Shown here in pieces: positions 1 to 64,000 of a DNA stretch of 64,000 nucleotides. The first letter of the stretch is position 1, and each line of letters starts with the position of its first letter. The notes beneath the pieces were generated by a model. The model ran no database searches and was not told the DNA's origin. It saw only the letters and a list, made by a program, of their open reading frames with translations. Source of the DNA: Clostridium massiliamazoniense (lineage in GTDB: Bacteria > Bacillota > Clostridia > Clostridiales > Clostridiaceae); the NCBI RefSeq assembly GCF_001403635.1, contig NZ_LN879464.1, positions 62,001 through 126,000 on the forward strand. The letters run 5' to 3'. Both the position numbers and the translations under genes were made by a program.

Positions 1-810
1 CAAAAATATATAGTCAAAAATCAAGAAATTTCAAAGGTGAAGGAGCTTTATGAAAACGCTAAAGCTGAATACGCTAAAGCTCAATCAGAAATTCAATCCT
101 TAAATAAAAAATCAGAGGATTTAAATAAAAAATCCAGAGAGATTCTTGAACATAGTTTAACGTTAGCTGCCTTAGAAAAATCTTTTAATGAAATAGTTTT
201 AGAGGATACAACTATCTTATCTAAAATTATAGCTGTGAAAGAAGAAGAACTTAATCAACTTCATATAAAGAACAAACAGTATATTGAATTATCACAGGCT
301 TTAAAATTAGCAGAAATGAATGATAAATCAAAGGATTTAAAGGAAAATGATTTAGTACAACTTAAAGCATTAGAAAAAGATATTAAGAAAATAAAGTTAG
401 AACTTCTTGAAGAAGGAATTAAACCTATCGAAAATACAATGAATGAAATTCTTAAAGAATTACAATTCAACTATGTTGTATTTATAAATAATGATGGTAA
501 AAAAGCTACTTTAGGATTCACTAAAAAGGATCAAGATGATAAAGATGTTAATGTAGAAATAGACATGTTATCTACTGGTGAAACTATGATTTTTATTTTA
601 GCTTTAATTGGAGCAATCTATAAAAAGAAAAATTCTAATTTTAAGTTATTAGCATTAGATGATATTGATAACTTAGACAAGGAAAATCTTCATAAATTAT
701 TTAGTATGTCAAATGTTTTAGAAAAGTATTTTGATAATATTTTATTCATTGGAATTTTAAATGATTTAGATATATCAGAATATGAAAATATTAGCGTAAT
801 AAATATGTAA
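1..810 (+). CDS. SMC/Rad50-like ATPase, C-terminal part (5' end outside window)
   Basis: The frame is open to base 1, so the gene begins upstream of the window; the GTG at 37 is probably internal. The visible ~269 residues start with a charged coiled coil. They end with an ABC-type ATPase half: the signature-like LSTGETMIF, then a Walker B strand LLALDDIDNLD and a final beta strand. This arrangement is typical of the C-terminal half of SMC/Rad50/RecF-like ATPases, which act on DNA ends or structure. The P-loop should lie in the missing N-terminal half. No downstream gene is co-transcribed, because a strong terminator follows at 872-921. The broad family is fairly secure. The specific function (DNA repair, or a defence ATPase) cannot be told from this fragment. 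Confidence 0.7.
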   Translation, partial: QKYIVKNQEISKVKELYENAKAEYAKAQSEIQSLNKKSEDLNKKSREILEHSLTLAALEKSFNEIVLEDTTILSKIIAVKEEELNQLHIKNKQYIELSQALKLAEMNDKSKDLKENDLVQLKALEKDIKKIKLELLEEGIKPIENTMNEILKELQFNYVVFINNDGKKATLGFTKKDQDDKDVNVEIDMLSTGETMIFILALIGAIYKKKNSNFKLLALDDIDNLDKENLHKLFSMSNVLEKYFDNILFIGILNDLDISEYENISVINM

Positions 811-871
811 ATTGATTTTCAAGATAAAATTTGCTTAAAAACAGAATAAAATAAATAAAATTAAAATAATA

Positions 872-921
872 AAAGTAGGAATGGTATATTTAAATTAAAT
901 TTTACCTCTTCCTACTTTTTC
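872..921 (+). terminator. Rho-independent terminator of the ATPase gene
   Basis: The arms AAAGTAGGAATGGTA and TACCTCTTCCTACTTT pair around an AT loop, and TTTTTCTTTT follows. Confidence 0.75.
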
Positions 922-950
922 TTTTAGGATAAAAATGTTATAATTCTAAT

Positions 951-1082
951 AAAAAAACCCATAACTTATAAGTTACAGGTAATTTTGAAATCACTTTAAT
1001 TAAATATTTTAGTGTCTTTTAATTATCAAGCACTCTTTTAATTATCAAACACATTATAGCATATAGTAAATAATTTTATCAA
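951..1082 (-). ncRNA. Candidate ~96-nt orphan small RNA with its own promoter and terminator
   Basis: On the minus strand there is a near-consensus promoter: TTGATA at 1082-1077, an 18-nt spacer, TATAAT at 1058-1053, and an upstream TG that makes an extended -10. Transcription would start near 1046. It would end at a hairpin (TAACTTATAAGTTA core) followed by seven U at 951-979. Between them there is no reading frame. There are instead two copies of TTGATAATTAAAAGA about 20 nt apart, which suggests a structured or repeat RNA. The role is unknown. The 41-aa gene at 1123 is divergently arranged, so an antisense or toxin-antitoxin link is possible but not shown. Confidence 0.45.
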
Positions 1083-1122
1083 TGAAATTATTAAATATTA
1101 ACAATTAATGGGGTGAGTTAAA

Positions 1123-1248
1123 TTGAGAGATAAAATAAATGAATTAAATAATTTGAAAAAAGAAATAGAAGAGATTTTTGATTTTTGTGATAACAAAATA
1201 GAAGATTTACTTAAAGAATTAGACAAATTAGAAAGTGAAATAAAATAG
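1123..1248 (+). CDS. Small acidic coiled-coil protein, 41 aa
   Basis: The TTG start is preceded by a strong ribosome binding site, GGGGTGAG, five bases upstream. The product is very charged and helical, with leucine/isoleucine heptads and a C-terminal LLKELDKLESEIK. The ELDKL segment recalls Spo0E-type Asp-phosphatases (SQELD motif), but the match is short, the usual serine-glutamine is absent, and the protein is slightly small for that family. A terminator follows at 1284-1316. It is divergent from the candidate small RNA. A real small gene is likely because of the RBS and terminator. Its function is unknown. Confidence 0.5.
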   Translation: MRDKINELNNLKKEIEEIFDFCDNKIEDLLKELDKLESEIK

Positions 1249-1283
1249 AACTTTGAACATATCAAAAGTAATATTACCATTCA

Positions 1284-1316
1284 AACTCTGAAGTTATACT
1301 TTGGAGTTATTTTTTT
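1284..1316 (+). terminator. Terminator after the 41-aa gene
   Basis: AACTCTGAAG and CTTTGGAGTT pair with two G-U wobbles, followed by ATTTTTTT. Confidence 0.65.
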
Positions 1317-1396
1317 ATTCCAAAGCCACTTTATGCGAATTGGAAGAATTTAATATATAATTAAGTACATAAAAACACACAAAAGAGGGATGATAA

Positions 1397-3796
1397 ATGA
1401 TTTTTAAGGATTATGATAATAGAACAATAAAGTTATTAGATAAACAAGCAAATAAAATTATCGAGTTAAATAAAAGTCTTGAAAAACTTTCAGATGAAGA
1501 ACTCTCAAATAAGACATTAGAGTTTAAAGAAAGACTTAGTAAAGGGGAAACATTAGATAATCTATTGGAAGATGCTTTTGCGGTATGTAGAGAAGCTACC
1601 TATAGAGTTTTAGGAAAAAAACAATATAAAGTTCAATTAATGGGTGGAATAGCTTTACATCAAGGAAGAGTTGTAGAAATGAAAACTGGTGAAGGTAAAA
1701 CATTAACAGAGTTATGTCCTGCTTATTTAAATGCTCTATCAGGAGAAGGTGTTCATGTAATTACTGTTAATGATTATCTAGCTAAAAGAGATAAAGAAGA
1801 AATGGAACCTCTATTCCAATTCCTTAATTTAAGCACAGGTCTTGTTATTGATGGGATAGAAAATAAAAAAGAAGAATATTATAAAGATATTACTTATAGC
1901 ACTAATACTGAACTAGGATTTGATTATTTAAGAGATAATTTAGTTTATCGTTCAGAAGATAAAATGCAAAGGAAATTAAACTATGTAATCATAGATGAAG
2001 TAGATTCTGTACTTATAGATGATGCTAGAACTCCTTTAATAATGGCAGGTGCTGGGGATGAACCTAGTAAGTTGTATTATCTTGTTTCAAATATAGTATC
2101 TAAATTAAAAGAAGAAGATTATGAAAAGCAAGAAAAAGATAATTTTATATTCTTATCAGATAGTGGAATTGAAAAGATTGAAAAGATTTTAGGTATAGAT
2201 AATTTAGCAGAAATTAAATATTCATTATTAAATCATATAATTTCTCAAAGTCTTAGGGCCTATTACTTAATGGAAAAAGATAAAGATTATATAGTTTCAG
2301 ATGGAGAAATAATATTAGTAGATACCAATACAGGTAGAATTGCAGATGGTAGAAGATTTTCAGATGGACTTCATCAATGCTTAGAAGCTAAAGAGAGATT
2401 AAAGGTAAATGCAGAAAATAAAACTATTGCCAGCATAACATATCAAAATTTCTTTAGATTGTATAATAAAATTTCTGGAATGAGTGGTACAGTTAAAACT
2501 GAGGAGCTTGAATTTAGAGAAATTTATAATTTAGATGTTGTAGTAATACCAACTAATAAAACTATAAAAAGAATAGATAAAGAAGATAAAATTTTCTTAG
2601 ATAATGATTCAAAATTAAATGCTGTTATAGAGGATATAATAGAGACACATAAAACTCAAAGACCTGTATTAGTAGGTACTCCGTCTATTGATAAATCTGA
2701 GGAATTATCAGCATTATTAATAAAAAGAGGAATTCAACATAGATTATTAAATGCAAAAACTAAAAAAGATGAAGCTGATATAATTAGCCAAGCTGGTAAT
2801 AAAGGTGCTATAACTATAGCTACTAACATAGCTGGAAGAGGTACAGATATAAAAATCACAGATGAAGTTGATAATTTAGGTGGATTAAAGGTAATAGGAA
2901 CTGAAAGAACTGAAAGTAGAAGAATAGATAATCAGCTTATAGGGCGTTCTGGTAGACAAGGTAATAATGGTGAGTCACAGTTTTATTTAAGTTGTGATGA
3001 TAAGCTGCTTAATATATATGGAGAAGGTAAATTAAAGGCTAAACTTGAAAAAATGGGATTTGAAAATGGACAAGAAATTAAAAATAAAGTAGTTTCAAAG
3101 CAAGTTGATAAAGCTCAAAATGTTATTAATGCTATAAACTTTGAATCAAGAAAAGATACTATTAAATATGATGAAGTAGTAAACTCTCATAGAGAAATTA
3201 TCTATAAAGAAAGAGATATTGTAATAAGTGAAAAAAATATAGCTATACATATATCAAATATAATATTGGATAGCACATTCCATATGGTAGCCGAAACTTT
3301 CAATGAAGCAACAAATTCTAATCAAGATATAACAAAGAAAAATATATTAGGTTTATCATTAGAATATGTTGATGAAGAGGAAAGAGACAAGTTCTTTGAA
3401 ATTTTAATTAAAAAATTACCTAGCATATATCATTATGATTTTAGCTCTGCCATTTGGAGTGAATTGAAAAAGATTGATTATTTATCTGAAATAGTAGATT
3501 TTATAACTCATAAATTAATAGAATATGTTAATAATTCTATGAATAAATTGAATTTCTTAACTTATGAAACAATGAGAGGATTACTAATAGAATCAGTTGA
3601 TACATCTTGGATTAATCATTTAAATGAAATGGAAGTTTTAAAGAAGGTAGTTAAGGATCAGTCTTATAACCAAAAGAAACCTATTGATGTTTACACATTA
3701 GAAGCAGGTGCTAAGTGTGATGAACTAATTAGAAATATTAGAGATACATTTATAGAGAAAATGTTCCATATAATTAATCTTAATTTAGAAGCTTAA
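1397..3796 (+). CDS. secA: Plasmid-borne SecA-type preprotein translocase ATPase (799 aa)
   Basis: SecA drives ATP-dependent export of proteins through SecYEG at the membrane. The DEAD motor is clear: Walker A MKTGEGKT at residues 95-102, Walker B VIIDEVDSVLID near 200, the NBD2 motifs ATNIAGRGTDI and QLIGRSGRQG, and a scaffold/wing region ending VDTSWINHLNEM. At 799 aa it is a little shorter than a housekeeping SecA and has no cysteine-rich SEC-C tail. This fits an accessory SecA2-like protein, or a minimal SecA. The start has the RBS GAGGG. The next small gene follows at once and is probably co-transcribed. A SecA on a plasmid is unusual. Its substrates may be the plasmid's own surface or conjugation proteins, which is inference. 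Confidence 0.92.
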   Translation: MIFKDYDNRTIKLLDKQANKIIELNKSLEKLSDEELSNKTLEFKERLSKGETLDNLLEDAFAVCREATYRVLGKKQYKVQLMGGIALHQGRVVEMKTGEGKTLTELCPAYLNALSGEGVHVITVNDYLAKRDKEEMEPLFQFLNLSTGLVIDGIENKKEEYYKDITYSTNTELGFDYLRDNLVYRSEDKMQRKLNYVIIDEVDSVLIDDARTPLIMAGAGDEPSKLYYLVSNIVSKLKEEDYEKQEKDNFIFLSDSGIEKIEKILGIDNLAEIKYSLLNHIISQSLRAYYLMEKDKDYIVSDGEIILVDTNTGRIADGRRFSDGLHQCLEAKERLKVNAENKTIASITYQNFFRLYNKISGMSGTVKTEELEFREIYNLDVVVIPTNKTIKRIDKEDKIFLDNDSKLNAVIEDIIETHKTQRPVLVGTPSIDKSEELSALLIKRGIQHRLLNAKTKKDEADIISQAGNKGAITIATNIAGRGTDIKITDEVDNLGGLKVIGTERTESRRIDNQLIGRSGRQGNNGESQFYLSCDDKLLNIYGEGKLKAKLEKMGFENGQEIKNKVVSKQVDKAQNVINAINFESRKDTIKYDEVVNSHREIIYKERDIVISEKNIAIHISNIILDSTFHMVAETFNEATNSNQDITKKNILGLSLEYVDEEERDKFFEILIKKLPSIYHYDFSSAIWSELKKIDYLSEIVDFITHKLIEYVNNSMNKLNFLTYETMRGLLIESVDTSWINHLNEMEVLKKVVKDQSYNQKKPIDVYTLEAGAKCDELIRNIRDTFIEKMFHIINLNLEA

Positions 3797-3813
3797 TGAG
3801 GTGCAGAGTAGAT

Positions 3814-4071
3814 ATGAAGACTTTAAAAAATTTTATAATATATGATAATTATTATTCAAAAAAATTTGAAAGAAAAATTGAAGCAAGAGTATTAAATATG
3901 AGTAAAAAATCCTTGTCTATAGATGAAATGACTTATAACGGAGAGAAATATGAGATAAAAGCAGAGCTTGTTGAATTAGCAGAAGGAGAAAGTAGAACAG
4001 TATATTTAATTGAGAAAATACTTCCTGAAGAAAAAATTTCATATGATGAATTAATGGAAGTATTAAATTGA
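3814..4071 (+). CDS. Small protein co-transcribed with secA (85 aa, unknown)
   Basis: The start ATG at 3814 is chosen because GAGGTG lies ten bases upstream. An in-frame ATG at 3796 overlapping the secA stop would give 91 aa but has no RBS. The sequence is a mixed alpha/beta protein with no membrane segment (YYSKKFERKIEARVLNMSKKSLSIDEMTYNGEKYEI). I recognise no family. Tight coupling to secA and a shared terminator suggest a partner or regulator of the accessory export ATPase. That is an inference from position only. Confidence 0.65.
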   Translation: MKTLKNFIIYDNYYSKKFERKIEARVLNMSKKSLSIDEMTYNGEKYEIKAELVELAEGESRTVYLIEKILPEEKISYDELMEVLN

Positions 4072-4076
4072 TGTTT

Positions 4077-4109
4077 AAAGAACCTGGATTTAAAATCTAG
4101 GTTCTTTTT
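4077..4109. terminator. Bidirectional terminator between secA operon and wHTH gene
   Basis: A near-perfect stem, AAAGAACCTGGATT against AATCTAGGTTCTTT, has T-runs on both strands. It sits between convergent genes and overlaps the end of the minus-strand gene. Confidence 0.75.
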
Positions 4110-4657
4110 GTTTCTAATTGGATGTTGTATTTCTCATACACAAATTTACTAAATTCTTCGTAACTAAATATATCTATCTTATTAGTACCCCCTAAATTGT
4201 AAACTAATAAAACTTTCTTTATACAGTCAATATTATCAACATATATTTCGCAGAATTCTATTTTTTCTAGTTCTAACAATCTTTCTATCCTATCACAATA
4301 ATACTCTCCATTTCGTTCAACTCTTTGATATGGAGTATCATTAACCAAGTATTTTTGATTTTCTTCTTGAAATATATTAGGGCATTGTATTTTATACAAA
4401 TATTCTATTTTGCTACTACCACTTAAAACATTTCTCTCCATTTTTAAATATCCCAAAGTATCCAGCTCTTTAAAAGCTGTTGCAATGGAAGTTTTTCCAT
4501 CTGTTAATTCATTTTCTATCGTGTTTCTAGTCACTTTTTTATTGGTATAAGACATTAATTTCATTAACAAACCAATAGCTTTTAATGACATTCTAGTATC
4601 GTTTAAAGCCATATTAATTGTATCATTCTTGTTAGAACAGCATATAATTTTTGGCAT
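4097..4657 (-). CDS. Winged-helix DNA-binding protein (186 aa)
   Basis: The start at 4657 (MPKIICCSN) has the RBS GAGGAG seven bases upstream. An upstream in-frame ATG at 4687 lies inside a palindrome and lacks an RBS. Residues about 20-80 form a winged helix-turn-helix: KAIGLLMKLMSYTNKKVTRNTIENELTDG, then ATAFKELDTLGYLKMERN. This resembles DnaD-like or MarR-like wHTH domains used by plasmid regulators. The C-terminal ~90 residues are an unrecognised alpha/beta region. It is probably a transcriptional or replication regulator. It is divergent from another HTH gene at 4909, so the two may share control sites in the 4660-4908 gap. Confidence 0.65.
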   Translation of the reverse strand: MPKIICCSNKNDTINMALNDTRMSLKAIGLLMKLMSYTNKKVTRNTIENELTDGKTSIATAFKELDTLGYLKMERNVLSGSSKIEYLYKIQCPNIFQEENQKYLVNDTPYQRVERNGEYYCDRIERLLELEKIEFCEIYVDNIDCIKKVLLVYNLGGTNKIDIFSYEEFSKFVYEKYNIQLETKRT

Positions 4658-4671
4658 TATTTCACTCCTCA

Positions 4672-4687
4672 ATGGTCGTGCGGCCAT
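4672..4687. promoter_or_regulatory. Palindrome upstream of wHTH gene
   Basis: ATGGTCGTGCGGCCAT is a 16-bp imperfect palindrome. It is unusually GC-rich for this DNA and lies just upstream of the RBS of the minus-strand wHTH gene. It could be an autoregulatory operator; no binding evidence exists. Confidence 0.3.
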
Positions 4688-4800
4688 TTTTTATGAAGTG
4701 TAATACTAAAAGTTTAACATTTTTCCCCTTGTTTATCTACCATAAAATTATATCAATTTCTTAAAAAAAGCCATATAAGAGTATATAATCACACTTATTC

Positions 4801-4829
4801 TTTAAAAGTCTACTTGATAGACTTTTAAA
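4801..4829. promoter_or_regulatory. Perfect 12-bp inverted repeat, candidate operator
   Basis: TTTAAAAGTCTA and TAGACTTTTAAA are perfect inverted arms around CTTGA. They are followed by a third half-site AAAAGTCTGC and then by a TATAAT at 4848-4853 upstream of the gene at 4909. The position fits a regulator binding site that controls 4909 or both divergent HTH genes. Confidence 0.45.
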
Positions 4830-4908
4830 AGTCTGCAAAATATATTATATAATGATATAATTTTTTTATATTTTAAAAGGATTAAATTAAGATAATGAGG
4901 GATAGGAA

Positions 4909-5256
4909 ATGTTACTTAGTAAAGAAAAATTCAATGAAAAAATAGAGGAAGAACTAAACTATTATGAAGGTAAGGTTTATAAGAGCCTTTTAACCTTTAA
5001 AGATAAAAATTCTAATATTATTTCTCCTAAAATTTTAGATGTTACACAAAAGAGTGGTTTAGGTAGATGTACCGTAATGAAATACATAAAAACATTACAG
5101 GAAAAGGGATATCTTTATATAGAAAAACAAAGGGTTGGAAGTGGTAACAAAAATATTTATACTTTAAATATAATTTGCAATTCACAATCACATTCTGGAG
5201 AATATGAAGTTGCTGATTGTCTTGAAACAGGACTTCAGCAAGTTATGGAGTTTTAA
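4909..5256 (+). CDS. Helix-turn-helix protein (115 aa)
   Basis: It is a short DNA-binding protein. Residues ~40-85 read KILDVTQKSGLGRCTVMKYIKTLQEKGYLYIEKQRVGSGNKNIYTL when pieced together, a wHTH of the kind in GntR/MarR-like or plasmid regulators: a recognition helix, then a wing with a glycine turn. RBS-like GAGGGATAGG precedes the ATG. It lies behind the inverted repeat at 4801-4829, so autoregulation is plausible. It ends at its own terminator (5336-5377), which separates it from the helicase operon. The exact family is not recognised. Confidence 0.6.
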   Translation: MLLSKEKFNEKIEEELNYYEGKVYKSLLTFKDKNSNIISPKILDVTQKSGLGRCTVMKYIKTLQEKGYLYIEKQRVGSGNKNIYTLNIICNSQSHSGEYEVADCLETGLQQVMEF

Positions 5257-5335
5257 TACAGATGGACAGTATATACTTTGGGAAATATATTAACTTAAAA
5301 TAAAAGGACCAATAATCTTTTTTTAATAATAATAA

Positions 5336-5377
5336 AAGAGCACTTAGGCATTAAGTAATGCTTATAGTGTTCTTTTT
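5336..5377 (+). terminator. Terminator after HTH gene
   Basis: AAGAGCACTTAGGCAT and ATGCTTATAGTGTTCTT form a stem followed by TTTATTTTTA. Confidence 0.7.
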
Positions 5378-5384
5378 ATTTTTA

Positions 5385-5561
5385 TTAACAAATTGTTTAC
5401 AAATTTCAACTTCAAAATTTACCTGCAAATAAACATATTTAAGGTATATAGGAAATTTTATTTTATTCAATTGTATTGAAGTATTAAAAAATAAATTTAA
5501 ATTAGCAATAGCTAATGGAGGAAAAAATAAATAGCTAAGTATAGCTCATGGAGGAAATAAA
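5385..5561 (+). promoter_or_regulatory. Conserved ~180-nt leader, copy 1 of 3
   Basis: This non-coding block recurs at 10330-10506 and 14531-14712, each time ending at the start codon of the first gene of an operon. Shared landmarks, in order, are TTTACA (5396-5401, 166 nt before the ATG), CATATTTAAGGTATA, a TTCAAT/ATTGAA stem, a TTAGCA-TAGCTAA stem, an AGCT-TAGCT stem and an AGGAGG-type RBS. In this copy GGAGGAAA appears twice. It probably combines a promoter with a structured 5' UTR. Confidence 0.7.
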
Positions 5562-7247
5562 ATGAAAAACAAAATGATAGGATTAAATGAAAAACAAAAA
5601 TCTGTAGTTTCATGCGAAAGCAACAAAATATTATTGATAGCTTGTGCTGGTAAGACTTTAACAACAACAAGGAAGGTGGGAAGTCTTTTAGAAAAGAGAT
5701 ATGCACCTGAAAGGATTTATTGTATTAGTTTTACAAGAGCAGCCGCTAGAGAATTAAAGGAAAGACTTATCAAAGTAGATAAGCTTGGTAAAGATGTTAA
5801 AACATCAACATTTCACTCATTTGTAATTGAATTTTTCCAAAAGAAATATGGTGAATTTAGTATGATAGGTGATTCAGAAAAAGAGACTATATTAAATACT
5901 TTATCTAAGAGATTTAATATAAAATCACCTAAAAAGCTAATTGATGCTTATAAAAAATCTTTATTCAATGATGATAGAAATATCCAATATGCCATAGATG
6001 CTTATATATTTGAACTTAAACTATTAAAGCTAATGGATATAGATATTCTGTTACCTTGGTTCCTGAAAGAACTAGAAGAGGATGAAGAGTTTCTATTGGA
6101 AATAAGAAATTCAATTGATTACTTAATTTATGATGAATCACAAGATGTAAATGATTTGCAAAATTCTATTTTAGAAAAAATTATCCCAGCAGGTTCTCCA
6201 ATAGGTTTTATGATGGTTGGAGATGATGACCAAAACATTTATCAATGGAATAACACTAGTGTTGAATATATCTTAGGATTTCCTAAAAGATATAATGCAA
6301 CTGAACTATTGTTAAATGAAAATTATAGATGTTCAAATCAAATAATAGCTGCTGCTAATAATTTAATTTCACAAAATAAAAATAGATTTGCGAAAAAAAT
6401 GATAGGAATGTTTGATGCAGAGGATATTAATTTAGAAAGTTTTGAAACTGAAACTGAAGAAATATTAAGAATTATAGGTATATCAAGCTCTTATATCACA
6501 GGAGATAGAAAATTAGCTATCTTATGCAGAAGTAATAAAGAGATTAAGGATATATATAAAGTTTTTAAATCACTTAATATTGATGTTAATACCTCTATAA
6601 AAGAAGAATTAAATAGAGAAATAATAGACAGGCTTAAACTTATAATAAATCCAGCTAATGACCTTTTAACTGAAAAAATCATTGGCACTGATAAAGATAT
6701 TAAGATCTACGCCTTAGATAATAAAATTTCTTTATTCCAAGCTTATGTAGAACATGAAAATGAGATTGCATTAAAAATGCAACTCTTAAATACTGCATTA
6801 AATAGTAGTAAAACTGCTTATTCAATGTACTTATTGATATGTGAAAAATTAAATATGATACCAGACGAAAAAATAATGAAAGCTATTAATCTATGGACTT
6901 CTCGAATCAGGACTGAAACTAATAACATAAGTAATTTTGTTAATTATGCTGAAAGTAAAGAAGCCCAAGAAGCATTAAAAGAAGGAAATAGCAATATAAG
7001 TTTAACTACTGTTCACGCATCTAAAGGCTTAGAATTTGATGAAGTTATAATTTATAACTTTAACAATATTAATTACAGCTTTAAAGGTGACAAAGAAGAG
7101 AATAGAAGATTACTTTATGTTGCAATTACAAGAGCAAAAGAAAAGCTCAATTTCTTTTTTTCAAATGAAGTTAATAAAAATGGACTTGCATTAAGAACTG
7201 AAGTATCACCTTTCATTCAAGAAATAAAAAGCGAAAATAATATTTAG
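5562..7247 (+). CDS. UvrD/PcrA-like superfamily 1 helicase with shortened P-loop (561 aa)
   Basis: SF1A helicases unwind DNA 3'-5' in repair and plasmid replication. The motifs seen are Q/I region LNEKQKSVV; motif II LIYDESQDVNDLQ; motif III GDDDQNIYQWN; motif IV YRCSNQII; motif V LTTVHASKGLEFDE; and motif VI LYVAITRAKEKL. The P-loop at residues 27-32 reads ACAGKT instead of the usual ACAGSGKT, so two residues are missing. An in-frame loss of six bases inside a GGT-rich repeat would explain this. ATP binding may therefore be impaired. At 561 aa it is shorter than PcrA (~720) and part of the 1B/2B insertions is absent. It is first in an operon behind the conserved leader, with two small genes after it. 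Confidence 0.88.
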   Translation: MKNKMIGLNEKQKSVVSCESNKILLIACAGKTLTTTRKVGSLLEKRYAPERIYCISFTRAAARELKERLIKVDKLGKDVKTSTFHSFVIEFFQKKYGEFSMIGDSEKETILNTLSKRFNIKSPKKLIDAYKKSLFNDDRNIQYAIDAYIFELKLLKLMDIDILLPWFLKELEEDEEFLLEIRNSIDYLIYDESQDVNDLQNSILEKIIPAGSPIGFMMVGDDDQNIYQWNNTSVEYILGFPKRYNATELLLNENYRCSNQIIAAANNLISQNKNRFAKKMIGMFDAEDINLESFETETEEILRIIGISSSYITGDRKLAILCRSNKEIKDIYKVFKSLNIDVNTSIKEELNREIIDRLKLIINPANDLLTEKIIGTDKDIKIYALDNKISLFQAYVEHENEIALKMQLLNTALNSSKTAYSMYLLICEKLNMIPDEKIMKAINLWTSRIRTETNNISNFVNYAESKEAQEALKEGNSNISLTTVHASKGLEFDEVIIYNFNNINYSFKGDKEENRRLLYVAITRAKEKLNFFFSNEVNKNGLALRTEVSPFIQEIKSENNI

Positions 7248-7259
7248 GAGATGACAACA

Positions 7260-7481
7260 ATGGAAATGAAATATTTTAATAATGAACTTATAGTAATAGA
7301 TGAGGAAATAGAAAAAAGATATGCAATAGGAGATACAGTTTTAATTGACGTAAAGTGTAATTATTATGGTGGATATAGTGGAAGAATATCAAGCTTAGAA
7401 GAAAATAGGCTTACAATTTCTGAACTTAATACACCATCATCATATACTGTTGCATTTGATTATATAAAAAAAATTGTATAA
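7260..7481 (+). CDS. Small unknown protein in helicase operon (73 aa)
   Basis: The start at 7260 is chosen because AGGAG lies nine bases upstream. The ATG at 7251 touches that RBS. The sequence is beta-rich, with IGDTVLIDVKCNYYGGYSGRISSLEENRLTISE if read in two parts, and resembles a small SH3/KOW-like barrel. No confident family. It follows the helicase by only a few bases, so it is probably co-transcribed and co-regulated by the leader. Confidence 0.6.
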   Translation: MEMKYFNNELIVIDEEIEKRYAIGDTVLIDVKCNYYGGYSGRISSLEENRLTISELNTPSSYTVAFDYIKKIV

Positions 7482-7528
7482 AACTAATTGATTTAAATAA
7501 AAAAATAATAACTAAAGGAGCAATACAA

Positions 7529-7825
7529 ATGATGTTAATAACAAATAAAGAGGGTTTAAAAAAATATGAGGGAGATAATTTCACAGTCTTATTAACATTT
7601 GATAATAATAAGAATTTAATAAATTTTAATATAAAAAGCGAAGATAGTTATTTGCCAAAAATATTTCCTGTATTTGATGAAGAAGATTATGAAGTAATAG
7701 ATTTTAAAATAGAAACTAAAGGTAGTGGAACATTTTATAAGGATGAAATAAAGAAAATTATAGCTGGCTATGAAAAAGCAGTAAGTATAATTGATGAATT
7801 AAAAGAAATAATAGAATTAAAATAA
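7529..7825 (+). CDS. Unknown protein, last gene of helicase operon (98 aa)
   Basis: AAGGAG lies eight bases before the ATG. It is an acidic alpha/beta protein with no transmembrane segment or recognised motif; the C-terminus is a helix (IIAGYEKAVSIIDELKEII). It lies 48 bp after the 73-aa gene and ends at a strong bidirectional terminator. Function unknown. Confidence 0.6.
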   Translation: MMLITNKEGLKKYEGDNFTVLLTFDNNKNLINFNIKSEDSYLPKIFPVFDEEDYEVIDFKIETKGSGTFYKDEIKKIIAGYEKAVSIIDELKEIIELK

Positions 7826-7831
7826 AATTAA

Positions 7832-7865
7832 TAAAAGCTATCTAGGATATACCTAGATAGCTTTT
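7832..7865. terminator. Bidirectional terminator
   Basis: AAAAGCTATCTAGG and CCTAGATAGCTTTT are perfect arms around ATATA, with T-runs both ways. It separates the convergent helicase operon and rep gene. Confidence 0.85.
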
Positions 7866-7867
7866 TG

Positions 7868-9013
7868 CTATATATCTGATTTAGATATTTCTTCATTCAT
7901 CTTATTTTCATAATCTAAATACTTATTTTTAAACACAGCAAAAAAGTATTTAAATGAATTTCCTTTAGAACCTATTAGTCCTTCTCCTTTTTTTCTATAA
8001 GTTTCATCTAAACTTTCTACTAAAATACTATTGAAATATTCAGCAGAAAAGTCTATCATATTAGTTAAACAATAATTTAAAAATTCTAATAAGTATTTAT
8101 CTTCTATTAGTGATTCAGGAAGATTAACCCACTTATTGATTTTTGCAACTTCAGTTCTCTCTACATCTGAAGTTGTTTTTTTATTTTCTAAAATTTCCTC
8201 TTCATTATGCAAATTACTTTCTATATTTTCTTTTAATATTTCAGATGCTTCAGATACTTCAAAATTAACACCCTCAATAACTTTATCATCAATTAAATTC
8301 TTTTTCTTATTTTTAAAGTAAACCTTTGGCTCATGATCAAGTACGATAAATTTAATTTTACTTACTTTTCTGCCTTCCTTAATTTCTTTAAAATCAACTT
8401 CCATGTTTCCATGTTGCTGAATTTCCTTTACAGCTTGATTAATAACTCTTTGCTTAAAGTTTTTATATTGAGGATATTTGTCCATTGATGCACATATAAA
8501 TCTTAATTGCTCTATTCTAAATTCTTTCTCAATAACTTCTCCTGTTTTGCTCCATAACCTTAATAATTCATAAATCCTTTGCGCATAAAAACTAGAAAAC
8601 TTACTTATAATAGCTAAATTTAAAGGAGCATATACAGAGTATTTGACTATATGTTCATAAATTCTTTCTAAGAATATTAATTTAAATTCATTTTGAGTGA
8701 TATTATGTTCTATTGCTGATACTAGAGAATAATCACATTCAATGGTATCACTATCATCAACATGTTCAAAAATAAGGCTTGTCCCTTTCAATGCTTCAAG
8801 CATTTTCTTTACTGATTCAACCTTCTTTTCATTGTTATTATTTATTAAATTTTGAAGTTCTGATAATTTTAATGTGCAGCTATAAATTCCATTCTTCTCT
8901 TTTTGAGCTGAAAATAATAAATGATAAAACACTCTATTTTCTACAGCTGTAAGTTCATAAGAAGTATGAACTAATTGTTTGCTTTGCATTAAAACTTTTA
9001 CTTTGTCTGTCAT
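7868..9013 (-). CDS. repB: Rep_3/RepB-type plasmid replication initiator (381 aa)
   Basis: Initiators of this family bind iterons at the origin through two winged helices and recruit the host replisome. The N-terminus has the family pattern KQLVHTSYELTAVENRVFYHLL. The second domain contains ISKFSSFYAQRIYELLRLW followed by FRIEQLRFICASMDKYPQYKNFKQRVI, the classic Rep_3 second winged helix. The C-terminal ~140 residues are an acidic linker and an unrecognised tail, making the protein longer than many RepB proteins. Seven iterons lie directly upstream (9116-9356), as expected for origin and autoregulation. It is one of two initiators in the window. Confidence 0.9.
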   Translation of the reverse strand: MTDKVKVLMQSKQLVHTSYELTAVENRVFYHLLFSAQKEKNGIYSCTLKLSELQNLINNNNEKKVESVKKMLEALKGTSLIFEHVDDSDTIECDYSLVSAIEHNITQNEFKLIFLERIYEHIVKYSVYAPLNLAIISKFSSFYAQRIYELLRLWSKTGEVIEKEFRIEQLRFICASMDKYPQYKNFKQRVINQAVKEIQQHGNMEVDFKEIKEGRKVSKIKFIVLDHEPKVYFKNKKKNLIDDKVIEGVNFEVSEASEILKENIESNLHNEEEILENKKTTSDVERTEVAKINKWVNLPESLIEDKYLLEFLNYCLTNMIDFSAEYFNSILVESLDETYRKKGEGLIGSKGNSFKYFFAVFKNKYLDYENKMNEEISKSDI

Positions 9014-9115
9014 AGCTTATATTTAGCAATATGTATTGCTAAAACAGCCTCCTTTCTTACTTTGATGTTATTTACATAAATTATTTTATCATAAAATTTC
9101 CCAAAAGGCAACATT

Positions 9116-9356
9116 ATTTTAAATCCGTTACCTTTCTTTCTTAATCCGTTACCTTTAGAAAATCTTAATTTGTTACCTTTGAGCCTTAAAAATATTATTT
9201 CTAAAATAGAAATTTAAATAAAAGCTAGATATAATGCCATTTATACTAATTTTCTTAATCTGTTACCTTTTAATTTTTTAATTAATTCCCCACATTTCTT
9301 AATCCGTTACCTTTCTTTCTTAATCTGTTACCTTTTCTTCTTAATCCGTTACCTTA
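9116..9356. repeat. Seven iterons, putative replication origin 1
   Basis: The core TTAATCCGTTACCTTT or close variants occur at about 9118-9135, 9138-9156, 9163-9180, 9251-9270, 9297-9314, 9318-9335 and 9337-9356. They lie upstream of the minus-strand rep gene. Variants change CCGTT to TTGTT or CTGTT. The spacing is ~20-25 bp inside clusters, with one ~70-bp gap between the third and fourth. This is the standard layout of an iteron-controlled origin. Confidence 0.85.
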
Positions 9357-10035
9357 ACACCCTCTAAAGCTAGTTATTTCAATGGCTCAAAAATCTCTAA
9401 ATACTATTAAAGACTATATAAATACTATTTATATACTAAAGAAGAAGAAAGAGAGACTTAACTTTTCTTTCTCCTCCTCCTATTTTAAAAAAATAAATTT
9501 ATTTTAGATTTATTTATTTTGTTATTCCTAGTAATTTAAATTGCTCTAACTTTAATTAATATAATTGGACCAATAAATCTTTTATCACAGCAAATAGAGA
9601 AAAAGGGTACACACACTAATATAAGCGTAATGTTTTTTGAGCACCTTATATTTGAGTATTTTTTACGTACATCTTCATAAAGAACTTTTTTTTACACACC
9701 TAAAAGTTATTTTATAGATTAATTTATATCATTATTCCTAACAATTAAGTTTATTACCCATTATTTCCTCAAAATAAGGTTATTATAGGAGTTTTCATTA
9801 TTGTTTGGTATAAATTATTATGTAAAGCGAAAAACCTCTTAAAAACGATTTTAAACGTTAAATATAAAATTCAGAAAATAAATAAAAACCATACCTCCGA
9901 AAAGTAGGGTATGGATATTGTGCAATGTGGTAAAGAGACTAAATAGTAAATAGGGGTATATAATAATATTAATTTAAACAACAATCTATCTTTTACTAGG
10001 TTATATAATTATTATATTGGGAGAGGTGTTTCAGA
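9357..10035. other. Gene-free AT-rich region next to origin 1
   Basis: I see no credible gene. The region holds long AT stretches (possible unwinding element) and an inverted repeat CCATACC/GGGTATGG at 9889-9914. TATAAT-like and RBS-like (GGGAGAGGTG) sequences precede the Rpn remnant at 10036. Confidence 0.5.
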
Positions 10036-10254
10036 TTGCATATTAAATCTTTATATGATCCACTGGTTGAAAAAATAGGAGAAGAACGTGGAGAGAAACG
10101 TGGCGAAAAGCGTGGCGAAAAAATAGGAGAAAAGAAGGCATTAATAAAAGTAGCTATAAATTTATTAGATATATTGGATGATGAAACAATAGCTTTAAAA
10201 ACAGGATTAAAAATTGAGGAAGTAAAGAAACTAAGAAAAGAGAATTTAAATTAA
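10036..10254 (+). pseudogene. C-terminal remnant of Rpn-family (PD-(D/E)XK) nuclease/transposase
   Basis: A 72-aa frame from TTG encodes a Glu-Arg-Gly-rich repeat (GEERGEKRGEKRGEKIGEK) and then VAINLLDILDDETIALKTGLKIEEVKKLR. That tail is characteristic of the C-terminus of Rpn/"PD-(D/E)XK nuclease family transposase" proteins of ~300 aa. The catalytic N-terminal domain is missing, so this is a truncated remnant. The DNA coding the repeat is itself a tandem 12-bp repeat. It has an RBS and a terminator (10275-10318), so a short peptide may still be made. Confidence 0.65.
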
Positions 10255-10274
10255 AATTCATAAATTGCTGATAG

Positions 10275-10318
10275 GCTGTGCTATGTTGGTTTTTTAACCA
10301 GCATACATGGTCTATTTT
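10275..10318 (+). terminator. Terminator after Rpn remnant
   Basis: TATGTTGGTT and AACCAGCATA pair (one G-U), followed by CTATTTTTTTA. Confidence 0.6.
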
Positions 10319-10329
10319 TTTATTATTTA

Positions 10330-10506
10330 TTGTTCACAAATTATTTACATATTAGAGGTTCAAAAAAATAATGTAAATTAGCATATTTAAGGTATATAGG
10401 AAAATTTATTTTATTCAATATTTATTGAAGATTAAAAAAAAGTTTAATTAGCACTAGCTAATGGAGAAAAAAATAAATGGCTTTATAAGCTCACAGGAGG
10501 AAAAAA
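10330..10506 (+). promoter_or_regulatory. Conserved ~180-nt leader, copy 2 of 3
   Basis: It aligns throughout with copies 1 and 3: TTCACAAATTATTTACA (TTTACA at 10344-10349, 163 nt before the ATG), GAGGTTCAAAAA, AATGTAAATTAGCATATTT, AAGGTATATAGGAAAA, the TTCAAT/ATTGAA stem, TTAGCACTAGCTAA, a GGCTTTATAAGCTC hairpin and AGGAGG. It drives the operon starting at 10507. Confidence 0.7.
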
Positions 10507-11058
10507 ATGAATAAAAAGTACAACAAGAAATTTACAAAGTCTATGATTGATAGTATTGATTTTGCTATCAAAAGTTTTAAGGAAATTTTCAGTAGTAAGC
10601 TATCTAAGATTTGCTCTTTAATAGTTGCTATTGTAATCTTCATTTTTGGTGATTTTTCAGATATTGTTTTCATGCTTTTAGGTATGTTTACAGCTTATGT
10701 AATGTATAAGCACTATATCAATAAATTCATCAATAATTATCAATTTTCTTCAGAGAAAAAGGAAGAGGTAGTTATAGAAAATGAAGAAGTAATTGAGGAA
10801 GTATTCAACTTCGATTTAATTAACAGTAATGTTACTAGAGAAGATGATACTTATAAAATATTACTTAAAGATATTGTTAGCTTAACAGGGCAAAACATTG
10901 AAGAAATTAATATAATTCTCAATTATGAAAAAGTATATGCAACAATCAATGCTTTTGATGAAAAACAAAATTTTATTTTCAGAACTGTAAAAGCATTAGA
11001 TAAAGGTGCAACGCTGGATACAAATTTTCTAATAGATTTAATTAATGAAAATTGTTAA
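10507..11058 (+). CDS. Membrane protein with cytoplasmic tail (183 aa, unknown)
   Basis: Residues ~38-70 form one or two adjacent transmembrane helices (SLIVAIVIFIFGDFSDIVF and MLLGMFTAYVMYKHY). A basic N-terminus and an acidic cytoplasmic domain of ~110 residues flank them. No family recognised. It is the first gene behind leader copy 2 and of an operon that runs to the ThiF gene. Its membrane location may anchor the downstream system, but that is a guess. Confidence 0.65.
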   Translation: MNKKYNKKFTKSMIDSIDFAIKSFKEIFSSKLSKICSLIVAIVIFIFGDFSDIVFMLLGMFTAYVMYKHYINKFINNYQFSSEKKEEVVIENEEVIEEVFNFDLINSNVTREDDTYKILLKDIVSLTGQNIEEINIILNYEKVYATINAFDEKQNFIFRTVKALDKGATLDTNFLIDLINENC

Positions 11059-11138
11059 TTAGACCTTATAGACCTAGAAATAAAAATATGGATTTAAAGA
11101 AATAAATAAACAAAGAATGTTAGGAGTAAATAAATAAA

Positions 11139-11366
11139 ATGAATATGCAAAATAAAGTTAAAGAATTAAGAATTAAAATAAAAAAATCTTTTGTTAACAC
11201 AGGTAAAGAAGTAACTGTTGTTAATCATGGAAGAACATATAAAATAAAAGCTGAAAAAATCAATGGCTTATGGATGGGAGTTTTATATAACGAGCAAATT
11301 AATGGATTAGCTGTTAATAGAAGCGTTATTGAAAAAATGATAGAAACAGATGAAAGTATCATTTAA
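11139..11366 (+). CDS. Small unknown protein (75 aa)
   Basis: AGGAG precedes the start. A basic N-terminal helix is followed by a beta-rich part (NHGRTYKIKAEKINGLWMGVLYNEQ). No family recognised. It lies between the membrane protein and an acidic protein that starts 13 bp after it, so it is part of the same operon. Confidence 0.6.
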   Translation: MNMQNKVKELRIKIKKSFVNTGKEVTVVNHGRTYKIKAEKINGLWMGVLYNEQINGLAVNRSVIEKMIETDESII

Positions 11367-11379
11367 GTGAGGTATCCCA

Positions 11380-11670
11380 ATGATAGAGATTGATTTTGAA
11401 TATATTGAAAAAAGAAAAATAAATAAAGATGAATTATTAGCTAGAGAATTACTTAATGTTTCAGCAACAATTCGTGATGAATTTGATAGTGCAGCAGCTT
11501 TTAAAGTTTTAAATAAAGTTGAGAAAAAACATTTTGAACTAGCTTTTAAGATATTAAGTGAAAATGACAACCACCAATTAAAAGATATGGCAATGTTTGA
11601 AACTTTAATATCTAATATTCTATCAACTCCGATTATAGAAGATGAGGAGGATGATGAAATTTATGTATAA
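11380..11670 (+). CDS. Small acidic helical protein (96 aa)
   Basis: TGAGGT lies six bases before the ATG. The protein is mainly helical and acidic, ending EDEEDDEIYV. No family recognised. Its end overlaps the start of the next gene, and the GAGGAGG inside its last codons is that gene's RBS, so the two are translationally coupled. Confidence 0.6.
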   Translation: MIEIDFEYIEKRKINKDELLARELLNVSATIRDEFDSAAAFKVLNKVEKKHFELAFKILSENDNHQLKDMAMFETLISNILSTPIIEDEEDDEIYV

Positions 11671-12610
11671 GAATTTAAATCTTTCAGAAATGTATACTTT
11701 AAAAAGAAATTTATATAGATTAGAAAATCTATATAATCTAAAAAACTTTTTTAAAGAACATGATTTAAACAACTTATTAGAAGAGCATAATGAAGAAATT
11801 CTCTTTGATGCTTTGAATGAATTTGAATGTCATGATATTAAGGAACTTAATTGCATTTTAAGTAATGAAGATATTCATAAAGTAATCAAATTTATAAATG
11901 ATAGTTATAAAGAAGCGTTTAAATCAAATGATACAAAGAAATTTATAAGTTATTTAATTAGTAACATACTTTTCTTTAATTCAATAAATCAATATGATAA
12001 TAGTTGCTTTGATTTTAACTCTCTATTTGATTCACTTTGTGAAACATTTAAAATCCCAGAAAACTTAAAGGAATCACTAATACACTTAACACAAGGGTTC
12101 TATTATCAGCAAAAAGCTCATAATGATCCAGAAGAGGATTGGGTAGATGATTATTTTTATCACTGTCCATTCGGTTTAGATTTTATTACTGTTGTGGAAA
12201 GATTAGCAGCTCATTTTAATGTAACTTGCGTTGGTATTAGCAAAGAGGAACTTGGAACTGAAGACTTTTTCTCTGATGGTTATGACAAATATTTTCAAAG
12301 TGAGTTTGAAGATATTAAAGATAGTCTTACTTTTACAGAGGAAGGTTATGTTGAAGAAGGTTCTTATTTTGATGCATTCCAGTCAGATGATTATGTCTTA
12401 TATATAGAAAAAAATATAAGTGAGTTAACTCTGGATTTTCTTAAAAACATTGCGCCTAATTATAGTCCTTATCATCAATATATAGAATTTTTCCCTTTTA
12501 AACAAAGTGATAATACGGTGAAAATTTCCTTTAATGATGGAGCTATATTCCCAGGAGTATCTATAATGTTTTTAGTTTTACTTATATTAATGATGGTGGA
12601 GGAAATTTGA
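11654..12610 (+). CDS. Unknown operon protein (~318 aa) with hydrophobic C-terminus
   Basis: Several ATGs cluster after GAGGAGG (11642, 11651, 11654, 11663). I use 11654, and 11663 is equally possible. The first ~150 residues are helical and acidic. The middle has conserved-looking aromatic and cysteine residues (WVDDYFYHCPFGLDF). The last 25 residues are very hydrophobic (FPGVSIMFLVLLILMMVEEI), suggesting a tail anchor. No family recognised. Its stop overlaps the E2-like gene, which suggests a functional partnership. Confidence 0.6.
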   Translation: MKFMYKNLNLSEMYTLKRNLYRLENLYNLKNFFKEHDLNNLLEEHNEEILFDALNEFECHDIKELNCILSNEDIHKVIKFINDSYKEAFKSNDTKKFISYLISNILFFNSINQYDNSCFDFNSLFDSLCETFKIPENLKESLIHLTQGFYYQQKAHNDPEEDWVDDYFYHCPFGLDFITVVERLAAHFNVTCVGISKEELGTEDFFSDGYDKYFQSEFEDIKDSLTFTEEGYVEEGSYFDAFQSDDYVLYIEKNISELTLDFLKNIAPNYSPYHQYIEFFPFKQSDNTVKISFNDGAIFPGVSIMFLVLLILMMVEEI

Positions 12611-12612
12611 AT

Positions 12613-13306
12613 ATGATAATAGATATAAAATTAGATACAACTAGTAACACTGCATTAGTTACTAAAAATGTTAGTGGTGTGAAAAAAGAATTTACAGTAG
12701 CTACTTCTGACTTGATTGATAGTTTTAAATTGTCTAAAAGTAATACAGATGATAAAAACTTTAAGCCTATTATTGGTCTTATTCAACAAAAAAAGAATGG
12801 TTATGAGTTAATTCAAACTATACAAATAGCAAAACAAGGATTCATATATATTTTTAAGGTAGATAAAAAAAGAGTACCTTTTTATATATATGATAAATGT
12901 TATGGGGTATGTGGTATGCCTAGCTTACTAGTAGCTGTTAAAGTTGTTAATAAGAAATTTAACGGTATGTATGTACAAGCTATAAAGGAAAATACCATTA
13001 TAGAAAATTCTAGCCCTTTATATATATCCTTTTTCTAACACATCTTGTAATACTGGAAGTGTTTGCTTTGGATTAAATTCTTTCGAGCAAAAACTAAATA
13101 GTATTGAAGATATAGTTAGGCTAATTGATTATTTTTATGAAATACCTAATACATCAGAAATGTTTAGAGTATTGAATAATAAGCCTAAATTACAATTTAG
13201 GGAGTTAGCATCCACTTTGAAAGATGAAGATTTTAATGATGACTTTTTAGTAGAGAATTCAAGTGTTCCTAATTATGAAATGTGGTTATCTCAAATTTTA
13301 AGATAA
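12613..13306 (+). pseudogene. PRTRC-B/E2-like protein, frameshifted in a TA run
   Basis: The reading frame from ATG 12613 stops at 13038. The downstream sequence stays open in another frame to 13306. Joining the frames at the TATATATA run near 13020 gives ...SSPLYIYPFSNTSCNTGSVCFG..., followed by ~85 more residues. The LYxxPFxN...GxVCxG pattern is the hallmark of PRTRC system protein B, an E2-like fold in ubiquitin-like conjugation cassettes. One TA unit too few explains the shift. The gene is inactivated here, or is phase-variable, or has a sequencing error. Without repair the 142-aa product lacks the PFxN-GxVCxG segment. Confidence 0.6.
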
Positions 13307-13359
13307 AAAGTATAGAAATAAATAAATAAAATTTAAGAGTAAGAATGGAGAATGAAATC

Positions 13360-13746
13360 ATGGATTTATTAACAATGTTCAATATAGAAAAGAAAGAAGA
13401 AACAAAAGTAGAAACAAAGGTAGAAAAGAAAAAAGAAAACAATAGTAAAAAAACTGAAACAAAGACTAAGAAAGTTACTAAAAAATTAGATAACTTAAAT
13501 GCTAATAAGGAAAAAGAATTAAAAAATTTCACTAAAGTTGAATTAAAGGCTTTTGGAGGAAGAATCAAGATGATTGAGGGTGAAGAACTTGAAAATATCA
13601 AACTTGATACTCTTCAAGAGGAATTAGTTGAATTAGGATATCACGAATTCGCAGCTAACGTTTTATGGTTAATAGTACCTAATAAAACTAAAACTGAAGC
13701 TGTATTAGTGGCATCATGTGGCGAAAAGTTCCATGCAAAAGGCTAA
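13360..13746 (+). CDS. Putative ubiquitin-like (PRTRC-C-like) protein with Lys/Glu-rich N-terminus
   Basis: The start at 13360 is preferred because GGAG lies nine bases upstream; 13345 is an alternative. Residues 1-60 are a charged, low-complexity tail. Residues ~60-128 form a compact alpha/beta domain (VELKAFGGRIKMIEG, LQEELVELGYHEFAANV, TEAVLVASCGEKFHAKG). Its length, strand order and C-terminal KG resemble the small PRTRC system protein C, a beta-grasp ubiquitin-like fold. It lies between E2-like and E1-like genes. The family call rests on context plus weak similarity. Confidence 0.5.
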   Translation: MDLLTMFNIEKKEETKVETKVEKKKENNSKKTETKTKKVTKKLDNLNANKEKELKNFTKVELKAFGGRIKMIEGEELENIKLDTLQEELVELGYHEFAANVLWLIVPNKTKTEAVLVASCGEKFHAKG

Positions 13747-13769
13747 ATTTTATATGGAGGTGGAATAAG

Positions 13770-14471
13770 ATGGAGTATTCAATTTTTTTAATAGGCACAG
13801 GAGCTACTGGAAGTAACTTAATTGGTAATTTGGCTCAATATGCTATTGGTGAGAAAAAAATAAAAAATATAATTTTAATAGATGGTGATTTGGTTGAGAG
13901 TAAGAATTATCGAAATCAAAAATTCACAGCAAAAGATTTAGGGAAAAATAAAGCTAAAGTATTAGCTAATAGATACTCTAAATTAGATATTGATGTAAGC
14001 TATGTTGATTCTTATATAAAAGATAAAGAAAGCTTAATTGATATTATAAAAAACTATAACACAGCACCTATTATAATAAGTTGCATAGATAATAATAATG
14101 GCAGGATAATCTTAGACCAAGTGTTTAGAAGTGATGAAATTCCTAATTTAGTATACATTGATACTGGAAATGGAGATGAAACATCAAGATTAGGTCAAAC
14201 AATTATTGGTGCAAAACAGGATTGTAAGATAATAGCTCCCCCGGTTGGAGATTATTTCCCTCAAATATTTGAAGGTGATAAAGATGTTGAAACTATAAAA
14301 GATTATAGTTGTTCAGCACAAATAGTTGAAAAACCTCAATGCCTTACAAGCAATGTTTTAAGTGCTACTACAGTCTTTTTAATACTTGTTAATTTAATAA
14401 GTTATAACAAAGTTGAAGGTAGATACTTTAAATTCAATGCTGAACATATTGGTATTGAGAAAGTTAGATAA
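13770..14471 (+). CDS. ThiF/E1-like adenylyltransferase, PRTRC type (233 aa)
   Basis: E1/ThiF enzymes activate the C-terminus of a ubiquitin-like protein by adenylation. The start at 13770 follows GGAGGTGG. The Rossmann ATP site is clear: FLIGTGATGSNLI at residues ~6-18, then LIDGDLVESKNYRNQKF, the D...NxxRQ-type Mg/ATP signature. A CSAQI...QCLTSN region near residues 178-192 could hold the acceptor cysteine. The length and single domain match the ThiF-family protein of PRTRC cassettes. It is the last gene of the leader-2 operon and is followed by a strong terminator. Confidence 0.85.
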   Translation: MEYSIFLIGTGATGSNLIGNLAQYAIGEKKIKNIILIDGDLVESKNYRNQKFTAKDLGKNKAKVLANRYSKLDIDVSYVDSYIKDKESLIDIIKNYNTAPIIISCIDNNNGRIILDQVFRSDEIPNLVYIDTGNGDETSRLGQTIIGAKQDCKIIAPPVGDYFPQIFEGDKDVETIKDYSCSAQIVEKPQCLTSNVLSATTVFLILVNLISYNKVEGRYFKFNAEHIGIEKVR

Positions 14472-14488
14472 AATTAAATAGTTTTTTT

Positions 14489-14520
14489 ATAAGCAACCTT
14501 TAAGGGTTGCTTATTTTTTT
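14489..14520 (+). terminator. Terminator after ThiF gene
   Basis: ATAAGCAACC and GGGTTGCTTAT pair around TTTAA, followed by TTTTTT. Confidence 0.85.
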
Positions 14521-14530
14521 ACAAATATTA

Positions 14531-14712
14531 AAGTTCACAAATTATTTACAATTTTGAGGTTCAAAAAATTAATGTAAATTAGCATATTTAAGGTATAAGG
14601 GAAAATTTATTTTATTCAATTTATTGAAGTATTAAAAAAACAAAATTTAATTAGCAGTAGCTAAGGAATAAAAAAATAAATGGCTGTATAGCTCTAAGGA
14701 GGAAAATTTAAT
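14531..14712 (+). promoter_or_regulatory. Conserved ~180-nt leader, copy 3 of 3
   Basis: It is closest to copy 2: TTCACAAATTATTTACA (TTTACA at 14545-14550, 168 nt before the ATG), GAGGTTCAAAAA, AATGTAAATTAGCATATTT, AAGGTATAAGGGAAAA, TTCAAT/ATTGAA, TTAGCAGTAGCTAA, a GGCTGTATAGCTC hairpin and AAGGAGG. It lies in front of the zinc-ribbon/clamp/primase operon. Confidence 0.7.
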
Positions 14713-15669
14713 ATGTTAAATGTAGATCGCTTATTCAAAGCTGGAAGAGAAACTAAAATTTTTGAGGTTGTAGATAAACTAAGTGTTAATGATTTTTATA
14801 ATAACACTGGGTATCAAGATGTAACTTCTATTCATGAAAAAATGTCCAGAATAAAATTAGTTATAGTTGATATTTCAAAAGGTAAAGGTCCGTCAGCGTC
14901 AGTCGGTGAATTTAATCTTAAAGCGAGTGAATGGAACCAACACATGAGAACTTTACTTAATTTACAACGCTTTTTAAGTCTTTATCCAAAGAAAATTTTA
15001 TCTATTTCAAAAGCTAATCCATATAAAAAATTTGAAAATGATTTTATAGAAGTAAAACATTTAAAAATAAGTTATCAAGATGGATTAAGAGTAGGAGTAA
15101 GATGGAAGTTTGAAATAATTACTGGAAGAGCTAAAGCCATGAGTGATGGTTTTGGTTATGAAAATAAGACTTTTCAAAAAATAAATAATGTTGATTTCTT
15201 ACTTAGTCCAGAGGAATTAGAATCAATGATTACTTATATCACTAAGTATATTTCCTTATGGGAGCAATCATCATTTAATGAATTCATGCTTAATAAAAAA
15301 GAGTTTATTAAAAGATGTTGTGAAAATAACTATGATGAGAAAACAATTAAAGAATGGAATAAGAACCCTAATAGTTATAGAGATAATTCATTTAGGGGAA
15401 ATACTTCTAATTCAAATCCATCTGAAACAATTAGGAACGTAAACTCAAATGTTAAAAGGGATATGGCTACACAAAGTAGTTACTCCTCACAGGTGAGCGT
15501 TAACCTAAATCAAGCACAAGGTCAGAAGGTAGGAAACCTTCAAAAATCACAGTTGACCTGTGAATCTTGTGGCTGTGAAGTTACATTATCTATTGCCAGC
15601 ACAACTAAAAAACAGTTTGGCAAGGCTTTATGTGAGACATGTTTGGTTAAAGAAATATATAAAAAATAA
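14713..15669 (+). CDS. Putative DNA-binding protein with C-terminal zinc ribbon (318 aa)
   Basis: Residues 1-190 are an alpha/beta domain without a family I can name. Its middle (RIKLVIVDISKGKGPSASVGE, SYQDGLRVGVRWKFEIITGRA) looks like an OB-type or ssDNA-binding fold. Residues ~215-275 are a Ser/Asn/Gln-rich linker. The C-terminus has two CxxC pairs (CESCGCE...CETC), a probable zinc ribbon. It is the first gene of an operon with a sliding clamp and a primase, which supports a role in plasmid DNA replication. Function not established. Confidence 0.6.
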   Translation: MLNVDRLFKAGRETKIFEVVDKLSVNDFYNNTGYQDVTSIHEKMSRIKLVIVDISKGKGPSASVGEFNLKASEWNQHMRTLLNLQRFLSLYPKKILSISKANPYKKFENDFIEVKHLKISYQDGLRVGVRWKFEIITGRAKAMSDGFGYENKTFQKINNVDFLLSPEELESMITYITKYISLWEQSSFNEFMLNKKEFIKRCCENNYDEKTIKEWNKNPNSYRDNSFRGNTSNSNPSETIRNVNSNVKRDMATQSSYSSQVSVNLNQAQGQKVGNLQKSQLTCESCGCEVTLSIASTTKKQFGKALCETCLVKEIYKK

Positions 15670-15746
15670 ATTTGAGAATTAAAGAATTGAAGAATTAAAG
15701 GAATAAAAAAATAAAAATTTTAGCGGAAAGATAGGAGAATAAGGAT

Positions 15747-16817
15747 ATGAAAATAGAAGGATTAAAGGAATTATTTTTAAAAGCAGAGAAGGTTTCAGAA
15801 TTAGTAAAGGTGTCATCAGATGAGAATATGATAAAAGTATCAGCTAATTCAGGGAATATTTATTATACTGCTGGAGTTGCAAATGAGGAAAAAGAGGTAA
15901 CAGAGTTTATTTTAGATAAAAATAGTATTAATCTTTTAAAAGCTATTGAAGTTGGAGAAGTAGCTTCAGTTACTGTTAAAGGCAACAAGATAGAGATTAA
16001 AGGAGGTTCTACTAAAGCAACATTAGTTCAATTAGAGGATACTGTTAAGGAGGTTAGCTTTGAAAGTCAAGCTATGGCTAGATTTGATATATCAAATATT
16101 AAAAAAGTTTTATATACTTGTGCTGTAAATAGCCCACATGCAATCCTTAATGGAATTTCATTCAAAACAGTTTGTGGTGATGTTGAAGTTGTAACGTGTG
16201 ATGGAATAAGAACTGCTATAACAACTATACCATTGAATCAAGTTCCTAACATGGAAATGTTAGCTGATGGTTTAGAATTCGTAATATCAAAAAATGATAT
16301 CACTAAAATTCTTTCTATAATGCAAGGTGAAATATGTCTTCTATATGATAAAGAAAAGAATGTAGCTACTTTCTTACAAGAAAACAACATGATATCTGTC
16401 AATTGTTTAACTGAGAAGTATATATCTTATAATAAAATATTAACAAATATACAAACACCAAATTATATTTTAGTTGATAAAGATGCTCTTTATAAAAACA
16501 TTAATAGATGTGCCTTAGCTGGTAATTTAAAAGTATCTTTAGATATGTCTAAAGTAGAAGTTGATGTAATATCTAAAAGTGAAACTATTGAAATTGTAGA
16601 TACAGTTAAAATAGCTGAAAGTAATTTAAATGAGAATATCAAAATAGATTTTAACCTTAAATATCTAAATGATATGATTAGCTCAATAAGAAGTGAAGTT
16701 GAAGAAGATGAAATAAGACTAGAGTTTAATTCACCTCTTCTTCCTATTAGATTTATTTCTGAGGATACTCAACACTTATTACTTCCAGTTGCTGATAAGA
16801 AAAAAATAGAAAAATAA
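15747..16817 (+). CDS. dnaN: DnaN-like DNA polymerase III beta sliding clamp (356 aa)
   Basis: The beta clamp tethers DNA polymerase to DNA. The length equals that of chromosomal DnaN (~360-370 aa), and the three-domain pattern is visible: HAILNGISFKTVCGDVEVVTCDGIR in domain 2 (read in two parts), and the C-terminal LLPIRFISEDTQHLLLPVAD, matching the usual LLPVR end. RBS AGGAG precedes the ATG. Divergence from canonical sequences is high, as expected for a plasmid or phage clamp. A hairpin at 16837-16870 separates it from the primase. It may swap for or compete with the host clamp. Confidence 0.85.
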   Translation: MKIEGLKELFLKAEKVSELVKVSSDENMIKVSANSGNIYYTAGVANEEKEVTEFILDKNSINLLKAIEVGEVASVTVKGNKIEIKGGSTKATLVQLEDTVKEVSFESQAMARFDISNIKKVLYTCAVNSPHAILNGISFKTVCGDVEVVTCDGIRTAITTIPLNQVPNMEMLADGLEFVISKNDITKILSIMQGEICLLYDKEKNVATFLQENNMISVNCLTEKYISYNKILTNIQTPNYILVDKDALYKNINRCALAGNLKVSLDMSKVEVDVISKSETIEIVDTVKIAESNLNENIKIDFNLKYLNDMISSIRSEVEEDEIRLEFNSPLLPIRFISEDTQHLLLPVADKKKIEK

Positions 16818-16836
16818 ACTTATAAATATGGACTTA

Positions 16837-16870
16837 AATAAGAAAAGAATTTATTTCTTTTCTTATTTTT
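16837..16870 (+). terminator. Intercistronic hairpin with T-run
   Basis: AATAAGAAAAGAA and TTCTTTTCTTATT pair perfectly, followed by TTTT. It lies between dnaN and primase, so it is probably a partial terminator lowering primase expression. Confidence 0.65.
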
Positions 16871-16897
16871 TAAATGGAAATATAGGAGGAAAGATTG

Positions 16898-18007
16898 ATG
16901 AATGAATATTCAAATGGAAATAACAATTATGATGATGTGAGATTAAGTATATTAACAGTTGCAGATAAATGTGGCATAGATTATGATATGAAACCTTATG
17001 CACATGGAAGATATTTAGCACACTGTCCTTTTTGTAACAGTGACAGTAAAAAGCTATCTTTAACAACTGATAATGGGAAAGGTTATAAAAATGTATATAG
17101 ATGTTATAAATGTGGCGAATCAGGCTCAGCTATAAAACTTTATGCTACTTTAAAAGGCTTAAATAACAAAGAAGCTTTTAAAGAATTAATAACAGACGGA
17201 GATATTAGTAAAAATACAAAAATAGAAAAAATAATAAAAGAGGGAAATGAAATTCCAAGTTGTTTAGAAACAGCAGATCTTGATACATTGGATAAAGTAT
17301 ATAAAGATTTTATTAAACTTTTGAAATTGGACAGGAACTCATATGAAAATCTTAAAAGTAGAGGTATTAGTGATGAATATATAAAGGCAAAAGGGTATAG
17401 AAGTATTCCTTATAGCTATCAAGAAAGATATGAAATTACTAATAAATTAATTAATATGGGACATTCATTAGAGGGGATAGCTGGTTTCTATAAGGATGAA
17501 TATAATAAGTGGACTTTTAACGGAATACAAGGATATTTAGTTCCAATAAGAGATTTAAAAGGCAGAATAAATTCATTTCAAATTATGATGAATCAAAAGG
17601 TCAAAAAATTAAGATACACTTATTTTACATCAAGCAAATATTCTACTGGAGCAAAAGCTCTTGCTGTACCTAATATTTCATCAGGTAAGAATACTGATTA
17701 TGTTTATATAACTGAAGGACCACTAAAAGGAGATATAGCTAGTTTCTTTTCTGGGGATACATTTGCTTCAGTTCCAGGAGTGAATTCTGGTATAGATGTA
17801 TTAATTGAATACTTGAAAGAAATAAATCCAATCAAAGCTATTATTTGCTATGACATGGATATGTATGAAACTCCAGAAGTTAAAAACGCTTTAATCAAAT
17901 TAATCAATAGATTAAATGATATTGGAATATATTCAGAATTAAAACTTTGGGATAAAAAATATAAAGGGATAGATGATTATTATTATTCACTTAATAATGT
18001 AAAATAA
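16898..18007 (+). CDS. DnaG-type primase with zinc finger and Toprim (369 aa)
   Basis: It makes RNA primers for plasmid DNA synthesis. The start is ATG 16898, seven bases after GGAGGA; the preceding TTG is not needed. The N-terminal zinc finger is CPFC...CYKC at residues ~35-68, with nearby AHCPFCNSD. The Toprim region is at ~250-320: YITEGPLKGDIAS, then VPGVNSG, then AIICYDMDMYE carrying the acidic metal ligands. There is no helicase domain, so it may use a host or plasmid helicase. It is the last gene of the leader-3 operon and ends at a terminator (18022-18064). Confidence 0.85.
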   Translation: MNEYSNGNNNYDDVRLSILTVADKCGIDYDMKPYAHGRYLAHCPFCNSDSKKLSLTTDNGKGYKNVYRCYKCGESGSAIKLYATLKGLNNKEAFKELITDGDISKNTKIEKIIKEGNEIPSCLETADLDTLDKVYKDFIKLLKLDRNSYENLKSRGISDEYIKAKGYRSIPYSYQERYEITNKLINMGHSLEGIAGFYKDEYNKWTFNGIQGYLVPIRDLKGRINSFQIMMNQKVKKLRYTYFTSSKYSTGAKALAVPNISSGKNTDYVYITEGPLKGDIASFFSGDTFASVPGVNSGIDVLIEYLKEINPIKAIICYDMDMYETPEVKNALIKLINRLNDIGIYSELKLWDKKYKGIDDYYYSLNNVK

Positions 18008-18021
18008 ATAAATTTATTTAG

Positions 18022-18064
18022 AATAAAGTTTTGATAACACTTCAATTATCAAGGCTTTATTTTA
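18022..18064 (+). terminator. Terminator after primase
   Basis: AATAAAGTTTTGATAA and TTATCAAGGCTTTATT pair, followed by TTAT. Confidence 0.65.
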
Positions 18065-18119
18065 TGTTTATATATTGTTTTTCTTAGAAGATAAATGGCT
18101 TAAATAAAGGACTTTCTAT

Positions 18120-18600
18120 CAATAAAGCTAAAATAAGCAAATAAAAAAAATATAATAATTTAACTTATTAACTATTTAATTACTATATATATTTAATAAT
18201 TAAATAAATTTACTATTATACTTTTTAACTTATTAAACAAATTTACTATTATACTTTTCAGCTTTTTTAAAAATTTAGTTTTATAATTTTTATATAGTAC
18301 ATTTTTTAAAAAGTATAATTCTTATATAGATTTAACAAATTAAAAAGTTAATTACACATAATAATAACTGTATTTAATTTTTTAATTTGTTAAATAGTAA
18401 TAATATTTCATAATTATAATTATTAAAAAATAAATTAATTATTATATTTAAATTTTATATTAGTTAAATACTAAATAAATTTAATTAGTAAAAAATATAT
18501 GTTATTTAACAAATTAAATATTATTATAATTTTATTTTTTTACTATTTTGAAATTCATATAATTAATTATTGAACTTTTTAAAAAATTATGTTAATATAG
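18120..18600. repeat. AT-rich direct/inverted repeat tract, putative centromere (parC)
   Basis: About 500 bp without genes and almost pure A/T lie just upstream of parM. AAATTTACTATTATACTTTT occurs twice in tandem (near 18207 and 18238), and its inverted form AAAAAGTATAAT follows near 18309. TTTAACAAATTAA occurs near 18331 and 18505, and inverted as TTAATTTGTTAAA near 18382. In type II systems ParR binds an array of direct repeats upstream of parM, so this is the likely parC. Confidence 0.6.
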
Positions 18601-18641
18601 GTATGAAATCACAGTAAAAAAATATTTTGGAGGATGAAACA

Positions 18642-19895
18642 ATGAGTGAAAATCAAGTAATAAAAATGAAAGTTGCTAATGATAATGGTAACGGAAATAC
18701 GAAAATTTTAATTAACGGAAAATATACTGAACAACCTAATGTAATGTATGAAAGAGGAACAGCAGTTCCAGATACAAGCTCTTGGGATATTGAAACTATT
18801 AAGGATTTAAAAAACAATCTTATAATTGGTTTTTATAAGGAAGAAGCTAACTTCTTAGGAGAAAAAGAAATACAAGAAATTATATACCATATTGGTAATT
18901 GTGCTTTAAGAAGTGGTAGAAGACTTCAAGGGCTTAACATAGATGTTGATAATGATAAAGTTAAGAATGATATAACTATTCTTTCTACAATAGGTTACAT
19001 GGCTGCTGAAGGTATAAAAAATAAAGTTGAAAAAATAGAAAAAGCTAATAATGGGAAACCATTTGAATTATCAGATATAGATGAAATAGGCTCTATAGAA
19101 ATAGAAGCTGATTTAGCTACTTCAATTCCTATAAGAGTTTATACTGAAAAATTAGCTCTTCAATTAGCTAATAGATTTAAAAATAATGATGAAGCTTTTG
19201 AATTTAAGATATATATTCCTAAAAATAGATTTATAAATGTTAAAGTTAAATTTAATGAAGTTGATGTTGAGAAAGAAGGGGTTACATCTGCTTATTTCTT
19301 AGCTAATGCACAAGCAGATGTATTTGCAGAACACAATTCAGCTTTTAATGATAATTTAAGTGCAGATTTCTTTAGAGATAAAAATAACGAAATAATGCAC
19401 ATAGCAATCGGTGAGGGTACAACTGAATTCCCTAGAACAATCTTATATAATTGGTTACCTGAGTTTAAGACTGGAACTAAAAATGGAATAGGTCATGCTA
19501 TGGTTGAATCAATTAACTTCTTAAAGGATATCCCTGGTACAGAAGATATTCTTGAACCAAAAAAATTAGCAAATATAGTTAGAAATAAAATGGAGAATGA
19601 CAAGGATCATAGATTTTTCAATGAAATAGTTAAAAATCTAAATTCACCAATTTCAAGACAAGCTCGTGAAATAAAAGAAGTAATGATATCAGAACTTAAT
19701 AGACAATCTCCTTCTCTTGTATGTGTATATGGCGGTGGTTCTATTATGATGAAATATAAACTTGAAAAAGAACTTAGAGAAGTTTGTGATGAAAAGAAAC
19801 TAAAATTATTCTATGTACCAAAGAAATATGCTGTAAAATTAGAAGTTTATGGACTTTTCACAAAAGTTAGTTCTCCTAACTTTAAGGGACTTTAA
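18642..19895 (+). CDS. parM: ParM/Alp-type actin-like partition ATPase (417 aa)
   Basis: Actin-like ParM filaments push sister plasmids apart. The start at 18642 (MSENQVIK) follows GGAGG. The phosphate-1 loop is VANDNGNGNTKI at residues ~11-22. The second phosphate region is MHIAIGEGTTEF around 252-263, and the adenosine motif is VCVYGGGSIMM near 368-378. The length and motif order fit ParM/StbA/AlfA-like proteins. An RHH protein (ParR) follows after a hairpin, and an AT-rich repeat region precedes it, completing a type II par locus. Confidence 0.85.
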   Translation: MSENQVIKMKVANDNGNGNTKILINGKYTEQPNVMYERGTAVPDTSSWDIETIKDLKNNLIIGFYKEEANFLGEKEIQEIIYHIGNCALRSGRRLQGLNIDVDNDKVKNDITILSTIGYMAAEGIKNKVEKIEKANNGKPFELSDIDEIGSIEIEADLATSIPIRVYTEKLALQLANRFKNNDEAFEFKIYIPKNRFINVKVKFNEVDVEKEGVTSAYFLANAQADVFAEHNSAFNDNLSADFFRDKNNEIMHIAIGEGTTEFPRTILYNWLPEFKTGTKNGIGHAMVESINFLKDIPGTEDILEPKKLANIVRNKMENDKDHRFFNEIVKNLNSPISRQAREIKEVMISELNRQSPSLVCVYGGGSIMMKYKLEKELREVCDEKKLKLFYVPKKYAVKLEVYGLFTKVSSPNFKGL

Positions 19896-19920
19896 AATTT
19901 AAGGAACTTAAAAATATATA

Positions 19921-19948
19921 TAAAGGATTGAGTAACATCAATCCTTTA
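19921..19948 (+). terminator. Hairpin between parM and parR
   Basis: TAAAGGATTGA and TCAATCCTTTA are perfect 11-bp arms around GTAACA. The T-run is weak, so it probably attenuates or stabilises the transcript rather than fully stopping it. Confidence 0.55.
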
Positions 19949-19984
19949 TTACTAAAGAAATTATATTAGGATGGTGTGTTTATA

Positions 19985-20545
19985 ATGGCAAGAAAAAAAA
20001 TCAAATCAGAAAATGAAATAAAAAGAAAAGCTATACCTGTTGATGTTTCTTATCACAGTAAATTAAAGGTTTTAGCTTATTTAAAAGGTCAAACATTAAC
20101 TGAATTAACAGAGAAAATATTTGATGATTATATAAAGAAACAAGAAAAAAATAATGGTTTAAATAGTATAATGGCTCAAATAGAGCAAGTAGAAAAAAAG
20201 CCAGCAAAAACTAAAACTGATAAAAGTGCTACTACAGAATTAGCAGCTACAGTAATGGAAGAAGAAACTATTGAAGAAGTAAAAATCAATTCTGAGCCAA
20301 AAGAAGAAATTAAAAATGATATTAAAGAAGAAAATAACGAGCAAGAAGTTTCTCAAATTAAAATTGAAACAGAAAAAGAGGTTGTTCAAGCACAAGAAGT
20401 TATCAAAGATGATGCTGAAGTTGAATTAAAGCAAGATTCTCAACCAGTTAGTGTTGAAAATGATTCCTCTAATACAATTTTTGTCTCACAAGAAGATGAT
20501 GATGTTTTCCAAGTAGGAACTATATATGTTGATGAAGAAAATTAA
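19985..20545 (+). CDS. parR: ParR-like ribbon-helix-helix adaptor (186 aa)
   Basis: The start at 19985 follows AGGATGGTG. Residues ~10-50 (KRKAIPVDVSYHSKLKVLAYLKGQ, TLTELTEKIFDDYIKK) form a ribbon-helix-helix DNA-binding domain. The remaining ~135 residues are a Glu/Lys-rich, probably disordered, acidic tail, longer than in classical ParR. ParR binds the centromere and caps ParM filaments. The identification rests on the RHH domain plus position after parM. A terminator at 20567-20598 ends the operon. Confidence 0.75.
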   Translation: MARKKIKSENEIKRKAIPVDVSYHSKLKVLAYLKGQTLTELTEKIFDDYIKKQEKNNGLNSIMAQIEQVEKKPAKTKTDKSATTELAATVMEEETIEEVKINSEPKEEIKNDIKEENNEQEVSQIKIETEKEVVQAQEVIKDDAEVELKQDSQPVSVENDSSNTIFVSQEDDDVFQVGTIYVDEEN

Positions 20546-20566
20546 AAGTAAATAAAATACATTTTT

Positions 20567-20598
20567 ACAGAGATTTATGAAAAATCTCTGTTTTTTTA
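20567..20598 (+). terminator. Terminator of the par operon
   Basis: ACAGAGATTT and AAATCTCTGT pair around ATGAA, followed by TTTTTTT. Confidence 0.8.
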
Positions 20599-20787
20599 TT
20601 GCCTTTTCTACAAAATATTTCCTCTAAATGTTAATAAATTGTTAAAACGAGCCGATTTTGTGGACTTTTTTTAATGGAATTGTTAATATTTAAAATGTAA
20701 TTAAAAAAGTACCATTATTTATCGCAAAATTTTCTATTTTTTATTAAGTATAATTTTGCATTTTAATTACAGAAGGGAGTTAGTAAT

Positions 20788-20871
20788 ATGAATAAACTTT
20801 CTAAAAGCACTACACATGAAAAAAATAAATTAAACATTCAAGTCGGAGTTAAAGAAAAAATACTTATCTAA
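20788..20871 (+). CDS. 27-aa leader ORF upstream of the sigma factor
   Basis: It has a very good RBS (GAAGGGAG) and an ATG, and encodes MNKLSKSTTHEKNKLNIQV plus eight more residues. It ends seven bases before the TTG start of the sigma-factor gene, which itself lacks a good RBS. This suggests translational coupling, or a leader peptide that sets sigma synthesis. A TATAAT at 20749-20754 lies just upstream, flanked by the inverted arms GCAAAATT/AATTTTGC. Confidence 0.5.
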   Translation: MNKLSKSTTHEKNKLNIQVGVKEKILI

Positions 20872-20878
20872 ATAAATT

Positions 20879-21463
20879 TTGGATAAAACAGAACTTATTC
20901 TAAAAGCTCAAAATAACGATAAGGAATGTTTGGAGGAATTAATCAATAGTTATGAGTGCTATATGAAAAGTCTTATAAGGTTATTTAACCTCACATATGC
21001 TCAAGAAGAGGAAATATATAATAGTGCGGTCATTGGACTTCTAACAGCATTAAAGACTTTTGATATAAGCAAAGGATTTAAGTTGCATACATATGCAACT
21101 GGGTTTATCAAAAGAGAAATAGTAAAATTTATTAAACTAGAAATACTATCATTCTCCTATAAATACAATAAGGCTCATGGAACAGAAGCTGAGATTATTT
21201 ATTTAGATAGCTTGTGTACAGAAACTGAAGTGTTTAGTGAAGTGATAGGAAGCGAAGATAAAATGTTACAAAGTGTAGAAAGTGAAATGTTTATCGAGTC
21301 AATACTCAATGAATTCCCTCGTGAGAAAGACTGGTTAAGAGAATTTTTCGTAGAAGATAAGAAGATATCTCTAATAGCTGAAGAAAAAAATGTTAGTATG
21401 TCTTATTTATATTCAAGAAAAAGAAGCTTATTACCTAGTCTAAGGAAGGAGGTGATTCTATGA
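20879..21463 (+). CDS. Sigma-70-family RNA polymerase sigma factor (194 aa)
   Basis: Region 2 is recognisable: YMKSLIRLFNLTYAQEEEIYNSAVIG, then LLTALKTFDISKGFKLHTYATGFIKREIVKFIK when read in parts. This has the core-binding and -10-recognition pattern. The C-terminal half (EFPREKDWLREFFVEDKKISLIAEEKNVSMSYLYSRKRSLLPSLR) is a region-4-like HTH. The size is close to clostridial plasmid/toxin sigma factors such as UviA, BotR and TcdR, but the exact group is not certain. The TTG start is probably coupled to the 27-aa ORF. It overlaps the first T4SS gene by four bases (ATGA), so it likely controls conjugation genes. Confidence 0.8.
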   Translation: MDKTELILKAQNNDKECLEELINSYECYMKSLIRLFNLTYAQEEEIYNSAVIGLLTALKTFDISKGFKLHTYATGFIKREIVKFIKLEILSFSYKYNKAHGTEAEIIYLDSLCTETEVFSEVIGSEDKMLQSVESEMFIESILNEFPREKDWLREFFVEDKKISLIAEEKNVSMSYLYSRKRSLLPSLRKEVIL

Positions 21464-21780
21464 TACTGTCTTTTCTATCAGGAAGTTCACCTCAAGGTAG
21501 CGTTGCTAATCAAATAGGTATTCCAACCGTAACAACATCTCAAATGACAGATAAAGTTAATGGCATTACAACTCAATTCTATACTTTTTTTACAGGAATT
21601 TTTAATAATGTAGCTATAATTTGTTTGATTTTAGCTGTATTTGCTCTAATTTTAAGTGCTGTATTCTTTAAAAAAGGAATGAAAGCCGCAGGATTCTCAA
21701 TCGCAGGAATAATAGCAGCGATAATCTTATTTATGAATGCTCCTTTATTAGTAGGTTGGATTTCAACAATGGCTAAATAG
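21460..21780 (+). CDS. VirB2-like small membrane protein 1 (106 aa)
   Basis: A strong RBS, AAGGAGGTG, lies inside the sigma gene's end. After a polar N-terminus with LSFLSGSS, two hydrophobic helices are visible (NVAIICLILAVFALILSAVF and AAGFSIAGIIAAIILFM). The size and topology match VirB2/TrbC-type pilin-like subunits of T4SS. It shares the LSFLSGSS...TSQ motif with the protein at 22100, so they are probably paralogues. It is the first structural gene of the conjugation cluster. Confidence 0.6.
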   Translation: MILSFLSGSSPQGSVANQIGIPTVTTSQMTDKVNGITTQFYTFFTGIFNNVAIICLILAVFALILSAVFFKKGMKAAGFSIAGIIAAIILFMNAPLLVGWISTMAK

Positions 21781-21818
21781 GGCAATCTTGCAACAATAAA
21801 ATGTAAAGGGGAAAATAC

Positions 21819-22076
21819 ATGCAATTAAATCAATTACATCAAAGTACAGCCCAGTTCGTTAGCCATTTTATTAATGTATCAGTACCTTATATTTTAGTTA
21901 TAGGATTACTTTTAGCGATATTTTCGCTATGTCTTATAAGTTGGAATATAATTGTTGCTAGAAATGGCGAAGAACGTTCAATGGTGCTAGATGGTTTTAA
22001 ATGGGTTATAGTCGGAGTAATTCTATTAGGAGTTATAAGTCCACTAATAGCTTATTTCATAGTTAATTTTTATTAA
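21819..22076 (+). CDS. VirB2-like small membrane protein 2 (85 aa)
   Basis: It has two transmembrane helices (YILVIGLLLAIFSLCLISWN and WVIVGVILLGVISPLIAYFI) joined by a short charged loop, VARNGEERSMVLDGFK. The same loop pattern, ARxxEERSxxxxxFKW, is frequent in T4SS TrbC/VirB2-like proteins. It is encoded between two other such proteins and before PrgI/VirB4, which supports a membrane channel or pilin role. Confidence 0.6.
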   Translation: MQLNQLHQSTAQFVSHFINVSVPYILVIGLLLAIFSLCLISWNIIVARNGEERSMVLDGFKWVIVGVILLGVISPLIAYFIVNFY

Positions 22077-22099
22077 AAAAGAATGGGAGAAAAATTGTA

Positions 22100-22438
22100 A
22101 TGGAAAAAATAATTTTATTAATTAATCATTTTGTAGGAAAACTAAGTTTTTTAAGTGGTAGTTCTTTAAGCTCAACAGCTCAATCTTTAGGTATTCAAAC
22201 AGCTAACACAAGTCAAATAGGACAAACTATTATTCCAGCTATACAAAAAGTTACTGAACTTGTTGCTTTAATAGCAGCAGTTGGTGTTGTTTCACTAGCG
22301 GCTATACTTATCATCACAGCTAGAAGACAAGAATCAAGATCAGATGCTATGATTCGTATAGTTTGGGTTGGTATAGGTTTATGTGTTGCTTTATTAGCTG
22401 TAGGAATCGTTGGATACTTAGTAACAGCAATAAGCTAA
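22100..22438 (+). CDS. VirB2-like small membrane protein 3 (112 aa)
   Basis: The N-terminal LSFLSGSSLSSTAQSLGIQ and TSQ resemble the protein at 21460. Two hydrophobic helices follow (ELVALIAAVGVVSLAAILII and IVWVGIGLCVALLAVGIVGY) around the charged loop TARRQESRSDAMIR. Its architecture is like VirB2/TrbC. A hairpin at 22504-22532 follows and may set lower expression of the later T4SS genes, as often seen when pilin is needed in excess. Confidence 0.6.
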   Translation: MEKIILLINHFVGKLSFLSGSSLSSTAQSLGIQTANTSQIGQTIIPAIQKVTELVALIAAVGVVSLAAILIITARRQESRSDAMIRIVWVGIGLCVALLAVGIVGYLVTAIS

Positions 22439-22503
22439 GATTTAGAATAATTAAATTTTGATAATACATTAAGTTAATTGTTTTAAATAGCATATTAAGT
22501 ATT

Positions 22504-22532
22504 GATGGCAAGAGTGAACTTCTCTTGCCATT
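22504..22532 (+). terminator. Attenuating hairpin after VirB2-like genes
   Basis: ATGGCAAGAG and CTCTTGCCAT are perfect arms around TGAACTT; only a weak T-tract follows. It lies between the small membrane genes and the prgI/virB4 genes. Confidence 0.55.
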
Positions 22533-22568
22533 ATATTTAAAAATATAATGCAGGAAGGATTTGATTAT

Positions 22569-22895
22569 ATGACACAATATAACATACCTTTTGACATGAA
22601 GTTCGAGGACAAAATTTTAGGTGGTAAATTAACACTAAAACAATTTGCTTACTATGTACCTGCTTTAATTCTAGGTGGAATGTTAATAACTCACTCATCA
22701 GCCTTTGCTAAGAAGGCAGGAACTATAAATATTGATTTTGGTTTATTGATTTATTACATAGTAATAGAAATAATCTTACTATTAATAGCTACTGTATTTG
22801 CTTTTACAAAAGTAAATGGTGATTCTTTAGCTGGATACTTAATTAAAAAACTTAGATTTCTATTAAGAAAAAGAGTTATAAGATTTTATAAGTAA
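22569..22895 (+). CDS. PrgI/VirB3-like T4SS membrane protein (108 aa)
   Basis: The start at 22569 (MTQYNIPFDMKFEDKILGG) is chosen because PrgI-family proteins begin with this pattern and AGGAAGG lies upstream. Two hydrophobic segments follow (AYYVPALILGGMLI and LLIYYIVIEIILLLIATVFA), then a basic C-terminus (KKLRFLLRKRVIRFYK). PrgI/VirB3 proteins sit in the inner membrane and work with VirB4, whose gene follows directly. Confidence 0.75.
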   Translation: MTQYNIPFDMKFEDKILGGKLTLKQFAYYVPALILGGMLITHSSAFAKKAGTINIDFGLLIYYIVIEIILLLIATVFAFTKVNGDSLAGYLIKKLRFLLRKRVIRFYK

Positions 22896-22932
22896 AAATT
22901 TCAAATTTAAGGAGTAAGGAGTTGATGATTTA

Positions 22933-25656
22933 GTGGAGTTTAACAGTAAAACGAGTACCCATAAACTAGCAACCAAAAAAGATGCTAAGAAAATTCAAAA
23001 AACTGCAATTCACAAGAAAATGAATGAAGTTATTGGATTTCAAGAATTCTTAGATATAGAGGAGAAAGGAAGAAAAGTAACTGCTGTTTTAAAGTGTAGT
23101 TCAGGTTATTCTATGATAATAAGAGTTTCCTCTTCTGACCCTCACTTACTTTCAGATGATGATTTATTCGCATTTGAAACAACTGCATTATCCTTTACAT
23201 ACGCATTAGACTTCCCCGTTAAGTATAAGAGAAGTAGTAGAAAACAAAATTTTAAAAGATATATAGAATTTATAAATGCAATTTCTAAAAATGTAAAATG
23301 CTCTGAGTATGTAGAAGAATATAAAAATTATCTTATTGATGAATTAAAGATGATGGAAAATCAGACTGGAAGTAATATTAAACTAAATTATATAGTTGTT
23401 TTCTCTAATGATCCTAATGAAGCAGTTGCAAAGAAAGAGTTATTAGATAGAGCAAATTATATAATGAGAAATCTTCAAGATGCTAACTTTAGAACTAGCG
23501 TAGTAGCGAATTTTGATTTATTAGAATATCTATACAGAACATTCCATAAGGAATTAGATATTGATTTAGAAAAATTCATAGAACAAGACGCATTTAGCTT
23601 TGTTACTAAGAAAGTAGATGAATTTGGAAAGCCTTTTAGGGTTACAGATGAATTTCTTAGAAATGCTATGGCATCAATAGAGGGTGAAGCTAAGGCTGAA
23701 TTACAAAAAAGAGAACAGCTAAAAGAACAAAGCCCTAAAGAATACAAAAAATACATAGCAAAACAACGCAAACTTAAAGAACTTGAAGAGAAAAATCACA
23801 AGAAATCCGTTGAAGAATATAATTTAACTCAAACTGGATTTGTTGAGATATTAAAACCAGATGTTTTCGTAGAAGAAGCAGATTATATAAGATTAGGAAG
23901 TAATAGTTACCTAAGATGCTTAGTAGTTAATACATTACCTTCCTCTCTTAATATAACTACCTTAAACAATTTAAATACATTAGAAAACATGGAACTCCAT
24001 GTAGATTTAATCAAATTAAATGATGCTAGAATGAGTAAAACACTTAGGGCAGAATCCAATAAAGTTATATCTAATATATATCTAAAAGAAAAGGAAACTG
24101 GAACTAGGGAACACGCTCAAAGAAAGCTCGTATCAAATATGGAAGCAATTATCGAATCTATAGAAACTAATGCAGATAAATTATTTAGTTGTCAAGTAAT
24201 AGTAGTTCTATATAGTGATGATTTAGCTGACTTAGAAGATAAGACTAAAACTATAAAAGAAAACTTCGCCAATCTAGGTATGGATTTAAGAGTTATGTTC
24301 TATGACCAAAAAATAGGTTTCATGAATACTTTACCAACACCATTTATGAAGTATAAAAGTAACATGAAGAATATAACTGCTGGAGGTGCTAGTTGTCTTT
24401 TACCCTCTGGATGTACCCATCTCAGGCATCCCGAAGGAAGATTTATAGGAAGAAGTTTATTAACTAATTACCCTGTGATTTTGGACCCATTTATATGCCA
24501 AAAGCCACATTTACCCGAAAGTGAAATGTATTCCAACCCTAATGTTTATGTGTGTGGAAAACCAGGTTCGGGGAAATCATCATTTATGAAAACTCAAATT
24601 TCAAGAAGCTCCTTCTTAGGAGATTTATATGTAGTTTTAGACCCCCACAATGAGTATCGAGAAGAAGCAAAAAAACTAGGTGGGAAACATATCTATTTAA
24701 AAAACGGTATAAAAACAGGAATAAATCCGTTAGAGATTAAAAGTATTATTGATGATGAAACAGGAGAAGAAATTGTACCTATTAACGAGAAAGTAGCCAC
24801 AATAACAGCTATGATAAATAACTTCATTGCAACTTATCGTGCTGGAAATGGGCTAAAAGGAATTGAAATATCAACTGTTTCTGAAGCTGTTAAAACAATT
24901 TATGAGAAAAAAGGAATAACCACAAACCCTGAAAGCTTATTTATAACAAAAGATGGTATAAAAATAGATAGGTCTAGACCTACATTAAATGATTTGAGAA
25001 TGGAACTTGAAGCAAGAAAGGGAGAAGTCCCAGAAATCACAGAAATAGCTGAAATGATGAAAATAATCACAGGAGATGGAATGATGAATTTATTCGACTG
25101 TGAAACAGATGAAGCAATAGCTAAGTTGCTAGATACAAGATTTGTTGTTTTCTCTCTTAGAGATTTAGATGATTTAACTAAAACCTATGCAATGACAACA
25201 ATTCTAAACTGGTTATGGGCTATGTTTTCAGCGAAAGAAATGAAAAACATCCAAAAGAATATTGGACTTGACGAAGGTCATAGATTGGCAAAGCATAAAC
25301 AAAGCTTAGAGTTATTAGAGGAATTCGCTCGTTCTGGGCGTAAGTTCTTAATCAGTCTAATAATATCCTCTCAATCAATTCAAGAGTTCTCTTCTACAAT
25401 AGAAGGAAGGGCTATATTAGACTTTTGCAGTTTCAAATATATTTTTAGACAGGATGCAAGACTTTCAAACGAAATTGCTGAATATTTTGGATTATCAGAT
25501 TCAGCTAAGAAGAGTTTACCAAACTTCCAAAAAGGACAATGTATTATTAGTACAGAGCTTGGAAACATAATGGCACAAGTAGATTTATTTGAAAAAGAAA
25601 AAGAATTTGCTACTACATCAGGTAATACTTTAGCTGAAAGTACAGGAGGTAGATAG
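22933..25656 (+). CDS. virB4: VirB4/TraE-type T4SS ATPase (907 aa)
   Basis: VirB4 powers assembly and DNA transfer by the conjugation channel. The start is GTG after AAGGAG. The N-terminal ~450 residues are the VirB4 non-catalytic domain. Walker A VCGKPGSGKSSFM is near residue 540, Walker B IGLDEGHRLA near 775, and the RecA-like motif SLIISSQSIQEF follows. The length is typical of Gram-positive VirB4 (TcpF/TraE-like, ~800-900). The downstream VirB6-like gene starts two bases after the stop, so they are in one operon. Confidence 0.92.
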   Translation: MEFNSKTSTHKLATKKDAKKIQKTAIHKKMNEVIGFQEFLDIEEKGRKVTAVLKCSSGYSMIIRVSSSDPHLLSDDDLFAFETTALSFTYALDFPVKYKRSSRKQNFKRYIEFINAISKNVKCSEYVEEYKNYLIDELKMMENQTGSNIKLNYIVVFSNDPNEAVAKKELLDRANYIMRNLQDANFRTSVVANFDLLEYLYRTFHKELDIDLEKFIEQDAFSFVTKKVDEFGKPFRVTDEFLRNAMASIEGEAKAELQKREQLKEQSPKEYKKYIAKQRKLKELEEKNHKKSVEEYNLTQTGFVEILKPDVFVEEADYIRLGSNSYLRCLVVNTLPSSLNITTLNNLNTLENMELHVDLIKLNDARMSKTLRAESNKVISNIYLKEKETGTREHAQRKLVSNMEAIIESIETNADKLFSCQVIVVLYSDDLADLEDKTKTIKENFANLGMDLRVMFYDQKIGFMNTLPTPFMKYKSNMKNITAGGASCLLPSGCTHLRHPEGRFIGRSLLTNYPVILDPFICQKPHLPESEMYSNPNVYVCGKPGSGKSSFMKTQISRSSFLGDLYVVLDPHNEYREEAKKLGGKHIYLKNGIKTGINPLEIKSIIDDETGEEIVPINEKVATITAMINNFIATYRAGNGLKGIEISTVSEAVKTIYEKKGITTNPESLFITKDGIKIDRSRPTLNDLRMELEARKGEVPEITEIAEMMKIITGDGMMNLFDCETDEAIAKLLDTRFVVFSLRDLDDLTKTYAMTTILNWLWAMFSAKEMKNIQKNIGLDEGHRLAKHKQSLELLEEFARSGRKFLISLIISSQSIQEFSSTIEGRAILDFCSFKYIFRQDARLSNEIAEYFGLSDSAKKSLPNFQKGQCIISTELGNIMAQVDLFEKEKEFATTSGNTLAESTGGR

Positions 25657-25657
25657 C

Positions 25658-28615
25658 ATGAACCAACAATTTCCCCAAATAATATCTATTTTACAATTAA
25701 TCAGTGTAATTGCTATTTTGATTACACTGACAATAATTATTTTTAAATTAATAGTTTATAAGAAAAATTCAGATAAAAGAGAAGTTTTGATTGATGGACT
25801 TTCCAAATATGTAATTGGTGTTCTGATACTTGGTTCTTTAGGTCTTATAGTGAGTTTTCTATATGGATATTTAATGAGCCTTGGTTCAAATACTTTAAAT
25901 TCAAGTGTTGCGAGCACCAATGCAAATATTGCTAAGATGGTATCAAATCCTACTGGAGATACAGGTGGATTTTTAGGATCAATGTTTGGAGCGTTTATTA
26001 AGGCTGTAGCAGATTGTATAAACTCAATCTTTGGTCTTACATCAATAAACAAATTAGTAACACCAGCAACAGCTTCTATTTTCACTCAACAACAATGGAA
26101 TGTATTAGAAGGAATTTATGGTGTGCTAACAATACCAGCAGTAGCTTTATTTGCTGTAATGGTATTTAAAACAGGTATTTCATTTTTAAGAAGTTCATTA
26201 AGCCCTAAAGAGATAACAGCCGCTAAAGATAACATTTTTAGATGGTGCATTGTAATAATTGTACTAGCTGGAGGATTCTTATTATGCCAAATCATAGTTG
26301 CATTTGGTAATACATTATGGGATATATTCAATGAAACTGCTAAAAATGTAATTCCAAACTTAGATTTCTCTAAATTATCAAAGGATAGTAGTGGAACTTT
26401 ATATGGAGGATTTGTTGCATTTTACTTCACATGGATAAATCTTAGAGTAAATGTACTTTTCTATATAAGAGATATAACATTAGCTGTATTTATAGTATTC
26501 ACTCCTATAGCTATTACACTTTGGGGATTAGATAGAAATATTAACGCCTTTTCAATATGGCTTGGAGAGTTATTATCAAATGCCCTTATGGGATTCTTCT
26601 TATCAGTAACATTTACTGTATTTTCAGCTTTATTAGTTTCTTTACCAAAACATAATTCAAGTCAATTCTTATTCTTATTGGTGGGATTACCAATGACATT
26701 AAAAGTTGCAAGTGTTCTTAGAAATTCAGTCCAAGGTTGGATGACTAGAATGAGTGGAATTAATGAGGATGAATTTGCAAGAAGAGCTACTATTGGAGGT
26801 ATGATAGGTGGAGCATTAGGAGTAAGTAGAGATATCCAAAACGCTAAAAGATTAGGTTCTGAGATTAAATCTACAGCTCAAAAACTAGGCAATAAAGTTG
26901 CTAAAGTTCCATCAAAAATTAATGATATACCAGAAAACTTCGCAGCTGCTAAAGCAGGAGTAGATGATATGGGAGCAACTATAAAAGATGGATTCTCTTC
27001 TAAAGCACAAGTTGTATCAGATAGTGGAAAGGTATTTGGTGGATTTTCAGCAAGTAATAAAAATAATAATTTAAATAATGTAGCTTCACAGGCTAGAAAA
27101 GACTTAATAGATAACGCAAGTAAAAATGGACAAACTATTAATCCTAATGGGGTTTCTGGATTAGGTAATGATGGATTAGAAAGTATTAATGGTACAGCAA
27201 CTAAAAATGCTTTCCTTAAAAATCTTGAAGATTCTACTAATGAAAACCCATATTCAAGCCCTAGAGATAATATAGAAGATGCTAAGGACAGAACAATATC
27301 TCAAATTGAAACTGCTATGAAAAACGATCCAGATTATTTAGTAACAATGCCAGACTTTACTCAACAAGCAAAAGATGAAACAGATGAATTTATAGCTAAT
27401 AATCCAGAAGAAGAAGGAAATAGAGACGATATTCAAGATAAAAACTTAAAAGTAGCTCAATCAGAATGGATTCAAGCTAAAGCTGAAAATGAATTTGCGA
27501 ATAAAGTTCTAGGTATAGGAGATGTTAATAGATTTGAGAAAGATTCTAATGGTTTTGAACACTTAGCTAAGACACCAAATCAAAGTAACAATGATGGTTT
27601 AGCTACAGGACTTTCACACGCTGAAAGTAATTCTGATAAACCTAAGCCTACTATGGAAGATAAAAATAGAAGAAGAATGAATAATGCTATTACTAAACTA
27701 GCTTCTCAAAATCAATCTTCTTATGATAACATAGTAAATTCAGCTAATTCTGAAGGACAACAAGTTAGACCAAACTATACAATGACAAAACAATTTGAAA
27801 ATGAAGTTGCTAAACATAATGGAGGATTAGTAAATTATAATCCTCAACCTTCAACAACTGTAAGCCAAGATACAACTCCTATAGATATTTATAGTGGTGG
27901 TTCAAGTTCAACAACTTCAACAGGAAGTGGAATGAACTCTGTAAGTGATACTAGTAGTAGTTCATCAAGTCCTATAAATACTAGTAGTTATGGTGATAGT
28001 TCAAGTTCAACAACTTCATCAATTCCAACAGCTTCTGTAGGAAGTGGAATGAACTCTGTAAGTGATACTAATAGTAGTTCATCAACTCCTATAAACACTA
28101 GCAGTTACGGTGATAGTTCAAGTTCAACAACTTCATCAATCCCAACAACTTCAGCAGGAAGTGGAATAAATTCAGTAAGTGATGCTAATTACAGTAGTAG
28201 TTCATCAGCTCCTATAAGCACTAGCAATTATGGAAGTGGTTCAAGTTCAACAACTTCATCAAGGAGCGGAATAAACTCTGTAAATGATACTAATTATAGT
28301 AGTTCTTCATCAATTCCTACAAGCACTAGCAGTTCAAGTTCAAGAACTTCAGTAGGAAGTGGAGTAAATTCAATAAGTAGTAATAATTCTTATAACAGTA
28401 GTAGTTCTGGAATGACTTCTACAAATACAACTTCAAATAGCCAAAATTCAAATAATGGAACTTTAAAAGCTCCTAGCACAAGAAACTCAAAAATAACAAA
28501 TTCAAATTCTAATCAAGGTGCTTCAACACCTACAACATTTAATAAAAGTGGTTCAAATGGAAAAAAGGTTAACATTGACAAAACTACTTTCACAAATAAA
28601 CCACAAAAGAAATAA
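25658..28615 (+). CDS. VirB6/TrbL-like polytopic membrane protein with Ser-rich repeat tail (985 aa)
   Basis: Residues 1-370 contain about seven transmembrane helices (SVIAILITLTIIIFKLIVY; YVIGVLILGSLGLIVSFLYG; IFRWCIVIIVLAGGFLLCQI and others) typical of VirB6/TrbL channel proteins. From ~430 the protein is hydrophilic. Residues ~745-905 are Ser/Thr/Gly-rich tandem repeats of ~39 residues containing GSGMNSVSDT and SSSTTSSIPT. The last part is basic and Asn/Ser-rich. It directly follows virB4. The long repeat tail is odd for the family and may be exposed or act as a flexible linker. Confidence 0.8.
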   Translation: MNQQFPQIISILQLISVIAILITLTIIIFKLIVYKKNSDKREVLIDGLSKYVIGVLILGSLGLIVSFLYGYLMSLGSNTLNSSVASTNANIAKMVSNPTGDTGGFLGSMFGAFIKAVADCINSIFGLTSINKLVTPATASIFTQQQWNVLEGIYGVLTIPAVALFAVMVFKTGISFLRSSLSPKEITAAKDNIFRWCIVIIVLAGGFLLCQIIVAFGNTLWDIFNETAKNVIPNLDFSKLSKDSSGTLYGGFVAFYFTWINLRVNVLFYIRDITLAVFIVFTPIAITLWGLDRNINAFSIWLGELLSNALMGFFLSVTFTVFSALLVSLPKHNSSQFLFLLVGLPMTLKVASVLRNSVQGWMTRMSGINEDEFARRATIGGMIGGALGVSRDIQNAKRLGSEIKSTAQKLGNKVAKVPSKINDIPENFAAAKAGVDDMGATIKDGFSSKAQVVSDSGKVFGGFSASNKNNNLNNVASQARKDLIDNASKNGQTINPNGVSGLGNDGLESINGTATKNAFLKNLEDSTNENPYSSPRDNIEDAKDRTISQIETAMKNDPDYLVTMPDFTQQAKDETDEFIANNPEEEGNRDDIQDKNLKVAQSEWIQAKAENEFANKVLGIGDVNRFEKDSNGFEHLAKTPNQSNNDGLATGLSHAESNSDKPKPTMEDKNRRRMNNAITKLASQNQSSYDNIVNSANSEGQQVRPNYTMTKQFENEVAKHNGGLVNYNPQPSTTVSQDTTPIDIYSGGSSSTTSTGSGMNSVSDTSSSSSSPINTSSYGDSSSSTTSSIPTASVGSGMNSVSDTNSSSSTPINTSSYGDSSSSTTSSIPTTSAGSGINSVSDANYSSSSSAPISTSNYGSGSSSTTSSRSGINSVNDTNYSSSSSIPTSTSSSSSRTSVGSGVNSISSNNSYNSSSSGMTSTNTTSNSQNSNNGTLKAPSTRNSKITNSNSNQGASTPTTFNKSGSNGKKVNIDKTTFTNKPQKK
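27890..28375 (+). repeat. ~117-bp tandem repeat inside the VirB6-like gene
   Basis: Units begin with GGAAGTGGAAT near 27923, 28040, 28157 and (degenerate) 28263. The period is 117, 117 and then ~106 bp (39, 39, ~35 codons). Each unit encodes a GSGxNSVSDx block, a serine run, TSSYGD-like residues and SSSTTSSIPT. All are in frame, so length variation among plasmids is expected. Confidence 0.8.
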
Positions 28616-28648
28616 CCCCTTAGATTAAAGGAAGGAGGTTAATAATAA

Positions 28649-30583
28649 ATGTTAAAAGATTTTCTAAAAGGTGCTATGAAGGGATTGCTACAAGGTAGCA
28701 AAAGAGAAGGTGAAGAGGGAGCTAGAAGACTTAAAAGTGGATTAAGTGAAGGTATTAAAAATACCGTTAAAGGTTTTCTCAATAAACCAGCTAAAGAAGT
28801 TTTAAAAAAGGGGGGCTTTGCCCTCCTTAGAATTATAATGATTCCTTGGGGAATAATATTTATAATCTTTTTTATATGTACTATCGGTGTAGTTGGGTAC
28901 TTCACAGGAACTCAACAAGAAACTCAATCTATTATTTCAAGCTCACAAGAACAGTTAATAGTGCGAGATGTAAATCAGAATATTGATAAAAATATCCCAC
29001 ATGATTATTTAGGATTAACAGGTGAATGTTTAGCATCACCTCATATAATAGAAAACTATATAAGATTTCTTATCTTAGATAAAAGAGTTAATTTACCTTT
29101 AACTAATAGTGAGATTAATAAACTGGTAGCACAAGCATTAAAAGATTTAAAACCTCAATTTACATTTGAAAATGGACAAGTAACAACAACTACTTATACA
29201 ACTAAAGGTGGAAAAACAACCAAAAGTGTTTCAGTCCAAAATGTAAAATTATTAAAATCAAGTATAAGCGTTTATGGAGATTATACTTATACTTATTCAA
29301 CAGAGCAATATACAAGCAGCTATAACAAAGATGTTAAGGTTGTAACTTCATATCCTGCACTTGCGAATAAAATAATGAATAAAAAAGATGAATATGAATT
29401 ATTAAGTAACCTTCTGACTAAACAAGGTGTATCAAAGGGTGATTTACAAGTTGCTATAGGGGCTATATTATTCTCTAAACAAGGGGATACAAATAGCTGG
29501 GATTGGTTAACAGATGATAAACTACCTGCACCTCCTATTTCTAGTATGGGTGGCTTTGGTGGAGGTCTCCTTGGTGGTTCTGTTGGTGGATTACCACCAC
29601 AAGCACAAGCTTGGGAAACTTATTATCAAGAAGCTCAAAAAGCAACTAGAGTTCCTGATTGGTTATTAGTAGCAGATACTAACGCTGAAAGTTCATTTAA
29701 TCCTAATGCTGTATCTTGCACTGGTGCATATGGATTACTTCAATTTGAAAAATATAACTGGGACTATGATTTAAGTCAAGGTATGGGACAATTTTTAAAT
29801 CATGCTGGTTTCACTGGAAGTCCTCAACAACTATGGAATGAATTCGTGAAAAGTCCTAAAATGCAAATTTTCGTTGGAGGATGGGAATGGAGATGGTATC
29901 TAAATTATTATTTAATCCATTCTGGATTAGTTTCTAATAATAATTATCAGAGTACAGCCAATATGAGTAAAATTGATTGGAACGCACCTGTTGGAAATGC
30001 TCAACTTGCAAAAGCTATAAAGGAAACAGCATTTATTTATAACTGTGGACAAGCTTATTTTGATTGTGGTCATTACAATGCTTATGCCGATAAAGTTTAT
30101 AGACTTGCAATGGAATATAGAAGTAGAACATCAGCTTCTTCTGTTGGAGTTAATGGTATTAGTGGATTACCTGCAAATCAACAAGCTATAATCAAAAAAG
30201 TTATAAGTGTAGCTGAATCTTGCGTAGGAAACTCTACTTATGTTTTAGGTGGGGGAAGAACATTCCAACAAGAGCAAGAGCATATCTTCGATTGTTCAAG
30301 CTTTGTTTGGTATTGCTATGACCAAGCTGGAATTCAACTAGGGCCTCTATCTAGTGTTACAACGTGGACATTAGTTCAAGCATATCCTAGAGTTCCATTA
30401 TCTCAAATGAGACCAGGTGATTTGATTTTCTTCAATGTTGAAGGACCAAACTCTCACGTTGGAATTTACTTAGGTAATGGAAAATTCATTAGTGCTGAAG
30501 ATCCAGCGTTAGGTGTTGGAATTGCAAGTATAAATAGTCCGTACTGGGCGCCAAAAGTTAGCGAAGCAGTTAGACCTTATTAA
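28649..30583 (+). CDS. VirB1-like cell-wall hydrolase: lytic transglycosylase plus NlpC/P60 (644 aa)
   Basis: It cuts peptidoglycan so the conjugation channel can cross the wall. A basic amphipathic N-terminus and one transmembrane helix (~72-92, IIMIPWGIIFIIFFICTIGV) anchor it. A T4SS-type linker domain follows. Residues ~320-480 form a lysozyme-like domain with the catalytic Glu in NAESSFNPNAVS and AYGLLQF. Residues ~515-640 form an NlpC/P60 peptidase with Cys in FDCSSFVWYCYD, and His in SHVGIYLGNG. The bifunctional layout is typical of Gram-positive conjugative elements. A terminator follows at once. Confidence 0.9.
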   Translation: MLKDFLKGAMKGLLQGSKREGEEGARRLKSGLSEGIKNTVKGFLNKPAKEVLKKGGFALLRIIMIPWGIIFIIFFICTIGVVGYFTGTQQETQSIISSSQEQLIVRDVNQNIDKNIPHDYLGLTGECLASPHIIENYIRFLILDKRVNLPLTNSEINKLVAQALKDLKPQFTFENGQVTTTTYTTKGGKTTKSVSVQNVKLLKSSISVYGDYTYTYSTEQYTSSYNKDVKVVTSYPALANKIMNKKDEYELLSNLLTKQGVSKGDLQVAIGAILFSKQGDTNSWDWLTDDKLPAPPISSMGGFGGGLLGGSVGGLPPQAQAWETYYQEAQKATRVPDWLLVADTNAESSFNPNAVSCTGAYGLLQFEKYNWDYDLSQGMGQFLNHAGFTGSPQQLWNEFVKSPKMQIFVGGWEWRWYLNYYLIHSGLVSNNNYQSTANMSKIDWNAPVGNAQLAKAIKETAFIYNCGQAYFDCGHYNAYADKVYRLAMEYRSRTSASSVGVNGISGLPANQQAIIKKVISVAESCVGNSTYVLGGGRTFQQEQEHIFDCSSFVWYCYDQAGIQLGPLSSVTTWTLVQAYPRVPLSQMRPGDLIFFNVEGPNSHVGIYLGNGKFISAEDPALGVGIASINSPYWAPKVSEAVRPY

Positions 30584-30620
30584 AGGAGGGGGAGCGTTAA
30601 ATCGCTTCTCCTTTCTTTAT
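30583..30620 (+). terminator. Terminator after VirB1-like gene
   Basis: AAAGGAGGGGGAGCG and CGCTTCTCCTTT pair with a bulge, followed by CTTTAT. Confidence 0.65.
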
Positions 30621-30656
30621 ATCAATAAAATTAAAGAATGGAATGGAGTGGATGAA

Positions 30657-30965
30657 ATGGGATTAAAAATTATTTTCGGTAAGAAAACAGATGAAGAGAT
30701 AAAAGAAAAGGAAATCTCAAAACTAGAAAGATTACATAATTTAAAAGATTTATCACAGGAGGAAAAAGAAAGTTTCTATTACGCCCAATTAAATTTTAGT
30801 AATAAAACAATAAATAAAAATTTAATTGAGGTAACCAAAAATATGTCAAAAATTATGGCTGATGAAAATAGTTCAAATAGTGATGTGATATTAGCACAGA
30901 ACTTTTTGATAATAGAACTTTTAAATGATATTCGAAACAGTTTGAATAAACTGGAAAAGAAATAA
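30657..30965 (+). CDS. Small helical protein (102 aa, unknown)
   Basis: The start at 30657 has GGAG eight bases upstream. The protein is charged and helical (KTDEEIKEKEISKLERLHNLKDL... LLNDIRNSLNKLEKK), without membrane segments. No family recognised. It sits at the end of the T4SS cluster, separated by a terminator, and may be an accessory conjugation protein. A hairpin at 30977-31013 ends it. Confidence 0.6.
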   Translation: MGLKIIFGKKTDEEIKEKEISKLERLHNLKDLSQEEKESFYYAQLNFSNKTINKNLIEVTKNMSKIMADENSSNSDVILAQNFLIIELLNDIRNSLNKLEKK

Positions 30966-30976
30966 AAGTCATTTGA

Positions 30977-31013
30977 ATAATCTTATTAAGAAAAAACTTA
31001 ATAAGATTATTTA
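30977..31013 (+). terminator. Hairpin with T-rich tail
   Basis: AATAATCTTATTAAG and CTTAATAAGATTATT are perfect 15-bp arms, followed by TAATTT. Confidence 0.65.
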
Positions 31014-31400
31014 ATTTAAGTTTATTAATTAAAAAATATATAAGTTAAAAACAATATATATTTAATTATAAAATTATTATATTAATTAAATAATTAATTC
31101 ATTAATAATTTTAGTATTTAATTTATTAACTATTTTAATATTTGATTAATATAATTAGTATATTTTTTAATTAATAAATTACATTTGATTTTTAATAAAT
31201 TAAAAATAATTTATTTTTATAAAATTATATATTTAATTAATGTACTTTTTAAAAATATAAATAACAAAATAATTTAATAATTTAATTATTAAACAAATTT
31301 AAAATTCAAATTATTAAATAATATATTATTTAAAAAATATATTAAATTACTTTTTTAAAATATTTATTTTTAAAAGAATTAACTTTTTAAAAAGGAAGGA
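31014..31400. other. Second extremely AT-rich gene-free tract
   Basis: About 390 bp contain almost only A and T, with many overlapping TTAATTAA-like palindromes and ATTTAATTAT motifs. There is no reading frame of note. It resembles the tract upstream of parM in composition but lacks its clear direct repeats. It could be an unwinding element, an oriT-flanking region or simply a promoter region for the gene at 31408. Confidence 0.4.
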
Positions 31401-31407
31401 TTTTTAA

Positions 31408-32043
31408 ATGGATAAAAACATCAAAAGACAAATCTCCGAATGGAGCTTAAATGATTATAAGGATGTATACAATAATTCAATTGATTTAATAGACGATACA
31501 ATTGAACAATGCTTTCAAACTATCCATAACTTCATAGACATTAAACAGAAGATAGAAGTTGAAAATAGTATGTTAGATTTCAGAGAAGTTGAAAATGTTG
31601 GAAAAGATTTAATCACTATAGTTGATTATGTTGAAGATGAATTTGTAATCTTTGAAAGCAAAATCTTCCCAATAAATTACTATAAAGTGGAAAGTTTTAG
31701 ATATTACACTTCTGAAAAAAATTTAATAATCAATGCTGTTTCTGAAAAATTAAAAGAAATTAATTTCAAGGAAAAGGGTTTTGTTGTTAATAATTGGGAT
31801 GAGTCACTGCTACTATTTCAATTAAAAAAAATAGGTAAGGTTGCAGATTTTGATAATTATTTTTGCAAACCATTTGTTGATGGTATTAGAAATTCAAGAT
31901 TTATAAAAGATGATTCCAGCAATAATTTAACTATAAGTTACTCCAATTTAAATTCAGAGCAACAACTATTAAGAGCAACTTTAATAAATAAAAAACATAA
32001 AGAAAAATACAAAGAAAAAATATTAGATATAATTTTAAATTAA
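31408..32043 (+). CDS. Unknown acidic protein (211 aa)
   Basis: GGAAGGA precedes the ATG. The protein is soluble, helical and acidic, with tyrosine/asparagine-rich stretches (NYYKVESFRYYTSEKNLI). I recognise no family or motif. It stands alone between an AT-rich tract and a palindromic cluster, upstream of the Replic_Relax-like and coupling-protein genes, so a conjugation-linked role is possible. Confidence 0.6.
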   Translation: MDKNIKRQISEWSLNDYKDVYNNSIDLIDDTIEQCFQTIHNFIDIKQKIEVENSMLDFREVENVGKDLITIVDYVEDEFVIFESKIFPINYYKVESFRYYTSEKNLIINAVSEKLKEINFKEKGFVVNNWDESLLLFQLKKIGKVADFDNYFCKPFVDGIRNSRFIKDDSSNNLTISYSNLNSEQQLLRATLINKKHKEKYKEKILDIILN

Positions 32044-32054
32044 AAAAACTTCCT

Positions 32055-32176
32055 CATAACTTGCATATGCAAGTTATGGAGCAATTTTTGTATTAGATTT
32101 TTAAAAACACCCTCACAACTTGCATATGCAAGTTATGGCTTTTTTTCAATATCACGACTTGCATATACAAGTTATT
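32055..32176. repeat. Three copies of a 24-bp palindrome
   Basis: Copy 1 at 32055-32078 is a perfect 24-bp palindrome with the centre AACTTGCATATGCAAGTT. Copy 2 at 32114-32137 differs in one base of one arm. Copy 3 at 32153-32176 carries a few changes. Copy-to-copy spacing is 59 and 39 bp. The first two are followed by T-rich tracts (TTTTT, TTTTTTT), so they can act as terminators. Three near-identical copies side by side also fit a protein-binding array. Confidence 0.75.
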
Positions 32177-32216
32177 GAAGAAAATCAGTAAAAAAGGTGT
32201 TTTAGAGGGCTAAAAA

Positions 32217-32327
32217 ATGAAAAATGAATTGGACATTGGCGTTGGAATTTTAAAAAGAGTAGAAAGCACTCTTAAAACCGTTAAAAAAAATAGGGAGTTT
32301 CAAGTACAAAAATACGAGAAAAGCTAA
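32217..32327 (+). CDS. Short ORF (36 aa) before Replic_Relax-like gene
   Basis: AGAGGG lies nine bases before the ATG. It encodes MKNELDIGVGILKRVESTLK and sixteen more mainly basic residues. It ends 38 bp before the next gene's start. It could be a small protein or a leader controlling 32366. Evidence is limited to RBS and position. Confidence 0.35.
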   Translation: MKNELDIGVGILKRVESTLKTVKKNREFQVQKYEKS

Positions 32328-32365
32328 ATCTAAAAGCGATAGGTTTTGTAGGAGGGAAATCAAGA

Positions 32366-33355
32366 ATGGCTAAAGGAAATTTAGAAATAAGTGAAAGAGA
32401 TTTTAATATGTTGAAGCTTATAAATAAATATGGATTTATAAAGAAGGAAACATTGGTAAGATATTTTTTAGAGAATGAAATTGATATTATATATAATTCT
32501 TATGTTTATAAAAGAATAGTAAAGTTGCAAAAATATAATTATTTAAAAGCAGAAAGACTTGCATATGGATTAGGAGAAAAAGGAATAGAATATTTAGAAT
32601 TAATGGGAATAGATATTTTATATTCATCACCACCCAAAGGAGAAAAAGTAAAAGCAAATTATAAAGATAATGATATTTTGTTTAAAATGAAATTTAAAAA
32701 CATTCAAAGCAGGATTGAATTTTTAAAAGAAGAAGAAAGTATTGGACATAGTATTAGTAAGATAAAAATTTTTGCTGGTGTCGGATGGAATGATCCAGAA
32801 GAAAAGTATTTGATTTATAGAGTAGAAAAAAGATTTACGAAAATGACATTGGAAAGAATTTTAAAAGATATAGAAAACTCTTATATAAAAAACATAATAA
32901 TAATTGCAGATAATTTAAACCAATTCAAAAGATATAAGAATGAGTTTAAAAAGAGTAAGCTAAATAAAGCGTTAATAATACCAAATACAAGTTTAGGTTT
33001 TGAGACGTTGGAATTGTATGTGAAAGGGTACTTTATTAACGAAAATTTGGTTGAATTTATAAGTAAAGTCGCTCCAAATGCAAACGCTAAAATGGTTAAT
33101 AATCGCATGGAAGTTTTTAATGAATTTACATCTAATTTAATGGTGCTAGATTTAAAAAAAGAACTGTTGGAGTCCAACCTAGCAAATATACAAAAAGTAC
33201 CTAGTGCCAGCGTTATATTTTCAGAAGTTTATATGGATTATTTTATTGAAAAAGATACATTTAAAATCAACAAAAAAACTGATTCAAAAGTAACTCAAAA
33301 TAATAGAAAAGTTACACTTGAAAACTTCAAAGAAAAACTAAAAATAAGCCTTTAA
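32366..33355 (+). CDS. Replication-relaxation-family-like wHTH protein (329 aa)
   Basis: The N-terminus (ISERDFNMLKLINKYGFIKKETLVRYF, then YKRIVKLQKYNYLKAERLAYGLGEKGIEYLE, in parts) matches the winged-helix start of the Replic_Relax family. These are accessory proteins found beside coupling proteins and relaxases on Gram-positive plasmids and ICEs. The C-terminal part is an alpha/beta domain (IIIIADNLNQFKRYKNEFKK) like the nuclease-related fold seen in the family. The RBS is GGAGGG. It lies directly upstream of the VirD4 gene, supporting a role in DNA processing for transfer. Confidence 0.65.
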   Translation: MAKGNLEISERDFNMLKLINKYGFIKKETLVRYFLENEIDIIYNSYVYKRIVKLQKYNYLKAERLAYGLGEKGIEYLELMGIDILYSSPPKGEKVKANYKDNDILFKMKFKNIQSRIEFLKEEESIGHSISKIKIFAGVGWNDPEEKYLIYRVEKRFTKMTLERILKDIENSYIKNIIIIADNLNQFKRYKNEFKKSKLNKALIIPNTSLGFETLELYVKGYFINENLVEFISKVAPNANAKMVNNRMEVFNEFTSNLMVLDLKKELLESNLANIQKVPSASVIFSEVYMDYFIEKDTFKINKKTDSKVTQNNRKVTLENFKEKLKISL

Positions 33356-33590
33356 ATTGATGAAAAAAATAAAGAAATAACTAACAAGAAAAAAATTGAA
33401 TATATAGAATATAAAATTATAATTTATAAATATTTGAATTAATTATAGAAAATTCAATAAATAGTATTTTAAATAATTAAGGACAAATTTTTGAATAAAT
33501 ACTTTTTATTTAAAATTGAAGATTCATTGGAATATTCTTTTTCAAATAAAAGTTTATATATATTTCTTACATGAAGAGGAGGTCTTGTTT

Positions 33591-36500
33591 TTGAAATCAG
33601 AGGAAAAATTCAACACCATTTTAAAGAAACTAAAGAAGGGATTAAAAGCTCTGGGTGAATTATTAAAACAACCTAAAGTTTTACTAATAATAGCTTTGGC
33701 TTGGTATATAGAAACTCCTTTAGTTATTTTAGCTGAACAAGGAATAGTCAACACCAATCTAATGGACTTATATATAAATCCATTAAGAACATTTATAGAT
33801 TTTATAACTAGCTTTTCAGTTATATGTGGATTAATAAAACTTAATTTATTTTTCTTTATAATATTTGTAATTGCATGTGTAGTATTACATCTATCAGGAC
33901 ATGAAACTGAAAAATTACTTGATTTAAATAAATTAAAAGTATTATCAGATTTACTTCAAAAGGAAGAGGGAGAAGTAACATACTCTAATAGAGGTGACTA
34001 TGGTACTTCAAGATGGGCAGATGAAAAATTTATAGATAAGATGAATAGAGAAAGTGTAGCTTCTAAATCAGATGTTTATATTGAAATTTCTAAAGAAGGT
34101 AAAAATGGATTAGTTTATGGTTATTTTGAAAATACTAAGAAAATAATAACTTTACCTAAAAAGACAACACTTAATAGAAACTTCGCAGTATTTGGTTCAT
34201 CTGGTTCAATGAAATCTCGTTCATTTGTTATTCCTAATATTCTTAATTTAATAGAAAATGAGGAAAGCATATTTGTAACTGACCCTAAAGGTGAACTACT
34301 AGCAAAAACATATGATGTTCTTGTTGAAAATGGTTATAACGTAAAAGCTTTTAATATTAATAATATTCCTTGTTCCGATAGATGGAATGTTTTAAAGGAA
34401 ATAAGGGATGAGCAAACTGCATCAATTTTTGCTAAATCTATAATAGATAATACAAAAGGACAAGGAGAGAAAGGTGATCCATTTTGGGACAACCACTATG
34501 TTAACTTTTTAAAGGCAATAGCTCTTTATGTAAGATACAATGAACCCGAAGAAAGACAAAACATGGCAACAGTGTATGAGTATATTACTTACCCACAAGG
34601 TTTCACAGGATTAGATGAATTAATAGGCTCAGTTATAAAGAAAGAAAAAAATCACCCAGCAGCTCAATCATGGATTGCATTTACAACAGCCGCTGGAAAT
34701 GAAAAAGTAGCTGCAGGAGTTATGTCTGGACTAGCTATAAAACTTGATACTCTTCAAATACCTAGTTTCAGAGATTTACTTAGTGGAAATGATATTGACC
34801 TTACAGCTCCGGGTAGAGAAAAATGTGCATACTTTGTTGTAGTTCCAGATACTCATGGAACATTTAACTTCCTAGCAGGATTATTCTTTACTTTTGCTTT
34901 CATTAACCTTATAGATTTTGCAGATAAATTAGGAGAATCTTTACCTTATCATGTAAACTTCCTGTTAGATGAATTTCCTAACATAGCGAAGATACCAGAC
35001 ATAGAAAAGAAAATATCTACTGTTCGTTCAAGGGGTGTTTCAATTTGTATAATATTCCAAGCTTTATCTCAATTAGCTAGTAGATATTCTCCAGAAATAG
35101 CAGAAGAAATTCTTGCCAACTGCGATAATAAAATCTTCTTAGGAGCAAATGAAATGACTACTTCAAAATACATTTCTGAAATGCTAGGAGATGCAACTAT
35201 AGAAGTTCAAACTGAAATGAAAGAAAGACATAAGTTTTTACCAAGTAGAAGTAGCAAAGGCCTTGCTAAGAGAAATCTTATGACACCAGATGAAGTTTTA
35301 AAGAAACCAAAAAAGAATTCTATCTTACTTCTTACAGGTATGAGACCTATTAGAGCAACTAAAATGGACTATACTCAACATAGAGATGGAGATAAGATAC
35401 ATGAACATAATATCTATGATATGTTAAAGCCTTGGTCCGAAAAATATCATGAACATTATTTAGAAGAAATGTGTAAGCAATTAAGAAAAGCTATAAATAA
35501 AGATGGAGTTCTTGATTATATAGATACAAGTAATATGGGTTCAAGAACTGTAGATGAAATGGAAAAGGAAGTTGTTGCTAGAGCTGTTCCATCTGCTAAA
35601 AATGAAGAAGAAAAATCTAAAATGGAAAAAACACTTATTTTATTAGAAGAAAAATTAAGAGTTTTAAGAGAAGAAAAAGAGAGAAAGAAAGATTTTATTA
35701 GTAATGAAATAACTAATTGTTATGAAAGATTAAATGCTGATGGAAATAGTATAGAGATACTAGAAGAAATTAAAGCTACAGTAGATAAGTTAAGAAAGGA
35801 AACTCTTACTGAAGAGGAAGAAAAATCACTTGATGATTTAATGCAAGTATTAAATGATAAATTTGATAAAATCACAGCTAGTAATATAGCTGATAAAGTT
35901 CAAGAGATAATGAAAGACTTAAATAGTTGTAATTTTGATTATTCCTCAGAAGAAGACTTTAATAAGCTAACATCTATTGTTCAAAATATGGATATCCATG
36001 AATTAAAGGATATTCAAAAAAATAAAATTTACAATCTTATAGAAGAGATAATAACTAAATATGCTATAAAGGGTATTAAAGCTAATATAAAATCTGAAAA
36101 TTTTGATATAGCAAATAAAAGTATCCAATGCTTATTTGAAATATTAGAAAGCTCAATAGTAATAGAGTGTACTACTACAGAAAGGTCAAAAGAAAAAGAA
36201 ATATCTGCGTTAAAGGAAAAAATAAGAGCCTTAGAATTTGAATATAATGAAGCTAGTGAAAAAGCTTTTTATAAGAAAAAGGAGCAGGAATCACTTATTA
36301 ATAATTTAGATGATTTAGAAGATAAAATAAATAAAAACAACCCCTCTTCTGTTAAATTAGATATTACTAAAGAAGAGAAAGAAGCTATTATAACTAATAT
36401 AATAAATGATTATTACGAGAAATTATCTAATAGTAAATATGAAGATATTGAGATATTAGAAGATGTTCAAGAAAATGCAGAAAACTTAAAAAATAGTAAT

Positions 36501-37031
36501 AAGAATTTATCAGAAGAAGATAAGAGGTCTATTAATAACTTATTAGAAATAGTCAATATTCATTTGGAGAGAGTTCATAAAGATAACAATGAAAATATAA
36601 TTGATATAGAAGATTTAGAGGACATAAAAGATATAGATGATATAGAAGAAAACTCTAAAGATGAACTTCCTTTTGATAATGATGAAATGGAAGGGTTCTC
36701 TGATGAATTATTAGATGAAAATACTAGTGAAATTAATAGTGATATCTCTTTTGATGAATTTGATTTCATTAATGAGGAACCTACTACTAGCATTATAGAA
36801 AATTCAGAAGAAAATCTTAAAAATTCAGAAAAGGAAAATGAAGATAAAATAATTGAAGAGCAAATGAATGTTGCTGAAAAAAAGAATAAATTAAGCTATA
36901 ATAATAATATTGAAGAGGTCAAAAAAAATAAATTACCAGGTACTATTAAGCAAATTGATAATGCAAAGAAAACTTCAACAGACAAAACAACATCCAAAGA
37001 AAATGATTCAACAGCGGAATCTTGCTGGTAA
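33591..37031 (+). CDS. virD4: VirD4/TraG-type coupling protein with long acidic coiled-coil tail (1146 aa)
   Basis: Coupling proteins feed the relaxase-DNA complex to the T4SS. The TTG start at 33591 follows GAGGAGG; no better start exists. Two N-terminal transmembrane segments lie at ~20-105. Walker A is FGSSGSMKSRSFV at ~200-212, with Met where most P-loops have Gly. Walker B is VNFLLDEFPNIAKIP near 465, then ICIIFQALSQLASRY. T4SS-DNA transfer motifs continue to ~640. The remaining ~450 residues are an acidic coiled coil absent from typical VirD4 proteins of ~600-700 aa. This extension may bind substrate or partner proteins. Confidence 0.9.
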   Translation: MKSEEKFNTILKKLKKGLKALGELLKQPKVLLIIALAWYIETPLVILAEQGIVNTNLMDLYINPLRTFIDFITSFSVICGLIKLNLFFFIIFVIACVVLHLSGHETEKLLDLNKLKVLSDLLQKEEGEVTYSNRGDYGTSRWADEKFIDKMNRESVASKSDVYIEISKEGKNGLVYGYFENTKKIITLPKKTTLNRNFAVFGSSGSMKSRSFVIPNILNLIENEESIFVTDPKGELLAKTYDVLVENGYNVKAFNINNIPCSDRWNVLKEIRDEQTASIFAKSIIDNTKGQGEKGDPFWDNHYVNFLKAIALYVRYNEPEERQNMATVYEYITYPQGFTGLDELIGSVIKKEKNHPAAQSWIAFTTAAGNEKVAAGVMSGLAIKLDTLQIPSFRDLLSGNDIDLTAPGREKCAYFVVVPDTHGTFNFLAGLFFTFAFINLIDFADKLGESLPYHVNFLLDEFPNIAKIPDIEKKISTVRSRGVSICIIFQALSQLASRYSPEIAEEILANCDNKIFLGANEMTTSKYISEMLGDATIEVQTEMKERHKFLPSRSSKGLAKRNLMTPDEVLKKPKKNSILLLTGMRPIRATKMDYTQHRDGDKIHEHNIYDMLKPWSEKYHEHYLEEMCKQLRKAINKDGVLDYIDTSNMGSRTVDEMEKEVVARAVPSAKNEEEKSKMEKTLILLEEKLRVLREEKERKKDFISNEITNCYERLNADGNSIEILEEIKATVDKLRKETLTEEEEKSLDDLMQVLNDKFDKITASNIADKVQEIMKDLNSCNFDYSSEEDFNKLTSIVQNMDIHELKDIQKNKIYNLIEEIITKYAIKGIKANIKSENFDIANKSIQCLFEILESSIVIECTTTERSKEKEISALKEKIRALEFEYNEASEKAFYKKKEQESLINNLDDLEDKINKNNPSSVKLDITKEEKEAIITNIINDYYEKLSNSKYEDIEILEDVQENAENLKNSNKNLSEEDKRSINNLLEIVNIHLERVHKDNNENIIDIEDLEDIKDIDDIEENSKDELPFDNDEMEGFSDELLDENTSEINSDISFDEFDFINEEPTTSIIENSEENLKNSEKENEDKIIEEQMNVAEKKNKLSYNNNIEEVKKNKLPGTIKQIDNAKKTSTDKTTSKENDSTAESCW

Positions 37032-37068
37032 TTAACCTCAATTTAGAAAAAATGGAGGATTAATATTT

Positions 37069-38046
37069 ATGTTAACAAATGAAAACAGAGAAATTTATAA
37101 TGCAGAAAAAAAGTTCTTTGAGGATGCTATGAGAGATGAGATTGAAATACCTTTAACTATTGCTCTTATAAATCCTAATATAATCAAATTAAATCCAGAA
37201 GAGGAACTTAAAAAATATGTAATAGAAAAATTTGATTCAATATTTAGCTCTGGTTTAAGTAAGGAAGCTAGAGAAGCAGTTTTCGCTAATAAATATTACG
37301 ATATAATCATGGAAAATGAAGAAAGCACATTGTATATACCTAGATTTTATAGAGGGGATACAGAGGGGCTATCTAAAAAACAATTATTTGAGAAAAGAGA
37401 ATACCTTAAAGGCTATGTAGGTGCTAAGGTGAATGTTATTATAAAAGAGATTATGTATAATGAAGATGGAAGCATAAAAGAAATTAAAGTTTCTATGAAG
37501 GCTTTAAAGGAAAAAATGTTAGCCTCATTAGAAGAATTAGCAGCTAAAACACCATTTGAAGTTAATGTAAATGTATTGGCAGCTAGAAGAGACTATTTAG
37601 TGGTGGAATGGAAAGGGTTAGTTCAAACAATTTCTCGTGCTAAATTAAGTTATGCTGAAATACCTTCAGTAAAAGATTTTTATATTTCAAACCAACCTAA
37701 TATATCAAGAATGCAAATAAAGAGCATAGATGTAGAAAAAGGCGTTATAGATATAGATAGAAGACCAGTAACTGAAAATAAATTTGGTGAAAGAGTAGTA
37801 AACCAAAAATTCTATAACGTTGGTGATGCTTGTTTAGGTAAAATTATTGGGGTGACTCCAAAGGGACAACTATTAATAGAAGTTGAACCTGAACTTGTTG
37901 CAGTAGGTTATAGACCAGAAGGAATTAAGTTAAAACTTAACCAAAGAGTAAAATGTACTGTTTCAGGTATAAGAGTTGATAAAGAAATTTCAAAAAAATT
38001 AGGATTCATCTCTGGAAAATTAATTTTAACAAGAATAACTGTATAA
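37069..38046 (+). CDS. S1-like RNA/DNA-binding domain protein (325 aa)
   Basis: GGAGG lies upstream of the ATG. The N-terminal ~115 residues are helical. The centre has a KOW/OB-like segment (YVGAKVNVIIKEIMYNEDGS). The C-terminus ~250-310 (VGDACLGKIIGVTPKGQLLI, KLKLNQRVKCTVSGI) has the strand pattern of an S1/OB fold. Proteins of this kind with S1 motifs occur beside VirD4 in Gram-positive conjugation regions, but the function is not established. It follows the coupling protein by ~40 bp, and a terminator lies after it. Confidence 0.6.
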   Translation: MLTNENREIYNAEKKFFEDAMRDEIEIPLTIALINPNIIKLNPEEELKKYVIEKFDSIFSSGLSKEAREAVFANKYYDIIMENEESTLYIPRFYRGDTEGLSKKQLFEKREYLKGYVGAKVNVIIKEIMYNEDGSIKEIKVSMKALKEKMLASLEELAAKTPFEVNVNVLAARRDYLVVEWKGLVQTISRAKLSYAEIPSVKDFYISNQPNISRMQIKSIDVEKGVIDIDRRPVTENKFGERVVNQKFYNVGDACLGKIIGVTPKGQLLIEVEPELVAVGYRPEGIKLKLNQRVKCTVSGIRVDKEISKKLGFISGKLILTRITV

Positions 38047-38052
38047 GGAAAC

Positions 38053-38082
38053 AAGGTTGCTAGCATAGCAGCCTTTTCTTTT
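38053..38082 (+). terminator. Terminator after S1-like gene
   Basis: AAGGTTGCT and AGCAGCCTT pair around AGCAT, followed by TTCTTTT. Confidence 0.75.
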
Positions 38083-38122
38083 ACAAAGAACAGAAGAAAG
38101 TAATAGTAGGTGAGGAAAAAAT

Positions 38123-38794
38123 ATGAAAATACAAGGCACAAGAGAATTAAAAAGCTTAGTAATAGAGCTTATAGATAGAATGGAAGTTATAACTGAAAAT
38201 GATATTTATAAAATTTTAAAGGTTAATGAAGTAAAACCGAATAAGATTCTCCCATATGATATAGCTAAACAGCTTAGAAATTCTGATAATAAAGAATTAT
38301 TTTCTATAGCTATGAAAACAATAGAAAGCAAAAATAGATATTCAATGGATTTTATTAAAATGGATGATGCTTATATATCTAATATTGCTACTAAGAGAAT
38401 TAAGGATCATATAGATGATTATAAAAAATTTATAGATTTCTTTTCAGCTATCGCTAATACAACTGAAATTGAAAATATAGATGATATATGTGTTTTATCA
38501 GAAAATGAAATAATATTTACACACATAAATAATAAAACAATTGATTTAGAAAATGTTAAATTGGTTCATTATAAGAGAGGTATGAGAGAAGATTTAATAT
38601 TAAATGAATATGATATTAAAAATAAAGTTAAATGTATTATTCTCCTTATTGATAATGAAGATTTAGCCTTCTATGAAGATATAAATGTTCCATTAGATAT
38701 AAAAAGCTTTGTTTACTCTAAAGTAGATAACACATATTTAATGGGGCAAAATATAAATACTCTAAAGAGAAAAATAGAAGAGAAGGCAAATTAA
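38123..38794 (+). CDS. Unknown protein (223 aa)
   Basis: GTGAGG precedes the ATG. It is a soluble mixed alpha/beta protein with no recognised motif; sequence such as VKCIILLIDNEDLAFYEDINVP suggests a Rossmann-like C-terminal part. Its stop lies one base before the start of the CPBP protease gene, so the two are translationally coupled. Function unknown. Confidence 0.6.
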   Translation: MKIQGTRELKSLVIELIDRMEVITENDIYKILKVNEVKPNKILPYDIAKQLRNSDNKELFSIAMKTIESKNRYSMDFIKMDDAYISNIATKRIKDHIDDYKKFIDFFSAIANTTEIENIDDICVLSENEIIFTHINNKTIDLENVKLVHYKRGMREDLILNEYDIKNKVKCIILLIDNEDLAFYEDINVPLDIKSFVYSKVDNTYLMGQNINTLKRKIEEKAN

Positions 38795-38795
38795 G

Positions 38796-39443
38796 ATGCT
38801 GGTAAAAAGAGAACTTAAAATAACAACAGATCTAATTGTAATAATGATAATTTCAGATATTATTGTTACTCTGCTAGGGAAATATGTTTATATTAATAAC
38901 TCAATATTAATGCTAGAAAATTTATTAAGCAGATTATTAGTATTTATAGTTTTATTTGGAGTATTTAAAATTAATCCTGTGAAAATGATAAGGAAAATTA
39001 AAATTAAATATATAATCTTATGTATAGTTTTAGCTATTCTATATTCAATATTTGAATTGTTAATAATGAATTCTTTGTTTTGGTGGCTACCAACAAAGTC
39101 AATATATGATTACTTTATGAAAGGACCTTTATTAACTACTAATAATCTAAGGATATATGTATTTGTATATAGCGTGATAATGGCTCCTATTTTAGAGGAA
39201 ATTGTATTTAGGGGTATTATACTGGACAACTTATTAAATAAGTTTAAAAAGCCGTTTTTACCAGTTTTAATATCATCATCATTATTTGCAGTATATCATT
39301 TAAGTTTCACAGCTGGATTAAATGCTTGGTTCTTTGGAATTCTTTCATCTGTAATTTATATTAAGTATAAAAATATTAGATATAATATAACACTTCATAG
39401 AACTATTAATCTAATAACATTTTTACTTTTATTATTCCATTAG
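38796..39443 (+). CDS. CPBP/CAAX-like intramembrane metalloprotease (215 aa)
   Basis: CPBP (Abi, Rce1-type) proteases cleave substrates in the membrane. There are six or so hydrophobic helices. The conserved motifs are present: EEIVFRG (EExxxR) near residue 137, FAVYH near 165, and HRTIN (HxxxN) near 203. All proposed metal-binding residues appear intact. In Gram-positive bacteria such proteins often provide bacteriocin immunity or process small peptides. Here it lies in a run of small membrane-protein genes, so its substrate may be plasmid-encoded. That is inference. Confidence 0.8.
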   Translation: MLVKRELKITTDLIVIMIISDIIVTLLGKYVYINNSILMLENLLSRLLVFIVLFGVFKINPVKMIRKIKIKYIILCIVLAILYSIFELLIMNSLFWWLPTKSIYDYFMKGPLLTTNNLRIYVFVYSVIMAPILEEIVFRGIILDNLLNKFKKPFLPVLISSSLFAVYHLSFTAGLNAWFFGILSSVIYIKYKNIRYNITLHRTINLITFLLLLFH

Positions 39444-39462
39444 AGATTAGAGGTGAATAAGA

Positions 39463-39555
39463 GTGTTTTATTTCGCAATATTAATAACAGTATTATCAAT
39501 ATTTATGTTAGGACTTATTATAGGAGCTGCTGTCTATTATGGAACAGCTAATTAA
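39463..39555 (+). CDS. 30-aa single-pass membrane peptide
   Basis: GTG start with AGAGGTG seven bases upstream. The product is almost wholly one transmembrane helix (FAILITVLSIFMLGLIIGAA, then VYYGTAN). It lies between the CPBP protease and another small membrane protein with the same direction and tight spacing, so it is probably expressed. It could be a small regulatory or toxin-like membrane peptide. No family recognised. Confidence 0.5.
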   Translation: MFYFAILITVLSIFMLGLIIGAAVYYGTAN

Positions 39556-39576
39556 CAAAAGAGGAGGGGGCTTGCA

Positions 39577-39774
39577 ATGAGTATCATATCATTAGCACTT
39601 ATTGCATTTGGAATACTTATATTACTTTCTGTAATTATAGGTATAATTAAAAAATCATTTGCTATAGTGAAGTTTGGAATACTTATATTTGCTTTTTATG
39701 TAATATGGACTTACCTAATGTCTAAGGGATTCCATTTTAACATTGAAAATTTTTTAAGCAATATTATTAAATAG
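39577..39774 (+). CDS. Small membrane protein (65 aa)
   Basis: GAGGAGGGGG precedes the ATG. Two hydrophobic helices (LALIAFGILILLSVIIGIIK and FAIVKFGILIFAFYVIWTYL) fill most of the protein. No family recognised. It follows the 30-aa membrane peptide by 21 bp and ends at a terminator. Confidence 0.6.
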   Translation: MSIISLALIAFGILILLSVIIGIIKKSFAIVKFGILIFAFYVIWTYLMSKGFHFNIENFLSNIIK

Positions 39775-39780
39775 ATATTA

Positions 39781-39830
39781 GGAAGAGGTGTCTTTAGAAG
39801 TAGAGATAACCTCTTCTTTATTATCTTTTT
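39781..39830 (+). terminator. Terminator after small membrane proteins
   Basis: GAAGAGGTGTCT and AGATAACCTCTTC pair, followed by TTTATTATCTTTTT. Confidence 0.65.
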
Positions 39831-40009
39831 ATAATAAAAATAAATAATTAAGAATATATCATTTTATTTTTATTGCATTATTTATATTAAAAAATACTTT
39901 TAAATATATTAAAAAGATAATTAGTTTGTTAAAATCCATACATTTTAAAAATATTTTTTTCTTGTTTTGTTATACTATAAAACAAAAAAGATTGGAGTGA
40001 ATTTCATCT

Positions 40010-40378
40010 ATGAAAGACAAAAATGTATCTGAAAGAATAAATTTAACCCAAACTGTATATGATAATGGGAAAATAAAATCTCAAGTGAATTATAAAAATA
40101 AAAATGAAGTCATATATGTAGAAAAAACTAATGATTCTGATAACGAATATTATAGTGGATTTATACTAAAATTTAATCCACAAAATAAAGAGAGTAGAAA
40201 ACAAGTTCATCAAGAATGTCGTAAGTATTCAACTTATGAAGATGCAGCTCTTATAACTGGATCATCACCTTCAACTGCATGGAATGATTGTAATAAAAAT
40301 ATTCAAAAAACAAAGAGCTTAAAGGGAAATAAAGAGGAAAATAAAGAAGAAAAGAGAGTATATAATATATTTAGATAA
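40010..40378 (+). CDS. Unknown protein with possible HTH (122 aa)
   Basis: It is a polar protein. Residues ~65-105 (QVHQECRKYSTYEDAALITG, SSPSTAWNDCNKNIQKTK) resemble a helix-turn-helix in which SSPSTAWND would be the recognition helix. The N- and C-termini are lysine/asparagine-rich. TATACT at about 39972 may be the -10. It stands alone between two terminators just before the second origin, so a copy-control or regulatory role is possible. No family recognised. Confidence 0.5.
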   Translation: MKDKNVSERINLTQTVYDNGKIKSQVNYKNKNEVIYVEKTNDSDNEYYSGFILKFNPQNKESRKQVHQECRKYSTYEDAALITGSSPSTAWNDCNKNIQKTKSLKGNKEENKEEKRVYNIFR

Positions 40379-40404
40379 AAATAATAAATTGTTTTTATAA
40401 AGAT

Positions 40405-40440
40405 AAGAGGTATCTATAAATTAATAGATAACCTCTTTTT
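40405..40440 (+). terminator. Terminator after the 122-aa gene
   Basis: AAGAGGTATCTAT and ATAGATAACCTCTT pair around AAATTA, followed by TTT. Confidence 0.8.
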
Positions 40441-40640
40441 ATTATTTACAAGGATATGATTTTGAAAAATAAATTTTAAAATAAATTTAATAGTCATATA
40501 GTCTATTTTAAATGAATATATAATATAATGACCCTTTTTATGTATAAAATATAGTATAAATAACAATAGAGTATAATGTTGTTGTATAAATATAGTACAC
40601 TTTTGGGAAGTTGCTCTACAAGCTGGTTAACATAGTTTTT

Positions 40641-40978
40641 TTTGTAAACTATGTCGATAGTATTTGTAAACTATGTCGACCATATTTGTAAACTATGTCG
40701 GTTATAATTTGTAAAGTATGTCGAGTGTATTTGTAAATCATGTCGATTATAATTTGTAAACTATGTCGATTATATCCCGATATATTCTATAAACCATTCA
40801 AAAAATATGTAGAAAATTTTCCAAAGTATATTAAATCAAAATATAAAATAATAATCTAAATTACATATATTTGGTAATTTTGGATTGTAATTAGTTAATT
40901 AGATAAATATAAATGATTAATTATTGAAAAAAATATATTTTGTAAAACATGTCGTTGATTATTTGTAAAGCATGTCGA
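40641..40978. repeat. Eight iterons, putative replication origin 2
   Basis: The 17-mer TTTGTAAACTATGTCGA or variants begin at 40641, 40663, 40685, 40708, 40730, 40753, 40939 and 40962. The spacing is 22-23 bp, about two helical turns, with a ~185-bp AT-rich gap between the sixth and seventh. All have the same orientation and precede the initiator gene at 41049. The last three bases vary (TCGA, TCGG, TCGT). This is a textbook iteron origin, unrelated in sequence to origin 1. Confidence 0.88.
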
Positions 40979-41048
40979 TATAATTATATATATAGTTATA
41001 AATAATCAAGTATAGAATGTGGGATAAAGAAAGGTTAAGTATTGATAT

Positions 41049-42833
41049 ATGAATGGTGAGAATGATAATAAGGAACTTGTGATTTATGAGAATGAAGATT
41101 TAATTGAAGTTTATGAAAATGAATATGCAGTTGAGATTTATAATAAAAAAGATTTAAATGAAAATTTCATAATGGATATTAATATGATTGAAAATCCAAT
41201 GTGTAGATATGGTAATTCGAGAAAAGTTAAAACTGTTGCTAACTGGCTTGATGATCCATCATTAAGTAAAAGTGCTAGAGAGATTATAGAAAAAGTAGCT
41301 TCTGCTGACACTAAAATGGAGTTTCTTTCATGGACTGATAGTAAAGGGAATGATAGAGAAATCTTAGCAATATCAGCTTTCAAATTGCCTGGACAATTTG
41401 CTATGGATGTTTATTATGCTCTAATTGGTCTTTATATAAAACAAAACAGCCCTATTAAGCATGGTAGTGATGATAAAGGTAATAAGATATATCATATGCC
41501 TGAAAATCGTCTTAGATTTAAAATATCTGATGTATGCAAATACATGAGGTTGCCAAACTCTGGGACAATATATGGTAGGATAAAAGATTCAATTCAAGAA
41601 CTTAAAGCTGTTAGTTTTTATAGCTTAGGAAGTGGGGCTTTTTATGATAAGAAAAAAAGGGAATATACAGTTTCTAAAACTAAAACTATTTCTTTAATAG
41701 CAGATTATGAATTGGCTGAAGTGAAAAATCATAAAGGTGTTTCTCTTGCAGATAAATGTGAAGTTATCTTTGGAAACTTAGTTATGGATAATTTAACATA
41801 TAATTATATAAAATTTTTAGATGATGATATATATTATAGTTTGAAAAGTGGTTTAACAAGAAGGTTATACTCTTATATCACAGGAAATATGTATAGAAAG
41901 ACACATATAAAAAGAAGCTTCGAGAGATTATCTCAGAAGTTGCCCCTTGAATATACTTATCCAAGTGAGCTGAAGAGAAAACTTAAAAATCCACTAAATG
42001 ACTTAGTAAAAAGGAATATTATTAGTGATTACTTCTTTGGAAATGAAATATTAGTCAATGGTATTAAAGAAAATGCACTCTATATTATCTTTAAGGGAAC
42101 TAAAAAAGAAATTATAGATGAATTAGAAAAGGATAAGAAGAAAAAGATTGAACCTCCAAAACAAGAGGATGAATCTAATGAGAATGAGGGAATAAAATTA
42201 GAGTTTCCAAAGGATATAAAGAAAGAATTAATTGACTTAGGTATTAATGATAAAAAGATTTCTTCTTTAATGGCCCAACATTCTAAATATGAATTGGCTA
42301 AATATATTTTATTTATTAAAGATAATATCCAAAAAGGAAAGACAAAAAACCCTGCTGGATTTTTTGTTTTTGCAATTACGCCAGGCGAAAATGGAAACAT
42401 GGTAAATGTAGAAAAGACTAATCCAGAAATAGTTGAGTTTATAGAGGATTACAAGTTGAAGGAAGGCATAAAAACTGGGATTGATGAAAAAGTTATAAAA
42501 AAAGCTTTTGATAAATATATTGAGGAGCAATTAAAAGAGTTTTTAGAAGATGAGGAATATGTTTATAACACAATGAGAGAATCAATTCTATCTAATATAG
42601 AATTAGTTTGTGCTGATAGGATTAAATCTCAAAAAAGAGTTTATAATAGTGCTACTTCAGATAAAGATAAAGAATCCATACTAAAAAGTATTGATAAATG
42701 GGAAAAGTTTCAGATTGAAAGAGAAGAGTCTGAAATTTTTAAAGAAATGTTTATTAAAGAAAGTAGACTTTATAGAAAATTTATGGAATATCAAGAATTT
42801 AAAGTACAATACATAAATGGGAAAATAGAATAA
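41049..42833 (+). CDS. repA: RepA-like plasmid replication initiator (594 aa)
   Basis: The N-terminal ~60 residues are acidic. The central region (ILAISAFKLPGQFAMDVYYALIGLYIKQ, FKISDVCKYMRLPNSGTIYGRIKDSIQEL, and RRLYSYITGNMYRK, seen in parts) matches replication initiator protein A family proteins, which have winged helices that bind iterons. The C-terminal ~200 residues are a lysine/glutamate-rich helical extension. Eight iterons lie just upstream. It is a second, different initiator from the RepB at 7868, so the plasmid is probably a dual replicon or a cointegrate. The start has only a weak RBS. Confidence 0.82.
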   Translation: MNGENDNKELVIYENEDLIEVYENEYAVEIYNKKDLNENFIMDINMIENPMCRYGNSRKVKTVANWLDDPSLSKSAREIIEKVASADTKMEFLSWTDSKGNDREILAISAFKLPGQFAMDVYYALIGLYIKQNSPIKHGSDDKGNKIYHMPENRLRFKISDVCKYMRLPNSGTIYGRIKDSIQELKAVSFYSLGSGAFYDKKKREYTVSKTKTISLIADYELAEVKNHKGVSLADKCEVIFGNLVMDNLTYNYIKFLDDDIYYSLKSGLTRRLYSYITGNMYRKTHIKRSFERLSQKLPLEYTYPSELKRKLKNPLNDLVKRNIISDYFFGNEILVNGIKENALYIIFKGTKKEIIDELEKDKKKKIEPPKQEDESNENEGIKLEFPKDIKKELIDLGINDKKISSLMAQHSKYELAKYILFIKDNIQKGKTKNPAGFFVFAITPGENGNMVNVEKTNPEIVEFIEDYKLKEGIKTGIDEKVIKKAFDKYIEEQLKEFLEDEEYVYNTMRESILSNIELVCADRIKSQKRVYNSATSDKDKESILKSIDKWEKFQIEREESEIFKEMFIKESRLYRKFMEYQEFKVQYINGKIE

Positions 42834-42916
42834 AAATATAAGGAAAATTTAAATAAAAATATAAAAAAATACATAAAAAGTTTACATTTTATTAAAAATT
42901 GGTTAAATTTGGACTA

Positions 42917-42945
42917 TTTACACCCTAAAAATGTTATTGTATAAT
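42917..42945 (+). promoter_or_regulatory. tracrRNA promoter
   Basis: TTTACA at 42917-42922, a 17-nt spacer, and TATAAT at 42940-42945. The predicted start is near 42952, twelve bases before the anti-repeat. Confidence 0.75.
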
Positions 42946-42951
42946 ATAGAA

Positions 42952-43070
42952 AACTAATAAATGTTTATAGCATATCGAGAAATTATTAGTTACTATAACA
43001 AGACGTAAAGTCGTAAAGTAGCCCCTATTCTCTAAGATGAGATATTCTTAGGAGTAGGGGTATCTTTTTT
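42952..43070 (+). ncRNA. tracrRNA for the Cas9 locus
   Basis: The anti-repeat at 42964-42999 (TTTATAGCATATCGAGAAAT then TATTAGTTACTATAAC) matches the plus-strand form of the CRISPR repeats at 46375-46475, with a few differences that would make a bulged duplex. Next comes a small stem, AAGACGTAAAGTCGTAAAG. A long terminator hairpin (GCCCCTATTCTCTAAG against CTTAGGAGTAGGGG) ends in TTTTTT at 43065-43070. Position immediately upstream of cas9 and the order anti-repeat, nexus, terminator fit a type II tracrRNA. Confidence 0.88.
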
Positions 43071-43084
43071 ATATAGAGGAGAAA

Positions 43085-46000
43085 ATGCTTATGAAAGACA
43101 TAAATTATAGGTTAGGGTTAGACATTGGGATTACTTCAGTAGGATGGTCTGTGATAAATTTAGACAAAGATAGAATAGAGGATTTAGGGGTTAGAATTTT
43201 TAGCTTAGGAGAAAATCCAAAAACAGGCGAATCCTTAGCAACACAAAGAAGAATAGCAAGAGGCAGGAGAAGAGTTTTAAGAAGAAAAACTCATAGAATA
43301 AAAAGAGTAAGGAAACTACTTATTGATACAGGAGTTATAAGTCAAACTGAACTTGAAAATCTTTATAATGATAGAAGTGTTACGGATGTATGGGAAGCAA
43401 GAATAAAAGGACTTGATGAAGTTTTAAGTAATAAGGAATTGGCTAAACTTCTAATTACTTTTGCTAAAAGACGGGGCTTTAAATCAAATAGGAAAAGTGA
43501 ACGAAGTGACAAAGAGATTAGTGTTCTTTTAAATGATATAAATAGTAATAAGCAGGGAATGATCGAAACTAATGCTAGAACTATAGGAGAATTTATTTAT
43601 AATAAGGTTAAATCTTCAGAAGATAAGTATGCTGGCTTTAGAAATAAAGCTGGTGAACATTTAATGTCAGTATCAAGAGATATGATTGTAGAAGAAATTG
43701 AATTTTTATTTAAAACCCAAAGGGATTTGGGTAATAAATTGATAAGTAATGAGTTAGAAGAAAAGTATTTAGAGATATTTAATTCTCAAAGACCTTATTC
43801 TAAATTTGAGCAGCTAGAAAAATTAGTAGGTAATTGCACTTTTGAAAAGGAACTTAAAAGAGCACCTAAGAATTCAATATCAGCAGAAGAATTTATATTA
43901 TATGATAATGTGAATAAATTATCAATTATAAATAAAGGAGCAAAAAGAAAACTCACAGAAGATGAAAGGGAACTTATAATCAAGGAAGCCTTTAATAAAA
44001 AGGAAATTAAATATTCAAGATTAAGAAAGCTACTGGATATTAAAGATAACGAAAGATTTTCCACATTAACTTATAGTACAGATAAGGATATTAATAAAAC
44101 TGAAAACACAAAATTTATTGCTATGAAGGGCTATTATGAAATAAAAACCGGAATAGAAGAATACGGTGGTAAGGAACTTTGGAACTCAGTAAAAGACAAT
44201 AGAGAAATGCTAAATAATATAGCTTATGTTATTACCTTGGGAAAAAGTGATAATGAAATTTCAGAGCAGCTAAAATTAAGAGGTGTTCCAGATGATATTA
44301 TTGATGCTACTTTAGATTTAACATTTACTAAATTTATGAATTTATCTGTATATGCAATAGAAAAAATATTGCCTTTTATGAAGGATGGATTACAATACAA
44401 TGAAGCGTGTGAAATAGCTGGATATGACTTTAGAAATATTTATAAAGGTGAAAAGTATAAAAAACTTCCTGTGATTAATATAGATGAAATAATTAACCCA
44501 GTAGTTAATAGGTCATTAGCTCAAAGTAGAAAAGTTATTAATAGCATTATAGATAAGTATGGCTCACCAATAGGTATAAACATAGAGCTTTCAAGAGAAT
44601 TGGCTAAAAGCGTTAAAGATAGAGATAAAATTAAAAAGAAACAAATAAAAAATAGAGAAAAGAGTCAAAGTCTAAAAGAGGAAATTAAAACTTTATTAAA
44701 AAAAGAACCTACCTCTTCTGAAATACTAAAATATAGATTATGGGAAGAACAAAAAGGGAAATGTGCTTACACTCAAAATGAAATAACAATTAATAATTTA
44801 TTTGAAGATGGATTTTGTGAGATTGATCATATTATTCCATTTAGTAGGTCATTTGATAATAGTTTATCTAATAAAGTTTTAGTTTTATGTTCTGAAAATC
44901 GAAATAAAAGTAATAGAATTCCATATGAATACTTTGGACATGATATTGAAAAGTGGAGTAATTTTGAACAGTGGGTAGTGAATAGTGGATTAGATTATAA
45001 AAAGAAATTAAATCTTCTTAATAGAAAAAATTCTAAGGAAGAGATGAATATTAGAAATATTCAAGATACTCAATATATTTCTAAGTTTATAGCTAATTAT
45101 ATAAATAATAAATTAGAATTTAAAAAATCTGATATTTATAAAAGCAAACAAAAAGTTATAATGATAAATGGAATGGCAACAGCTTATTTAAGATTAAGAT
45201 GGGGCTTAATGAAGGTTAGAGAAGAGGGGGACAAACATCATGCTTTAGATGCTACAGTAGTAGCTGTAGCTACACGAGGATTAATAAATAAGATTTCTAG
45301 GCATAGTAAAGCTCATGAACTTAACTGGCTAGCTCAACAAGTTAAATATATTGATATTGAGACAGGTAAGGAAATTAATATTGAAGAATATAAAGATGTA
45401 TTGAAAGAAAAATTTCCTAAACCTTGGGATGAATTTAAAGAAGAACTTCTTTTAAGATTATCCAACAATCCCAAAGAGGAACTAAAAAATAACAATATAA
45501 AAACTTATGATGAAGAATTTATAGAGAAAAGTTTAAGACCTATTTTTGTATCAAGAGTTCCTAACAGGAAGGTTAAGGGGGCATTGTTTGAAGAAACTAT
45601 CTATTCAAAAAAATCTTTCAAAGATGGAAAATATATAACTAAAAAGAATTTATCAGATTTAACTAAGAAAGATTTAGAGAATATTTATAATTATAAAACT
45701 GATAAAAAGCTTTATGATTCTATAATAGCTAGAATGGAAGCAGCTAATTATGATGGCAAGAAAGCTTTCACAGAAGAATTTAGAAAGCCAACTAAAAATG
45801 GAGAATTAGGTCCTGTTGTAAGGTCTATAAAAGTAAAAGCAAAACTTCCATTTAAGGATGGGTTTGAATTAAAAAAGGCTAATGGAATGGTAGCTAAACA
45901 GGGGCTTGTTAGAGTTGATATTTATTATAAGGATGATAAATATTATACTGTGCCTGTTTATAGATATCAGATATCATCAGGAGAGATACCTAAAATGGCA

Positions 46001-46276
46001 GTAGTTGCTAATAAACCAGAAGAGGATTGGGAATTACTAGATGAAAGCTATAAATTTAAATTTTCAATATATAGAAATGATTTAATAGAGGTGAAGTTCA
46101 TCAAAAAGGGAACTTTTTTTGGGTATTTTGATGGTTTTGATAGATCAACTAGTGCAATTGCAATAAAAGCCCATGATTCTTCTGAAAAATCAAGAATAGG
46201 AATTAAAGTAGGAGTTGCTGAATTCAATAAATATGAAGTTGATGTTTTGGGGAATTATTATAAAATAAAGTTATAA
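43085..46276 (+). CDS. cas9: Compact Cas9 nuclease, type II (probably II-C), 1063 aa
   Basis: RNA-guided DNA endonuclease. RuvC-I is LGLDIGITSVGWSV with D13. An arginine-rich bridge helix follows (RRIARGRRRVLRRKTHRIKR, residues ~57-76). RuvC-II is INIELSREL with E501. HNH is CEIDHIIPFSRSFDNSLSNK with D581/H582, then ENRNKSNR. RuvC-III is HHALDATVVAVATR with H719 and D722. All catalytic residues are intact. Size 1063 aa is typical of II-C. GAGGAG supports ATG 43085 or, with better spacing, 43091. It lies 14 bp after the tracrRNA terminator. No cas1, cas2, csn2 or cas4 flanks it, so it cannot acquire spacers alone. Confidence 0.95.
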   Translation: MLMKDINYRLGLDIGITSVGWSVINLDKDRIEDLGVRIFSLGENPKTGESLATQRRIARGRRRVLRRKTHRIKRVRKLLIDTGVISQTELENLYNDRSVTDVWEARIKGLDEVLSNKELAKLLITFAKRRGFKSNRKSERSDKEISVLLNDINSNKQGMIETNARTIGEFIYNKVKSSEDKYAGFRNKAGEHLMSVSRDMIVEEIEFLFKTQRDLGNKLISNELEEKYLEIFNSQRPYSKFEQLEKLVGNCTFEKELKRAPKNSISAEEFILYDNVNKLSIINKGAKRKLTEDERELIIKEAFNKKEIKYSRLRKLLDIKDNERFSTLTYSTDKDINKTENTKFIAMKGYYEIKTGIEEYGGKELWNSVKDNREMLNNIAYVITLGKSDNEISEQLKLRGVPDDIIDATLDLTFTKFMNLSVYAIEKILPFMKDGLQYNEACEIAGYDFRNIYKGEKYKKLPVINIDEIINPVVNRSLAQSRKVINSIIDKYGSPIGINIELSRELAKSVKDRDKIKKKQIKNREKSQSLKEEIKTLLKKEPTSSEILKYRLWEEQKGKCAYTQNEITINNLFEDGFCEIDHIIPFSRSFDNSLSNKVLVLCSENRNKSNRIPYEYFGHDIEKWSNFEQWVVNSGLDYKKKLNLLNRKNSKEEMNIRNIQDTQYISKFIANYINNKLEFKKSDIYKSKQKVIMINGMATAYLRLRWGLMKVREEGDKHHALDATVVAVATRGLINKISRHSKAHELNWLAQQVKYIDIETGKEINIEEYKDVLKEKFPKPWDEFKEELLLRLSNNPKEELKNNNIKTYDEEFIEKSLRPIFVSRVPNRKVKGALFEETIYSKKSFKDGKYITKKNLSDLTKKDLENIYNYKTDKKLYDSIIARMEAANYDGKKAFTEEFRKPTKNGELGPVVRSIKVKAKLPFKDGFELKKANGMVAKQGLVRVDIYYKDDKYYTVPVYRYQISSGEIPKMAVVANKPEEDWELLDESYKFKFSIYRNDLIEVKFIKKGTFFGYFDGFDRSTSAIAIKAHDSSEKSRIGIKVGVAEFNKYEVDVLGNYYKIKL

Positions 46277-46325
46277 AAAATATATAAAAAAATATATATT
46301 TAGGTTAATAAAGATATTTTTAGGA

Positions 46326-46364
46326 TAAAAAAAGCCCTTGAATCTAAGTGATTACAAGGGCTTT
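46326..46364 (-). terminator. Terminator of the CRISPR (pre-crRNA) transcript
   Basis: On the minus strand, AAAGCCCTTG and CAAGGGCTTT pair around a 14-nt loop and are followed by TTTT. It lies ten bases after the last repeat. Confidence 0.75.
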
Positions 46365-46374
46365 CATTGTTCCT

Positions 46375-46537
46375 ATTATAGCATATCGAGAAATTAATAG
46401 GAACTATAACTCTGATCTGTATTGGTACTATTCTTTTATATTATAGCATATCGAGAAATTACTAGGAACTATAACCACATTCCCTTGTACCTATTTACTC
46501 AACTATTATAACATAACGTTACGGTATTTTCGCAACT
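46375..46537 (-). CRISPR. Mini CRISPR array: two 36-bp repeats, two 29-bp spacers, one degenerate repeat
   Basis: Repeats lie at 46375-46410 and 46440-46475 and differ at one base. In the minus orientation they start GTTATAGTTCCTA and end GATATGCTATAAT. Spacers are 46411-46439 and 46476-46504, both 29 bp. A degenerate repeat follows at 46505-46537, keeping 12 of 14 bases at its edge. The anti-repeat of the tracrRNA upstream of cas9 is complementary to the minus-strand repeat, which fixes the transcription direction. Each repeat and the degenerate one end in TGxTATAAT, an extended -10 box. Confidence 0.9.
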
Positions 46538-46540
46538 TTT

Positions 46541-47083
46541 TTATATCATATTACGTATTATATTAAAAATATTTTATGTATTTATCAAAAATAACATTGT
46601 TTTCTTAAAAAAGGAATAAATTGAATTTCAATATTGCCCTAATAAATTTATCAATAAAAATAAAATAATTTAAATAAATTCCAATAAATCATTCAAATTA
46701 TTTCAGAAAAACCTTCTTTTTGTTCTTTAATATGAAAAATATACAAAAAAAACAATAAATTTTATATTTATGGATTTTTATATATTTACTTGCTATAATT
46801 ATATCATAAAAAAATAAAAGCACTTAGATTGGACCCCAAGTACTTTCGTAGAAGTATTTAATCACCTAATAATACCACTTATTAAGTAATTATATTGTAT
46901 TATTTAATCAATTATATTCTATAGTAAAAGAAAGAAAAATACAATAGACAATAGCTAAGTTTTCTAATTTTTCTGAGATTTTAGAATATATTTTGATTCA
47001 AAATGGTAAATTTTGCTTTAATTATAACCTTTTTTGTATAGAAGATATATCACGTAACCTATATATGGAAGATTTAAACAAAG
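46541..47083. other. Gene-free region after CRISPR array
   Basis: About 540 bp without a convincing gene. It has AT-rich runs, a weak inverted pair AAGCACTT/AAGTACTT near 46818-46845, and promoter-like sequences before the next gene. Confidence 0.4.
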
Positions 47084-47130
47084 TAAACATCAGGTGATTA
47101 ATATTAATCTACTTGATGTTTATTTTTTTA
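47084..47130 (+). terminator. Hairpin with long T-run just before 47158
   Basis: AAACATCA...TGATTAATATTAATCA-type stem closing with TTGATGTTT and followed by ATTTTTTT. It is placed upstream of the next gene's RBS, so it may act as an attenuator or end an upstream transcript. Confidence 0.6.
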
Positions 47131-47157
47131 TAATTCCAAAGTGTAGAGGTGTTTATT

Positions 47158-48329
47158 ATGAGCAAAAGTTTAAAGGTAGAGGAGTTATTATTCAATAACG
47201 AACCAATAACCATAAATCGTAAATTGGCTAAGTGTTTAGGTCTTAAAGAGGCTGTGATTTTTCAACAAATACATTATTGGTTAAAGATCAATGAGAAAAA
47301 GAATAATAATTTTATAGAGGGAAGATACTGGACTTTTAATAGTGTGAAAAAATGGCATAAAGAAGAATTTGATTTCCTTTCTCTTAGAACAATAGAAAGA
47401 ATTCTTAAAGCTCTAGAAAATGAAGGGCTGCTTATAAGTAATATGTTCAATAAGATGAAAGGTGATAAAACCAAATGGTATTCTATAAATTATGATAAGT
47501 TACTAGAAGTTGCTGAAATGAGATTAAGTAAAAAAGAAATTTTATCTAAGAAAAGAAGTGAAGCAGCTAAAAAAAGTGTTTTAGCAAAAAAAGAAAAATC
47601 TAATAAACTTGCTAAAACTAGTGATAATGCCACTTTAGAATGTGTAGATACCATACAACCAAATTGGCAGAACCAATACCAGAGACTTCTACAAAGACTT
47701 CTACAAAGATTTCTCTTAGTAGTAGTAATACTGATTTGATAAAAACTTTTGAAGAAAATATCTGTGAATTAAAAAAGACTACTAGAGAAAAATTTATGAA
47801 ATTTATATCATCAGAAAGTAAGGAGTTTGTATTAGCATTAATTGAATACCAATCATCAATCAGAACAAAAAGTTGGGCTGGTTTTAATAAAGCTATTGAA
47901 AATTTTAAAAATAATAACATACATTCTCCTGAAGATTTAAAGATGTTCTTAGAGGAATATCATGCTTCTAAAAGTAATTTAAAAATCACAGAGGAAAAAG
48001 AAAGTGTTGAAATAGTTAGCAATACAATAGTTAATAATGCAATTGATGATATGACATATTATGATGAAATTACAGACTGTGAATTTGATATGACAGGAGC
48101 TAGAAGTTTAGATTTCGTTAAGGAATATTTAAAAAATGAACTAGGGGAATTAAAATTCAACACCTGGATTGAACCTCTTCAAATAGTAGAAAAAGATGGA
48201 GCTGTTATTATAAAAACATTAAGATCATTCCATAGAGATAAAATTAAAAAAGACTATTTAAACTTAATTAAACTAGCTTTAATTAAAAACGAAATAAATG
48301 GAAGAATTAAGTTAGTAAGTAATTGTTAA
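47158..48329 (+). pseudogene. Phage-type replication protein with DnaA_N-like C-terminus, frameshifted
   Basis: The first frame starts at ATG 47158 (AGAGGTG upstream). It encodes a wHTH domain (LAKCLGLKEAVIFQQIHYWL, then LSLRTIERILKALENEGLLI) typical of phage/plasmid replication proteins. Near 47636-47660 the sense frame shifts by -1, giving TTKLAEPIPETSTKTSTKIS and a long open frame to 48329. This second part ends with FVKEYLKNELGELKFNTWIE, a DnaA N-terminal-like domain. No slippery sequence is visible, so a single-base indel is the best explanation. Intact length would be ~390 aa. Confidence 0.7.
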
Positions 48330-48502
48330 TTATTATGCAATAAAGTAAAGCAGGATAATATAGAAGCTAAAACAATATAAGGCTAGCTAAAATAAGATGT
48401 AGTATAAAAATTGTAGTATTATAAAATCGAATAAGTGTTATAGCTACGAAAAAAATATAGTTTTATTAATTTTAAATTTATGGAGGTTACAAAAGAAAAA
48501 AA

Positions 48503-49263
48503 GTGATTAATGATTTAGAATTACAATTTGAATTTGGAATTAGAGAGAATTATGAATGTTATATAGGTAATTTGTATGATGGAAATTTAGATAATAAAGA
48601 TGGAAATTTAAATAGATTAATCGAATATAGTAAAGAATTTGCTAGGTTTATTGCATCTAATTACAATATAAAAAATATATCACAAATTAATCTAAAACAT
48701 TTTAAAGATTTTATTGATTTAAAGAAAATAGAAAATGGAGTAGAACAAGCAACTAAGATAGGCATATCTTTATTAAGGGTTGAAAATATTATAAATATAA
48801 TTACCATACTAAGTTGTATTTCTCATATAATTTGCATGATAATTTCACTGAAAATCTTGAAGCTTTAGATAAATCTTATATATTTAATTTAAAAACTTTT
48901 TTGAATGATGAGTATTTCAACATTTTAAATTTTTTATACTATTGTGAATTAGAATATAAGTATATAGAGTGTTTAGATGATTTAAATATAATTGTTAGAG
49001 AGAATACAATTTATATTTATATAAAGGATTTTATTTATAGGATTTTTGAAGTTGATAATATTACTAAAAAGCATTTTAAAAATTTAGCAGACTTCACTTT
49101 AGAGAGTCGTTTTATATTATCTAAACGCAAGACAACAGTAAGAAAATATTTCATAAGAATTTTAAATAAAAATAAAATATATAGGGAAAATTTTTTTAAG
49201 AAGTTATTAATTACAAGAATTAATGAGAGGTATGAACTGTGGAAAAAAGCAAGAATAAATTAG
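48503..49263 (+). pseudogene. Integrase-like (SAM-like core-binding) gene, frameshifted
   Basis: Reading from GTG 48503 gives ~100 residues (LIEYSKEFARFIASNYNIKN, QINLKHFKDFIDLKKI) like the N-terminal core-binding domain of tyrosine recombinases. A -1 shift near 48805-48815 moves the sense to a second frame that runs to 49263. Together they resemble the intact gene that follows at 49239. I do not see the full R-HxxR-Y catalytic set, so even intact it might not be an active recombinase. RBS GGAGG is unusually far (16 nt) from GTG. Confidence 0.5.
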
Positions 49264-50027
49264 GAGTTTATGAAAATATTTTATTAGCATTTGATTTTGC
49301 AATGATAAACTCAAAAACATTTGAAAAGAGAACTGAAAAGAATAATAGGAATTTATTTCATAAAACAGAATTGTATTCAGATAATACAATTAGAAATTTA
49401 AGAGAGACCTTCATTAATTTTTTAAAATTTATTTTAAATAATAATGAGGAAGTAAGAGTTATATCTGATATTGAATTAAAAGATTTTGAAAATTATTTGG
49501 GATTTAAAAGAAATACTGTATCAGAAATAACATATAATCACATTGGAGTAAGATTGGGCAAAATAATAAATATTATGCAAGTTACATATGGGGATATATT
49601 TAATTTTAAATATAAAGTTGATTATATTTCTAAGTTTGATTTTACATATAATGCTAATAATATTGAGCGTATGAAATCAGAAGACTACACCAAAATACTT
49701 AAAGAATGTTCACCTAGATGTAGATTATACTTAAAAATCATTAAGAATTTAAAAGTTAAGATTTCAGATTTACCTAAAATAAAAATGAGTGATATTTATA
49801 TAAGAAATAATAATCTTTTTTTATTTTTAGATGGATATATTAAAAAAATAGAATTAACAGATGAAATAATTAAATTACATAAAGATATGATTGAATTATT
49901 TGGAGAAGTAGCTCCCATATGCAATTTAAAACCTGCTAGCATAAGAAGGAATTTTCAGAGAGCCTTAAACAAATCAAATTTAGAGCAGTATAAAGGTTGC
50001 TTAGTAAGTTTACTTAAATCTATGTAA
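49239..50027 (+). CDS. Integrase-like protein, paralogue of 48503 gene (262 aa)
   Basis: GTG start preceded by GAGAGGT inside the end of the upstream gene. Residues ~45-120 (RNLRETFINFLKFILNNNEE, ISDIELKDFENYLGFKRNTV) resemble the SAM-like N-terminal domain of phage integrases. The C-terminal half (IKKIELTDEIIKLHKDMIEL, ASIRRNFQRALNKSNL) lacks an obvious catalytic tyrosine motif. It may be a degenerate recombinase or a DNA-binding derivative. It overlaps its broken paralogue by 25 bp, suggesting an old tandem duplication. Confidence 0.5.
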   Translation: MEKSKNKLGVYENILLAFDFAMINSKTFEKRTEKNNRNLFHKTELYSDNTIRNLRETFINFLKFILNNNEEVRVISDIELKDFENYLGFKRNTVSEITYNHIGVRLGKIINIMQVTYGDIFNFKYKVDYISKFDFTYNANNIERMKSEDYTKILKECSPRCRLYLKIIKNLKVKISDLPKIKMSDIYIRNNNLFLFLDGYIKKIELTDEIIKLHKDMIELFGEVAPICNLKPASIRRNFQRALNKSNLEQYKGCLVSLLKSM

Positions 50028-50069
50028 TATACAAGTTAAGAGAGTAAGAATTTAAGGAGAGGAATTGAA

Positions 50070-50399
50070 ATGTTTTTTGAAACAGAAGAAATTAAGAAAG
50101 AAGATAAGAAAAAAATTGATGTAATTTATAGTGGTAAAAACATTGAAGAACTTATACTAAACTTAGTTAAATATAGTGATGTTAGGTTAGTTATTGCTCA
50201 TGATGATAAGCAAAGTGAGTTTATTACTGAGTTTAATAATCATAAAGGAAAGAGTGGAAGAATAAAAAAAAGTGTATTTGAAATAGAAGATAAAAGTGTG
50301 AAGTTAGGTAATTACGTAACTGTTCATCTAAAAATTGCAAGGATACTTCCACTTCTACAAGTGGGGGAGGAATTGCTCGTAGCTTTAGCTAAACGATAA
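50070..50399 (+). pseudogene. HTH-protein gene, 5' part, apparently split by IS200/IS605-type element
   Basis: GGAGAGG precedes the ATG. The frame ends after 109 codons, but residues from ~93 (LPLLQVGEELLVALAKR) seem to be encoded by the left end of the insertion element. The codon ending at 50345 joins in frame to CAGGATGAATATG at 51763, giving ...VHLKIARI-QDEYEMLKNSY.... The remaining part contains no recognised motif. The C-terminal HTH is in the downstream fragment (51763-51959). Confidence 0.5.
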
Positions 50400-50491
50400 C
50401 TCTTCCAATTCTTCCTCAAACATCCTTTTTATTTAATATTTCTTATTTACTTTCACTAAAAATAGTATTATAATTAATTTAGTGAAAGGGG

Positions 50492-51625
50492 TTGAGTATT
50501 ATAGAAATAACAACTACTTCTAAAATACAAATTAAACCTACTGATGAACAAATAGAGTGTTTAATACAAACTATGGTACAAATTAGAAAAGCACTTAATT
50601 ACATCTCTAAATATGTCTATGAGAATAATTGCTTAAAGCAATCTGAATTAAATAAAGCAACTTATACTTATCTTAGAGAGCAGTTTGGCCTTAAATCTCA
50701 AATGGCTCAATCAGTAATGAAAACTGTAATTGCTAAATATAAAACCAATAAGTCTAATGGACATGAATTTACTTTAGTACAGTTTAAAAATTTAGAATAT
50801 GACCTTGTTTTTAATAGAGATTATTCTCTTAAACTTGGTAATTTCTCTATAAATAGTTTAAATGGTAGATTAAAAATACCATATGAAACTAAAGGAATGG
50901 AGAAATATTTTGATGGTTCTTATAGTTTTGGAACAGCTAAACTTGTATATAAATATAAAAAATACTTTTTGCACATTCCAATGACTAAAGGATATCAACA
51001 AACTACGCCATTTGAAATTAATAAAATTGTAGGAATCGACCTTGGAATTAATTTTGTGGCTACTGTCTATGACAGTTTTGGTAAGACTACTTTCTTTAGT
51101 GGAAAGCAAGTTAAACAAAAAAGAGGACACTACAAAATATTAAGAAAAAACCTACAAATGAGAGGAACTAAATCTGCTAAAAGAAGAATCAAATCAATAG
51201 GTTCAAGAGAAAACCGTTGGATAAGTGATTTAAACCACTCTATCACCAAGGCACTCGTTGACCGATATGGTGCAAATACATTATTTGTACTTGAAGATTT
51301 AACAGGAATTAGAAACTCTACTGAAAAAGTAAATATTAATAACAGATATGTTTCTGTTTCTTGGGCTTTCTATCAGTTTAGGCAATATCTTGAATATAAG
51401 GCACAGATGAATAACTCAATTGTTATAGCTGTAAGTCCGAAGTGGACTTCTCAAATGTGCCCTAAATGTGGGCATATTGAAAAAGCTAACAGAAACAAAA
51501 AACAACACATATTCTGTTGTAAAAACTGCTCTTATACATCTAATGATGATAGGATAGGAGCAATGAATATTTGGAATAAAGGTATACAATATATTGAAAG
51601 CCAGTCCAAAGAAGTAGTTGAGTAA
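50492..51625 (+). CDS. tnpB: TnpB RNA-guided nuclease (377 aa)
   Basis: TnpB is the RuvC nuclease ancestral to Cas12. RuvC-I is VGIDLGINFVATVY with D183. RuvC-II is FVLEDLTGIRN with E268. The zinc ribbon CPKCG...CCKNC is at ~327-348. RuvC-III is SNDDRIGAMNIW with D352/D353. All catalytic acids look intact. The start is TTG at 50492, right after AAAGGGG, or possibly a nearby codon. The guide (omega) RNA should overlap the 3' end of the gene and the right end of the element. Confidence 0.92.
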   Translation: MSIIEITTTSKIQIKPTDEQIECLIQTMVQIRKALNYISKYVYENNCLKQSELNKATYTYLREQFGLKSQMAQSVMKTVIAKYKTNKSNGHEFTLVQFKNLEYDLVFNRDYSLKLGNFSINSLNGRLKIPYETKGMEKYFDGSYSFGTAKLVYKYKKYFLHIPMTKGYQQTTPFEINKIVGIDLGINFVATVYDSFGKTTFFSGKQVKQKRGHYKILRKNLQMRGTKSAKRRIKSIGSRENRWISDLNHSITKALVDRYGANTLFVLEDLTGIRNSTEKVNINNRYVSVSWAFYQFRQYLEYKAQMNNSIVIAVSPKWTSQMCPKCGHIEKANRNKKQHIFCCKNCSYTSNDDRIGAMNIWNKGIQYIESQSKEVVE

Positions 51626-51762
51626 ACTCTTCTACTTACGCTACTGTCAATCAGCGTATAATGTAACCTACGTTTGAGGAGGGAGGATATTATCTATTGG
51701 TACCTCGTGTAGTAGAGTTACAAGCTCCCACTTCAAGCGAAGCTAAGTGGTGAGTAGTTGAC
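51600..51762 (+). ncRNA. Candidate omegaRNA of TnpB element 1
   Basis: The 3' end of tnpB and the ~140 nt after it are relatively GC-rich and structured for this DNA (CTACTTACGCTACTG, CCTCGTGTAGTAGAG, CCCACTTCAAGCGAAGCTAA). They reach the predicted right end, GTTGAC. This is where omegaRNA scaffolds lie in IS200/605 elements, with the guide taken from flanking DNA after 51762. Confidence 0.5.
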
Positions 51763-51959
51763 CAGGATGAATATGAAATGCTGAAAAATAGTTATGAGGA
51801 ATTACAGAAATTTAAGAAAAAACATAATAAAATAGTTTCAATTGAAGAACAAGAAAAAATTAAAAAAGTCATGGAGCAGGATTAAGTCAGAGACAAATTG
51901 CTAAAGAATTTAACATAAGTGTTGCTACTGTAAATAAAGTGATTAATAATAAATATTAG
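51763..51959 (+). pseudogene. HTH-protein gene, 3' part, with a second frameshift
   Basis: It reads QDEYEMLKNSYEELQKFKKK, then IVSIEEQEKIKKVMEQ, and then hits TAA. One base added at CAGGATTAAG (an extra G) restores GLSQRQIAKEFNISVATVNK and INNKY to a stop at 51957-51959. The restored end is a Hin/resolvase-type HTH. It is in frame with the 50070 gene if the insertion element is removed. The gene is therefore dead twice over. Confidence 0.55.
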
Positions 51960-52108
51960 TTTAAATTTAACATGAAACATCATATATACCATCTATTGTC
52001 GATTTACAGCTTTTATTTTTCATTAGAGGTGTTATTTATGTTGTTATACAAAAATACTTTTTATGGAGTTTTAGAGTGGAAAGAAAGTATCTTTATAAAA
52101 TATTATAT

Positions 52109-52212
52109 TTACAAACAATAAAAGAGAATTATTATCAATTGAAATGATAATGATAATAATTTAAAGAGTATAACAGATTCTATATTTAGTAGACTTTATA
52201 CTCTTTTTTTAT
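52109..52212 (+). ncRNA. Candidate short transcript with Fur-box-like promoter
   Basis: TTTACA (52109-52114), a 16-nt spacer and TATTAT (52131-52136) form a promoter. It overlaps ATTATCA-N7-TGATAAT (52132-52152) followed by another GATAAT, i.e. three hexamers of the Fur-box type. A terminator follows directly (AGAGTATAA against TTATACTCT, then TTTTTTT, 52166-52212). No ORF lies between. It may be an iron-responsive small RNA or a remnant of a promoter. Confidence 0.35.
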
Positions 52213-52598
52213 TGCAATAATTAAGTGATAAGTAAAAATAAGTAAGAAAAAATAAAATATGGTAAAATAAGTGTGTGAGGAAAATATTGATATTAGGTAT
52301 AGGAAAAATAATTATAGAGTTGTATTTGGACAATACAATTTTTAAGTTTTTCGTCATTAAATAAATTGTTATAAATTTATACGATAAACTGCTCTTTGTA
52401 TAAATTTAAACAATTTAAACATCCCATATAAAATAAATTAAAATCCTATATTTAATATTCAAATTGATGTTTTAAGCATAGAAAAGAGTTAATCATGAGG
52501 TATTTGATTAGCTCTTTTTTATTTTAAAAGAATAACTTATTTGATACTAAATTATATCCTGTGAATTACATACTAGAAATTAAAGGGAGGGTAGCTTT
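52213..52598. other. Gene-free region with a terminator
   Basis: No ORF is supported. It contains a clear terminator at 52482-52521 (AAAGAGTTAATC against GATTAGCTCTTTTTT) with no gene that it obviously ends, so another small RNA or a decayed gene may have been here. Confidence 0.45.
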
Positions 52599-53090
52599 AT
52601 GTTGAAAGTGTTAAATGATAGGAGTAATTCTAAATTAAAAAAAATTGATACCCTTAAAGAGTTTGAATACTTTTTTAGAAACTTTGAAAAAGATAGTTTG
52701 GGAGATGAACTTCAATATAATAAAGATGCAATGGATTTAGCCCAAAAAAGTTATTATGGGAATTTAGAATCTGGAATACTTAATGAATATGAAAAATATC
52801 AAGGGAGACATTTTAGTGAAAGAAAAGCACTTTTAAAAGCCTATGAAAGATATAATAACTACATAGATTTTAGATTAAAAAATCCTAGTGAGTTTTTATG
52901 TGTTCACAGACAAGAAAGGAAAGATGAATTAATAAATATAAAAAATTATCCAGGTATTTCTGTTAAAATAGAATGGATAAGCTTATTTGAATTAGACGCA
53001 TATTTGGACAATAATTTAATGGTTTATATAATTCGAGATAAAAACAGGAAGATAGAAAAATCGGTAAAGTACATTAGCGAAATTAATTAA
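52599..53090 (+). CDS. Unknown protein (163 aa)
   Basis: GGGAGGG precedes the ATG. The protein is charged and helical in its first 110 residues (KDAMDLAQKSYYGNLESGIL, ERKALLKAYERYNNYIDFRL) with a beta-rich end. No family recognised. It is followed 14 bp later by another unknown gene, probably in the same operon. Confidence 0.6.
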   Translation: MLKVLNDRSNSKLKKIDTLKEFEYFFRNFEKDSLGDELQYNKDAMDLAQKSYYGNLESGILNEYEKYQGRHFSERKALLKAYERYNNYIDFRLKNPSEFLCVHRQERKDELINIKNYPGISVKIEWISLFELDAYLDNNLMVYIIRDKNRKIEKSVKYISEIN

Positions 53091-53104
53091 AAAGGATGAA
53101 ACAA

Positions 53105-53539
53105 ATGAAAAAATTATTAGATTTCTTAGAAGAATTAAGAGATAAGTATAAAGAAGAATATTCGTATAATGAGAATATAGAAGATACAAGCATAGATGAG
53201 GTTGTGAGCCGAGATGATAAATATAAAATAGCTCAAATAATAGTGAGTGAAAAAATAAAGATACTCCATATAATAATAATGATTGATTGGGTATCACCTT
53301 ATCCTTATATTAATACAATAAAGTCATATAAGGAAATGATGAAACCTTTAAATGTTATAGTGGCAGCAGCATTGGACCTTTTGGAATGTATGATTTATGC
53401 TGAAGCTGGAGAAACATATGAAAAATTCCATAAGGACTGTAAAGAGTCTAAAATCTTAAAAGATGAATATACAATGAATGATAAAGAGTATGAAGAATAT
53501 AGTAAAAAACAAGAAGAAATTTTGATTATAATATTTTGA
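53105..53539 (+). CDS. Unknown protein (144 aa)
   Basis: The start at 53105 is favoured by AAGG nine bases upstream; 53096 is an alternative. It is an acidic N-terminal half plus a more hydrophobic centre (MIDWVSPYPYINTIKSYKEM, NVIVAAALDLLECMIYAEAG). No family recognised. It is co-directional and close to the previous gene, and ends at a strong terminator. Confidence 0.6.
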   Translation: MKKLLDFLEELRDKYKEEYSYNENIEDTSIDEVVSRDDKYKIAQIIVSEKIKILHIIIMIDWVSPYPYINTIKSYKEMMKPLNVIVAAALDLLECMIYAEAGETYEKFHKDCKESKILKDEYTMNDKEYEEYSKKQEEILIIIF

Positions 53540-53580
53540 TTTTGGTTAGTTAAAAAAATAAAAAAGAAAAGAGCTAGTAG

Positions 53581-53628
53581 AACTGATTATAAAGAAGAGA
53601 AAACCTCTGTTTTATAATCAGTTTTTTT
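53581..53628 (+). terminator. Terminator after unknown gene pair
   Basis: AACTGATTATAAA and TTTATAATCAGTT pair perfectly, then TTTTT. Confidence 0.85.
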
Positions 53629-53778
53629 ATTAATTTGAAATAGGTGAAAATCTTAGCTACTTCTTAGAAATAAGCAAGATAAATGATTTAGAGTTATAAT
53701 ATAAGTGTAGGGAAAATATATAATATTTTCCTAAAATTACATTAATTCAAAAGATAAAAAGAAGTGGAGAATAGATAT

Positions 53779-54054
53779 ATGGCGAGAAATAAAAATACAG
53801 GTAAATATGCAGTAATGGAAACAATTTGTACTATGGGAGAAGGTGTAGAAACTAATCTATGTGCAATTTGTAATACAAGGGATGAAGCTATTGAAGTGGT
53901 GAGTGAATATAGAAAGAAACATTTACTTAGCAGAATGAATTTAGTAACAAGTGAAGAATATGAGGAATATACACACACTGATTTAGATACTGTTTTCGAT
54001 TATATGGAAGATGAATATGAGTATCATTTATTAGCTTGTACACCTCGATTATAA
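53779..54054 (+). CDS. Small acidic protein (91 aa, unknown)
   Basis: The start ATG 53779 (MARNKNTGKYAVMETICTMG) has GTGGAG nine bases upstream. The protein has CAIC near residue 28-31 and an acidic C-terminal part (EEYEEYTHTDLDTVFDYMED). No family recognised. It stands alone with its own terminator (54081-54119). Confidence 0.55.
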   Translation: MARNKNTGKYAVMETICTMGEGVETNLCAICNTRDEAIEVVSEYRKKHLLSRMNLVTSEEYEEYTHTDLDTVFDYMEDEYEYHLLACTPRL

Positions 54055-54080
54055 TATAAAAATAATTAAATTAAGTTAGT

Positions 54081-54119
54081 AGACTAATGAGGGTATTACC
54101 TATTATTAGTCTTTTTTTT
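54081..54119 (+). terminator. Terminator after the 91-aa gene
   Basis: AGACTAAT and ATTAGTCT pair, followed by TTTTTTT. Confidence 0.75.
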
Positions 54120-54228
54120 ATATCTTTTATTATATTAAATGAAAGATATTCACAGAAAGCAAAAGTAGTAAAGGTATATTATACTATTAATAGTATTTTT
54201 AGTATAAGAGAAGGGAGTTATAACAAAT

Positions 54229-56766
54229 ATGAGCAATTCGTATTTAAATAAATTTGCAATAGGAACAGAACATAAAGATGTTGTTATTCCTGTGAAAGAA
54301 ATTTATAGAGATGAAAATGGTTGGAGCATATATATAGTTAAAAATGAAAAAGGACATGAGTTTAGAATTAAAGGTGTTTTTATAACTCCTTTGAATATTA
54401 AGCACCAATATAAAGTTAAAGGTATTATTTCTAGTTTTAAAAGTGAAAATGACTTTAAAGTAAAAGAGATAGCTCCAATAAGACCTAAAAGTAAAAAAGC
54501 TATAATATCATATTTAAAAACACTAAAAGGTCTTAAAAGTAAAGCTGATATTATATATGAAACATATGGAGATGAAGCAATAGATGTTTTATTAAATACA
54601 CCTGATAAAGTAGCTAATGATATTAAAGGTGTAGGAATAAAAATGGCAACTAATTGGAGCCAACAATTACAATCCTGTTTTGAAAGCCAAGATACAATAG
54701 CAAGATTGTTAGAATTAGAATTAACACCTAGAGTAGCTAAAAAACTATATGATGTTTATAAGGAAGATATAATTATTAAAATTGAAACTAATCCTTATTT
54801 TTTAATTAATGAGGTTAAAGGATATGGATTCGATAAATGTGATAAAGTTGCAAGAGAATTAGGAATATCTCCAGCTGATAAATTTAGAATTCAAGAAGGA
54901 ATAATTTATATACTTAAAAAGGCTAGTTCTGAAGGACACTGTTATTTACCAAAGGATATATTAATAGACAGAGTAAAAGCTCTATTGGATATAAAACTTC
55001 AATATACAGAAATGAAAAGATTTGAAAGCACTTATAGAGGACAAGAGAGTTTTGAGTATTTCATTGGAGAAAAAAATAAATATATTATTCAATATGATGA
55101 TTTATTACAACATATAAATTCATATGAAGCTGAGAGTAGGAAAAAGACTAAAGAATTATATAGATATGCTATACATAATATCCCTTTAGAAAGACTAGAA
55201 AAGGCTATTGAAGAATTAAATGAGACAAAAAGAATTGTAGTAGAGGAAGATGAGTTTGTCTATTTAAAAAAATTATATAAAAGTGAAATTGATACTGCAT
55301 ATTATGTTAAAGATTTAGCTGATTATAAAGATACTTATTCAAAAGGGTATGTTGAAAAAGTATTAAATAAAATATTAAAAAAAGATGGAATAATCTTAGA
55401 AGAAATGCAGAGAAAAGCTTGTATAGATTTTAATACATCAGAGAGTGGTTTTTATCTATTATTAGGTAGTGCTGGTACAGGAAAAACATTCAACTTAATT
55501 AAAGTTTTAGAGGTTGCTAAGGAAATTGCTAGAGAAAAGCATAATAAAGCTTTAAGTATATCTATTTTTGCCCCAACAGGGAGAGCCAGTAAAATAGCAT
55601 CACTTGCTACCAAAATGCCTTGTTCTACAATACACAAGGGATTAGGGTGGAAAGAAGATGGATTTGAGCATAATGAATATAATAAATTAGATGCAGATAT
55701 AGTAATCTGTGATGAATCTTCAATGCTGGATATAAATTTAGCTAAATCATTATTTGAAGCTATAAGAAGAGGTTCAAAGGTTATATTGATGGGAGATATT
55801 AAACAATTACCATCTGTCGGGCCGGGGGCTGTGTTAAAAGATTTAATAGATTCTAATACATTAAGAGTTGTTATATTAAATGTTATAAAAAGATAAGGGC
55901 TTTTATCTGGTACAGTTAAATATGCTAATGCAATAATAGAAGACAAAATGATACCTAATTCGGTTGATACAGAAGATGCTTTTTACTTAGAGAGAGAAGG
56001 TATTAGAAGTATTCAAAATACTGTTATTCAAGCAGCTAAGAATTTAATTAATAATAAGGGGTATGATTTTAACGATATACAGATATTAATACCACAAAAA
56101 ACTGGTTCATTAGGAGTTTATATGATGAACTTTTTACTGCAAAAGGAATTTAATAATAAAGGGAAAGATAATAAAAATAAAATATTAGCAACTAAGTTTT
56201 CAGCAAAACCAGATGAATCTAGTAAATCAGTAGAGTTTGAACTTTACTTCACAGAAGGAGATAAGGTTATTAATATTCATAATAACTATAGTATGCAACA
56301 ATACTTAAAGAATGGTGATAACTTTATAAAAACAACTCAGTGTGGAATAACTAATGGTGAAACTGGGGTTATAGAATATATAAAAATAGATAAAGGGCAA
56401 GACGGTAAAGTAACTAAAAAAATAATGGTTAAATATGATGAATTTTATTGCTTATATGAAGATGATTTTAGTGATTTACAACACAGTTTTGCTTTGACTA
56501 CTCATAAGAGCCAAGGGTCTGCATGGAAAGCTGTAATTGTACCAATGGATATGAGATTTTTTAAACTTTTGGATAATAACCTCTTCTATACTGCAATTAC
56601 AAGAGCTAGAGAGTTTGTATGTGTTGTAGGAACTAAGAAAGCGATTAATTTAGCAATAAGAACTCATAATGCAATTCATAGATATACAAGATTATCATAT
56701 AGATTAAAAAAATCAATTGATGATGATAGAAAATTTTTTGATAAGGGGAATGGTGTTGTAGCTTAA
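54229..56766 (+). pseudogene. RecD2-like helicase interrupted by one in-frame TAA
   Basis: The start at 54229 follows AAGGGAG. An OB-like N-terminal domain and HhH repeats lead to the motor: Walker A LLLGSAGTGKTFNL near residue 412, Walker B VICDESSMLD near 497, and LMGDIKQLPSVGPGAVLKDL. The frame stops with TAA at 55894-55896 in ILNVIKR*GLLSG. The same frame resumes and holds the C-terminal motifs (FALTTHKSQGSAW, NLFYTAITRAREFVCVVG) to 56766. Family members have FRQ at this place, so CAA to TAA is a simple nonsense mutation. The intact protein would be 845 aa. Confidence 0.82.
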
Positions 56767-56831
56767 GCAAGAAAATACGGTGTATTGTATAATTAATGTA
56801 TAAAAGTTAGTTAAGAAATGGAGTGCAGTTA

Positions 56832-57872
56832 ATGGAAAACGTAAATGATATTAACATTGTAGAAGCTGTAATAAATGTATTAGATAATAATGGTGAAGAA
56901 CCTATTTTAAATGAATATAAATTAGATTTAAGTGATGAAATATACAAATTTTTATATAAGCATATAGAAAAGGCTTTTAAGGATGAAGAACTTAAATATG
57001 CAATATTCAATCCAGAGAGACATGTAGTAAAGGAAGTTTCACAAGAATTCTTAACAGGAGTTAATACTGATATTGTTGATATTTCTAAGGAATTTTCTAG
57101 ACAGATGTTTTATATTATGCGAGCAAACAGGAATATTCTGAGTTGCGATTTAATAACTGTTTATATTTCAACTGATCATGGTCCAATGCTTAGAATTTTA
57201 AAATTAGATTATGTTAAAAACTTTACTCATAAAGTTGATTTTATAGATGAAAAGATAGGCATAGGAATAATAGAACAAGCAATAGAACTTCCAACATCAA
57301 GTCAAAAACTTCAAAAATGTGCTTTCATTAAACCTATTAGAGAAAATCAAGCTGTTGATTTAATGGTTATTGATAAAGAAAAGAAGGGAAAAGATGGGGA
57401 AGACTATGGTGCTAACTACTTTATAAACAATTATTTAGGGTGTACTATTATCCAAAATGAAAGAGATATGACAAAAAGCTTTATGAAGGCAACTGAGACT
57501 TTTGCAAGAAATAACATTGTAGAAGATGCTGCTAAGGCTATGGAGGTCAGAGATAGTATAAAAACTATAATGAAGGTAGAAGACACTATAAATGTCAATG
57601 AAATAGCTAGGGAAGTCTTTAAAGATGAACCAGATATGCAAGAAAACTTCAATTCTTTTATGGAATCACAAGGCGTTGAAAGAGATATAGAAATAGACAA
57701 AGAGTGGATTGAGAAAAAATTTAAGAAAGTTAGATTAAATATAGATAAGGAAATAGATTTATATTTGAGTAGTGAAGCCTACCATGATAGTGATAGGTTT
57801 GAAGTTGTCAAAAATGGTGATGGAACTATAAATATAGTTATAAAAAGAATTAAAAACTTTATAGAGAAGTAG
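56832..57872 (+). CDS. NdpA/YejK-like nucleoid-associated protein (346 aa)
   Basis: The start ATG at 56832 has GGAG eight bases upstream. Residues ~5-60 (IVEAVINVLDNNGEEPILNE, LDLSDEIYKFLYKHIEKAF) match the 37-kDa nucleoid-associated family NdpA/YejK. The length is typical. Such proteins bind DNA and are often encoded next to SSB or restriction genes on plasmids. Here it is followed 20 bp later by ssb, so it is probably part of one operon with it. Confidence 0.8.
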   Translation: MENVNDINIVEAVINVLDNNGEEPILNEYKLDLSDEIYKFLYKHIEKAFKDEELKYAIFNPERHVVKEVSQEFLTGVNTDIVDISKEFSRQMFYIMRANRNILSCDLITVYISTDHGPMLRILKLDYVKNFTHKVDFIDEKIGIGIIEQAIELPTSSQKLQKCAFIKPIRENQAVDLMVIDKEKKGKDGEDYGANYFINNYLGCTIIQNERDMTKSFMKATETFARNNIVEDAAKAMEVRDSIKTIMKVEDTINVNEIAREVFKDEPDMQENFNSFMESQGVERDIEIDKEWIEKKFKKVRLNIDKEIDLYLSSEAYHDSDRFEVVKNGDGTINIVIKRIKNFIEK

Positions 57873-57892
57873 ATTAAGGAGATAAAGATAAG

Positions 57893-58333
57893 ATGAATAA
57901 AGTAATGTTATTAGGAAGATTAACAAGAGATCCAGATTTAAGATTTAGTGCTGGTAGTGGTACTGCTGTTACTAGATTTACAGTTGCAGTTAACAGACCT
58001 AGACAAAAAAACAAGCAACCAGAAGCTGATTTTATAAATTGCATAGCTTTTGGTAAGGCTGGAGAAGCAATAGCACAATACTTAACTAAAGGTAAACAAA
58101 TAGCTATTAGTGGTAATATTAGAACAGGAAGTTACGAAGCGAAGGATGGTACTAAAAGATATACAACAGAAGTAGTAGTTGAAACATTTAAATTTATATC
58201 AAGTAATGCAGGTGCTCCTAATGAAACAGATGAATATTCAAGAAGAAAAATAGCACTTGAAAACTTTGAAAGTATTGGAAGTGAAAGTAGAGAAGATATG
58301 ATGCCTGTTGATGATGGAGATATTCCATTTTAA
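57893..58333 (+). CDS. ssb: Single-stranded DNA-binding protein (146 aa)
   Basis: SSB coats ssDNA in replication and during conjugative entry. The OB fold is canonical: MNKVMLLGRLTRDPDLRFSA, VTRFTVAVNRP, DFINCIAFGKAGE, GKQIAISGNIRTGSYEAKDG, and ETFKFI. A short acidic linker ends in DDGDIPF, the conserved tip that recruits partner proteins. RBS GGAG precedes it. It shares an operon with the NdpA-like gene and ends at a terminator. Confidence 0.95.
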   Translation: MNKVMLLGRLTRDPDLRFSAGSGTAVTRFTVAVNRPRQKNKQPEADFINCIAFGKAGEAIAQYLTKGKQIAISGNIRTGSYEAKDGTKRYTTEVVVETFKFISSNAGAPNETDEYSRRKIALENFESIGSESREDMMPVDDGDIPF

Positions 58334-58360
58334 TTAAAAATTTAATAAGACTGTGATTAA

Positions 58361-58397
58361 AAAAAGGATTCCTAATTCAGTAATAGGAGTCCTTTTT
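58361..58397 (+). terminator. Terminator after ssb
   Basis: AAAGGATTCCTA and TAGGAGTCCTTT pair around ATTCAGTAA, followed by TT. Confidence 0.75.
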
Positions 58398-58661
58398 ATA
58401 TATTATAAAATATAGGAGATTTCTATAATAGTTAAATTATAGACAGGTTAAGAGTTTTTCATACATGGTTAGAGAGATATCTATTAGATATAAGCAGATA
58501 AGCTGTATTAATGTTATAATTCAGATATAAAAAGGTAAATAAAAAATTCAAATATATCACAGGAAGGGGTGACAACAGTTAAAATAAATCTATAAATATC
58601 TATAAAAATATATTATTATCTTATAAATATAGTTGGATAATATTATTGAGGTGATAAATAC

Positions 58662-59169
58662 ATGAAATATTACTCAATAGGAGAAGTTGCAACTAAAATA
58701 GGCAAAACTGTTCAAACTCTTAGAAATTAGGATAAAAATGGAACTTTAAAACCATCACATATAACAAATGGTGGTACAAGATATTATTCACAAGAGCAAC
58801 TTAATCATTTCTTAGGTTTAAAATCAAAAGTGCAACTAAATAAAAAGACTATAGGATATTGTAGAGTTAGTTCCCATAAACAAAAAGGGATTAAATCAAC
58901 TAATAGATATGATTACCAATTCAGAGGTTGACAAAATAGTAGTTCTTTATAAAGATAGGTTAATTAGATTTGGATATGAATTAATAGAAAATCTATGCAA
59001 TAAGTATGGGACTATTATTGAAATTATTGATAATACTGAAAAATCGGAAGAACAAGAATTAGTTGAGGATTTAATTCAAATAAGTTGTAGGTTTCAAGGA
59101 AAAAGAGCAAATAAAGCTAAGAAGATGATTAAGGAGTTGTTAGAAGATGATACTTGCGAAAAAAGTTAG
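58662..59169 (+). pseudogene. tnpA: IS607 tnpA (serine recombinase) with nonsense and internal deletion
   Basis: ATG 58662 after GAGGTGA begins MKYYSIGEVATKIGKTVQTL, a MerR-type HTH. Then LRN is followed by TAG where the family has Trp (TGG). Reading through, IGYCRVSSHKQK has the catalytic serine. Right after it the frame shifts into GLNQLIDMITNSEVDKIVVL, YKDRLIRFGYELIENL. The usual ~35-40 residues between these blocks are missing. The total ~169 codons compare with ~205 for intact relatives. The transposase is dead. Confidence 0.82.
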
Positions 59170-60280
59170 ATTATACCCAACAGAAGTTCAAGAACAAAAG
59201 CTATGGCAATCCGTTGGTACTGCAAGATTTATTTATAACTGGACACTTGCAAGACAAGAAGAAAATTATAAAAATGGTAGTAAGTTTATTTCAGATAATG
59301 ACTTAAGAAAAGAAATAACTCAAATAAAGAAAACAGAATTAACATGGTTGAACGAAGTATCTAACAATGTAGCAAAACAGGCAGTTAAAGACGCTTGTAA
59401 TAGTTATAAAAGGTTCTTTAAAGGGGTATCCGATAAACCAAGATTCAAGAGTAGAAAAAAGAGTAAGCCATCATTTTATAATGATAATTACAAGTTGAAA
59501 GTTAAGGATAATGCAGTAAATATTGAAAAAGTAGGTTGGGTAAATATTAAATCCTATTCAATTCCTTTAAACACTACATATAGCAATCCTCGTATCAGTT
59601 TTGATGGGAAGTATTGGTATATATCAGTAGGAATTGAAAGAGAACTACCGAAGGTAAAACTTACTGGTGAAAACATAGGAATTGACGTTGGGGTGAAAGA
59701 TTTAGCTATTTGTAGTAATGGTATGACTTTTAAAAACATCAATAAAACTAAAGAAATTAAAAGGCTTAAAAAAGTCTTAAAGAGAAAACAAAGAAAAGTT
59801 AGTCGAAAATATGAAATGAATAAAATTGAAAGTGAGGTGAAAAACCGTTGTCAATTTAAAAAGACTAATAATATTATAAAACTTGAAAAGCAAATAAGAT
59901 TACTTCATAGAAAATTAACTAACATAAGAAGTAATCATATTCACCAAGCAACGAATAAGATAGTGAAAGCCAAGCCGTCAAGAGTTGTTATGGAAACACT
60001 TAATATCAAGAATATGATAAAAAATCGTCATTTATCAAAGGCTATTGTAGAACAATGTTTATATGATTTTAAAGTTAAAATGAAATATAAATGTGAATTT
60101 TATGGGATAGAGTTTGTAGAAGCTGATAAGTGGTATCCATCATCAAAAACTTGTAGTAAGTGTGGAACTATTAAGAAAGATTTAAAGTTAAAGGATAGGA
60201 TTTACCAATGTTCATGTGGACTAAAGATAGACAGGGACTTTAATGCTTCAATTAATCTTTCACGATATAAATTAGCATAA
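59147..60280 (+). CDS. tnpB: TnpB RNA-guided nuclease of IS607-type element (377 aa)
   Basis: RuvC-I is IGIDVGVKDLAICSNG with D180. RuvC-II is VVMETLNIKNM with E283. The zinc ribbon CSKCG...CSCG lies near 337-355. RuvC-III is IDRDFNASINLSRY with D362/D364. All catalytic acids are present. It overlaps the tnpA 3' end by 23 bp, as normal in IS607. It is clearly different in sequence from the TnpB at 50492. The reading frame stays intact although tnpA has decayed. Confidence 0.92.
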   Translation: MILAKKVRLYPTEVQEQKLWQSVGTARFIYNWTLARQEENYKNGSKFISDNDLRKEITQIKKTELTWLNEVSNNVAKQAVKDACNSYKRFFKGVSDKPRFKSRKKSKPSFYNDNYKLKVKDNAVNIEKVGWVNIKSYSIPLNTTYSNPRISFDGKYWYISVGIERELPKVKLTGENIGIDVGVKDLAICSNGMTFKNINKTKEIKRLKKVLKRKQRKVSRKYEMNKIESEVKNRCQFKKTNNIIKLEKQIRLLHRKLTNIRSNHIHQATNKIVKAKPSRVVMETLNIKNMIKNRHLSKAIVEQCLYDFKVKMKYKCEFYGIEFVEADKWYPSSKTCSKCGTIKKDLKLKDRIYQCSCGLKIDRDFNASINLSRYKLA

Positions 60281-60438
60281 TATCACCTAAAAGATAATGC
60301 TAATATGTACCATTCGTTGTATGGGAATTTAAGCCCTCGGACTGTCACATCAATGAGAGTAGCTTATAAATTTATTTATAGCAAAATCAGACAGGATGAA
60401 TAGGGAATCAAACAAGAATTATAGATATTTATAGATTT
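60281..60438 (+). ncRNA. Candidate omegaRNA of IS607-type element
   Basis: The segment between the tnpB stop and the right inverted repeat is comparatively GC-rich and has ACCATTCGTTGTATGGGAAT and TTAAGCCCTCGGACTGTCAC. These form local stems (CCAT/ATGG). It matches the place of omegaRNA scaffolds in TnpB elements. Confidence 0.5.
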
Positions 60439-60504
60439 TTGGCAACGGGTATAAGAGATAATTTATAATTATAAGAATAAGTTTAGATATAAGAGGAGAT
60501 GGGA

Positions 60505-60759
60505 ATGGAGTTAACAAATTTTTTAGAACAATTATTAGATGGAATAGTTAAAGAAGATGGTATGGATAAAATCCTACAGTCTATTGAGGAAAATATAGAA
60601 TATGATTTGAAGAATACTAAGGTAGAATTACAGCTATTTGAATGTGATAAAAATTATGATGCAGATATAGTTGTTTCAAATGAAGGGTATGAAGATGGTG
60701 AAATTATATTTTTAGATATTTATAAGAAGAGTTCTGAAAGTTTGGACAAGGAGAATTAG
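60505..60759 (+). CDS. Small acidic protein (84 aa, unknown)
   Basis: The start at 60505 is chosen since GAGGAG lies six bases upstream; the ATG at 60499 touches it. The protein is acidic and helical with a beta-rich centre (NTKVELQLFECDKNYDADIV). No family recognised. It follows the IS607-type element and precedes another small gene in the same direction. Confidence 0.55.
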   Translation: MELTNFLEQLLDGIVKEDGMDKILQSIEENIEYDLKNTKVELQLFECDKNYDADIVVSNEGYEDGEIIFLDIYKKSSESLDKEN

Positions 60760-60793
60760 AAATATTATTTATATTACAGAAAGGTTAAGGTAT

Positions 60794-61150
60794 ATGGGGA
60801 ATATAAAAGAAGATTTAAGTTTTAATGGATCTCTACCTCAAATGATTTATGATTTAGGAGAGTTAGGTGAATTAGGAGCTTTGAAAATTCATAATGGAGT
60901 TTTTTTTACTGATAAAATTCTAATAGAAAAATTAGAAGTTAATGAGAATAGTATATTTGTTAGTAGAAAAGAAATAAATTATAAAAATATAAATTTAAAA
61001 ATTAAACATGGTAAAGGGATAGAATTCAATATATATGTTAATGGCATTAAGATTCATCTTAACTGGAATGAGAAGAATAAAGACCTTTTAATTGACTTTT
61101 ATCTTAAATGGTTATTATTCAGAAGGAATAATCCGAGTTTATATAAATAA
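60794..61150 (+). CDS. Unknown protein (118 aa)
   Basis: It is a beta-rich protein with lysine/asparagine repeats (NYKNINLKIKHGKGIEFNIY, VNGIKIHLNWNEKNKDLL). The RBS is weak (AAGG). No family recognised. It is followed by a perfect 10-bp inverted repeat at 61172-61205. Confidence 0.5.
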   Translation: MGNIKEDLSFNGSLPQMIYDLGELGELGALKIHNGVFFTDKILIEKLEVNENSIFVSRKEINYKNINLKIKHGKGIEFNIYVNGIKIHLNWNEKNKDLLIDFYLKWLLFRRNNPSLYK

Positions 61151-61171
61151 AATATATTTTCAAATAATTAA

Positions 61172-61205
61172 AGGAGGGGTTGAATACTTCAAAAAAACCC
61201 CTCCT
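61172..61205. terminator. Perfect inverted repeat AGGAGGGGTT/AACCCCTCCT
   Basis: Ten-base perfect arms surround a 14-nt loop. There is no T-run on the plus strand; on the minus strand TTTAATTATTT follows. It may be a weak terminator, or it may hide an AGGAGG ribosome binding site. Confidence 0.45.
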
Positions 61206-61286
61206 GAATGATAAACAGCGAGACTATTGCTTATTATTACTTATTATACTATAAGAAATAAAATACTGAAAGAAGGTGCGGGAATA

Positions 61287-61421
61287 ATGAAAGAATTAGT
61301 TCAAGTAACATTATATGATTGTATTTATCTAATTGGAGATATAAAGGGAATAACTGAAGAAGAAAAGAAAGTTTTATATCAAAATAGAGAATTTATAAGA
61401 GCTAACAATAAATATAATTAA
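61287..61421 (+). CDS. Small protein (44 aa)
   Basis: The start ATG 61287 has AAGGTG upstream. It encodes MKELVQVTLYDCIYLIGDIK and 24 more residues. No family recognised. An upstream in-frame start at 61227 would give 64 aa but has no RBS. A strong terminator follows (61429-61477), which supports a real short gene. Confidence 0.45.
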   Translation: MKELVQVTLYDCIYLIGDIKGITEEEKKVLYQNREFIRANNKYN

Positions 61422-61428
61422 AATTAAT

Positions 61429-61477
61429 GAAGAGGTATTAAATCTAAACTAGGTTTGATACCTCTTCTGTTATTTTT
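61429..61477 (+). terminator. Terminator before hydrolase gene
   Basis: GAAGAGGTATTAAATC and GATACCTCTTC pair partly, followed by TGTTATTTTT. Confidence 0.65.
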
Positions 61478-61606
61478 ATAATTAAATTTATTCAATAATA
61501 GGTTTAAAATGTTTAACAAGTTGAATTCAAGCAAAAAGTTTTATAATGAATTATAATATATATATAGAAAACAATATAAAAAAAGAGAAAAACTGATAAA
61601 AAATTA

Positions 61607-61635
61607 TTCAAAAGAAAGAATAGATTTTGTATAAT
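61607..61635 (+). promoter_or_regulatory. Promoter of the secreted hydrolase gene
   Basis: TTCAAA at 61607-61612, a 17-nt spacer, and TATAAT at 61630-61635, 45 bp before the start codon. Confidence 0.6.
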
Positions 61636-61679
61636 ATATAAATGAAAAATACAAAACAAAAGAGAAAGAGGTATTTCAA

Positions 61680-64000
61680 ATGAAGACGAGCAAAATAATA
61701 GGTTTAGTAATATTAGCAGGAGCAACAGGGATTAGTTTTGGGAACATCACTCATACGCCTAAAGTTCAAAATAAAGTAGTATTAGCCCAACATATTAACA
61801 ACAATACTACAAAGGTTAAAGAGAGTACTAAAGGAGATAATCAAACATTAACTAAAAAACAAGTTCAACAGTTAAAAAATAAAACAATAACTGTTAATGG
61901 AATGAAATTCTCAGGAATTCAAGCTATAAAAATAGCACCAGATATGCAAGGTGATGAATTTGCAGTTGCACCTGGATTTAACCCAAATGGCTTTGCCTCA
62001 TCAGTTAATGAACAATTATATAATTACGAGTTAAACCCAGCAAATGACCAAGCTGCTATGAATGAAGCTACTGCATTACATGATGGAAACCCAGTTGACA
62101 CATGTGTATTTTTCCAATCATCTGCTTTAAGAGCAATAGGACAAGACGTACCAGATTATATAGGGTATACCACTCATCTTGAAAATTGGTTAGCTAATAA
62201 CGGATGGCAAAGGCACACAGATTTCCAATACATACAAAGGGGAGACCTATGTTTCGCTAGTTATTATCACACTTTCTTATTCATGGGATGGGAAAATAAA
62301 GCTAAAGGAATAGCTTATGTAATGGGTAACGAATCATTTACCGAGCCTTATTACAGAAACCGAAATCTTAGTGGACAAAGTCCTGTGACATATGGGAATA
62401 ATTCTTACTATCAAGCAACTTGTTTCTGGACTTATGGCCAAGGATACACTGGTCAAATAGAGGGAGTAAATCCAGTACATTCTGATGGATATAATGCAAT
62501 AGGAACTACAACAACAACAGCAGATTTAAATGTTAGAACAGGTGCTAATACATGGAGCAACATCATAACAACAATACCAAGTGGAGTTACAGTTCCAGTT
62601 ATGGCTCAAAGTAATGGCTGGTATGAAGTATATTACAATGGACATCAAGGTTGGATAGATGGAAATTATACTGACGGCTTAGATGAGAGTCTCGGCAACG
62701 GAGCAGCACCTACAAATATGCCTGTAGGAGATAACTTAACAGTAACTTCTCCAGTTGGATTATGGTTAACAAATGGACCTAGTGGTAACAGTGGAAATAT
62801 AGTATTATTACCAAATGGAACTCCAGTAAAAGCTTTATCATTCCAAAATGGATGGTATAAAGTAGACTACGAAGGAACTATTGGATGGTTAGATGCCCAA
62901 TACACAAGCAGTAATGGTAAAGATATATTACCTAAGACTTCTGTTCCAGAACAATCTCAACCTCAACAACAACATCAATCCCAAAAAACATTTACTCAAC
63001 ATGCGGTAAATGGTACAGTAACAGTTGAGTGTGGTGGATTATGGATAAATGAAAAGCCTTTTGTGAATGATGGAAATATAGTAGTAGTACCACATGGAAC
63101 AAAGCTACAAGCAACTGCTGAAAGTAATAATGGATGGTATAAAGTAACTTACAAAGGACAAACTGGATGGATAGGTGGATCACCTTATAGTTCATTTAAA
63201 CAAGCTCCTGTAAAACAATCTCCTACAAGTGGAAATCAAGTAAGCCAAAAAGTAATAGGTAAAGTTGAAGTAACAGCAGATGGATTATGTATGAATGAAC
63301 ATCCAGCACCAAATGATGGAATAATAGAAGTTCTTCACAGAGGAACAATAGTTGATTTATTAGGAACTTCATCTAATGGTTGGTATCATGTTTCATACAA
63401 TGGTAAAGAAGGATGGATTGGTGGCTCACCTTATTCACAAGTGGTAGGGCAACAACAAGCAACTAATAATCAAGAAACTGCAACTGTTCAATCACCAGTA
63501 GGTTTATGGTTAAATGGTTCACCAAACACATCAAATCCAATAGAGGTTATGCCATATAATGCTACTATGAAAGTATTAGGACAACAAGGAAATTGGACAA
63601 AAGTAGATTACAACGGACAAATTGGTTGGGCTTATACTCAATATTTAAATATTTCAAATAGCTCAAGTAGTTCAAGTTCAAATAATTCAAGTTCAAATAC
63701 ATCATCACCAATAGGAACAGGAACAATATCAGCTAATGGTGGATTATGGTTAAATGGAAATCCTAATTTAAATAATCGAAATGGAATTGAAGTTATTCCA
63801 AATGGTTCACAAGTAACAATATATAAAGTTGATGGAAATTGGGATTATATAGAGTATAATGGACAATATGGTTGGGCTTATAACGAATATATAAACACTA
63901 ATAATAGTCAAGAAACTGCAACTGTTCAATCACCTGTAGGATTATGGTTAAATGGTTCACCTAATACATCAAATCCAATAGAGGTTATGCCATATAATGC
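61680..64000 (+). CDS. Secreted cell-wall hydrolase with multiple SH3 domains (3' end outside window)
   Basis: ATG 61680 with AGAGGT upstream opens a frame that runs off the window (773 codons seen). A signal peptide (KIIGLVILAGATGISFG) is followed by a ~200-residue catalytic-like domain. Its possible Cys is in NPVDTCVFFQSSALRAIG and possible His in ASYYHTFLFMGW, suggesting a CHAP/NlpC-like amidase or endopeptidase. At least seven SH3-type repeats follow, the first RTGANTW...GWYEVYYNGHQGWI and later ones starting GLWLNG or similar. They should bind peptidoglycan. It likely acts on the cell wall during transfer or competition. The enzymatic class is not certain. Confidence 0.75.
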   Translation, partial: MKTSKIIGLVILAGATGISFGNITHTPKVQNKVVLAQHINNNTTKVKESTKGDNQTLTKKQVQQLKNKTITVNGMKFSGIQAIKIAPDMQGDEFAVAPGFNPNGFASSVNEQLYNYELNPANDQAAMNEATALHDGNPVDTCVFFQSSALRAIGQDVPDYIGYTTHLENWLANNGWQRHTDFQYIQRGDLCFASYYHTFLFMGWENKAKGIAYVMGNESFTEPYYRNRNLSGQSPVTYGNNSYYQATCFWTYGQGYTGQIEGVNPVHSDGYNAIGTTTTTADLNVRTGANTWSNIITTIPSGVTVPVMAQSNGWYEVYYNGHQGWIDGNYTDGLDESLGNGAAPTNMPVGDNLTVTSPVGLWLTNGPSGNSGNIVLLPNGTPVKALSFQNGWYKVDYEGTIGWLDAQYTSSNGKDILPKTSVPEQSQPQQQHQSQKTFTQHAVNGTVTVECGGLWINEKPFVNDGNIVVVPHGTKLQATAESNNGWYKVTYKGQTGWIGGSPYSSFKQAPVKQSPTSGNQVSQKVIGKVEVTADGLCMNEHPAPNDGIIEVLHRGTIVDLLGTSSNGWYHVSYNGKEGWIGGSPYSQVVGQQQATNNQETATVQSPVGLWLNGSPNTSNPIEVMPYNATMKVLGQQGNWTKVDYNGQIGWAYTQYLNISNSSSSSSSNNSSSNTSSPIGTGTISANGGLWLNGNPNLNNRNGIEVIPNGSQVTIYKVDGNWDYIEYNGQYGWAYNEYINTNNSQETATVQSPVGLWLNGSPNTSNPIEVMPYN
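63471..64000 (+). repeat. 438-bp tandem duplication of SH3 units
   Basis: The 92 bp from 63471 (CAAGAAACTGCAACTGTTCA...) recur at 63909 with four differences, all at synonymous third positions. The offset is 438 bp, i.e. 146 codons or two SH3 units, and the second copy continues beyond the window. The SSSSSNNSSS linker lies between. Confidence 0.8.

What the first reader, a model, noticed from the sequence alone, without database searches (positions are those of the whole stretch)
10507..14471. Ubiquitin-like conjugation cassette (PRTRC-like) on a clostridial plasmid
The E1/ThiF gene is clear. The gene before it has a C-terminal domain resembling PRTRC-C (Ub-like), and the one before that carries the PFxN...GxVCxG pattern of PRTRC-B (E2-like) after frame repair. 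The other four genes (a membrane protein, two small proteins, a 318-aa protein with a hydrophobic tail) are unknown. PRTRC cassettes are known mainly from Proteobacteria and Bacteroidetes plasmids and their function is unresolved. A Firmicute version with a membrane protein in the same operon would be a new variant.
Basis: partly seen in the sequence, partly recalled or inferred. Interest (0 to 1): 0.75.

Follow-up and report, generated by a model that had tools for sequence, protein, structure and literature searches.

The report
Plasmid ubiquitin-like protein-tagging cassette
A clostridial plasmid carries a small set of genes that looks like a stripped-down bacterial ubiquitin-type protein-tagging machine, and it seems to be switched on from the same kind of promoter as the plasmid's DNA-copying genes, which gives a testable clue to what these little-understood cassettes do.

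Summary
The cassette is real. E1-like: ThiF. E2-like: two pieces in different frames, matching residues 7-133 and 135-226 of an unbroken E2 (Prok-E2_D) of a Clostridioides plasmid; the catalytic Cys lies after the break. Ubiquitin-like: 13345-13746 ends in Gly and is predicted, at low confidence, as beta-grasp. An intact E2 relative is predicted to fold like eukaryotic E2s. A terminator-like hairpin follows ThiF. "New in Firmicutes" is wrong: the 2006 description of this operon type (6d) lists Bacillus cereus and B. thuringiensis. What differs from 6d: no JAB deconjugase was found (also missing in other relatives), the modifier is a free protein already ending in Gly, and the E2 lacks the downstream His. 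New in what I could search: a ~165-bp leader precedes the cassette, the helicase gene and the clamp-primase genes; the Clostridioides plasmid has its own version before the same three operons. Best reading: an E1-E2-Ubl cascade expressed with, and perhaps acting on, plasmid replication. New variant of a known kind; targets unknown; this E2 copy may be dead.

The parts
10326..10490 (+). ~165-bp leader/promoter repeat upstream of the cassette (core TTCAAA-N17-CATATT at 10359-10387)
   Evidence: 88.8% identical over 160 nt to 14533-14690 and 81.8% over 159 nt to 5379-5536; core pattern 4 matches in window (three of them in the leader copies), 0.69 expected, 1 of 100 shuffles as many
10507..11058 (+). 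183-aa membrane protein, one hydrophobic stretch (about residues 26-63) and a soluble C-terminal part; first cassette gene
   Evidence: hydropathy; same position as the 177-aa membrane gene of the Clostridioides cassette but no sequence similarity
11139..11366 (+). 75-aa protein, unknown
   Evidence: no family match over a cut-off, no relative in fetched loci
11380..11670 (+). 96-aa small acidic-tailed protein, conserved cassette gene
   Evidence: phmmer 1.6e-5 to L001:9221-9517; hhalign 64%, 6.5e-5
11642..12610 (+). 322-aa protein with hydrophobic C-terminus, in the place of the fast-diverging helical protein of 6d operons
   Evidence: hhalign only 1.2% (0.043) to the gene in the same place of the Clostridioides cassette and 5.6% (0.0068) to its paralogue after ThiF; three control pairs with these proteins 0.1-0.3%; no tblastn match in plasmids
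12607..13038 (+). E2-like gene, N-terminal piece (frame ends in a stop)
   Evidence: matches residues 7-133 of L001 E2_D, 3e-18
13004..13306 (+). E2-like gene, C-terminal piece in another frame, with the invariant Asn and the catalytic Cys (codon 13064-13066)
   Evidence: matches residues 135-226 of L001 E2_D, 2e-16; Asn and Cys in 54 of 54 rows
13345..13746 (+). 133-aa probable ubiquitin-like modifier ending in Lys-Gly
13716..14471 (+). ThiF/E1-like adenylyltransferase (likely start ATG 13770); candidate active Cys199 of the 251-aa frame
   Evidence: D56, D58, E61, N64, K79, D125, R130 in 53 of 53 rows, C199 in 52 of 53, one gap
14489..14514 (+). terminator-like hairpin with T run, probable end of the cassette transcript
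   Evidence: 3 terminator-like sites in 8.8 kb, 1.6 expected; this one has by far the longest stem, 11 pairs
14533..14706 (+). second copy of the leader/promoter repeat, upstream of the 318-aa/clamp/primase genes
5379..5546 (+). third copy of the leader/promoter repeat, upstream of the UvrD-type helicase gene (5562)
14713..15669 (+). 318-aa protein with a Cys-pair (zinc-ribbon-like) tail, first gene of the replication group; not part of the cassette
   Evidence: 32% identity to pESS17301a 68308-69153; the zinc ribbon is my reading, Pfam match under cut-off
15747..16817 (+). plasmid sliding clamp (DnaN-like)
   Evidence: PHROG 947 8.9e-23; TIGR00663 1.6e-12, under its cut-off
16895..18007 (+). 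primase-like protein (CHC2 zinc finger, DUF3854)

Best explanation
It is a plasmid-borne ubiquitin-like conjugation cassette, a JAB-less relative of operon type 6d (PRTRC-like), expressed together with the plasmid's replication genes. Inferred mechanism: ThiF (E1) adenylates the C-terminal Gly of the 133-aa modifier, which is made with that Gly already exposed and so needs no processing protease; the modifier passes to a Cys of E1 (probably Cys199), then to the Cys of the E2, and from there to a lysine on a target. The 96-aa and 322-aa proteins would serve as adaptor or scaffold and the membrane protein as an anchor or target. With no JAB deconjugase in the locus the tag would be removed slowly or not at all. 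Because the cassette shares its leader/promoter with the helicase and the clamp-primase operons, in two plasmids and from two places, I think it acts while the plasmid replicates or establishes itself, perhaps on replication or recombination proteins. Shown: gene content, motifs, predicted E2 fold of an intact relative, no JAB found in the window, shared leader sequence, terminator-like hairpin. Inferred: catalysis, promoter activity, targets, adaptor roles, irreversibility. The E2 frame is broken in this copy, so it may be inactive here, or the break may be a sequencing error.
Confidence: 0.55

Rival explanations
1. Defence module: like CBASS E1-E2 (Cap2) and BilABCD, the cassette tags phage or foreign-plasmid proteins to protect host and plasmid.
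For: ThiF matches PADLOC E1-E2 models (best 4.1e-9) and BilD (5.5e-4); rare and scattered (Prok-E2_D in 4 of 391 sampled genomes of the class, 2 over cut-off); Iyer et al. 2006 raise protection against invading replicons as one possibility (passage); Cas9 on the same window.
Against: PADLOC matches cover only the shared adenylation domain; no nuclease, cyclase or JAB was recognised in the operon; it shares its leader with the plasmid's own replication operons.
Confidence: 0.2
2. Addiction or self-maintenance module: untargeted tagging harms plasmid-free cells, one of the possibilities raised by Iyer et al. 2006 for these operons in general.
For: Plasmid location; the 2006 paper's proposal (passage seen); stands at different places of one backbone.
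Against: The paper's idea rests on opposed tagging and JAB de-tagging; JAB was not found here.
Confidence: 0.12
3. Decayed relic: the broken E2 means the cassette in this plasmid no longer works (can hold together with any of the other readings of the family).
For: Frame break between the N-terminal part and the Cys where four relatives are unbroken; a helicase gene elsewhere in the window (54229-56766) also carries an in-frame stop.
Against: The other six cassette frames are open; the break lies in a low-complexity AT/T stretch, where sequencing errors are common (recalled); a second broken gene in one window fits sequence errors as well.
Confidence: 0.3
4. Not protein tagging: ThiF and a ThiS-like carrier modify a small molecule or peptide, as in thiamine, siderophore or microcin pathways.
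For: The ThiF superfamily is used that way (MccB matches 2e-4).
Against: An E2-type protein with invariant Cys stands beside ThiF in 57 of 103 sources, the window and its whole clade among them; no biosynthetic partner gene was recognised in the operon.
Confidence: 0.05

Closest known systems
Operon type 6d of Iyer, Burroughs and Aravind 2006 (Prok-E2_D, Pfam PF14460)
   Same: E1-like without rhodanese, separate E2-like with Cys, small Ubl ending in Gly, an extra fast-diverging protein, mobile elements (PMC1779556, section 14 whole and passages of Table 1)
   Different: No JAB found (the paper: always fused or adjacent); E2 lacks the conserved downstream His; Ubl gene stands between E2 and ThiF; added membrane gene; leader shared with replication operons
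PRTRC system (NCBIfam; TIGR03735-TIGR03738 seen here, other numbers recalled)
   Same: ThiF best matches TIGR03736; E2 of relatives matches TIGR03737 weakly
   Different: Scores far under the curated cut-offs; no PRTRC C match; no PRTRC-type ParB found in the window
Cassette of Clostridioides plasmid pESS17301a and C. difficile contigs (L001, L005, L006)
   Same: Same order small gene, 261/322-aa gene, E2, Ubl, ThiF; ThiF 53-54% identical; leader shared with helicase and clamp-primase operons (pESS17301a)
   Different: Different place on a shared backbone; an extra frame between E2 and Ubl (203 aa; 111 aa in L005); E2 intact
   Same: E2, free Ubl ending in Gly, ThiF, no JAB between them
   Different: Genes in front differ in annotation (L002: hypothetical and ArdC-like); a membrane gene was not looked for; leader not compared
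BilABCD and CBASS type II E1-E2
   Same: Bacterial E1/E2 conjugation logic
   Different: Different E1 and E2 families and architecture; JAB-type DUB in BilABCD (PMC11354881, passages). Anti-phage role: for CBASS from a title and abstract start in a listing (PMC10097602), for Bil recalled

Membership tests
Operon type 6d (Iyer 2006) | Separate E1-like (ThiF) gene without rhodanese domain | tested here: met
   251-aa frame, ThiF the only match over a Pfam cut-off
Operon type 6d (Iyer 2006) | E2-like protein with conserved Cys | tested here: met
   Cys in window piece and all 53 other rows; predicted fold of an intact relative. Frame broken in the window
Operon type 6d (Iyer 2006) | Absolutely conserved His downstream of the Cys of the E2 | tested here: not met
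   Aligned place: Asp 29, His 15 of 54 rows, Glu in the window
Operon type 6d (Iyer 2006) | Small protein ending in a conserved Gly | tested here: met
   6 of 6 free versions
Operon type 6d (Iyer 2006) | That small protein has the beta-grasp fold | tested here: inconclusive
Operon type 6d (Iyer 2006) | JAB peptidase fused to or next to E1 | tested here: not met
   No match better than E 2.9 in the window, 1.4 in pESS17301a (131.4 of 136.4 kb read); the profile does find PRTRC A of Methylomonas at 8e-10
Operon type 6d (Iyer 2006) | Fast-diverging helical protein | tested here: inconclusive
   322-aa gene in the right place, hhalign 1.2% and 5.6% only; helical content not predicted
PRTRC (NCBIfam) | PRTRC_ThiF over curated cut-off | tested here: not met
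   74.5 bits, cut-off 144.75
PRTRC (NCBIfam) | PRTRC_B over curated cut-off | tested here: not met
   Neither window piece matches it; relatives L001-L003 24-34 bits, cut-off 131.45
PRTRC (NCBIfam) | PRTRC_C / Prok_Ub match of the small protein | tested here: not met
   No match for the window, L001, L002, L113, nor L006 in NCBIfam; P. fluorescens pQBR55 control matches PRTRC_C 2.9e-11 (itself just under the cut-off) and Prok_Ub 1.1e-15
PRTRC (NCBIfam) | PRTRC-type ParB gene | tested here: not met
   No phmmer match <=1e-4 to Methylomonas PRTRC ParB in the window's frames of 50 aa or more (no positive control in that set); rest of the plasmid unseen
Pfam Prok-E2_D PF14460 | Over gathering score | tested here: inconclusive
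   Relative L001 39.5 bits (cut-off 25); window pieces alone none
BilABCD / CBASS E1-E2 | E1-E2 or BilD architecture | tested here: not met
   Only the adenylation domain of those models is matched

The most novel reading that the evidence does not exclude
A SUMO-like modifier system of a plasmid replisome: a one-way (JAB-free) Ubl cascade, fired from the same promoter as the plasmid helicase, clamp and primase, that tags plasmid replication or recombination proteins (clamp, the 318-aa protein of 14713, or Rad52-type annealers in sister cassettes) to control copying or establishment.
Probability: 0.2. Interest if true: 0.85.

Novelty: new variant of a known kind. Interest (0 to 1): 0.55.

Why it matters
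Cassettes of this kind occur on plasmids, viral contigs and genomes of several phyla, and in the listings and passages that I saw no tested function is given for them. A version stripped to E1, E2 and a ready-made modifier, with the same leader as the plasmid's replication genes in two different plasmids, narrows where to look: at plasmid replication and recombination proteins as targets. It should also be simple to reconstitute, as no processing protease should be needed.

Tried and rejected
The nearest plasmid by VirB4-type ATPase is pESS17301a, 43.8%, the only record under 1e-100.

Programmed frameshift in E2: not favoured. The relatives read (L001, L005, L006, L002) have one open frame at this place and other bases around it. 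Not excluded.

JAB absence as a mark of this clade alone: rejected. Of 57 E2-bearing sources 23 show no JAB: the window, L001, L002, L005, L006 and 18 others outside the clade, some cut by contig ends; pQBR55 and a Deinococcus plasmid lack it in the stretch read too.

Homology of the free Ubl to the Ubl-like region fused ahead of JAB (13 loci read by eye: L003, L007-L013, L015, L017, L018, L024, L027, junctions such as KKKG, QSKG, KKRG, KKKGG) or to PRTRC-C: hhalign 0.0-0.3%. Shuffle scores are high only for L002 against two of three PRTRC-C proteins (z 5.0 and 4.6), and for L005 against one (z 3.3), 15 pairs tried, so I do not claim it. The idea that JAB loss left a pre-matured Ubl is an inference from position and C-terminus.

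Membrane gene and 75-aa gene as conserved families: no similarity to the genes in the same places of the Clostridioides cassette. The 322-aa gene: weak only.

The 318-aa protein at 14713 as a Rad52: rejected (hhalign 0.0%, no hmmsearch match).

Leader RNA structure: folding of three leaders is not clearly better than shuffles (z -1.21, 0.02, -1.58). Sigma-70 scan not enriched (44 found, 63.8 expected). The window-built leader profile does not hit pESS17301a below E 0.12: the link between plasmids is the short core, its spacing and the same operons. The core pattern is not enriched in L110 (1 match, 46 of 100 shuffles as many).

Prevalence: Prok-E2_D in 4 of 391 genomes of the class of the C. 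difficile genome G001 (2 over cut-off, G001 itself and G066); the Clostridioides-type ThiF in 3 of 398 genomes of the phylum at 1e-15, one of them G001, the sister C. difficile genome of the query.

Rows dropped: 8 of 103 sources with ThiF and JAB but no E2 match belong to neither group. In one search identical rows were removed (57 to 53 ThiF rows).

Literature on novelty: searches listed no title or abstract start on this JAB-less form or on a shared leader; searches returned nothing. I opened only PMC1779556 and PMC11354881. Subscription papers and preprints are mostly not held.
Full report
What is there. Seven + strand genes run from 10507 to 14471 with short gaps or overlaps, the largest gap 80 nt apart from the E2 region, followed at 14489-14514 by an 11-pair hairpin and T run. 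The last gene is a ThiF-type E1 (PF00899 6.8e-17). Its best NCBIfam model is PRTRC_ThiF (8e-21), well under that model's cut-off (74.5 of 144.75 bits). Its adenylation-type residues (roles recalled) D56, D58, E61, N64, K79, D125 and R130 are present in 53 of 53 distinct ThiF rows taken from 57 E2-bearing sources, and C199 in 52 of 53 with one gap.

No deconjugase. Over 102 fetched loci plus the window, 57 sources carry an E2_D match at E<1e-4, and 34 of these also a JAB; some of the other 23 are cut by contig ends. The window has no JAB of this family in 64 kb, nor has pESS17301a in the 131.4 of 136.4 kb read. The 2006 paper states that a JAB was always fused or adjacent (section 14). In the ThiF tree the window groups with the Clostridioides rows (100/99) and then with Thermoanaerobacterium pMU3262 (100/99), all without JAB in their loci. 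JAB-less loci also occur outside this clade (18 of the 23), and JAB was not found in the 12.6-12.7-kb stretches around the PRTRC genes of pQBR55 and a Deinococcus plasmid, so its absence is not unique.

Where it sits. The window's backbone is collinear with pESS17301a: helicase, 318-aa protein, clamp, primase, ParM, sigma factor and conjugation genes. There the helicase and the 318-aa gene are about 0.5 kb apart; in the window 7.5 kb lie between them, with the Rep3 initiator (7868-9013) and the cassette. On pESS17301a the cassette is at about 100-105 kb, some 30 kb from the 318-aa gene. I infer that the cassette is a unit that has moved on a shared backbone.

The shared leader. A ~165-bp sequence occurs three times in the window, 82-89% identical, just upstream of the helicase gene (5562), the cassette (10507) and the 318-aa/clamp/primase genes (14713); a profile of it finds no fourth copy. 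Both plasmids share the core TTCAAA-N17/18-CATATT, a pattern I chose after seeing the leaders: 4 in the window (0.69 expected), 5 in L107 (0.47), 6 in L001 (0.38), 6 in L111 (0.53; some are the same sites as in L001), 1 in L110 (0.57, not enriched). Distances to the start codon are 119-124 nt in the window and 51-87 nt at eight sites measured on pESS17301a. The element also precedes several genes of unknown or other role on pESS17301a, so it marks a plasmid-wide group of operons that includes the cassette and replication operons. That it is a promoter is inferred from sequence and position.

Company elsewhere. A Rad52-type gene lies near the cassette in 8 of 57 E2-bearing sources, directly after E2 in 6 of them, and in 0 of 38 sources that have ThiF but neither E2 nor JAB (8 sources with JAB and no E2 left out). 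The query came from one of these loci, which biases the count, but 2 of 5 further loci fetched by an E2 search also had it (one of the 5, L109, is the L005 place again). The window's primase has relatives in 6 of the 56 other E2 sources and in 0 of 38.

Reading. The parts fit an E1-E2-Ubl cascade that needs no processing protease. A leader shared with replication operons, in two plasmids and from two places, makes plasmid replication or establishment the likeliest setting. Targets, adaptors and irreversibility are inference. This copy may be dead or mis-sequenced at E2.

Known or new. The free-Ubl, JAB-less clostridial clade and its shared leader show in no title or abstract start that my searches listed (26 and 51 empty). 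By the tests made it should not be filed as PRTRC or as a strict 6d member; it is a divergent relative that probably works like one.

Noticed in passing
43085-46276; 46374-46475: A 1063-aa Cas9 (PADLOC Cas9 1.2e-196) followed by two copies of a 37-nt repeat, 65 nt apart: perhaps a minimal or decayed CRISPR array.
   Followed up: partly
9117-9368: Direct repeats with the recurring word CTTAATCCGTTACCTTT or near, 21 nt apart in part, beside the Rep3 initiator gene (7868-9013): probable iterons of the plasmid origin.
   Followed up: no
54229-56766: RecD-type helicase frame interrupted by an in-frame stop at 55894-55896; a second broken gene in the window besides the E2. The RecD name is my own reading, no family search.
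   Followed up: partly
60334-60407: RAGATH-18 RNA (71.7 bits) 54 nt after a TnpB-like gene (59147-60280; TnpB by my reading); possibly its guide-type RNA.
   Followed up: no
1397-3796: A 799-aa SecA homologue on what looks like a plasmid (PF07517 2.2e-114).
   Followed up: no
20879-21463: Plasmid-coded sigma-70-like factor (Sigma70_r2 and HTH_16) with a relative on pESS17301a (8.6e-13); candidate driver of the shared leader.
   Followed up: no
18176-18517 and 30998-31390: Diverged direct and inverted repeats, about 68% alike, upstream of the ParM-like gene and again after the conjugation genes; possibly partition or transfer sites.
   Followed up: no
L003, L007, L009, L012-L015, L017, L112, L114: Rad52-type gene near E2_D in Bacillota cassettes, often directly after it.
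   Followed up: partly
10036-10254: Short frame with tandem GEKRGEK-type repeats upstream of the cassette; resembles the C-terminal end of an Rpn-type nuclease (recalled, no search).
   Followed up: no
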